This document shows positions 1 to 44,729 of a stretch of DNA of 44,729 bases, one piece after another. This DNA is from Butyriboletus loyo. Its lineage: Eukaryota > Basidiomycota > Agaricomycetes > Boletales > Boletaceae. Within the stretch, counting starts at the first letter, position 1. Each line of letters begins with the position of its first letter. The stretch covers positions 1-44,729 of the forward strand of contig JBBPSI010000199.1 in NCBI GenBank assembly GCA_038093515.1. Reading direction: 5' to 3'. Below the pieces are notes generated by a model, which saw nothing but the letters and a program-made list of their open reading frames with translations, searched no databases and was not told the origin of the DNA. The translations under genes and the position numbers were made by a program.

Positions 1-1112
1 AAATCCCGTCGCTATGTATGGATTTCACCGGGGACTACGTCCTCCGCACCCTCGCTAGCCTCTACCGTTCCTACGCCCTCGCATGCACCGTCCACACCCG
101 CCTCTGCCCCGACAACCAGCCGCCCGTGTACGCCACCGCCCTAGAGACCTCCCTGATGGAGGCTAGGGGGTACACCTTGGACATCCTTCACGCTGAGGGA
201 TTCGGGTATGTCGTGGACCAACTCCTCCCGGGCATTCTCGCGCCCGTCCTCCGCCCCATCCTCGTTGCTCTCGCTCCCAGGGAGAGAGAGTTTTATTTTC
301 AGTCCAACGACCGCATTGGGTTTCTTCGCCCCACCACTCGCGGCCCCAATCCCCCTCCTCGTCCTGCCGCAGAAGGATCTCCTCCGCCACTACCTATTCC
401 AGCGCCATCCACAAGAGATTCACCTGCGACCACGCTGGTAGCAGACTCGTCCCGTGAAACTACCGGAGAGTCCTTGGAGTCCTTTTGGACCGACGTCGAT
501 GAGCCCCAGGTCGCTCGTCGACACTCCCCTCTACCGCCTAGAACTGTGCGTCGCCAACCTCGCCAGACGCTTCTCCAGGTTGGATCTGTCCCAGGATCGG
601 TCACCCTCACTGCCGCAGGAAGGAGGATCGCCAATAGGGCCTTTCGTTCCGTCACCCCCCAACCGTCCACCCGTCGTGGAACCCCCGCCATCCAGCTCAT
701 TCCTCGAGTCACCTCCCCCATCGCCCCAATGGCTGGTTCTTCCAACTCCTCGTATGGAGCCCCGCCCCCCTACCTCGCCAATCACGGGACTCGTGATGCC
801 CCCATCGTCCTCGACGATAGATCCCCTGCCGGCAGCCCTCACCCTGCTCGACCTCGCCTCGTCCGCCTGCAACTTTGCTTCGAGTGCGGCACCATCGGCC
901 ACTTTCGTAGGGAATGCCCCAACTATACTTGCCCCTTCTGCCACCGCATTGCCCCAGGTCATATTCAGGAGTTTTGCCCTGAACGAGTATGCGGCCTCTG
1001 CGGTGCCATTGGCCATATCGTCGCCAACTGCACGTTCCGGGACGATGTCTGGGCAGATTTCAATGCCAATGATGCTTACGACTACGATGTCAACGAGGGA
1101 GAGTCTCAGTGA
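1..1112 (+). pseudogene. Gypsy ORF3 zinc-knuckle protein, partial copy with 17-nt deletion
   Basis: This is the homologue of the 416-aa ORF3 at 10498-11748, with 364 codons from an internal Met (residue 49 of the intact protein). It ends in the same three zinc knuckles (first: CFECGTIGHFRREC) and the same acidic DAYDYDVNEGESQ tail. Compared with the intact copy, 17 bases are missing just before the Met, between two near-identical hexamers (CGTATG/TGTATG). This puts the upstream codons out of frame. If translated, only the Met-49 form could be made. Elsewhere the frame is fully open, and differences from the intact copy are mainly at third codon positions. The 5' end lies outside the window. 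Confidence 0.8.
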
Positions 1113-1163
1113 GGGGACCTTGCAGGTAGTGGAGTCAGTGTCTCCACCATGGGAAGGGGGTAA

Positions 1164-1591
1164 TGTTACGGTAGTGGTATACTTTTTCCTTCCACTACCA
1201 CTTGGACTACTTCATTCACCTAGCTTGCTGCTAGTTCCCTTTGAACGGTAACAACCGTTCCAGCTTAGTCATCATTTCCCATGCACGGACGCACTTTCTT
1301 TCTTACTCCAGAACATTCTAGAGTACCTCTTTCCTCATTTGTACTTCCTCTCTCGCGACTCGATTGGGAAGCATGGTCTGTGCGCAGACCACAGTAGTAT
1401 AAAGACTCTGTCTTTACACCATGTACATTATCTAGTTCTACGCAGCAACCTGCTAGCAATTAGTTCACTTCCAGACTCTTAGTGTGCGCACTAAGACATA
1501 GTCTGAGACTTCGCCCAGAATCGTCTCCCGAGTCTCGAGGCCACTCCAGAGTGCCTCCTCGCTGTTCTGATTGTTAGCGCCCAGCGTAACA
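1164..1591 (+). repeat. Family A LTR (3' LTR of gypsy copy 1)
   Basis: 428 bp, TGTTACG...CGTAACA. It contains the palindrome GGTCTGTGCGCAGACC, a TATAAA box, the ATCTAGTTCT putative transcript start and the CTTAGTG-TGCG-CACTAAG hairpin, all in the same order as the complete element. A G-rich polypurine tract lies immediately upstream. Confidence 0.93.
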
Positions 1592-1596
1592 GCCTA

Positions 1597-3899
1597 AGAA
1601 TTTGTAACTTGGTGTTGCTTCGATGTGGTGGCCCTGCATAACGAGGGGTGGGCGTAGGATCGGGATTGATTTGGTCCTGTTTTGGGGATCTGGCATCCTT
1701 GTTCTCGTAATGCAGATGAGGGCCATTTTGTCAAGTTCGAATTCTGCATGGTGCGTTCTGCTCCATTCCAGCACACCGCCTTTGCCCGCCATCATCTTTT
1801 TTAGCTTTTCGTTGGCTTCTTCGAAGCTTTTCCCTCTTGCTGCGTACGCTGTGTTGTCGATGAATCCCAGGCCTAGCTTGTCCTTTTCTCCTTCGACTAG
1901 CCTGATTAGGTCGGCGTTGTAGAAGAGAAATGCGATCAGAGAGATGGGGCATCCTTGGTCGATGTTATGCTGGTAGCGCACAATAGCTAGCAGGCGAGCA
2001 CTTATAGGGGCTCGAGCCTAATGAGGAAACTAGCCGACTCACGTAGACGACACTATCGGGTGTCTTGCAAAGCAAGTGTCGGCGAGATCTTGAGTGGTGG
2101 CGACCAGACGAGATCGAGCAGACTCTTATCGGCTTTATCGGCAAGAGAAGGGTATACTGCTAGATTACTATGCACTTGGTAGATGCGTAGAATTAGCTAG
2201 AGAACTCGTACTAGTCTAAGTGCAAGTATATATACTGATACATATTGTGCACAGACCGAGCTGTGCGTGGCAGCGAAGGGCAAAGGGCTATGAGTCTGTC
2301 CGAGTCATAGCGGTGAATGGAGAAGCGGCAAAGTGCCGGTAACGAGGGAGCGAAGCTCCAGGTAAGGTGGCGACATCGTCAGCGAATGAGAAGTGCTGAA
2401 CGTGAAGTGACGATGTCCATGAGGCGAGCCCCACAGGGCGAAGGGTGCGCGAACGGCGGAGCCCTTGGATACGGGTCTCGACGCGAAGGTAAGGACACGT
2501 CGTAATCTAATCACGTGCTAGTCACGTGATGCAAGAAATGTCATTGGTCAAATAAAGAGGGACGCGACAGCTCAACTGAAGGTCCGGCCCGACGGGGCGA
2601 CGAGACAGGGGCTATCTCAGTGTAGCGTCACTGAGACTCTCAGAACGACTGGGGAAGTGGATAACGTCCACTAGGCGACTAGGGAGCGGGCGATGGGTGG
2701 CATCGCAAGACAGCGGGGGCGGCGGGAGCGCGTGAGCGTGGGAAAACGAGTGGCGGGGTACGCTTAGGGGTAAAACTGTAACAGTCGAGGCCGATGGGGA
2801 TTTGGAAGGGGGTGGAGGTGAAGTCGTTGAAGGATAGGGATGTGCGTCGGCCCTCTAGGCGTCGTTTGTACCAGTCTGTGTATTCCTGGGGGATTCCTTT
2901 CATTCGCATGTTGTGCAGGAGGCACTCCACTACTACACTGGGGAAGGCTGCTTTTATGTCTAGGAAGAGAATGGATACAAATTTGTCAGTAGAGTGTGCC
3001 CATGCGTCATAGGTGAATTTGGTTAGAAGGTGGATTGAATCTACCGTTGATCTGCCTGGTCTGCCTCCAAAGTGCGTGGCTGGTAGTAGGTTGTGTTCCT
3101 CCGCTAGGTATGCTATGTCGTCCGCGATGCAAGATGATAGGACCTTTGCTAAGGTGTCTAGTAGGGTGATTGGTCTGTAGGCCTTGGGGATGGAGTAGTC
3201 GGGTCGGCCTGGTTTCTGTAGGACGACCGTTGAGGACAGTTTCCATTCATCTGGGTAGAAATTGAGGTCAAAAGTGGAGCGGAAAATGGGGCCTATGAAT
3301 GGTACTAGAGTGTCAGCGTTTTGGGTGAATACAACATTGCAAATGCTGTTTGGTCCTGGGGCTTTGTATGGGGCGAGACGTTTGATTGCGTGGTGGATTT
3401 GATCGTTGGTGATGTTTTGGAAGGTGCAGACGGGCTTGGGGTATTGTGCTTCGGCTGGGGCGGTGAGTTGATCTGGTAGCAGTTTGAAGAAAGTGTTGTA
3501 TAGCATGTTGCTTTTCTGTTGGTTGGTTTGGTTGTGGTTGGCGGGGTGTTCTGGGGAGCGGCGGAGGTTGGGTATGCACGATATATAGTGGTTTTCTGGC
3601 TCGTTTACTAGATACTTATGTGCGTTCCATAGGTTACTCTGGTCCACCTCTTCTAGGTAGTCGTTCCAGTGGTCTAACTTAGCCTTTTCCACCTTTGCTA
3701 CAAACGCGTTGCAGGCTTCTTTATGTTCAGCATGGATCGGGTGGTTCCTTTCTTGCCTTTTTGCCTTGGCCTTGTAGGCAGCTTTCCGTAGCGCTTTGTT
3801 TGCTTTTTCCAGGTCAGGGGACCACCATCGTTTGGCGAAGGGGGATGGCTTGGTTAGGGGTATGGACTCCTCTATTGTGGATAGGATGGCGTCATTCAA
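1597..3899 (-). pseudogene. LINE reverse transcriptase, interrupted by solo LTR
   Basis: On the minus strand the frame runs from about 3899 to 2784, then continues after the solo LTR from 1962 to 1597. The break falls inside the conserved turn IPIGLD|QGCP, and one copy of GTCGA lies on each side. Motif A is FLDIKAAF. The catalytic motif C reads GFIDNTA instead of the usual FxDD, so the second Asp is Asn. The frame is otherwise open on both sides of the LTR, so the insertion looks recent relative to the LINE. The C-terminal part is lost at the left, where gypsy copy 1 is inserted. Not functional as it stands. Confidence 0.85.
1963..2783 (-). repeat. Solo LTR, family B (target duplication GTCGA)
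   Basis: 821 bp, TGTTATG...CTGTAACA as read on plus. It is flanked by GTCGA at 1958-1962 and 2784-2788. By the position of its TATA and GGTCTGTGC motifs it points to minus. It carries two CACGTG boxes 11 bp apart (2512-2517, 2523-2528). Other copies: 13518-14337 and 37448-38267. No family B internal sequence occurs in the window. Confidence 0.93.
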
Positions 3900-4900
3900 T
3901 TCTCGGAGTTGTTGGATGGCGTTTTCTTTTGTGGTGAGGGTCTGAGGGATGGGGAGGTTCAGGAGTTTGGGTGCGAGATTCTCGCTGAATTTTTTCCAGT
4001 CTGTCGCTCTGTAGTTTCATTTTGGGGGGTGGTTTGACGTTTCGGGGGTGAGATTGAATGTGGTGATGATGGGGAAGTGGTCTGTCTGGACTGGTGTGAG
4101 GTGGTCCTTGACGCTGCACTTTATGATTGAGTCCTTTAGGTGTGGGGAGCAGAACACGTTGTCCGGTCGTGTGTAGTTGCTTGAGTTGTTTGCCTTGAGT
4201 GTTGGAATACCGGGGGGGAGAGCCATTTGGAGGTTGTACATCAACAGGATGTCGAGGAGTGGTTTGGCAGCGTCTAGATTGGCAGGGGTGAAGAGGTGGT
4301 GGTTGTCTGGGTGGTCCCACAGTGGGTGGTGGTGGTTGAAGTCCCCCAGCAGGATGAGTCCAGTGATCTCATTGTTTTCAGCAATGTTGAGTTGTGCTGT
4401 TAGGTGGTTGGCTAGGAGTTCAAGGGTGTGGGGGTATTTGCCATTGTTGTAGATGTTGTAGAAGCGTGTTTTGCTTGTGCCATTTTTTTATTTTGATGGC
4501 CACGATGTCCAGTGAGTTTAGTGGGATGATCCTCCAATGGTCCTTGGAGAGGTTCTTGTTGACTAGGATTGTTGCTCGGGTGTGTTTGGTATTGTTGGAG
4601 TTGTGAGTTGTGGGGTAGACGATGTTCCACTTTGGGTTTGACACTGTTAGGTTAACTCTGTTGATGGCTGGTTCCTGTAGCATGGCGAGGTCGTAGTCGT
4701 TCGGGCTGAGGCTATGTAGAAGATGTTGTTGGGCGGTGGGCGATTTGTTGAGGTTTTGTTGCCAGACGTGTAAGCTTCTTTTTGGGTTTTGGTTTTGTGG
4801 TTGGTTTCCAATCATAGATCCTGGTTGATGATGTCTTCGCTGATGGGTCGGCTGGGGGAGTAGTAGCGGGAGGATTCGTCTAGGGTGATGTTTGTTGGGG
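3900..4900 (-). pseudogene. LINE APE-type endonuclease domain, frameshifted
   Basis: The minus strand shows endonuclease landmarks spread over more than one frame: an LQEP glutamate motif (near 4670), LLGDFNHHHPLWD (near 4310-4350) and TDHFPI (near 4065-4085). These correspond to the metal-binding Glu, the Asp-Asn pair and the terminal Asp-His of AP-endonuclease-like LINE domains. The upstream part is Asn/Gln/His/Pro-rich. Frame changes between the blocks make it a pseudogene. It leads directly into the reverse transcriptase. Confidence 0.75.
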
Positions 4901-4920
4901 TGGCCCTTCCAGAGGGTGCT

Positions 4921-5122
4921 GAGTTTCAGAATTGGTAAAGTCCAAGCAGGTGCACCGAGGGCAACGAAGGATGCAAGGGTAAACCTATCAGTGGAAAGAC
5001 TCACTGAGAATATGAGAGTGAGAGTATCGCAAACAGAGTATAAGGAGCAAGGCTCAACTTAGAGATATCGCAGTAGTGATGATAGAACTGAAAGATCTAG
5101 AGAAAAAGCGACAAGCCATAAG
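4921..5122 (+). mobile_element. KDZ-element 3' fragment, left half (split by gypsy insertion)
   Basis: This matches 36173-36374, where the same sequence continues the reading frame of a KDZ transposase C terminus (in frame with the ...LFRTE block). Together with 12224-12479 it forms one fragment. The complete gypsy element is inserted between bases 5122 and 12229, with ATAAG duplicated. Confidence 0.75.
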
Positions 5123-5331
5123 TGTTACGGTAGTACTCTACTTTTTCTCCCCACTACCGTTAGGACTCTTACATTCGCCTAGCCTCTTGCTAGTTCCTGT
5201 TGAACGGTAACAACCGTTCGTACTTAGTCATCACTTCCCGCGCACGGACGCACTTTCCTTCACACTCCGGAATCTTCTGGAATGTTCCTTCCATATTCGT
5301 ACTTCCCTTCTCGCGGCTCGATTAGGGACAT

Positions 5332-5396
5332 GGTCTGTGCGCAGACCCCAGTAGTATAAAGGCTCTGCCTTTCCACCATGTACATTATCTAGTTCT
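5332..5396 (+). promoter_or_regulatory. LTR core promoter: palindrome, TATA box, inferred transcript start
   Basis: GGTCTG-TGCG-CAGACC (5332-5347) is a perfect 6-bp-stem palindrome, followed by TATAAA at 5355-5360. ATCTAGTTCT (5387-5396) begins 32 bases after the start of the TATA box and is the reverse complement of the primer site, so it is the inferred mRNA 5' end. The start site itself is inference. Confidence 0.7.
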
Positions 5397-5428
5397 ACGC
5401 AGCCTACTGCTAGCAATTAGTATCATTC

Positions 5429-5462
5429 CAGACTCTTAGTGTGCGCACTAAGACATAGTCTG
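5429..5462 (+). other. Conserved R/U5 RNA hairpin
   Basis: CAGACT-CTTAGTG-TGCG-CACTAAG-ACAT-AGTCTG: a 7-bp inner stem with a TGCG loop, plus a 6-bp outer stem across an ACAT bulge. It lies in the inferred 5' leader and is retained in the family A LTRs checked, including the decayed copies. In one (28498) the loop has changed to TGTG but the stems hold. Confidence 0.7.
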
Positions 5463-5548
5463 AGACTCACCCAGAATCGTCTCCCGAGTCTCGAGGCCAC
5501 TCCAGAGTGCCTCCTCGCTGTTCGATTGTTAGCGCCCAGCGTAACAAA

Positions 5549-5558
5549 AGAACTAGAT
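5549..5558 (+). other. Primer-binding site complementary to the element's own 5' end
   Basis: AGAACTAGAT begins 2 bases after the 5' LTR and is the exact reverse complement of 5387-5396. No TGG-initiated tRNA-type site is present at this position. The same site and complement are present in the copy at 24829. In Tf1-type chromoviruses the mRNA 5' end folds back to prime reverse transcription; this layout predicts the same. Confidence 0.75.
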
Positions 5559-5949
5559 CTTCCTCTCGCTTCTGCTCTTCAGCAGTAAAGCCGCCCCACC
5601 CTCGCCCAACATTTCCATCCAACGTCCCAGACGTGTCGGTCGTTCTTTCCGTGTTCCCTCCCCCGAACCGGAACCCATCGTCGTCGACAACCCATCGCCG
5701 CCGCACTCTCCCGCCCCGCCAAACCCTGAACCCCAGTTTTCCCCTCTGCCCCAGTCTGACCCCGAACCCTCTTATCAACCCGAGGACCAAGGTCTAGGGC
5801 AGGAAGACGAACCAGCACCAAGCGACGACGGTTATAGTGACGACTGGCTCGATAGAACCCCCCACGTCTCTCCACACCCTTCCCGCTCTCCCTCTCCGCC
5901 GTACTATCCTCCCGCAGATCCCTCCGACGACGAAGAAGACAGCAGCGAT
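5557..5949 (+). other. AUG-less N-terminal extension of the gag frame
   Basis: The gag frame is open for 131 codons from just after TAG at 5554 up to the first Met at 5950, and has no ATG in this stretch. No ATG was seen in any frame from the inferred start 5387 to 5950. The encoded sequence is Pro-, Ser- and Asp/Glu-rich. About 86-100 residues align in frame with the copy upstream of 25607, with several gaps that are all multiples of three (shared blocks PSYQP, QGLGQ, RSPSPPY). This suggests real translation from a non-AUG codon or after splicing; unproven. Confidence 0.55.
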
Positions 5950-6945
5950 ATGTCGGACAAAAAGAATATCGTTCCCAAGGACTTCACCAGTCTCAACGAA
6001 GACGCATCACGATGGCTCCTCGCCATGCGCACCTACTTCGCTGCTAACCAGACGGCATTCCCCGACGACGAGTCCAAGATCAACGCCCTCCTCATGAAAA
6101 TGAGCGAAGGAAAGGGCAAGACGTTCTCTGAAGGATGGATGAGTCTTCTCCTCGACGGTCACCCTACAGCACAACAAAGGGAATTCTCCACTGTCTGCGA
6201 CGACTTCCACCGAGTCTTCCACCCCTTCGACGTAGGAGAAAGTGCTCGCATCGACCTAGGGAACCTAAACCAGAACAGGGCCAACAAGAAAGACGGCTAT
6301 GACACATACGTCACGGAGTTCCAGCTCCTAGCTGCCAAGTCAGGGATCATTGATGAAAAGGCACTCATCGAATGGTTCATCCGCAGTCTTGACCCCCGCC
6401 TCGCTGAGTCTGTCCTCTCTTGCGAGAAGCCCCCTACCACGCTTGCCGGATGGGCCAAGAAAACATCTGCTTTCCATGCGCAGCATAAGCGCATCGACGA
6501 CCTTCGCGCAGGAAAACGCTACATCCCCACGTTCTCCTCCTCCTCCAAACCCTCGCCCAACAGAAGGGACCCCAACGCAATGGACGTGGACGCAGTCCGA
6601 CTTACTCCCGTACAACGCGCGGAGTACATGAAACAGAACAAGTGTTTCGTATGCCACCAAGTCGGATGTCGTTCAACCAATCATCCTCGCCCCCCTCGCA
6701 ACGGGCAGAACTCCCGAGGACCGCCCTCTCGCCCCCCTCGCAACCCTCAGCGCACACGCGCCGCCGTCGTCACGCAACCCGAGTCAAAGCCCTCCCCACT
6801 CGTCGACTATTTGTCCGAGTTGAAAGGTCGAGGCACCCAACAAGAAGATGTCCTGAACGTGCTCAAGGCATGTTTCAATGAGGATGAAGAAAAGCTGCCC
6901 GTCGCAGCAACCAAGGTGGCCGAAGAATGGCCAAAGGATTTTTAG
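5950..6945 (+). CDS. gag: Gag (capsid) polyprotein
   Basis: 331 aa from the first ATG of the inferred mRNA; the protein may be longer upstream (see 5557-5949). It would form the virus-like particle that packages element RNA in the cytoplasm. The central part (MSEGKGKTFSEGWM, then FHRVFHPFD, LGNLNQNR, YVTEFQLLAAKSG and IEWFIRSLDP) has the look of a Ty3/gypsy capsid domain, ending at about residue 165. Near residues 232-245 there is a knuckle with permuted ligands, C-x2-C-x4-C-x4-H, instead of CCHC. The spacing is conserved in the copy at 25703. A basic Arg/Pro-rich stretch follows. The stop at 6943-6945 lies inside the start of pol. Confidence 0.9.
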   Translation: MSDKKNIVPKDFTSLNEDASRWLLAMRTYFAANQTAFPDDESKINALLMKMSEGKGKTFSEGWMSLLLDGHPTAQQREFSTVCDDFHRVFHPFDVGESARIDLGNLNQNRANKKDGYDTYVTEFQLLAAKSGIIDEKALIEWFIRSLDPRLAESVLSCEKPPTTLAGWAKKTSAFHAQHKRIDDLRAGKRYIPTFSSSSKPSPNRRDPNAMDVDAVRLTPVQRAEYMKQNKCFVCHQVGCRSTNHPRPPRNGQNSRGPPSRPPRNPQRTRAAVVTQPESKPSPLVDYLSELKGRGTQQEDVLNVLKACFNEDEEKLPVAATKVAEEWPKDF

Positions 6946-9900
6946 AAAGGAGGGAAGTTTCGACGTCTTCGCCTCCTCTTGTAATCGCCCCTGTAGTTTT
7001 GTCAAACCCCAATGCACAATCAATTCGAGTTCCAGTATCATTATTCGTGCATGAAGGAGGTCAAATCGTCGACACATTCGCCCTGGTGGACAGCGGCGCT
7101 AGCGGATGCTTCATAGACCGGGATCTAGTGAAGCGAAAGAAACTGCCGATGGAACGGCTACCCAAACCACTAAGTGCCCAGAACGTGGACGGGTCAAACA
7201 ACCAAGGAGGAGTCATCAGATACAAGGTCAACATCTCCATCAGGATTGGAGAAACCGAGGAGGAACGGAGTTTCCTAGTCCTCAACATTGGAAAAGAAAA
7301 CATGATCCTGGGATTGCCGTGGCTACGAGAGGCCAACCCGGTAATAGATTGGGCCACTGGCCACATCGATCTCCCTGATCAAATCAAGAAGCCCCGACAC
7401 GACTCCCCTCGGGCAATCGCTCAACGGTACCTGGTACGGTACCTTGACTTGGACCCAGACTCCAAGATCGCCAAGCTCTGGAAGAAGCGAGTAGACGCTT
7501 CAGCAAGGGAAGCTTACCCTATTCGAAAAGCAACCATCGCGACCGAGATCGCCGCCCAAGTCACCAAGGAGAAAGCAGTTCTCCCTACCCCGTTCGCTGC
7601 CTTCGCAGACGTTTTTGACAAGAAGAACACCGAGGAACTTCCCCCGTCCCGATCGTTCGACCACGCCATAGACCTCGACAAAGACTTTGTACCCAAAGTC
7701 GCTAAGGTCTATCCTCTGAACCCGAAGGAATCAGAGGCATGTAAGGCGTTCGTCGAAGAACACCTCAAGTCAGGGAAGATCACCCCCTCCAAGTCCCCTC
7801 AGGCAGCCCCCTTCTTCTTCGTATCCAAGAAGGATGGCTCGCTACGCCCCTGTCAGGACTACAGGTACCTGAACTCGCATACCGTCAAAAACGCCTACCC
7901 TCTCCCCCTCATCTCCGACCTCGTCGACCGTCTCAAAGGGTCGAAAATTTTCACCAAGATGGATATCCGCTGGGGATACAACAATGTCCTCATCAAGCCG
8001 AACGACCGCTGGAAGGCGGCCTTCATTACTCCCCAAGGGCTGTTCGAGCCCACCGTAATGTTCTTCGGACTTTGCAACTCCCCAGCCACGTTCCAAGCGC
8101 TGATGGACCACATCTTCGGCGACCTCATGGCAGAGGGTTGGCTGATTATCTACATGGACGACCTCTTGATTCATTCTGCCACCTCTGCGGAACACGAAGC
8201 CCGTACGATCCGCGTCCTAGAGAGACTCAGGGAGCACAAACTGTTTCTCAAGCTAGAAAAGTGCTCGTTCGACGCCGAAGAAGTCGAGTACCTCGGCATG
8301 ATGGTCCGAGAAGGACAGGTCAAGATGGACCCCACCAAATTGAAGGCCATTCGCGAATGGAACCCCCCAACTTCCGTGAAGGCTGTCAGGTCCTTCATAG
8401 GCTTCTGCAACTTCTATCGAAGGTTCATCCAAGACTTCTCCCACATTGCAAAACCGCTCCATGACTTGACCAAGAAGAACTCTCCCTGGGCCTGGACCCC
8501 GGCTTGTGAACAAGTGTTCCAAGCAATCAAGCAGTCGTTCTTACGACAACCCGTCCTCTCCATGCCCGATGTCACCAAGCCGTTCGCCGTTATGATGGAC
8601 GCCTCACTTACTGCTACCGGAGCGGTACTTATGCAGAAGGACATCAACGGCGACCTCCATCCCTGTGCCTACCTCTCGAAGATGCTCTCACCAGCAGAGC
8701 GCAACTATGATATCTACGATCGCGAGTTGCTCGCTGTCATCCATGCGCTGGAAGAGTGGCGCCACTACCTGCGAGGTACTGGTCATCAAGTAGAGATTCT
8801 CACCGACCACAAGAATCTCACATATTTCCGCCAACCCAACAAGTTGTCCCGCCGGCAAGCGTGCTGGCTCATGTTCCTGCAGGATTTCGACCTGCATTTC
8901 CATCACATTCCGGGTACTCAAATGGGCCCGGCCGATGCTTTATCTCGCCGCGACGACGTTGACACTTCCACCGACAATCAGGAAGTCACCCTTCTCCCAG
9001 AAAATCTCTTCGCTCGTAAAATCGACGTCGCCCTCGCCGAAAAGATTGCCGCCTCCACCCCCCATGACCCGATGATCAAACGGTGCATGCAAGCTCTCTA
9101 CGAGGACTCGCCCCTCTTCCCCAAAATGAATGCCGGCGATTGGGACTTTGACGGTAAAGAATTATACTTCCGCAAGAAACGGTATATTCCCGAGGCCGCG
9201 CGTGTCGACCTCATCCGATCCCTGCACGAAAGTCCCACCGGAGGCCACGGGGGCATATTTCGCACCCAGAACCTGGTACAGCGAGATTACTGGTGGCCAG
9301 GCATGGCTAATTTAGTCCGCCGTTTCGTTTCTGGCTGCGCTGTTTGTCAGGCGCATAAAGTTAATACTCATCCCACCGTTCCCCCTCTCACCCCGTTAGC
9401 CAGCGTGGCGTCTCGCCCTTTTGAACAAGTCTCGGTTGATCTTATCACCAGACTTCCCCCGTCTTTAGGATATGATTCAGTCATGGTCGTGGTAGACCAT
9501 GGGCTTACGAAGGGGGTAATTTATTCCCCTTGCAACAAAGACATCGATGCGGCAGGAGTTGCCAAGTTATTTTTCAAAACAGTCTTCCTTCGATTCGGCC
9601 TACACTCTTGTTGCATCTCGGATAGAGGCCCTCAATTCGCATCCGCCTTCGCTAGAGAGCTCGCAAGGCTCCTAGACTACGACCTCGCCCTCTCCTCCGC
9701 GTACCACCCTCAGACTGACGGAGAAATGGAACGGGTCAACCAGGAGCTAGAAACCTACCTACGGATCTTCTGTGATGGCCATCCAGAACGATGGGCCGAA
9801 CTCCTTCCTATGGCCGAGTTCTCCCACAACTCCATGACGCACTCGTCAACCAACGTAACTCCGTTCTCTCTGATGGTCGGGTATGAGCCGAGGTCTTATC

Positions 9901-10487
9901 CTCCAATCGGAAAGACGTTCCTCCCCGCTCTTGAGTCTAGACTCTCGGAGCTCATGGGAGCCCGAACGGAGGCTTTAGAAGCCCATGAGAAGGCACGCCG
10001 GTTGATGAAGGAACGGATTCAGTCCAAGTTCCGCCCGTGGAAGACCGGCGATAAGGTCTGGTTGGAAGGGCGCAACCTTCGACTCAGGTATCCGTCAAAG
10101 AAGCTTGCGCCCAAGAGGGAAGGACCGTTCGAGGTCACTCAGGTGATATCCCCTGTGGCGTATAGACTCCGGTTACCATCAACATGGAAGATCCATGACG
10201 TCTTCCATGCGTCACTTCTCACCCCTTATCGCGAAACCGTGGAACACGGCCCCAATTTCACAAACCCTCCGCCGGAAGAAATAGACGGAGATGAAGAATA
10301 CGAGATCGATCGTATCTTATCACACCGCGGCTCCAAGGGACGCCGCCAGTTCCTGGTTTCCTGGAAAGGGTACTCCGCAGCGGAGAACACCTGGGAGCTG
10401 AATGGGAACTTGGTCCATGCGCAGGCTCTGCTGAAGGCTTATAAGCTGCGACACCCCAAGGATTTCCCTTCCCCATCTTCTCAGTAA
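6927..10487 (+). CDS. pol: Pol polyprotein: protease, RT, RNase H, integrase, chromodomain
   Basis: 1186 aa. Protease: VDSGAS with Asp55. Reverse transcriptase: [10 protein letters not shown] and YMDD at about 409-412. RNase H: MMDAS Asp near 558, YDRELLAV and LTDHKNL. Integrase: HHCC zinc finger (H..H..CAVCQAHK), then catalytic Asp838, Asp899 and Glu935, with D-35-E spacing between the last two. A chromodomain (about 1117-1172: EYEIDRILSHR, FLVSWKGY, ENTWE) places it among chromoviruses, whose chromodomain is thought to steer integration to marked chromatin. The frame is minus one relative to gag, and its ATG (6927) overlaps the gag end by 19 bases. Expression by frameshift or by re-initiation is possible. 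No stops or frameshifts: likely active. Confidence 0.95.
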   Translation: MAKGFLERREVSTSSPPLVIAPVVLSNPNAQSIRVPVSLFVHEGGQIVDTFALVDSGASGCFIDRDLVKRKKLPMERLPKPLSAQNVDGSNNQGGVIRYKVNISIRIGETEEERSFLVLNIGKENMILGLPWLREANPVIDWATGHIDLPDQIKKPRHDSPRAIAQRYLVRYLDLDPDSKIAKLWKKRVDASAREAYPIRKATIATEIAAQVTKEKAVLPTPFAAFADVFDKKNTEELPPSRSFDHAIDLDKDFVPKVAKVYPLNPKESEACKAFVEEHLKSGKITPSKSPQAAPFFFVSKKDGSLRPCQDYRYLNSHTVKNAYPLPLISDLVDRLKGSKIFTKMDIRWGYNNVLIKPNDRWKAAFITPQGLFEPTVMFFGLCNSPATFQALMDHIFGDLMAEGWLIIYMDDLLIHSATSAEHEARTIRVLERLREHKLFLKLEKCSFDAEEVEYLGMMVREGQVKMDPTKLKAIREWNPPTSVKAVRSFIGFCNFYRRFIQDFSHIAKPLHDLTKKNSPWAWTPACEQVFQAIKQSFLRQPVLSMPDVTKPFAVMMDASLTATGAVLMQKDINGDLHPCAYLSKMLSPAERNYDIYDRELLAVIHALEEWRHYLRGTGHQVEILTDHKNLTYFRQPNKLSRRQACWLMFLQDFDLHFHHIPGTQMGPADALSRRDDVDTSTDNQEVTLLPENLFARKIDVALAEKIAASTPHDPMIKRCMQALYEDSPLFPKMNAGDWDFDGKELYFRKKRYIPEAARVDLIRSLHESPTGGHGGIFRTQNLVQRDYWWPGMANLVRRFVSGCAVCQAHKVNTHPTVPPLTPLASVASRPFEQVSVDLITRLPPSLGYDSVMVVVDHGLTKGVIYSPCNKDIDAAGVAKLFFKTVFLRFGLHSCCISDRGPQFASAFARELARLLDYDLALSSAYHPQTDGEMERVNQELETYLRIFCDGHPERWAELLPMAEFSHNSMTHSSTNVTPFSLMVGYEPRSYPPIGKTFLPALESRLSELMGARTEALEAHEKARRLMKERIQSKFRPWKTGDKVWLEGRNLRLRYPSKKLAPKREGPFEVTQVISPVAYRLRLPSTWKIHDVFHASLLTPYRETVEHGPNFTNPPPEEIDGDEEYEIDRILSHRGSKGRRQFLVSWKGYSAAENTWELNGNLVHAQALLKAYKLRHPKDFPSPSSQ

Positions 10488-10497
10488 ACAAACAAAG

Positions 10498-11748
10498 ATG
10501 GCCATTCCTCCCGCAGAAAACAACGCCCCACTTCCGGCTCAGCCCCCCGTCCGCTCTTCTCGCCTCCCTGTTTCTTCTCGCCGCGTCCTCTACGCCGCAG
10601 TTTTAGAAAATCCCGTCGCTACGTATGCTCTCGAGCAGCGTATGGATTTCACTGGGGACTACGTCCTCCGCACCCTAGCCAGTCTCTACCGTTCCTATGC
10701 CCTCGCCCGCACCGTCCACACCCGCTTGTGCCCCGACAACCAACCTCCCGTGTACGCCACCGCCCTGGAGACCTCTTTGATGGAGGCCAGGGGGTATACC
10801 CTAGACATCCTTCATGCGGAAGGATTCGGCTATGTCGTTGACCAACTCCTCCCCGGCATCCTCGCGCCCGTTTTGCGCCCCATTCTAGTCGCTCTCGCTC
10901 CTAGGGAAAGGGAGTTTTATTTTCAGTCCAACGACAGGATTGGATTTCTTCGCCCCACCGCTCGCGGCCCCAATCCCCCTCCTCGTCCTGCCGCGGAAGG
11001 ATCTCCTCCGCCATTACCTATTCCAGCGCCATCCGCAAGAGATTCACCTGCGACCACTCTGGTAGCAGATTCGTCCAGGGAGACCACTGGAGAGTCCCTC
11101 GAGTCCTTTCGGACCGACGTCGACGAGCCCCAGGTCGCTCGTCGACACTCCCCCCTACCGCCTAGGACTGTGCGTCGCCAACCTCGCCAGACGCTTCTCC
11201 AGGCTGGATCTGTCCCGGGATCGGTCACCCTCACCGCCGCTGGAAGAAGAATCGCCAACAGGGCCTTTCGCTCCATCACCCCCCAACCATCCACTCGTCG
11301 TGGCACCCCCGCCATCCAACTTATTCCTCGCGTCACCTCCCCCGCCGCCACCGCCGCCGCCGCAGCTGGTGGCTCTAACTCCTCTTCGTACGGACCCCCG
11401 CCCCCCTACCTCCCCGGTCGGGGTACTCGTGATTCGCCTATCGTCGTCGACGACAGATCCCCTGATCCCAGCCCGGGCGCTGCTCGACCTCGCCTCGTCC
11501 GCCCGCAGCTCTGCTTCGAGTGCGGGACCGTCGGCCACTTCCGAAGAGAGTGTCCTAACTACACGTGCCCCTTCTGCCATCGAATCGCCCCTGGTCATAT
11601 TCAGGAATTTTGCCCCGAACGTGTATGCGGCCTCTGCGGAGCCATTGGCCACATCGTCGCAAATTGTGCCTTTCGGGACGACGTCTGGGCAGACATCAAT
11701 CCCGACGACGCTTACGACTACGATGTCAACGAGGGGGAGTCTCAGTGA
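10498..11748 (+). CDS. ORF3: Pro/Ser-rich triple zinc-knuckle protein after pol
   Basis: 416 aa. The ATG lies 10 bases after the pol stop, in a different frame. Residues 1-150 are mixed and partly helical (SLYRSYALARTVHTRL, ILAPVLRPILVAL). Residues 155-335 are Pro/Ser/Thr/Arg-rich and probably disordered. Three zinc knuckles follow: C339-x2-C342-x4-H347-x4-C352, C357-x2-C360-x6-H367-x4-C372 and C377-x2-C380-x4-H385-x4-C390. The tail is acidic. There is no signal peptide and no convincing membrane anchor, so it is not an obvious Env. The knuckles suggest RNA or single-stranded nucleic-acid binding, i.e. a separate nucleocapsid-like or accessory protein (inference). Homologues occur at 1-1112 and 36981-39410. 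I do not recognise a named family. Confidence 0.88.
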   Translation: MAIPPAENNAPLPAQPPVRSSRLPVSSRRVLYAAVLENPVATYALEQRMDFTGDYVLRTLASLYRSYALARTVHTRLCPDNQPPVYATALETSLMEARGYTLDILHAEGFGYVVDQLLPGILAPVLRPILVALAPREREFYFQSNDRIGFLRPTARGPNPPPRPAAEGSPPPLPIPAPSARDSPATTLVADSSRETTGESLESFRTDVDEPQVARRHSPLPPRTVRRQPRQTLLQAGSVPGSVTLTAAGRRIANRAFRSITPQPSTRRGTPAIQLIPRVTSPAATAAAAAGGSNSSSYGPPPPYLPGRGTRDSPIVVDDRSPDPSPGAARPRLVRPQLCFECGTVGHFRRECPNYTCPFCHRIAPGHIQEFCPERVCGLCGAIGHIVANCAFRDDVWADINPDDAYDYDVNEGESQ

Positions 11749-11786
11749 GGGGACCATTCAAGTTGTGGAGTCGGAGTCTCCACCAT

Positions 11787-11799
11787 GGGAAGGGGGTAA
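11787..11799 (+). other. Polypurine tract
   Basis: GGGAAGGGGG plus TAA directly abuts the 3' LTR. It is the expected plus-strand primer and is also present before the LTR at 1164. Confidence 0.8.
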
Positions 11800-12223
11800 T
11801 GTTACGGTAGTACTCTACTTTTTCTCTCCACTACCGTTAGGACTCTTACATTCGCCTAGCCTCTTGCTAGTTCCTGTTGAACGGTAACAACCGTTCGTAC
11901 TTAGTCATCACTTCCCGCGCACGGACGCACTTTCCTTCACACTCCGGAATCTTCTAGAGTGTTCCTTCCATATTTGTACTTCCCTTCTCGCGGCTCGATT
12001 AGGGACATGGTCTGTGCGCAGACCCCAGTAGTATAAAGGCTCTGCCTTTCCACCATGTACATTATCTAGTTCTACGCAGCCTACTGCTAGCAATTAGTAT
12101 CATTCCAGACTCTTAGTGTGCGCACTAAGACATAGTCTGAGACTCACCCAGAATCGTCTCCCGAGTCTCGAGGCCACTCCAGAGTGCCTCCTCGCTGTTC
12201 GATTGTTAGCGCCCAGCGTAACA
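11800..12223 (+). repeat. 3' LTR, family A
   Basis: 424 bp, TGTTACG...CGTAACA. Nearly identical to the 5' LTR. TATAAA at 12032-12037. Followed by the ATAAG target duplication. Confidence 0.95.
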
Positions 12224-12479
12224 ATAAGGGCTGTCTTATATACAGTACATGAGTGTTTGTACTTATGTTCTGTATAGTACCTTTATAAGGTATAGTATGA
12301 AATACATGACGATATGATAGAGATAAGAGATAAGACTAAGCATATCGTCCAATAGCATAATAAGAGCTATTTGTAATGTGACAAGTGTGACAGAGTCTAG
12401 ACAATGATGTCATATTGACTCGTCTAGAAACGTAATGGCTGTAAGTGAAATACAGAAATAGAACACTACTGTTTCAACA
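12224..12479 (+). mobile_element. KDZ-element 3' fragment, right half
   Basis: This continues 4921-5122 across the gypsy insertion and matches 36370-36627 base for base over most of its length. Both copies stop being alike right after GTTTCAACA (12479 and 36627), so this is probably a true element end. AT-rich, with no coding frame. Confidence 0.7.
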
Positions 12480-12876
12480 CAATGAAGCAAAAGAAGCAGC
12501 AAGGGGAAACAGCAGCACACCGAACCAACTCCCCAAAACACTAAGAGGCGCCAAGGGGAAAGTAAAAACCCTACCCTGCAGCAAATCGGCAGCGAAACAA
12601 CAGATAAATGCCCAACTCAAAGCCCTACAAATGTCCATATTCAGCACATCCCCACGCGCACAAGCTGCCCACTCCATTGACGCATCCCTGCCCTCCAACA
12701 AGTTCCTGATACTCACATCCTGTTACGCTGGGCACTAACAACTAGAACAGCGAGGAGGCACTCTGGAGTAGCCTCAGGACTCTGGAGACGATTCTCAAGC
12801 TGGGTCTCAGACTATGTCTTAGTGCACACACTAAGAGTCTGGAGGAGAGCTAATTGCTAGCAGGTGACTGCATAGA

Positions 12877-13303
12877 TGTTACGGTAGTGGTATACTTTTT
12901 CCATCCACTACCATTGGGACTACTTCATTCGCCTAGCTTACAGCTAGTTCCCTTTGAACGGTACCAACCGTTTTAGCTTAGTCACCATTTCTCGTGCATG
13001 GACGCACTTTCCTTCATACTCCAGAACGTTCTAGAGTATCTCTTCCCCGTTTGTACTTTCCCTTCTCGCAGCTCGATTAGGGACATGGTCTGTGCGCAGA
13101 CCCCAGTAGTATAAAGACCCAACCTTTATACCATGTACAGTATCTAGTTCTACGCAGCAATCTGCTAGCAATTAGTTCACTGCCAGACTCTTAGTGTGCG
13201 CACTAAGATATAGTCTGAGACTTCTCCCAGAATCGTCTCCCGAGTCTCGAGGCCACTCCAGAGTGCCTCCTCGCTGTTCTAGTTGTTAGCGCCTAGCGTA
13301 ACA
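12877..13303 (+). repeat. Nested solo LTR, family A (TSD ATAGA)
   Basis: 427 bp, TGTTACG...CGTAACA, flanked by ATAGA at 12872-12876 and 13304-13308. Inserted in the opposite orientation into the family A LTR at 12721. Confidence 0.94.
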
Positions 13304-13517
13304 ATAGAACTAGATACTGTACATGGTATGAAGACCGGGTCTTTATACTACTGGGGGTCTGCGCAAAGACCAGGTTCCTAATCGAGTCGTGAGAAGGAAA
13401 CTACAAATGAGGAAGGAATATTCCAGAGAGTTCTGGAGTACGAAAGAAAGCGTGTCCGTGTGCGAGAAAGGATGACTAAGCTAGAGTGGTTCGTACTGCT
13501 CAAAGGGCACTAGTAAA

Positions 13518-14337
13518 TGTTATGCTGGTAGCGCACAATAGCTAGCAAGCGAGCACTTATAGGGGCTCGAGCCTAATGAGGAAACTAGCCGACTCGCGTA
13601 GACGACGCTATCGGGTGTCTTGCAAAGCAAGTGTCGGCGAGATCTTGTGTGGTGGCGACCAGACGAGATCGAGCAGGCTCTTATCGGCTTTATCAGCAAG
13701 AAGGGTATATTGCTAGATTACTATGCACTTGGTAGATGCGTAGAATTAGCTAAAGAACTCGTACTACTCTAAGTACAAACTTATATACTGGAGGGTATCG
13801 TGCACAGACCGAGCTGTGCGTGGCAGCGAGGTACAGGGCTATGAGTCCGTCCGAGTCATAGCAGCGAAAGAGGGAAGCGGCAAAGTGCCGGTAATGAGGG
13901 AGCTATGCTCCAAGTAAGATGGCGACATCGTCAGCGAATAGGAAGAGCTGAAGTTGAAGCGACGATGTCCATGAGGCGAGCCCCACAGGGCGAAGGGTGC
14001 GCGAACGGCGGAGCCCTTGGATACGGGTCTCGACGCGAAGGTACTGACACATCGTAATCTAGTCACGTGCTAGTCACGTGATGAACCAAATGTCATTGGA
14101 TAAAGAAAAGAGGGACGCGACAGCTCAGCTGTGGGTCCGGCCCGACAGGGCGAGAAGACAGGGGCTATCTGTGTGCAACGGCACAGAGACTAGCAGGAAC
14201 GACCGGGGAAGTGGATAACGTCCACTAGGCGACTGGGGGGCGGGCGATGGGCGGCATCGTAGGGCGGCAGGGGCGGCGGGGACGCGTGAGTGTGGGAAAA
14301 CAAGTGGCGGGGTACGCTTAGGGGTAAAACTGTAACA
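13518..14337 (-). repeat. Nested solo LTR, family B (TSD GTAAA)
   Basis: 820 bp, TGTTATG...CTGTAACA on plus, flanked by GTAAA at 13513-13517 and 14338-14342. Very similar to 1963-2783. Confidence 0.94.
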
Positions 14338-14999
14338 GTAAAAGACTAGGCGAGTGAAGTAGTCCGAGAGGTAGTGGATGGAAAAAGTATACCACTACCG
14401 TAACACATCCAGCCTACACAAACAACAGGCATCGGTCCTTTTCCAGCTATGCACCGGCCATGTCCCGCTCAACAAATACCTATACCGCATATCTAAAACA
14501 AACTCCCCACGCTGCCCACATTGCCCAGAATATGACAAGACAGTAGCCCACTTCCTACTCCACTGCCCCTGGTACTCGCAGCAATGCCTCGTACTCTGCC
14601 AAAAACTGCAAGCCAAAGCCAGGCAAATCCCCCAGCTACTAAATGACCCCAAATGCATCAAAGCCACGCTACGTTACATCCATTCCACCTCACGCTTCAC
14701 CCACATCTTCACTGACCTAAGTCCCCCAAACCCCTAAACAGAAAGCCAACAATCACCTGCAGTGCGCAGCGCACTAACACGCCTGTCTTAAAAAACAAAG
14801 CCCAGCCCACGCACTCAGGACCCAATACGAGATCACCAGGATCCCCCCTTACTAAAATCCACACAGCCCCATGCAGGCCCCGCTCACGTCCGAGCTGATA
14901 GCACACGCACATAGCAGTACGATTACAATAAATCACTAGAAGCACAGTATGTACTGTCTGGCAAAGGGCCTTGGCCCGACAGGACAATAAACATGGAAC

Positions 15000-15019
15000 A
15001 AAAAAAAAAAAAAAAAAAA
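15000..15019 (+). repeat. LINE poly(A) tail
   Basis: A run of 20 A directly before the duplicated segment. It marks the 3' end of the plus-strand LINE. Confidence 0.85.
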
Positions 15020-17355
15020 GTACCTACATGGGCCGATGGATTGATAGGCTACCATGTTTCAAGTGAACATGGCAACCCTCGAATGCCCGAGCTCATCCCT
15101 TTGCGACATGCCGTCATGACGCCCACCTGTTAGGAACCTTTGGTTGTATCATATACGTTGTTGCTTGTCCTCCAAGATTGTGAACGTGCTGATTGCTACA
15201 AAAGCCCTGCGTATGTACTTGAAATGATTTGCAGCACATAACAAAATCGCACGTGCAGACAACGTAAGCTCCCTCGCGCAACTCTCAAGATCAGGCCTAT
15301 GTTACGCGTCGCTGGTAAATACTTCATACATTGAACTGAGAAGACGAGGCATATGCATAAGTAAAATAAATATCCGAGTCACCGTCGAAAGTACCACCAT
15401 TCTCTATTATCCGCCACCGCCCCAGCGCAAGTGCCTGTCCCCAGTTTCTACCCAAATTCCTCGTTCAAGCCTGACGCATACCATCCTCCAAAGGTTCGAG
15501 TCGAATAGCCCCCGATTCGTTCACGTCCCCTTCCACGACTTGATCCTGTCCCGGGGTGACATCTACGAATGCGATCGCAGACACCGCGGCATCACTGGCA
15601 ATGGGCTGCGACAACACACCGAATCCGGTGTCAACTCCCTCCCAGCGCCCACGAAGGTCGCGGTCATACAACTCTCGCACGCTGATGATGAACCGAGGCA
15701 TCATAGGGCATATGGTTACGACTGACAGCAGCCACAAGAAGGGCAGCAAAGTGATGCTTTGTGTGGAACCGGTGGGGAGGATGGCAGCCACATTGTAGAA
15801 CATATATCTAGCAGTTCAAAGTGATTAATTGTTGGGAAAGCACTCGAGGGTAGGATGCATGGGGAAATGTTATCATGACGAACGAGAAAGTGTGGTAAAG
15901 CGAGACGCACACAAAGAAATAAACAACTCCATCGCTGACGAGTTGACGCGTATACCGATTAGGTTGCCACTGATTGGTTGCTTTGTACATCTCGACCGAT
16001 TGCGTCCAGGTTTGCATAACAGCGAGAACCAAAAGCATAGCACTGAGAATGAATCGCGGGATTTTGGAATACGTGTAAATGTTGTGTGGAATGTTGATGA
16101 CACCACTGCAATACGAGACATTCATAACTTGAACAACTGTGACTGAAGTAAAGGGTGCAAGGAAACAAAGGGTCACCTTCGTGAGATACAGTGGCGCATC
16201 CAGTACAGCACGGGACGTACTAGAGGTGTAGGTGCTGGGATTGTAATAAATGCCTGCAACAACAGAGGAAAAAATAACCTGTTGCACGTAGATGAACAGG
16301 AGGACCCAAAGAATCCGTTTGGATCGATTCCACATTGCATACACCCGCAGGATCATAACCACTGTGATTGAAACCATAATCAGAGGTCAGGAATTAGGGG
16401 GGTAGAGCAACTCACAGTCGGCAGCATTATAAAATATTTGAAATGTCCAGACAGATACCATCAATAGTATGGTGCCTTGGAATATTCATGTCTCATGCTG
16501 ATATTGTTGCGGGTGATAAACGAATCTGCTTACATCTATGCAACTATTATTAATATAGTTTTCGATTGCAATTTAGATGCATACGTCTGCATAGAAGACC
16601 GTCATAAACGACAGACAAGGTGCGAAGCAGACAAACTGACTCTGACCGGGCCAGGGAGAAAGGTAGTACCAACTGCAAACATGTCTGATCAGCTCAGTCA
16701 ACCTCCAATACAATTCTGAACATACAGAATCCATCAAGACTTGATCACGGAATGACCGTTAGCTGTATAAATTTCTATGCATCATAGCAACAATCGACGT
16801 ACATAACGAAACAAAGACCGAAATAACGAACCTACAGAACAGTGGATTTAGAATGTACAATGGAGTTCCCTGAACCTTTACGTACCAGAACAAACATTGT
16901 AGAGACCTGGGTCCAGGGCCTGCACTGTAAGACTGTCAGGACCTATCTCGCGCGATAATTGTTGCTTCATTACCCATACATAGTCTACCTTTGAATATTG
17001 TCAGCCTACAGATATGATGCACAGGGTGAAACAACATTCCTCTCTCGAAAAGGTGAGGACTGTAGTAGTGGGATCGCAATGCTCAGTTCAGCGTGAAAAG
17101 GAATCCTAGCGTGTGCACCAGTCTCGGCGCTGCATCACTCACAATAATCGTATACAACAGCAGTGATGACACCAACTGCGTTGGTGTATAAGATCAATCC
17201 TTGACGGAAGGTATGAACGAACGCACGGGATACATAGTTATTCATCTGGATAAGCTCTAAAGTAGACTGCAGGTCAGAGGACATCGCACAGAGTCAGATT
17301 CGAAGAGAGAGGGGGGTTTTCCAGCGATTCAGTGATGAGTTCCGCTGCAGTTATA
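15020..17355. repeat. Segmental duplication, copy A
   Basis: Collinear with 21476-23805 at roughly 85-90 percent identity by eye, starting TACxTACATGGGCCGATGG. It holds the DUF6533-like gene copy A. The left edge coincides with the LINE poly(A); the right edge fades near 17355. Confidence 0.9.
15465..17284 (-). pseudogene. DUF6533-like multi-pass membrane protein, copy A (one frameshift)
   Basis: This is a spliced gene on minus. Exon 1 starts at 17284 (MSSDLQSTLELIQMNNYVSR...) and ends VVYDYC before GTGAGT. Small exons then encode VDYVW, RPWTQVSTMFVL and RYFGLCFVMYVDC. One exon near 16410-16530 is followed by VVMILRVYAMWNRSKR (15808-16377), and the last exon (15465-15803) holds PRFIISVRELYDRDLRGRWEGVDTGFGVLSQ. 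Several hydrophobic helices and the YDY...VDYVW and RELYDRDLRG signatures fit the basidiomycete DUF6533 membrane proteins, whose role is unknown. In the exon near 16450, CCAAAGG of copy B is CCAAGG here, causing a 1-nt frameshift and an early stop. Its exon 1 is intact. Confidence 0.75.
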
Positions 17356-18589
17356 TCACCTATCCGGTGTGTATTGAATATTTAAATACCGGAATCTTCG
17401 TTTAGGATGATGCCATATATATGTGAGAGCAGATCTATACCCAGAAGAATGGATTTGGTGATGACCACAATCAGCAGTGCCTCGCTGCCCATATGGAAGT
17501 ACTCACCCTTATCTATAGTCACGTCCTCTGTTCCGTGGGGTGCGGAAGCGATACCGACTGCACGGAAGGCCCCCAACGGTGATCTCGGCCATGATCAATT
17601 GATCATCATGATGTGTGTCATGGCGCGGTAATCGATGCGATGCAAATGTATAGTGTGAAAAATATGTCATTGGGCATGTCAGGGTGGGACGGGATGAGCC
17701 TGAGGGTACAGTCAAAACGACACGAGAAGCCTACGCACGTGTCTGCTTCAATCCAACCTACTCCAATCAACTAATCAACTATCGGTGTCCCTAAACGCCA
17801 ACAGGAAGTTTGCATCTTTTGCGTGGAGATCGGGGTGTACACTTAGCCGAAGCGCGAGGCGAGTGAAGGTTTCAGTCTATGCGTGAGAAGCGGAGTAGCG
17901 CTCTTCTCTTCTCTCGCATCTCAGCTAGTCCGAGTGATACTCTGTCAGTAGTCGCACTCCTCAATTCATTATTTTCGCTCCCGCCCACCGCTCCCGCTCA
18001 CAGGCCACGGACGAGGAATTTTCGACTAGCTCAATCCTGTCTGACGCTGCCTCTCTCGGTCCGAGCTCAGCTGTTTCGGCGCTCAGCCCGCCCACACAGC
18101 TCGCTCTCGCCGACAGGTTTGGGGTCCAGCTTCAGGCCGGGAAAGCCTTCAGCTTTTTGCCCAGCATTGCCATACCATTCGAACACTATATAGCTCACAC
18201 TTCTCTTCATTCCTTTCATACGGACGAGCTAAGCAGCCGCAACGCATAGATTGTTAATTTTCCTCGTCAATACTTCTGAATCTGTGTTTGGCAAACACTG
18301 TTTGCGCCGCTGTCTTTACAGTGCATCCCGTCCCAATGAAAATGCACTCGCGCATCTATCCACCTCCCGCCGAATCTGTCTGTTCCCAAATCGCTTGTCC
18401 GAGAGAGTTGGTGCAAACCTCACATTTCTATTCTGTGCTGATGGAAAAGAGCCAACAATTATGTACCCCTGAGGACAGGGTTACTGCCTCCACAACCCCT
18501 TCCAGCTTCATCACGCTTTGGTTCGGACTGTTTGTGTGACCCGTACAAGCAGGCTTTGCAGCGTCTCTCACAAAAGGTCCTGTTCGACG

Positions 18590-19180
18590 GATCGCAGGCT
18601 CTGACCTCTCTTCCATTGATCCTTGTCTCTCCGTCTCGTTTCCCCTAACCAGCAAGACTGCCAGTCACATAACTTCCGAGGTCAGTGCTATGCTGGCAAA
18701 TCCGTCATTGTATTTCGTGTATTTAGGTCAAGGGCATGGGCCCATGGCGTTCGTGCCCCATCAATCTGATTGCGGACACTGACAATTGGGTAGTGGGGGA
18801 GGGGTTGGTTGGACTGCCGCAGACATGTGATTGGCCCCGTTGCCCGCCCCCACTGATTTCCTGGCTCTTGCGTGTTATCCCGTACGTTGGTTTTCAGTGT
18901 CGTTTTGACTGTAACTTCCTCATCCCACCATGACATGTGACTGTATGCGAAATGACAGATCCCGCTTTTTCGACTATGAATCTAAACATTTTGACTGCAT
19001 CGATATCCGCACCCCCTCCGTTTATCGTCACCCTCCCTGGTGGATTCCGACGCTTCGGAAAGCAGCTCAAGTGTCCATTATAAAATCGATGCATACATGC
19101 CTTGCGGTCAAGAGAGGAGACATTGCTGTGAGTGGAGTTTGGCATAAGGTAACTGTCCCCATCATATGTCATCCTAACTT
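18590..19180. repeat. Diverged repeat unit 1 in spacer
   Basis: Shares ordered blocks with 20510-21080: GGACACTGACAATTGG versus GGACACCGACAGTTGG, TTTCAGTGTCGTTTTGACTG versus TTTCAGTGTCTTTTGACTG, and a downstream segment translating to TLPGG / TFPGG. Too diverged to set exact ends. Confidence 0.45.
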
Positions 19181-20509
19181 ATAGAAAAGGAAGAAAAGGA
19201 ATCGGCATCAATTAGTTGCACGACAGTGGCCCAGGATTTCAATGTAATTAGATGGGTTTTCGAGGGATACGTAACATTGTCAAGCGTAATTGACCCCAAT
19301 TCCCCGACCAGAGATCTAACCCATGAAGTGCTACTCACCCTGGGGTCCAATTAAACTAATGCTCTGGGTCATTATGACGCAAGAGGATGTGTTCATACAC
19401 CCAAACAGTCGATTCTCGAATGGGGACCGAGCACACCGGCAGAAATCAAAATTGACAAAGGTGACGCTGAGCGGGGGGCTCTGTGCACAAACCTGGGCGA
19501 GCTGTACGTAGATAGATAGATTGAATCCATGCTTGCACCAGGGCGTTATTGGCCACGGCCATATACATCGGTGACTTGGCGTTTGTGAGGGTTGCAGAAG
19601 TACACTGTCATACAAGCTATCGAGAATGATCATGACAAAATGGAGGTTCCCTTACTTGCTCCTTCGGTATACACGTGAACGGGGGGGCTCAAAATAAGTG
19701 ATACTCACAAAAGAACACAAGAACACCAGGTGACGCTAGAAGAATTGAACGAGGAAAAGTCGAAGTTGAATAAACCCATGTCTGCTGCGATTTTCCATCA
19801 GGTTCTTCGAGCATCACGACCGTGCCACGTAAAGACTTACTAACGCAGAAAAGAAATGGTTCCCGCACATTCAAGTTTGGTCTGTTGGATGAGATCCGGC
19901 AATGAAATCAGACATCTCGCTCAGTACCGGCGACGGATGACGAAACGCATGGTGCTCTGCGCCATCCGCCAGTATTCGCCCCAACCCATTTTCCATCCCT
20001 CACCGGCCCATTTCCGTTGACCACCTCCACCTGTTTTCTTTTTGAGCCAGGATGCGACGTCCCTAACGCCTGGCCACGCCATTCCTTTCTGACCTTTCTG
20101 TCCACGTTTTCCCCCATCTGTCCGTTCCCAAAGTGCATGGGCGGGCAGGTTCGTCCGATACCTCAGGCCTCAACCTTCGCCGTTGGCTCGCCTCCACGGC
20201 ATTTCTATTCGAGTAAATGGGCTACTGGATGGTACGGTCAATCGTTATCCAGGAAACAAGAAGTCGTTGCGCGAGAAATCAATAGATTGGTTTGCGCCCA
20301 CGATGAGGGGGTTACTGACTTCATAACTACTTCCTGTTCCGTTCGCACTTGTGTTAGGCATGAACTTCTGGTATGAACTTCTGTTTACCTAACCGAAGAC
20401 GCGGGACAGGGTCGGGAATCCGCGTCTCGCTCCCCGTCCCGCGAAGGTCCCCTTTGACAGATAACCAAGCTGAGAAAATGCAGCCTCTCTCCCCACTTGC
20501 ATTGCTCGC

Positions 20510-21080
20510 CCGTTGTTCATCTATCCGTCTGGGTTCCCTCAGCCGTGGGGCCGCCCGTGACATGGCTTCCGTGGTCAATATGTATGCTTGTGAACTCACC
20601 GCTGCACTTCGTGTTTTCAGGTCAGGTGCGCGGGTCAGGCTTGAGGAGGGTTGTGGACACCGACAGTTGGCTAGATGATTGGGGGTATATTAATTTGGAT
20701 CGAACCGGACACGTGAGTAGGCCCCACCCACTCCCTGCCTCTTCCATTTTCTCATTGTCGGGTTTCAGTGTCTTTTGACTGTAATCTACCCATCCCATTT
20801 GTTATACGACTGTATGACCAACGATACGCGTATCATATCTCCCTTTTTTGCACCATGTGCAATCTATACAGCCGCATTGCTGCGATACCGCGCCCCCAAT
20901 GTCTCATCACCTTCCCCGGCGGGGTATGGCTCCGCGGAACACGGCTCATTCGACCATCATTCCTATTCCGAGTTGAACGGCGTATATACCAACAGTCCGG
21001 CCGTTTCGAACGGAAGAAGAACATGGGTATTGTTGAAACCCAGTGTCACTTCTATTCGTGGGCGCGTTTGACCCCATAGA
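20510..21080. repeat. Diverged repeat unit 2 in spacer
   Basis: Partner of 18590-19180 in the same order and orientation. An older duplication than the flanking DUF6533 gene copies. Confidence 0.45.
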
Positions 21081-21475
21081 TTGGTTCAATCAACCTTTCG
21101 GGGATTGCACGCGACACAGAACTGCAACGATCATTCTGGGTTCTGTCCTACAGTGATCTGGAAGATCCATCTGGTCCGTCCAATCCTCAGCCCCATTGAA
21201 CACAACTCAGTTTTGTTATTGACCAGCTGACGGCAATCATGTCACGAGGAGCATACGACCTTCTGAAACGAATACTGAACCAAGAGTGAGCTTGAACCTT
21301 GTCCGAGGACTATGGAAAGACCAAGAGGACGACTTCTATGCGGGATGCTGAATGCCAGGGTAGAACTCTTACACCGATGGTTTTTCGCTCACCTGTAAGA
21401 CATTCCTACGAGATCGGTGTAGGCACTGCATTTCCTCACAACCACGACCGCAACCACCATGCGAGACACGCTCCA

Positions 21476-23805
21476 AGTACTTACATGGGCCGATGGATTG
21501 ATAGGCTACCGTGTTTCAAGCGAATAGGGCAACCCTCGAATGCCCGAGCTCATCCCTTTGCGACATGCCGTCATGACACCCACCTGTTAGGAACCTTTGG
21601 TTGTATCGTATACGTTGTTGCTAGCCCTCCAAGATTGTGAACGTGCTGATTGCTACAAAAGCCCTGCGTATGTACTTGTACTTGAAATGATTTGCAGCAC
21701 ATAACAAAATAGCACGTGCAGACAACGTGAAGCTCCCTCGCGCAACTCTCAACATCAGGCCTACATTACGCGTCGCTGGTAAGGCATGCATTGGACTGAA
21801 AAGACAAGGCATATGCATAGGTAAAATAGATATCCGAGTCTCCAAAGTACCACTATTCCAACACCCCAGCGCAAGTGCTCGTCCCCAGCTGCTACCCAAA
21901 CTCCTCGTTCAACGCTGACGTATATCATCCCCCAAAGGTTCGAGTCGAATCGCCCCCGATTCGTTCGTGTCCCATTCCACGACTTGATCCTGTCCTGGGG
22001 TGACATCTGCGAATGCGACCGTGGACGCGACCGTGTTTTCACCGGAAACAGATTGCGATAACACACCGAATCCGGTGTCAACCCCCTCCCAGCGTCCACG
22101 AAGGTCACGGTCATACAGCTCTCGCACGCTGATGATGAATCGAGGCATCATAGGGCATATGATTATGAGAGACAGTAGCCACAAGAAGAGCAGCGAAGTG
22201 CTGTTTTGTGTGGAGTCGGCGATTATATTATGCACATTGTAGAGCGTGTTTCTAGCAGTCCAAAAGAAAATAACCGAGGGGTCAGTTGTTCGGCAAGCAC
22301 TCGAGGGTAGGATGTATGGGGGAATGTAATCATGACGAACGAGAGTGTGGAAAAACGAGACGCACACAAAGAAGTAAATAATTCCATCTCTGACGAGTTG
22401 ATGCATATACCGATTAGGTTGCCACTGCTTGGTTGCTTTGTACATCTCGACCGACTGCTTGCAGGTTTGGATAATAGCGAGAACCAAAAGCATAGCACTG
22501 AGAATAAATCGCGGGATTCTGATATACGTGAAAATCTTGGATGGAAAGTTGATGACACCATTGCAATACGAGACATTCATAAGTTGAACAACTGTGACTG
22601 GAGTAAAGGGTGCAAGGAAACAAAGGGCCACCTTCGTGAGACGCAGTGACACATCCAGTATAGCTCGGGACGTACTAGAGGTGTAGGTGCTGGGATTGTA
22701 GTAAATGCCTGCAACAACAGAGGAACAAATAACCTGTGGCACGTAGATGAACAAGAGGGCCCAAAGAATCCATTTGGATCGATTCCACATTGCATACACA
22801 CGCAGGATCATTACGACTGTGGGAATCATGGTCAAGGGAAGGGATTTAGCGGGTACAGTAACTCACAATCAGCAGCACCAATAAATATTTCAAACGCCCA
22901 GAGATATGCCACCGAGACTATGGAGCCTTTGGAATATCCATGTCTCGTGCGGATAGTGTTGCAGGCAATAAATGAATCTGCTTACATCTATGGAATTGTT
23001 ATCAATATGGTTTTCAATTGTAATTTAGATGCATACGTCTAGACAGAAGACCGTCATCAGCGACAAACAAGGCGCGAAGCAGAAAAACTGACTTTGACGG
23101 GACCAGGGAGAAGGGTAGTACCAACTGCAAACATATCTGATCAGCTCAGTCAACCTCCAATACAATTCTGAACATACAGAACCCATTAAGACTTGATCAT
23201 CGATCAACCATTAGCTGTATAATTTTGTATGCATCATAGCAACAATCGACGTACATAGCGAAAGAAAGACCGAAATAACGAACCTACAGACCTGTGAATT
23301 TAGAATGTGCAATTGGGTTTCCTGAACTTTGACACGCACCAGAACAAACATTGTAGAGACCCGGGTCCAGGGCTTGCGCTGTGAGGCCGTGAGAGACCTA
23401 TCTCGCTCGATAACGGTTGCTTCCTTACCCATACATAGTCTACCTTTGAATACTGTCAGCCCACAGACATGATGCACAGTGAAATAACATGCCTCTCTCG
23501 TAAGAGTGAGGACTGCAGTGGTGGGATTGTAATGGTCACTTCAGTGTGAAAAGGATAGCATGTGCACTGACAGCATCACTCACAATAATCGTACACAACA
23601 GCAGCAACGAGAATAACTGCGCAGGTCTATAAGATTAAGCATTGACGGAAGGTATGAGCGAGCGCACGGGATACATAGTCATTCAACTGGATAAGCTCCA
23701 AAGCGGCCTGCAGGTCAGAGGACATGAGAAAGATTCAGAGTCGAAGAGAGGGAGGTTTTCCAGTGATTCAGTGATGAGTTTCCGGGCTGCTGGCAGTTGT
23801 GTATC
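21476..23805. repeat. Segmental duplication, copy B
   Basis: Direct-repeat partner of 15020-17355. Homology starts near AGTACTTACATGGGCC and fades after the exon 1 leader (near 23805). Confidence 0.9.
21909..23725 (-). pseudogene. DUF6533-like multi-pass membrane protein, copy B (stop in exon 1)
   Basis: Same exon plan as copy A. Exon 1 is 23725-23584 (MSSDLQAALELIQLNDYVSR... to VVYDYC). Then come VDYVW, RKPWTRVSTMFVL, VRYFGLSFAMYVDC, an exon near 22870-22965 (SFIACNTIRTRHGYSKG...FIGAADC) and a long terminal exon to 21909. The terminal frame is 308 codons with about five hydrophobic helices and ends in RELYDRDLRGRWEGVDTGFGVLSQ plus an acidic tail. A GT-AG intron of about 89 bases may be retained inside that long frame (LVRHDY... 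to the codons before NTLYNV). The exon that is frameshifted in copy A is intact here, but exon 1 has TAG (about codon 33) where copy A has TAC. If the TAG is real, both copies are broken. Confidence 0.75.
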
Positions 23806-24828
23806 ACGAGTTTCGAACATGTTTGATCCTTAAACGTTTGACAGGTTTGCATGTGATGTCCCCCGGGAGACGCCTGGATAGTGTTGCCGCGGGGGGTCGG
23901 GCTAGTGTTACCGTCGAAGCGAATTAGCTTCGAGGTTCGTTTGGTTGACTAACGAATATGGTCATGATTCGGAGTAGAATAGTTTGAGCGGTAGACTCCT
24001 AAATTATAGATTTCTAATTGGTTGGGCAGACGGACCGTATTCAGGGTACTTCGTCTTGGCTTCGAGAAGACGCTTCGCTTGCCCTCGACACGACGAACTG
24101 ACTCGAATTTGGCAGTTCTCTTCGCCTCGCGGCAACACTAGCTCACCCGAGCTGACCAAGCTGTTCGCCACGACTGCGACCCCCGGACACCGAGTGCCGT
24201 CGCAGGCTCTTCCTGCCAGGATGGAGGGTGCTCCTCGATCCCTCCTGAAAAACCTCGGTCTCGTCATTGGCTGTTTACGGTCTCCTCGTCAAGCTAGTAG
24301 GGGGCTATTTCGCGTGAGCCCACTGTGCTTCCTCTTTCACCTGCACCTTGATTGTGGGGCATACTCTCTGCTCCGCTGCAATGGGAGTACACGGTTTATG
24401 GGAGGTATGTGACCCTGTCATGATGTGCATGTTTCACTGATCTCACATCACATGTCACATGTCACACATCACACATCACACTACTCTCCTGTGTTAGTTC
24501 TTCAAGCCTGCTGCTGATGAGGCATCTCTGCCCTCCCTCTTGCTCAAAAATTGCTATGAAGGCCCTGCCCTGCATGCTGGGGTGGATGTTCACATAATGT
24601 AGTTGCATTGTCATGTAGCACATGGCCACCCCAGGTTGACATTATTACTTGGTAGATTGGCACCCTGTGGCAGGCCCATGGGTGAGTTAGGAATACACTG
24701 ATGGCAGGGCCTGCCTGAAGAACAAAGTGGCATTGACAAATGGGCCCACAGGGTGGGGAGATGGAGGGCATATGATTCTCACTTGGGTGAGCCTGCCTAT
24801 GGGTCAATGGAGGGCATACACTAGAGAT
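23806..24828. other. Intergenic, with short tandem repeat
   Basis: No convincing gene. 24453-24484 is a CACATCACA/CACATGTCA microsatellite-like run. GGAGGGCATA occurs twice (near 24763 and 24810). A GC-rich stretch (23870-24420) contains an open plus frame of 142 codons (23984-24412) with no motif I know. Confidence 0.5.
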
Positions 24829-25243
24829 TGTTATGGTAGTGGACTACTTATTTTCTCCTCTACCATTTGGACTACTGTTTTCTCCTAGACTTTGTCTAGT
24901 CTTCTTTGAATGGCTCAACTGTTCTGCTTAGTCACCACTTCCTGCACTTGGATGCTGTTTCCTCCATACTCCAGAACATTCTAAAGTATTCTGTCCTCTT
25001 TCGTCTTTACGACTCATGTGACCCGGTTGGGTCATGGTCTGTGTGCAGACCCCCATAGTATATAAACCCAGATACAACACCCTTGTAACTTATCTAGTTC
25101 TACACAGTCTTCTGCTAGCAATTAGTTTCACTCCAGACTCTTAGTGTGCGCACTAAGACATAGTCTGAGCAACATCTCCTATGAGTCCTGCAGCTACTCC
25201 AGAGTGCCACCTAGTGTTCTAGTTGTTAGTGCCCAGCATAACA
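24829..25243 (+). repeat. Family A LTR, diverged (5' LTR of copy 2)
   Basis: 415 bp, TGTTATG...CATAACA, with both CpG-bearing ends decayed. Followed by AAAGAACTAGATC, the same self-complementary primer site as in the complete element. Confidence 0.9.
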
Positions 25244-25300
25244 AAAGAACTAGATCTTCCTCTTGCTTCTGCTTCTCAGCAGTAAAGCCACCCTCCCCTC

Positions 25301-26608
25301 TTGCCCACCATTACCACCCCACACTCAAGATGTGTCAGTTGCTCTTTCCATGTTCCATCCCCTGAACTGGAACCCATCGTCATTGACAATCCATCGCTGC
25401 CTAGATCCCCTACCCAACCAGACCCTCAGCCCCAGCCTGACCCACAACCCTCTTACCAACCCTCTTACCAGGGTTTAGGGCAAGGATCTGAACCAGCAGC
25501 AGATGATGACGAGTACAACAGTGACTATCTTGATGACACTCCTCATGCCTCGCGTTCCCCGTCCCCTCCATACCATTCCCCCTCATTACCTCCCGATGAC
25601 AACGACATGTCCAGAGAAGGAAAGAATACCATTCCCAAAGACTTCAGTGGCCTGAATGAGGATCCATCCCAATGGCTCCTCACCATGTGAACCTACTTCG
25701 CAATGAACCCCACTGCTTTCCCCAATGATGAAAAAAAGATCAGGACCCTGCTCACCAAGATGAGCAAAGGAAAAGGAAAGATGTTCGCAGAGGGATGGAT
25801 GAAACTCAACCTTGATGGACACCCCACAGAAGCACAGAAGGAATTCAAAATGGTCTGCAAGGACTTTGAGAGAGTCTTCCACCCCTTTGACATTGGAGAA
25901 AGAGTGCATATTGACCTGGGGAACCTCATTCAGAACAAAGCCAATTGCCATGATGATTACAATACTTACATCTCAGAGTTCCAGCTCCTCACTGCTAAGT
26001 CAGGGATCACCAACGAGAAAGTGCTAATTGAATGGTTCATCAGAGGTCTTGACCCTTGCCTCACCAAGTCCATCCTCTCTTGCGAGAAAGTTCCCACCAC
26101 ACTCCACAGCTGGGCTGATAAGGCTTCTGCCTTCCATGCCCAATATCAACGAATTGGTGACCTGTGTGCCAGAAAACACCACATTCCCACTTTCTTGTCC
26201 TCCCCCTCAAAAGCATTGTCCAGCCAAAGGGACCCAAATGCCATGGATGTTGATGTGATACGACTTACTCTAGTACAATGTGCGGAGTACATGAAGCAGA
26301 GCAAATGCTTCATATGCCATCAAGTTGGATGTTGCTCTTCAAACCATCCACGCCCCCCTTGCAATGGGCAGAGCTCCCGTGGCCCTCCTCCTCATCCCCC
26401 TTGCAATCCACAATGTGCACATGTCACCATCATCACATCACCCACACCAAAGCCCTCTCCCCTCATTGACTATTTGTCCAAGCTAAAGGGACGAGGCACT
26501 CTGCAAGACGAAGTCTTGGAAGTACTCCAAGCCTGTTTCGCCAATGATAAAGAGAAAGTACCCATTGCAACTGGAGTAATGGCTGAAGCATGGCCCAAGG
26601 ATTTTTAG
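25301..26608 (+). pseudogene. gag: Gag, copy 2 (in-frame stop)
   Basis: Homologue of gag at 5950-6945, including the conserved AUG-less N-terminal extension (PSYQP, QGLGQ and RSPSPPY blocks) upstream of the Met at 25607. A TGA at 25688-25690 replaces an Arg codon at the ...WLL(A/T)M position. The rest is open to 26608. The permuted knuckle is kept (CFICHQVGCCSSNH). Many Arg codons have become Cys, His, Gln or Trp. Confidence 0.85.
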
Positions 26609-28198
26609 AAGAGAGGGAAGTTTTAACATCTTTGCCTCTCCATACTCTCGCCCCCTGTAGTTTTATCAAACCCCAATGTACAATCAATTTGAGTTCCTGT
26701 GTCAATATTCACACACAAAGGGGGTCAAATTGTTGACACATTCGCCCTGATGGACAGTGGCACAAGTGGATGTTTCATAGACCGGGATCTAGTGAAACAA
26801 AAGAGATTGCCAATGGAATGGCTACCAAAACCACTCTGTGCAGAATGTGGACAGATCAAATAACCAAGGAGGAGTTATCTGTCACAAAGTCTCCATCTCC
26901 ATCCAAGTAGGAGAAACTGAGGAAGAACAGAGTTTTCTAGTCCTCAACATTGGTAGAGAAAACATGATCCTGGGCTTACCATGGCTTTGCAAAGCAAACC
27001 TGGTAATAGATTAGGCCACTGGCCATATCAATCTCCCAGATCAAGTAAAGAAACCCCAACATGACTCGCCTAGGGCAGTCGCCCAGCATTACCTGGTATG
27101 GTACCTAGAATTGGACCCAGACTCCAAGATCACCAAGCTCTGGAAGAAGCGAGTAGATGCTTCAGCAAAGGACGCCTACCCTGTTAGAAAGGCCACCATC
27201 ACCACTGAGATTGCCTCTCAGGTTGTCAAGGAGAAGGCAGTTCTCCCAACCCCATTCAAATCCTTCACAGACATTTTTGACAAAAAGAATACTGAGGAGT
27301 TACCCCCATCCAGATCTTTTGACCATGCCATAGACCTCAACAAGGACTTCATCCCCAAAGTTGCCAAAGTCTACCCTCTAAATCTGAAGGAATCTGAGGT
27401 GTGCAAAGCCTTCATTGAAGAATACCTTAAATCTGGAAAGATCACTCCCTCCAAGTCTCCCCAAGCAGCACCTTTCTTCTTTGTTTCCAAGAAGGACAGC
27501 TTGCCACGTCCCTGTCAGGACTACTGCTACCTAAACTCCCATATGGTCAAGAACACCTATCCTCTCCCTCTGATCTCCAACCTCGTTGACTGTCTCAAAG
27601 GGTCGAAAATCTTTATAAAGATGGATATCTGCTGGGGATACAACAACATCTTCATCAAGCTGAATGACTGATGGAAAGCGGTGTTCATCACTCCCCAAGG
27701 GCTGTTCGAACTGACTGTAATGTTCTTCAGACTCTGCAATTCCCCTGCCACATTCCAAGCGCTTATGGACCACATCTTCAGCGATCTTATGGCTGAAGGA
27801 TGGCTAATCATCTACATGGACAACCTCTTAATTCACTCAGCCACCACAAAAGAACAAGAAGAATGGACCATTCAGGTTTTGCAGAGACTTTGTGAACACA
27901 AGCTATTCCTTAAACTGGAGAAGTGCTCCTTCGACACTGAAGAAGTTGAATACCTCAGGATGACAATCCAAGAAGGACAGGTCAAAATGGACCTGACCAA
28001 ATTGAAGGCAATCCACAAATGGAACCCCCCTACCTTGGTGAAGGCAGTTGGGTCCTTTATTGGATTCTGTAACTTCTACTGCAGGTTCATCCAGGATTTC
28101 TCATATATCGCTAAGCTGCTCCATGACTTGACAAAGAAAGGAGATCCCTGGGCCTGGACACCTGCTTGTGAGAATGCTTTTCAAGTGATCAAGCAGTC
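26590..28198 (+). pseudogene. pol: Pol, copy 2 (protease and RT, truncated at RNase H)
   Basis: Protease motif MDSGTSGCFIDRD near 26750. Frameshifts and stops around 26850-27110. The RT frame runs 27111-27671, with TGA at 27669 in place of an Arg codon, then 27681-28198. The YMDD motif reads YMDN (near 27820), so a catalytic Asp is lost. The frame ends at ...QVIKQS, where the LTR starts without a polypurine tract. Confidence 0.85.
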
Positions 28199-28607
28199 TG
28201 TTACGGTAGTGGTATACTTTTTCTCTCCATTACCACTTGGACTACTACATTCTCCTAGCCTTCTGCTAGTTCCCTTTGAACGGTATGACCATTCGGATTA
28301 GTCATCTTTTCCCGCACTTGGACACTATTTCTTTCATACTCCAGAACATTCTCGAGTATTCCTTCCACTTTAGTCTCTATGATTCACGCAACCCAATCGG
28401 GGTCATGGTCTGTGCGCAGACTCTTGTACTATATAAACCCAGCCTCTGTACAGTTGTAACTTATCTATGCAGTAACCTGCTAGCAATTAGTTTCACTCCA
28501 GACTCTTAGTGTGTGCACTAAGACATAGTCTGAGCATCGTCTCCCGAGTCCTGTGGCTACTCCAGAGTGCTGCCTAGTGTTCTAGTTGTTAGCGCACCAG
28601 CATAACA
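28199..28607 (+). repeat. Family A LTR at the 3' side of copy 2
   Basis: 409 bp, TGTTACG...CATAACA. Clearly different from the LTR at 24829 and with more CpG retained, so it may be a later solo LTR whose right flank was rearranged. The five bases before it (CAGTC) and after it (GAATG) do not match. Confidence 0.85.
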
Positions 28608-28859
28608 GAATGTAGATGAGGAGATGGATGATGGCACCAGGGAGGCACCACATTGGATACATATCATATGTATATATCCTATCATTGTACAATAATTTTC
28701 TCCCAAATGACAGTGCTGCCTACAGCGGGTATTTACTTAAATTAATGGACTTGGAGGTGGCCTCAAAAATGAAAAGCAAAAACTGCAGAGCAACATATAT
28801 TTCACCCAGCTAAATACAATCTATCTAGAGGCTATGAAATGCCATACATGTAGAGGACA
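28608..28859. other. Edge of KDZ-type element, non-coding
   Basis: AT-rich, with one short open frame and no motif. It sits between the gypsy copy 2 LTR and the divergent hypothetical protein. Confidence 0.4.
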
Positions 28860-30998
28860 TCATCTTGGCTTCTTAGTTGCCAGCTGGATGGTGTCTTGGG
28901 TGGGCCGCTGTTTCGACTTCCTTTTGATAGGCATTTCCATGTTTGCATCAGTGGGTATCATGGGCTTGCGGGCCCACAATGATCTGTGCCCACCTTCCTG
29001 GAGGGCAGCCACCACTCCTTCTCCATGTGCATCCAATAATGTGTGCTGCCGCTTGGCTGCGGGTGGTGTTATGGGGTCTGGTGGGGATGGATGACGATGC
29101 GCTGAATCCCCAACCATTTCATGTTGCAGTGGGCCATGCACAGAATGTGACCACTTCGCATTCCTTGGTGCTGCAGCTGTGAGGCGGCATGGTATTGAAG
29201 GCACCAACACAGGCAGGTGGTCTGTTGGGCGCCTCAATGCAGTTGTGGCAAGGTCAAGGGCGGGTAAGGTCTCTGTGGTGGCATCATCAGCAGATGGCTT
29301 CCTGAGTACCGACTGCATTGGAGCAGGCAGGTAGATTCTGCGTGCCCTTCCTCCTGCAATACCCAGCTCCGCAGGGGCGATATGCTGTGCCCTTCCCACA
29401 GGCGCCACTGAAGTTGGAGCGATGGGCAGCTCAACAGGATGTTGGGGAGGATTTACACTCCCCTCTGACAATGCATCTATGATCCATTTAACACTACAGT
29501 TGTATAAGCGTGTAGGTTACGCACCTGTTTCATTGAGCAGATGGGGTGCCTAAGATCTCTGCCCTTCCATTGTGCCTTCAGGAGTGTGTCTGGCATTCCC
29601 ATATGTCCGCTTGGGGTTGTAGACCTTCATGTGGCCTGATGACTCCTTGACACCACCTGCCCTATTGATTGATTGCTCGGCGATGGATGGTATTTCACCC
29701 CCACCCTTGCCATTGCGCCTACCATTTCCCCCAGCCTCCATGCAACTCACAGGCTCTGCAGCACATTTGTGGGCATTCCCTAGTCCTTGCACATTGCTGC
29801 ACACAATCCTGGAGGGCCCTGCATGCAGATCCACTGCCGCCTCCATGCACTGCTCACTACCATGCCCTCGCCCACCCCTAGAACCTTGTATGACTGCCTC
29901 CTCAAGCTTACCTGCATCGTTAAGCCAATGGTGGAAGCCGAATACATCATTGGGATAGTTCTCCTGGCGCCTGCAGATGAATTGTAGGAAGCGGAGCACA
30001 TCCGCTGCCCTCATATGGCTGGGATCATCAGGGAATTCAAAGTCAGAGGGGAGATGCTCTGCAGACATGAGCTCATGAGCATGAGCAGGAAGCTTCTTGA
30101 ATGGCATGTTTGCAGAGGGCCGCCCACAAGCCCTTCCTGATGACTATGAAGGGCTGGTAGATCAGATATGTAGAGCAGCGCTTACGATAGTGAAATGTGA
30201 GGAACCCATGGACCATCAACTGCAGGGTTCCTCTGGAGGCAGATTCCAAGGGCCCGATCCAAGTGGATCCATCCTCGCAGGTTATGGCAGCAACATGATC
30301 AATCTTCCTTGCCCGCTGCACATTTGCCTTCTTCTCCTTGGGCTCATCATCTGCTGCATCGTCATCTGAAAAATCCTCAATAATTTGGAAGTTCACCCCA
30401 ATGAATTCTTCCCAATCTGGGGCGGCCTTCTTGATGTGTGTGAACTCCTCTTCATTGTGGATCTCCTTATTGAAGTCGCCACTGAGATGCTTTAGTATCT
30501 ATAGGAAGGGTGAGATGTGTATTTGACATACACAGTGGTTACCATCTGACCCTTGTCATCCTTCCATCCTGCCAGCAATACTATCTGCATTCCACATGCC
30601 CGCCATATTTCCAGAGCAAATTCCCTGAAGATGGCACCCCCATATCTGGTGGCATTTCTAGACTTCACTCAGCTCTCCTGAATGTGGGATGAAGTGGCTT
30701 CTACTCACCTTGCCTTAACCCCATCTGGTGGGCCCCGCTCCAAATTCCACTCTGCTGCAGTTGCTTCCACCTCCTCAAGCTCCACTTCTGTCAGCTCCTT
30801 CATAACATTGCAAACTGCCTTCTGATATACTGACAGTGCACCTGTGGACCCCAAGGTCTTCCCATAGCGGCCTTTGATAAGGTTGTTTATCTCTTCCTTT
30901 CGTAGCTCTTGAATCACTGATTTCACTTTCCATGAGTGGCCAACCTTGATGCGACTGTGATTCGCCCCACTGTGGCATTGATTGTACAACCAGCCTTT

Positions 30999-31937
30999 TG
31001 TTACAGTAGTGGTATACTTTTTCCACCCACTACCACTCAGACTACTTCACTCACCTAGCCTTTCGCTAGTCCCCTTTGAGCGGTACGAACCGCTTTAGCT
31101 TAGGTCATCATTTCTCGCGCACGGACGCGCTTTCTTTCATACTCCAGAATCTTCTGGAATATTCCTTCCACATTTGTAGTTTCCTTCTCGCATCTCGATT
31201 AGGAACATGGTCTGTGCGCAGACCCCAGTAGTATAAAGACCTGGTCTTTACACCATGTACGCTATCTAGTTCTACGCAGTCACCTGCTAGCAATTAGCTC
31301 TCCTCCAGACTCTTAGTGTGCGCACTAAGACATAGTCTGAGACCCAGTCTGAGAATCGTCTCCCGAGTCCTGAGTGTTATAATCATAACATTTTATTTGT
31401 ACACTTCGTACACTTTCAATTCGGACTTAGTCGATTTCACTTTCAAAGGTCACGTGACATAGTGCACGTGATCGTGGGAACTTACATGTGATCTCTTGCT
31501 GACTAAGCATATGATGTCATGGCCTAGACCAAGCCTAGACTCTATGATGTCACGACACATGTATTTAATCTCCGTTTACTTCTCTTCTTTTTGATCCCCG
31601 CGCCTCATGTGGTTAATCACCGTTGCGCTTCTCTTCTTTAGTCTATCCATGTATAGTAATTCCTCACACGCACAGCATGGTCTGTGCGCATCCTTGTACA
31701 ATATAAAAAGGGCTCGTGGTTGCGGCTAGGATTCCCTAGCTTTAACCACTTGTCTTATTCGCTGGCAACAGTTGAGAGATTAAGATTTGAGCTATCCTCA
31801 TTACACCTTGCCAGTACCTGTGTAGTACTGCAACAGTAGTGGAACTTCGTGTGACTTGATAACTTCGTTGTCTCGTAACACTGAGGCCACTCCAGAGTGC
31901 CTCCTCGCTGTTCTAGTTGTTAGCGCCCAGTGTAACA
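30999..31937 (+). repeat. Solo LTR, family A, split by a family C LTR (TSD CCTTT)
   Basis: Starts TGTTACAG and ends GTGTAACA, with CCTTT at 30994-30998 and 31938-31942. Without the nested family C LTR plus its duplication it is 428 bp. Confidence 0.94.
31375..31880 (+). repeat. Nested solo LTR, family C (TSD CTGAG)
   Basis: 506 bp, TGTTATAATC...CTCGTAACA, flanked by CTGAG at 31370-31374 and 31881-31885. Two CACGTG boxes (31451-31456, 31465-31470), two TGATGTCA sites and GGTCTGTGCGCA before AATATAAAAAG. Confidence 0.94.
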
Positions 31938-32164
31938 CCTTTATAGGCCTAATAATATGGTGAGTGATGCGCTGATGGACCTGACCTCTTGAACAACTCA
32001 CCTTTTCATGCACAGCCCATTCTAAACCCTCAATGTCCTTCAAGAAGGAAAGGCAGTGGAGCTGGAGGGATATTGATGTAAACAAGTGTGTGTGCGCACT
32101 CCCCTTCATGCTCATCCACTGAGCCTTGGCATTCATGAGGATTTGTAGCTCTTCTGTGTAAAAC

Positions 32165-32694
32165 TGTTGCGAAGGCAACGCGCAGTCAAATGCTAGCATG
32201 TAATACCCAGCCACAAGCGGTCCACAACAGTTGCAGGTCTACACAAAGACCTGGCAGGTATGATACTGGAGCTTCAACTTAATCCTCAACTGTTGCCAGT
32301 GAATAGACAAGTGGTTAAAACTAGGGAATCCTAGTCTAACCACTAGCCTTTATATATTGTACAAGGATGCACACAGACCAAGCTGTGCGTGTGATGAATT
32401 ACTATACTACAGGGTTGATGGGGATCAGAAAGAAGAGAAGCGCAGCGGTGATTAACCACATGAGGCATGGGGATCAAAAGGAAGAGAAGCAAATGGAGAT
32501 TAAATACATGTGTCGTGACGTCATAGAGTCTAGGCTTGATCTAGGCCATGACATCATATGCTTAGTCAGCAGGAGATCACATGTAAGTTCCCACGATCAC
32601 GTGCACTATGTTATGTGACCTTTGAAAGTGAAAGTTGAATGAAACGACTAAGTCCAAAGTTCAAAGTGTACAAATAAATGTTATGATTATAACA
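32165..32694 (-). repeat. Solo LTR, family C, minus (TSD AAAAC)
   Basis: 530 bp, TGTTGCG...TTATAACA on plus, flanked by AAAAC at 32160-32164 and 32695-32699. Inserted in the minus-strand hypothetical gene. Confidence 0.93.
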
Positions 32695-33252
32695 AAAACC
32701 TCCCATGATGTGGGCAGAGTGGTACCCCCTCAGCCCTGTTTTCTTTCCCCCTTCTCCCCTGCCTTCCTCCCCACCTTCTACTTCACTGTCGGAACCAGAG
32801 TCAGAAGCTCTTGAGCTCTCCTGGACCTCAGGCAAATTGTCCTCCTCAAAGGACTCATAGGTTGCAGAATTGTCATCATCACTATGGGTAGACATCATGA
32901 GCTCGGATGTGGTGGATGGGAGTTTTAGTGTTGTATGCAAGTCCCTTGCATTCCTCCTCAATACACTATCCATGAAGCGCCAACACTCATATTTCAGACT
33001 GTTGTCCCTGTGGTCCTTTTAGGTAATTCAATACATATATCCTGCCTAGAACATCATTGCTGTCGGCTCTGATGATCTAGGCCCCTTTGCCAACCCTGAG
33101 ACATCATGTCATGTCATGTCATTCTGTCAGTACCTAGTATGGTGCTGTAACTTCACAATAGTTCTTGTGTGCAACAGTAAATACTTCATCTTGAATACCA
33201 AAGACATGGCAAATATGAAAGGGAAACCAGTCAAAGCTCCCAAGAAGGTCAC

Positions 33253-36175
33253 TTGGATCACTTGGAATATGAAGCAATCCACAGAGGCTCCAAAAGCTCT
33301 TTGCTTCCCATAAAGCATAAAACAGAAACCCCATCCAGGATGAAATCTCACTCCACATCCTCTTCTCCAATAAAGGCTGCTGCCTCCACATCCACCACTC
33401 CAATTTCCCCCTTTTCTGAAGGCAACATGGAATTTAATGCAGGGATTGAGGACTTTGAATTCATATCAAGGCACAGGCTCCCTACCAAGGTTTGGCACCC
33501 ATTTCATGTAGATCTTTATGTCCCCTCACTATTAACAGACCCAGAATGATTATCTCCACCAGTGGGTTAACCATAAGGATCAATATCTGCAGATCCTGCT
33601 GGATATGGATGCCCCTCCAGACCCAAGGAAATGCTCTATGTGTGAGGGGGATGGCATATATAGATGCACTGATTGCTTTGGACAACCCCTGTATTGCACT
33701 CACTGCTGCAGGACTAGACACTGCCAACTTCCATTCCATAGGATCAAACAGTGGACTGGGTCATTCTTTGAGACCTCATCGCTCCACCTTGTGAGTATCA
33801 TCTCTGCTGTTTTCACCTCACCTGCTGATGACTGCAGGCTGGCTTGGAGCTCCATCTTGGCCATGGCAGACATCCTTGCACAATCAGCACCGCAGATATT
33901 GCAGATGGCCTCCTACTCCCCATGGATGATGGGGAATGGGAGGATGAACCCTCTGGAGACCTTCCCACCTATTTGCAGCATCCTCCAGGATCCAACTACC
34001 TCACAGTTGTAGATGTCACTGGAATACATTTCATCTCCATCAACTACTGTGCATGTCCACAATCTGCAGAGCCTCACATCCAGCTCCTCCAGGAAAGGCT
34101 CTTTCCATCTATGATAAATACCCCCAGGACTGCCTTCACATTCTCTGCATTGGACGACTTCATCAGAGATAATCTTGAATGTGGCACATCTGCAAGCAAC
34201 TATTATAGTAAGCTCCGCAGGATCACTTCCAGCATATTTCCCCATCTTGTCCCAGTAAGTTATGTCCTGTCCCCTCAGACTGGGTGGGTTGCTCATGACC
34301 CTCCAGGACTGCTATTGGGATCTGTTGCGGGTGTCCTGCAAATGGCAGCTTCTTAAGCTTATGAAGTGGGGGGGCGTCGGGTATTCTGTGGATTCACCGC
34401 AACCTGGGGACCTCGCTCTCTTCTGTCCAACCTGTCTGCAGCCAGGGATAAATGACCATCCTACTGCGGAAGATGATTTATCTGAGTGAGCCAGGCTCTC
34501 CATACATACTAATGCTTCCAATTCATTGAGTTGTGCATTGCAATAGCTAGAAGTATAGCTGAACAGTCATCATGGATGGAAACTTCAAGGCAGAGCACTT
34601 GCAGGACAGGTGGGTGGATGATCAGGTCTGGCTCATGGATGGGCGCAGCTTTATGGTCACCTGCACCCCATATCAAGATTATCTGCAGGCAACACACCAT
34701 CCATTAGAGGTATGCATAACATATATCTGGTTGCATTCCCTATTCACATGTCCTCCCAAAATGCAAACAGCGCTCAGCTTGTAATAATCATTGGGCGGTC
34801 AATCAATCTAACGCAAATCATGGGAACCTTGAATCGACTGGAATTGGGGCTGCTGCCTGTGTACGGCATGGCTGCTTTATACCACATTCTGCAGTAGATT
34901 TCCAAAAGGGAGAGAGGCAAGTGATCTGTCATACACCTCCACCCGCTGACATCTATGCAGGCAGGTAAATATGGATTATGCACTTGCAAATGCCCTTCAG
35001 TACAACATGCAGGGGATGAACTGCATAATCAGCTTCTATGACATAAACTGTGCCTACATGAAGAAGTTGTGGCAGAGACTCAGCAACAATGAATTCATCA
35101 ATATTCCCATAGGTGTGGGAATCACTCCTGGAATAGGGATATGGCATGTCCATGATCACTAGCCCCAGTGCTTCCTGAAATATGCCCTGCTGTTCATTGA
35201 AGGTTTGGGATGGATTGATGGGAGATCATCAAAACCCTCTGGTCCATTCTTAATGTAGTTCTCAGATCTGCCTGCACAATGTCATCCCCACATTGGCAAG
35301 AGATCATTGACTTTCAGATGAACAACTCCAACTTCATGAAGATAATATGGATGACTACACACCATCCATCCCCTGAAAGAAAATAACTGATTCTCTGCTA
35401 GGCAAGGGGCTGGCAGGCAGGCTCAAGGTGGCTCAAAGGTCTGCTGCAGCAGCAAACAAAATGCTTGATACTCTGGGCGATTCTATTACTGATGCAGAGC
35501 ATGCAGTATGGCAGGAGCAATATTGGTGGGCATTAAGCTCCTGCATGAATGATCCCTCTGCCATGGATATTTTCCAAATAAAGATGAACAAGGGTATGTT
35601 TTCCTGCCAATGCATGCATCTTACCCTCTTATAATACATGATCTGCTAGCCCCAAGTGTCTGCACTGTGGAATTAGGCCTTCTCGCTAACCAGGAGAATA
35701 AGGTGGCCACCCTGTGTGGTGGAGCAACCTGGTTGGCGCAAGGGCTACAGATCGAGGAGTCATCAATTATTCTAATCAAAGACAAGCAAGCATATGGGCC
35801 CCATGCAATGGAGATCCAGAAACTAGCCATTGCCTGCTGGGCAGATAGACTGTCTGCCAATATATCCTGCTTCCTTTCAGATGCATCTGCCTATTTGGGG
35901 GAGGCAATGTCAAGTGATACATCTTCAGATATGGGTGGACTGTATAGTGGTGGGGAGGATGGGGAGGATGAATCTCCCGATCAAATCCATCTTCCATTGC
36001 TCGGGTGCTCAGCGCTCCCATTTTCCTCTAAGTTTGGGAGCAATGCATGCCATGATCTTGGACTCCAGGACTTGGCGGACCAGGAGCTGCAGCTATGGAT
36101 TGGGCAGGCAAATGATGCGCTCCACTCCATTTGACTGGCATTGGCAGACAAGGCAGTTCTTTTCAGGACAGAAGT
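33253..36175 (+). pseudogene. KDZ-family transposase with CxC2 cysteine cluster
   Basis: Cut-and-paste DNA transposase of the Kyakuja-Dileera-Zisupton group. The CxC2 cluster is at 33632-33780 (KCSMCEGDG, YRCTDCFGQPLYCTHCC, LPFHRIKQWTGSFF). Then come VVDVTGIHFISINYCAC, TAFTFSALDDF and a second Cys pair (FCPTCLQPGIN, near 34420). The core follows: DGNFKAEHL (34575), VICHTPP, NMDYALANAL, FYDINCAYMKKLW (35035), IWHVHDHQPQCFLKYA and IDG/TLW (35160-35250). The C-terminal helices near 35750-36130 end GQANDALHSI, then TGA where Arg is expected. Several frameshifts and stops, plus probable introns (GTGAGT at 33790 and others). This is a relic, not an active transposase. Confidence 0.82.
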
Positions 36176-36627
36176 TTCGGAATTGGTAAAGTCCGAGCAG
36201 GCGCACCAAGGGCAACAAAGGATGCAAGGGTAAACCTATCAGTGGAAAGACTCACTGATAATACGAGAGTGAGAGTATCGCAAACAGAGTATAAGGAGCA
36301 AGGCTCAACTTAGAGATATCGCAGTAGTGATGATAGAACTGAAAGATCTAGAGAAAAGCGACAAGCCATAAGGGCTGTCTTATATACAGTACATGAGTGT
36401 TTGTACTTATGTTCTGTATAGTACCTTTATAAGGTATAGTATGAAATACATGACAATATGATAGAGATAAGAGATAAGACTAAGCATATCGTCCAATAGC
36501 ATAATAAGAGCTATTTGTAATGTGATAAGCGTGACTAGGTCTAGACAATGATGTCATATAGACCAGTCTAGAAACGTAGTGGCTGTAAGTGAAATACAGA
36601 AATAGAACACTACTGTTTCAACAAGAT
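36176..36627 (+). mobile_element. KDZ-element 3' end; carries the uninterrupted gypsy target site
   Basis: The first bases continue the KDZ frame (ELVKSEQAHQGQQRMQG then stop). The rest is AT-rich and non-coding, ending GTTTCAACA at 36627. Near-identical to 4925-5122 plus 12229-12479. ACAAGCCATAAGGGCTGTC at 36361-36379 has a single ATAAG and no insertion. Confidence 0.75.
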
Positions 36628-36919
36628 GAACTACTATACATGGCTAGACTAAAGAAGAGAAGCACAGCGGTGATTAACCACACAAGGCGTGGGGATCAAA
36701 AAAAAGAAGAGAAGTAAACGGAGATTAAATACATGTGTCGTGACGTCATAGAGTCTAGGCCTGGTCTAGGCCATGACATCATATGCTTAGTCAGCATGAG
36801 ATCATATGTAAGTTCCCACGATCACATGCACTATGTCACATGACCTTTGAAAGTGAAAGTTGAAGCGAAACGACTAAGTCCAAAATGAAAGTGTACAAAT
36901 AAATGTTATGATTATAACA
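36628..36919 (-). repeat. Family C LTR fragment, minus
   Basis: Matches the first 290 or so bases of family C LTRs in reverse, ending GATTATAACA at 36919. Cut on its left by the KDZ end. Contains TGACGTCA-type and CACATG sites decayed from CACGTG. Confidence 0.85.
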
Positions 36920-36980
36920 GCTAGGCGAATGAAGTAGTCTGAGTGGTAGTGGATGGAAAAAGTATACCACTACCATAACA
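36920..36980 (-). repeat. Family A LTR fragment, minus
   Basis: 61 bp matching the reverse complement of the family A 5' end (AGTATACCACTACC...ATAACA). Abuts ORF3 of the next gypsy copy without a polypurine tract. Confidence 0.85.
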
Positions 36981-37447
36981 AATATGACCTGGGGCAATGT
37001 GGTGGCAGAAAGGACATGTGTAGTTGGGACACTCCCTACGGAAGTGGCCAATGGTGCTGCACTCAAAGCAAAGTTGCAGGCGGACGAGGTGAGGTCAAGC
37101 AGGGTGAGGGCTGCTGACAGGGGATCTGTCGTCGAGGATGATGGGGGCATCACGAGTGCCATGGGTGGTGAGGTAGGGTGGTGGAGGTGCGTATGAGGAG
37201 CTGGCAGAACCAGCAGTTGTGGTGAGGGGGGAGGAGATCCATGGAATGAGCTGGATGGCAGGGGTTCCTCTGCAAGAGGGCGGTTGGGGGGTAATGGACC
37301 ATACAGCTCTATTGGTGACCCTTCTTCCAGCGGTGGTGAGGGTGATGGACCCAGGGATAGCTCCAACCTGGAGAAGTGCCTGGTGAGGTTGGCGACACAC
37401 AGTTCAAGGCGGTAGAGGGGAGTGTCAACAAGCGACCTGGGGCTCAT

Positions 37448-38267
37448 TGTTACAGTTTTACCCCTAAGCGTACCCAGCCACTCGTTTTCCCATGCTCACG
37501 CGTCCCCGCCGCCCCCGCCGTCTTGCGATGCCGTCCATCGCTCGCTTCCTAGTCGCCTAGTGGACGTTATCCACTTCCCTGGTTGTTCCGCAAGTCTCAG
37601 TGTTGCTACACTGAGATAGCCCCTGTCTTGTCGCCCCATCGGGCCAGACCCACAGCTGAGCTGTCGCGTCCTCTCTTTCTTTATCCAATGACATTTGTTA
37701 CATCACGTGACTAGCACGTGACTAGATTACGACACGTCTTGCCTTCGCGTCGAGACCCGTATCCAAGGGCTCCGCCATTCACGCCCCCTTTGCCCTGTGG
37801 GCTGCACCTCGTGGACATCATCACTTCATCTTCTGCTCTTCCCATTCATTGACGATGTCGCCATCTTTACTCAGAGCTTTGCTCCCTCATTACCAGCACT
37901 TTGCCGCCCCATTATTCACCGTTATGACTCGGGCAGACTCATAACCCTTCGCCCTCACTGCCACGCACAGCTTGGTCTGTGCACCATATCTATTCAGTAT
38001 ATATATCAGTGTACTTAGCATATTACAGCTTCTCTAGCTAATTCTACGCATCTACCAAGTGCCTAGCAATCTAGCTTATACCCCATCTACCGATAGAGCC
38101 AATAAGCCTCAGCTCGATCTCGTCTGGTCGCCACCATATGACATCTCGCCGACACTTGCTCTGCAGAAGCCCGATAGCGTCATCTACACGAGTCGGCCAC
38201 CTTCCCAATTAGGCTCGAGCCCCTATTCAAGTGCTCGCTGCTAGTTGTTTCGCACTCCAGCGTAACA
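37448..38267 (+). repeat. Solo LTR, family B (TSD CTCAT)
   Basis: 820 bp, TGTTACAG...GCGTAACA, flanked by CTCAT at 37443-37447 and 38268-38272. GGTCTGTGC lies just upstream of a TATATATA stretch near 37995-38005, which sets its orientation as plus. Confidence 0.94.
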
Positions 38268-38638
38268 CTCATTGACATCAGTCTGAAAGGACTCTAGCGA
38301 CTCCCCAGTGGTTTCATGTGACAAGTCGGCTACTAACGTGGTCGCAGGTGAAGCTTGAGCAGATGGCGCTGGAACAGGTACAGGTGGAGGAGGTCCTTCC
38401 ATGGCAGGACAAGGAGGGGGATTGGGGCCACACGCAGTGGGGCGGAGAAATCCAATGCGATCGTCAGACTGAAAATAAAACTCTCTTTCCCTTGGGGCAA
38501 GAGCAATGAGGATGGGGCGAAGAACGGGGGCCAGGATGCCCAGGAGAAGCTGGTCCACAATGTAGCCAAAGCCTTCAGCATGAAGGATGTTGAGAGTGTA
38601 CCCCCTGGCCTCCATCAGGGAGGTTTCCAGGGCGATGG

Positions 38639-39146
38639 TGTTATAATCATAACATTTATTCGTACACTTTCACTTCAAACTTAGTCGATTTCACTTTCAA
38701 AGGTCACGTGACATAATGCATGTGATCATGGGAACTTACATGTGATCTCATGCTGACTAAGCATATGACGTCATGGTCTAGACCAGGCCTAGACTCTATG
38801 ACGTCACGACACATGTATTTAATCTCCGTTTACTTCTCTTCTTTTTGATCCCCGCGCCTCGTGTGGTTAATCACCGTTGCGCCTCTCTTCTTTAGTCTAG
38901 CCATGTATAGTAATTCCTCACACACACAGCATGGTCTGTGCGCATCTCTGTACAATATAAAAAGGCTCGTGGTTAGACTAGGATTCCCTAGTTTTAACCA
39001 CTTGTCTATTCGCTGGCAACAGTTGAGGATTAAGCTAAGACTCCTAGTTCATACTTGCCAGGTACTTGTGTATACCTGCAACTGTAGTGGACCGCTTGTG
39101 GCGTTGTATTCGTACTGGCATTCGACCGTGCATTGCTATCGTTACA
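38639..39146 (+). repeat. Solo LTR, family C (TSD GATGG)
   Basis: 508 bp, TGTTATAATC...CGTTACA, flanked by GATGG at 38634-38638 and 39147-39151. Keeps two perfect TGACGTCA palindromes (38766-38773, 38799-38806) that have decayed to TGATGTCA in the copy at 31375. Confidence 0.94.
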
Positions 39147-39418
39147 GATGGCATATACGGGGGGTTGGTTATCGGGGCTGAGGCGAGTGTGGACGGTGCG
39201 GGCAAGGGTGTACAACCAATAGAGACTGGCAAGGGTGCAGAGGACATAATCTCCAGTGAAATCCATACGTTGCTTGAGAGCATACATAGCGATGGGGTTT
39301 TCAAGAACAGCAGCATAGAGAACACGGTGAGAGGAGACTGGAAGGTGTGAGGAGCAGACAGGGGGTTGAGCTGGGAGCGGGGCATTGTTTTCAGTGGGGG
39401 GAATAGCCATCTTTGCTT

Positions 39419-42400
39419 TTACTGTGAAGATGGGGAGGGAAAATCCTTGGGGTGGTGCAGCTTATAAGCCTTGAGCAAGGCCTGCACATGGACCAAGTTC
39501 CCACTTGGTTCCCAGGTGTTCTCCGCTGCGGAATACCCTTTCCAGGACACAAGGAATTGACAGTGTCCCTTGGAACCTCGATGCGATAAGATCTTATCGA
39601 TCTTGTATTCTTCATCTCTGTCTATTTCTTCCAGAGGGGGATTAGTGAAGTTGGGGCCATGCTCCACAGTCTCACGATAAGAGGTCAGGAGTGACGTGTG
39701 GAAGATGTCATGGATCTTCCAGGTCAGTGGTAATCGGAGCCTGTACGCCACAGGGGAGATGACTTGCGCGATCTCGAACGGTCCTTCCCTTCTTGGCATG
39801 AGCTTTTTCAACAGGTACCTGAGTCAAAGGTTACACCCTTCAAGCCAAACCTTATCTCCTGTCTTCCACAGGCGGAACTTGGACGAGATCTGTTCTTTCA
39901 TCAATCGTCATGCCTTCTCATGGGCCTTCAGAGCCTCCGTTCGGGCTCCCATGAGTTCTGAGAGTCTGGACTTGAGGGCGGGGAGAAAGGTCTTTCCGAT
40001 TAGAGGATAAGATCTCGGTTCATAGCCGACCATCAGGGAGAAGGGGGTCATGTTCGTCAAAGAATGTGTCATCGAGTTGTGGGAGAATTCGGCTATGGGA
40101 AGTAGTTCAGCCCATTGTTCTGGGTGGCCATCGCAGAAGATTCTCAAATACATCTCCAGTTCTTGATTGACGTGCTCAGTTTCTCCATTGGTTTGAGGGT
40201 GGTACACAGAGGAGAGGGCGAGATCGTAGTCTAGGAGCCTTGCAAGTTCTCTGGCAAAGGCAGAAGCAAACTGTGGCCCTCAGTCAGAGATGCATCAGGA
40301 GTGGAGGCTGAATCGTAGGAAGACCGTCTTGAAAAATAGCTTGGCGACTCCTGCCGCATCAATGTCTTTGTTGCAGGGGGAATAAATTACCCCCTTCGTA
40401 AGCCCATGGTCTACCACAACCATGACTGAATCATAACCCTGTGAGGGAGGGAGACTGGTGATGAGGTCGACAGAGACCTGTTCGAAAGGACAGGAGGCCA
40501 TGCTGGCCAGAGGAGTGAGAGAGGGAATGGTGGGATGGATATTAACCTTGTACGCCTGGCAAACAGCATAACTGGAGATGAAATGTCGGACAAGATTAGC
40601 CATGCCTGGCCACCAATAATCCCTCTGCACCAGGTTCTGGGTGCGGAATATTCCACCATGACCTCCAGCAGGGCTTTCATGCAAAGAGCAGATGAGGTCG
40701 ACACAGGCAGCCTCTGGGATGTATCATTTCTTCTGAAAGTACAGGTCCATGCCATCAAAATCCCAATTGCCTGCATTCATTTTGGGAAAGAGGGGAGAAT
40801 CCTCGTACAGCACCTGCATGCATTGTTTAATCATGGGATCGGCAGGGGAGGAGGTGGCGATCTTGTCCACGAGGGCCAGGTCAGGTTTCCATGAAAACAG
40901 GTTTTCCGGGAGGAGAGTGACTTCCTGGTTATCAGCAGAAGTGTCAACATCATCTCGTTGGGATAGGGCATCAGCTGGGCCCATCTGGGTACCTGGGATG
41001 TGGTGGAAGAAGAGGTCAAAGTCCTGCAGGAACATCAACCATTGTGCCTGTTGGCAAGACAGCTTGTTGGATTAGTGGAAGTAAGTGAGGTTTTTGTGGT
41101 TGGTGAGAATCTCCACTTGGTGACCGGTTCCACAGAGATAATGTCGCCACTCTTCTAAGGCATGGATGACTGCGAGCAGTTTGCGGTCATAAATGTTGTA
41201 ATTGTGCTTGGTGGGTGAAGAGCGTCTTGGACAGGTAGGTGCAGGGGTGTAGGTCGCCATTGACATCTTTCTGCATGAGGACCGCCCCAGTAGCAGTGAG
41301 GGAGGCATCTGTCATAACAGTGAACAGTTTGGTGATGTCAGGCATCGAGAGGACTGGTTGGTGTAGGAAGGACTGTTTGATTGCCTGGAACGCCTGTTCG
41401 CAAGCAGGGGTCCAAGCCCATGCGATAGCCTTCTTTGTTAAGTCATGGAGCGGTTTCGCGATGTGGGAGAAGTCCTGAATGAATCTTCGGTAGAAATTGC
41501 AGAATCCGATAAAGGATCTGACCACTTTTACTGAGGTGGGGGGATTCCATTTGCGAATTGCCTTTAGTTTGGTGGGGTCCATTTTGACTTGTCCTTCCTG
41601 GACCATCATTCCGAGGTACTCCACTTCCTCGGCGTCGAACAAACACTTTTCCAGCTTGAGAAATAGCTTATGCTCCCACAATCTTTCTAGGACTCGAATA
41701 GTCTGTGCCTCGTGCTCCTGGGTGGTGGCAGAATGGATCAGAAGGTCATCCATGTAGATGATTAGCCATCCTTCGGCCATTAGGTCGCCAAAAATGTGGT
41801 CCATCAGCACCTGGAACGTGGTGGGAGAGTTGCAAAGTCCAAAAAACATTACTGTTGGTTCAAACAATCCTTGAGGAGTGATGAACGCTGCCTTCCATCA
41901 GTCGTTCAGCTTGATCAGGACATTGTTATACCCCCAGCGGATATCCATCTTGGTGAAGATCTTCAATCCCTTGAGATGGTCGATGAGGTCAGAGATGAGG
42001 GGAAGGGGGTAGGCGTTTTTGACTGTATGGGAGTTCAAGTATCAATAGTCCTGACAGGGACATAGTAAGCCATCTTTCTTGGATACGAAGAAGAAAGGGG
42101 CCACTTGGGGGAACTTGGAAGGAGTGATCTTCCCCGACTTGAGGTGTTCTTCGATGAATGCCTTGCAGGCCTCAGACTCTTTCGGGTTCAGAGGATAGAC
42201 CTTGGCGACTTTCGGAACAAAGTCTTTGTCAAGGTCGATGGCATGGTCGAACAATCTAGACAGGGGTAACTCCTCAGTGTTCTTTTCGTCAAAAATGTCT
42301 GCGAAAGATCTGAACGGGGTTGGGAGGACTGCTTTCTCTTTAACGACTTGGGAGGCAATTTCGGTGGTGATGGTGGCTTTCCTGATAGGGTAGGCTTCCC

Positions 42401-42715
42401 TTGCTGAGGCGTCTACTCACTTCTTCCAGAGCTTGGCAATTTTGGAGTCTGGGTCCAAATCCAGGTACCGTACCAGGTAATGCTGGGCGATTGCCCGAGG
42501 TGAGTCGTGTTGGGGCTTCTTCACTTGATCTGGGAGATTGATATGGCCAGTGGCCAAATCTATTACCGGGTTGGCTTCTCTTAACCACGGTAAGCCCAGG
42601 ATCATATTTTCTTTTCCTATGTTAAGGATGAGGAAGCTCCGTTCATCCTTGGCTTCTCCGATCCTGATGGAGATGGTGACCTTGTGTCTGATGACTCCTC
42701 CTTGATTGTTTGATT
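39419..42715 (-). pseudogene. pol: Pol, copy 3 (RT to chromodomain, no protease), multiple stops
   Basis: RT with YMDD near 41750, RNase H ([23 protein letters not shown]), integrase zinc finger (HESPAGGHGG...CQAYK) and core, and chromodomain (YKIDKILSHR, FLVSWKGYSAAENTWE) at the left end. Stops include TGA at 41898-41900 (RT, same site as in copy 2), two near the CISD motif (about 40285-40310) and one near 39825. Most are CGA-to-TGA type. The N terminus is lost at about 42715. Confidence 0.9.
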
Positions 42716-43003
42716 TAATACCGTCTGGTCCATATGCTGTTCCCACGGAACTGGCAGGCGAGGGCGCACGGATGACGGGCGAGGCGTAGGCGGTATCGCC
42801 CGTGTGGATTACTGGGGCGTTTGGCATTACAATGGGTTGAGCTTGACACGAACGCGGTGTGACATTGTTGATTAGCGCGACTTGTGACGATCAGTCACGC
42901 AGGATCCCCCGTTTAAATTCTTGGTGACGCGTCTTTACTCCCTTTCGTCCGTTCCACCATCTCCACCTCGGTCTACTAGCACCGTTATCTTGTATTTTAT
43001 CTC
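42716..43003. promoter_or_regulatory. RNR upstream region with MluI cell-cycle box
   Basis: About 290 bp between the gypsy truncation and the RNR start codon. ACGCGT at 42927-42932 (72 bases upstream of ATG) matches the MCB element that drives G1/S transcription of DNA-synthesis genes in yeasts. GTGAC-GATCA-GTCAC near 42883-42897 is a short palindrome. No TATA box is obvious. Confidence 0.55.
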
Positions 43004-44702
43004 ATGGCCTATGTTTTCAAGAGAGGTTAGTGTTTGTAGCCCCTTTCATTCGCCAAAGCTGATTGTCCACGCTGCAGATGGGTAAGCCACTTCCTCAAGC
43101 GTGACGCGACGCGTCTCGTTGATATCTCTCAATCTAGGCGTAAGGAGAATGTGCAGTTCGACAAGGTACGCTCCGTGTGTCCGTTGCGCCACGATGATCT
43201 TGTTTACTCGAGTAATAGATCACGGCGAGGATAAACAAGCTCTGCTATGGTCTCGATATGGACTATGTTGACCCCATTGAGTAAGTTTTCTGTCGGATAT
43301 TTATATCTATATATTTATTGATCGTACGCAGGATGGTAAAAAAAGTGATCGCTGGTGTATACCAAGGTGTCACTACTGTCGAACTCGATGTCAGTTTCCA
43401 CACGTGCCAACTTACGTGTACTCTGACTCTGCCTTAGAATCTTGCCGCGGAAACCGCTGCCTATCTCACCACGAAACACCCAGACTATGCCGTCCTTGCC
43501 GCACGTATCGCTATATCTAACCTGCACAAGGAAACAAAAAAAAACTTTTCTGCAGTGATCAAAGATCTGTACGAGTATGGTAGGCCAATTCAATGTTCAG
43601 TAGACGTTTCATTAATCTTTTACAGTCAACCCAAAGAACGGGCGGCCAGCAAGTATGATCTCAGAGGAGACATACAATGTTGTGCAGAAGCACGCTGTTA
43701 CATTGGACTCTGCTATCATCTATAACCGCGACTTCAACTACAATTAGTGAGTTGTCGTGAGTCTAAACGATAGTTATTTAACTGGTTGGTGCAGCTTTGG
43801 TTTCAAGACCCTTGAAAGATCCTATCTGCTCAGAATCAATGGTCGTGTTGCTGAACGCCCTCAGCACATGATCATGCGAGTGGCTGTCGGCATTCACGGC
43901 GATAACATCGAGCGCGTATTGGAAACGTACAATTTGATGTCTGAACGGTACTTCACGCACGCGTCACCCACCCTTTTCAATGCTGGTACACCCCACCCGC
44001 AACTCAGTTCTTGTTTTCTTGTTAGTATGAAGGATGACTCGATTGAAGGTATCTATGACACTTTGAAAACTTGCGCCATGATCAGTAAGACTGCCGGTGG
44101 TATTGGTTTGAGCATTCATTGTATCCGAGCTACGGGGTAAGTGTATTCCCTATGTCATTCGTTGATCAAAGCAAACACATTTTCTTGTAGATCGTACATC
44201 GCAGGCACCAATGGCTACTCAAACGGCATAGTGCCAATGCTCCGTGCATACGATGCGACGGCACGTTACGTTGACCAAGGAGGCAACAAGCGTCCTGGTG
44301 CCTTTGCAATTTATTTGGAGCCTTGGCACAACGATGTATTCGACTTCATTGACCTCAGAAAGAACCACGGTAAGGAAGAGGCTCGTGCTCGAGACCTCTT
44401 CTATGCCCTTTGGATCCCTGATCTTTTGTGTGTCATTTCCTCTTCGAACTATGCACTAGCTTGAACAGTCTCTTCTAGCATGAAGCGTGTGGAGGCGAAC
44501 GAGGATTGGTCTCTTTTCTGTCCGAATGAGGCGCCTGGGATGGCTGACTGTTGGGGCGAAGAGTTCGAGGCTCTGTACGAGAGGTATGAAAAGGAAGGTC
44601 GCGCACGTAGGACTGTTCCTGCGCAGAAACTTTGGTACGCTACCTTGGAGGCGCAAATTGAGACCGGAGGGCCCTTCATGGTGTACAAGGACTCTGCCAA
44701 TC
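43004..44702 (+). CDS. RNR1: Ribonucleoside-diphosphate reductase large subunit (partial, 10 exons seen)
   Basis: Reduces ribonucleoside diphosphates to deoxy forms for DNA synthesis, as a cytosolic complex with the small subunit. Exons: 43004-43025, 43078-43081, 43138-43165, 43219-43280, 43332-43389, 43438-43579, 43626-43746, 43795-44136, 44191-44427, 44479-44702, then a GT donor; the window ends in intron 10. The product starts [23 protein letters not shown], the N-terminal ATP cone that binds the allosteric effector. Later come [35 protein letters not shown], the active-site cysteine in [42 protein letters not shown] and PNEAPGM. All follow the family order without lesions. The catalytic NLC.E loop and the C terminus lie outside. 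Exon joins are set by keeping the conserved frame. Confidence 0.93.
43078..43081 (+). other. RNR1: Four-base microexon of RNR1
   Basis: CAG|ATGG|GTAAGC between introns 43026-43077 (52 nt) and 43082-43137 (56 nt). It supplies the bases needed to read K-R-D-G-R-K across exons 1-3. Skipping it destroys the conserved KRDGR motif. Confidence 0.8.
43109..43114 (+). promoter_or_regulatory. Second ACGCGT box, in RNR1 intron 2
   Basis: ACGCGT inside GACGCGACGCGTCTCG, a CG-rich run. A possible extra MCB site; by context only. Confidence 0.35.
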
Positions 44703-44729
44703 GTGCGTGCATGTTGCCGTTCAGAGTTA

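Follow-up and report, generated by a model that had tools for sequence, protein, structure and literature searches.

Most LTR retrotransposons get by with gag and pol. The window analyzed here, which is the whole 44,729-nucleotide stretch of Butyriboletus loyo DNA (contig C199 in our genome search), holds a chromovirus with a further long frame behind pol, and this raises the question of what that frame encodes and what it does for the element. Our data indicate that the frame, referred to here as ORF3, is a genuine third gene, predicted to encode a separate 45-kDa protein that consists of an N-domain of approximately 125 residues, an Arg/Pro-rich linker and a compact triple-knuckle array.

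The complete chromovirus lies at 5123-12223 of the window and contains gag and pol, with ORF3 placed between the latter and the 3' LTR. It is laid out as follows:

5118-5122, no strand: left target site duplication, ATAAG (flank comparison)
5123-5546, plus strand: 5' LTR, 424 nt, starting TGTTACGG and ending CGTAACA (LTR alignment)
5387-5396, plus strand: ATCTAGTTCT in the LTR, the predicted transcript 5' end that would anneal to the primer site (8 of 8 copies having both parts)
5549-5558, plus strand: putative self-priming primer binding site, AGAACTAGAT (copy alignment)
5950-6945, plus strand: gag, 331 aa, Retrotrans_gag, with a C-x2-C-x4-C-x4-H motif at residues 232-245 (ORF list, Pfam)
6927-10487, plus strand: pol, 1186 aa, with protease (PR), reverse transcriptase (RT), RNase H, integrase, SH3 and chromodomain (ORF list, Pfam)
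10488-10497, plus strand: spacer of 10 nt separating the pol stop from the ORF3 ATG (ORF list, copy comparison)
10498-11748, plus strand: ORF3, 416 aa, lysine-free (ORF list, genome search, copy alignment)
11787-11796, plus strand: polypurine tract GGGAAGGGGG before the 3' LTR (sequence inspection, copy alignment)
11800-12223, plus strand: 3' LTR, 424 nt (LTR alignment)
12224-12228, no strand: right target site duplication, ATAAG (flank comparison)

The two LTRs agree in 420 of 424 columns and, as in other chromoviruses, have TG...CA ends and a short target duplication (424-nt LTRs, ATAAG twice). Joined together, the flanks of the element match, at 97%, a copy of the target repeat at approximately 36.2-36.6 kb that lacks the insertion. 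The sequence AGAACTAGAT behind the 5' LTR is complementary over 10 nt to ATCTAGTTCT within the LTR in all eight copies that have both parts. By eye, the nearest other family in this genome carries AGAATTAG at the primer site (L040) and CTAATTCT in the LTR (L031), a matching change in both arms; this fits self-priming from the predicted transcript start, presumably in the manner of Tf1. Pfam recovers the chromoviral order of PR, RT, RNase H and integrase with a C-terminal chromodomain (Chromo E 1e-13, RVT_1 1.9e-30, Integrase_H2C2 8.9e-19). The element resembles fungal chromoviruses (Metaviridae) in its LTRs, 5-bp target duplication, domain order and self-complementary primer site, and differs from them by a conserved triple-knuckle third gene after pol.

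The gag and pol frames differ and overlap by 19 nt. The surrounding stretch, 6915-6960, has a conserved run of TTTTT, and a pol ATG stands there ahead of the end of gag. Since the pol ATG is absent in one copy (L028), frameshifting and reinitiation are both possible for pol. A sequence-only reading of the window had noted that Gag has only a permuted knuckle. We found the same C-x2-C-x4-C-x4-H motif, and its four metal-binding residues are invariant across six aligned Gags.

ORF3 occupies exactly the coordinates given in that reading, and the 3' LTR begins 51 nt past its stop. Its parts are:

10570-10947, plus strand: conserved N-domain, residues 25-150, helical in low-confidence models, w 0.047 (alignment, structure models)
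10948-11502, plus strand: linker, residues 151-335, rich in Pro/Ser/Thr/Arg, net charge +12 (alignment, composition)
11512-11667, plus strand: three zinc knuckles, residues 339-390, with w 0.046 over residues 336-395 (Pfam, alignment, profile)

The three CCHC knuckles described earlier are indeed present, as C339-x2-C-x4-H-x4-C352, C357-x2-C-x6-H-x4-C372 and C377-x2-C-x4-H-x4-C390. Pfam zf-CCHC places only the first of them (29.3 bits against a cut-off of 20.8), and the middle one has a non-canonical spacing, with six residues between C and H. The pattern is whole in 27 of 28 open copies; the remaining copy, L030, lacks the last Cys, in its truncated end. Outside this set, L049 has lost the first Cys of the third knuckle. 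Structure models of ORF3 (mean pLDDT 33.8 and 46.1) are too poor for fold identification.

We found ORF3 in three of the four copies of the element within the window, as the sequence-only reading had counted. The fourth, at approximately 25301-28198, lacks it, together with the 3' part of pol and everything beyond. Besides the copy described above, those with ORF3 are:

18-1112, plus strand: second copy of ORF3, 364 aa; the contig begins inside the gene, so the N-terminus is missing (ORF list, Pfam)
36836-39410 (approximate), minus strand: third ORF3 copy, split into pieces by insertions (repeat comparison)

Searching the 30.3-Mb assembly with ORF3 turned up 404 first-look candidates; the best 100 were scored. 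No internal stop was found in 87 of the 100, although scoring favors intact copies and this is not the share among all copies. For 89 of the 100, the SH3 domain of pol was found on the same strand, 254-319 nt ahead of ORF3; since the other 11 include contig-end copies and interrupted pol, and since 150 of 396 SH3 candidates were scored, those 11 are neither evidence for an unlinked gene nor proof of linkage. A 3' LTR follows ORF3 in all 22 copies of 20 fetched regions. The N-domain of a diverged open copy (L034) retrieved 150 scored sequences from 273 candidates, at 73-100% identity and all with E < 1e-62; more distant forms may hide among the candidates beyond those scored. ORF3 is thus a family trait and no one-off capture, as had been proposed, given pol just upstream in 89 of 100 scored copies and a 3' LTR behind 22 of 22. 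It is not confined to host genes apart from pol, and no unlinked host homologue appeared among the scored copies.

We found that this trait is restricted to part of the chromoviruses in the genome. The nearest other family found has a pol 72% identical to that of the window family. Of 612 first-look candidates in the search for it, 104 rows were scored, and 29 of these belong to the family, at 83-100% identity to the query. In five of its loci (L040, L041, L042, L043 and L031) pol is followed after approximately 42 nt by a polypurine tract and directly by the LTR, with no ORF3 in between. A sixth, L044, gives no pol-LTR junction because the start of its LTR is missing, and L042 has pieces of ORF3 beyond its 3' LTR. 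Since the sister pol runs into the 3' LTR without ORF3, ORF3 is lineage-specific: within this genome it is confined to one lineage, and gain there and loss in the sister family are both possible. A gene that is under selection in one family and missing from its sister offers a well-defined example in which accessory-gene gain or loss in fungi can be tested.

Sister-family loci include L040 (C33:165500-172716) and L031, L036 and L039 (C26:89500-99600). In L040, which lies at the end of a contig, the family has a single frame that spans 1745 codons between stops. The first approximately 560 residues of the sister frame, before the protease, gave no Pfam gag or zinc-knuckle match; by eye, two C-x4-C motifs followed by histidines stand near its N-terminus. 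In a more distant chromovirus (L029/L035; 44% and 36% identity over two pol stretches), Gag carries an ordinary CCHC knuckle, and the 1.4 kb past the last recognized pol frame held no open frame of at least 130 codons.

ORF3 is under purifying selection. Across 28 open copies, a set that excludes five loci repeating the window or other loci, w is 0.115, and each of the 378 pairs has a dN lower than its dS, with a between-copy dS of about 0.5. The N-domain (w 0.047) and the knuckles (0.046) are close to gag (0.041) and above pol (0.019; eight copies each, one sister-family sequence removed from pol), and higher values are found in linker segments (0.17-0.33) and in the C-tail (0.22). Choosing open copies biases against stops, yet this hardly explains a w of approximately 0.05 in two separate parts of the protein. 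Within the linker, third-position change is low and first-position change is raised. These rates would suit a stretch that codes in two frames, or else a linker under relaxed constraint in an element that recombines; we prefer the latter. A +1 frame considered as a second coding frame was rejected: its amino acid identity among 12 selected copies is 0.731, below the 0.889 of ORF3 and inside the 0.687-0.834 range of the other four frames. The copies also share no initiating Met. Against synonymous shuffles, single copies gave p 0.033-0.153 for this frame.

The +1 frame (11066-11887) is open from approximately codon 189, past the ORF3 stop and into the LTR. It is stop-free behind a conserved stop near codon 188-199 in 25 of the 28 open copies; the further stops lie at codon 200 in L018, 312 in L034 and 388 in L030. 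An antisense frame was also set aside: it gave p 0.007-0.037 in six of seven copies of or near one ORF3 type and not in the other type, which we take as chance. Fourfold-site divergence is 0.02-0.11 in pol codons 1-200 (6927-7526), compared with 0.16-0.40 in most other pol, and synonymous divergence is likewise low in ORF3 codons 151-350. These stretches may reflect a hidden constraint (in pol, perhaps a cis-acting signal) or recently shared segments; since the copies are mosaics, uneven ages of shared segments explain the pattern at least as well as constraint.

How would ORF3 be translated? The distance from the pol stop to the ORF3 ATG is 7-11 nt in all 25 copies measured (24 copies and the window; L012, which ends at a contig edge, was left out), and ORF3 stands in all three frames relative to pol, which excludes a frame-specific fusion of the two. 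An A stands at -3 of the ATG in 11 of 11 aligned copies. The short distance and the A at -3 suggest that reinitiation is most likely: on the full-length RNA, ribosomes that terminate pol translation would resume on ORF3 after 7-11 nt. Termination-reinitiation is described in caliciviruses, a hypovirus and the non-LTR element SART1 in PMC5972666. Against it, two copies (the second copy at L009, and L026) have further in-frame ATGs within pol. The short spacing could be plain compactness, and it suits a simple reporter test of reinitiation. We found no support for a structured signal: RNAalifold predicted 24 pairs in 11 copies with a covariation term of 0 (2 of the 24 pairs have one both-sides change), folding at the start of ORF3 is no more stable than in shuffled sequence (z +0.98), and Rfam gave no match on 5100-12300.

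A spliced subgenomic mRNA, as for env or the CERV protein of Cer1, is a possible though less probable source of ORF3. In 22 of 25 copies the pol stop is immediately preceded by a pyrimidine-rich stretch that ends in CAG, which makes splicing possible, and according to the sections of PMC5408684 and PMC10309623 on post-pol genes these are often spliced in other LTR elements. Against splicing, two copies with an open ORF3 (L006, L026) have CTG in place of CAG and one copy (L028) has TAG, and in all 11 aligned copies an A (codon CCA) interrupts the tract at one position. Splicing would also require an intron of approximately 5 kb, which is unusual in fungi. We retain reinitiation as the preferred route.

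We searched for relatives of ORF3 at several levels. Against PDB, the best match of the ORF3 profile is the knuckle array of AIR2 (E 2.6e-5), followed by TUT7 (0.0032), acetyl-CoA synthase chains (0.078-0.18), retroviral nucleocapsid (NC; 0.15 or worse) and lin-28 (0.27). The links between knuckles are four residues long in ORF3, and four and five in AIR2. A protein search with whole ORF3 gave nothing at E 1e-3 among the 7988 scored candidates that share most words with it, a list that proline-rich words may crowd. Residues 18-150 gave nothing at E 1 among 1372 candidates. In the same database, pol residues 250-700, used as a control, found 7017 relatives among 7967 scored candidates at E 1e-20, and several named fungi, including Lyophyllum, Sparassis and Moniliophthora, are among the 120 pol relatives listed. 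Since the protein search needs shared five-residue words, distant ORF3 relatives may be missed. No relative was confirmed among 52 pattern stretches of viral contigs, and none was found among 43 of bacterial and archaeal genome contigs; PADLOC gave no match at E 0.1, and NCBIfam gave four weak matches far below cut-off.

We favor, with a probability of roughly 0.62, a reading in which ORF3 is an accessory protein that would bind RNA or cDNA of the element, act alongside Gag and be translated by reinitiation. The zinc knuckles and the arginine-rich linker point to nucleic-acid binding, and zinc knuckles are able to bind proteins as well. Such a protein would aid protection, export, packaging or reverse transcription of the element RNA or cDNA. 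ORF3 might instead be a structural protein, in effect a second Gag, that would assemble together with Gag or provide the nucleocapsid function. Its succession of helical domain, basic linker and knuckles repeats the order found in Gag, and the knuckle of Gag itself is unusual. We consider this unlikely, however, since ORF3 has no match to Pfam capsid/gag models or to the Gag profile (the structure models being too poor for a fold match), Gag retains its invariant Cys/His motif, the sister family does without ORF3 and the knuckle array is nearer to AIR2 than to NC. The earlier suggestion that a nucleocapsid function had moved from Gag to ORF3 is not supported, given the same motif, invariant in the six Gags aligned, and the AIR2-like array. 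It is weakened further by the Gag and ORF3 profiles, which share only a 19-column match at chance level, and by the sister family, which has neither ORF3 nor a Pfam zinc knuckle before the protease. An added NC-like role of ORF3 is possible. ORF3 shares CCHC knuckles with retroviral NC; its reading frame lies apart from the others, behind pol, and may be any one of the three.

The match to AIR2 and the similarly short links between knuckles raise another alternative, that ORF3 counters or imitates host RNA surveillance, with an AIR-type array competing with TRAMP for element RNA and so averting nuclear decay. AIR1 and AIR2 of TRAMP resemble ORF3 in their tandem knuckles with very short links; they are host genes, and nothing like the ORF3 N-domain was matched in them. 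AIR proteins have five knuckles, and ORF3 has three; AIR proteins also bind the Trf4/Trf5 poly(A) polymerase. The N-domain of ORF3 matches nothing, similarity between short Cys/His arrays may arise independently, and there is no indication of where ORF3 acts. An AIR2 query in this genome (150 of 218 candidates scored) led to eight inspected matches, all of them ORF3 copies or fragments, and no host AIR gene was recognized for a comparison of descent. We regard such mimicry as quite unlikely. An env-like membrane protein, which the location after pol and one hydrophobic stretch would suggest, is very improbable given the knuckles, an N-terminus that by eye does not resemble a signal peptide and the lack of env models among the Pfam hits of ORF3. 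The hydrophobic stretch, residues 117-135, averages 1.81 on the Kyte-Doolittle scale and contains the five best windows; it is proline-rich, includes an arginine and lies inside the helical domain. Of the sequence-only claim that ORF3 has neither signal peptide nor membrane anchor, the first half agrees with the look of the N-terminus by eye, and the second is likely but, with this stretch, not certain. It is just as hard to believe that ORF3 is a passenger, a captured host fragment useless to the element. Its lack of a known homologue and its absence from the sister family would fit a passenger; purifying selection between copies as far apart as a dS of about 0.5 (w 0.115), and 87 stop-free copies among the 100 scored, would not.

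We next consider two further properties of ORF3. The window ORF3 has no Lys and 44 Arg in 416 residues, and it is one of 24 among the 28 open copies that are free of Lys; each of the other four has one, from a Glu-to-Lys change found in that copy alone. At similar GC3, Gag has 24-26 lysines and pol 74-77, about as many as Arg, against which the absence in ORF3 is extreme (binomial 9e-14). Lysine deserts prevent ubiquitylation in other proteins according to the abstract-level statements of PMC10169902, and mycobacteriophages, whose hosts have pupylation, are described as rich in them in part of PMC10665810. Among the ORF3 copies, the number of new lysines confined to a single copy, 4, is close to the expectation of 5.1, so active selection against Lys is not supported.

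The second property is the existence of two ORF3 types. Among 11 aligned copies, divergence is 0.16-0.20 per site between types and 0.08-0.13 among copies of one type. No type split is seen in leader, gag or pol (0.05-0.12 for all comparisons), and it is this absence that carries information, since the types were defined from ORF3 itself. In a 27-copy set, the between-type excess is clear only at approximately 10700-11100 and weak or absent elsewhere, with some flanks being other DNA. The comparison sets 10498-11748 against L019, L021, L053 and others. The first 348 residues of the window pol are 100% identical to C109-like elements that carry the other type of ORF3 (88%), and identity along whole copies is patchy (84-100%, L053 compared with L021). 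The backbone thus recombines and ORF3 keeps two forms. A more specific version of the accessory reading, which we hold only tentatively and think rather unlikely as a whole, is that ORF3 might be a dedicated RNA-handling gene, a counterpart of Rev, Rex or CERV. It would be lysine-free against ubiquitin-dependent removal, and its two long-lived types would be traded among recombining elements in an arms race with a host factor, for example RNA surveillance. If ORF3 does protect or export element RNA, it would bear on evasion of fungal RNA quality control.

Extra ORFs behind pol are known in plants, rotifers and worms, and as such are not new. A survey of fungal chromoviruses from 2010 (PMC2864245) states that most have one or two ORFs, and the legend to its element maps names an 'add. 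ORF' of unknown function; by legend wording alone, this is, like ORF3, an additional ORF of fungal chromoviruses. LTR elements of bdelloid rotifers likewise have family-specific post-pol genes, partly non-envelope and absent from the earliest branches, but the products named in the descriptive sections of PMC5408684 are a GDSL esterase, a DEDDy exonuclease, and coiled-coil and membrane or env proteins, with no zinc-knuckle arrays among them. CERV of Cer1, a Ty3-type element, is also an accessory protein and not an envelope; it has a cysteine loop that is essential, and genomic RNA export requires it. Unlike ORF3, it comes from a five-exon spliced mRNA and partly from the gag frame, and no CCHC array is described in the portion of PMC10309623 devoted to it. 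In plant LTR elements an extra sense ORF of unknown function lies between pol and the 3' LTR, though these ORFs are described as env-like and 'zinc' is absent from the text of PMC7264820. Among the matches listed from literature titles and abstract openings, a scope that leaves subscription papers and repeat libraries outside, there was no triple-knuckle post-pol gene of a chromovirus.

Other parts of the window hold further repeats. Two copies approximately 6.45 kb apart, at 15018-16776 and 21475-23228, are 86-96% identical by stretch and encode, judged by appearance only, a multi-pass membrane-like protein on the minus strand. Open frames at 1574-5004, also on the minus strand, resemble by eye a broken non-LTR retrotransposon.
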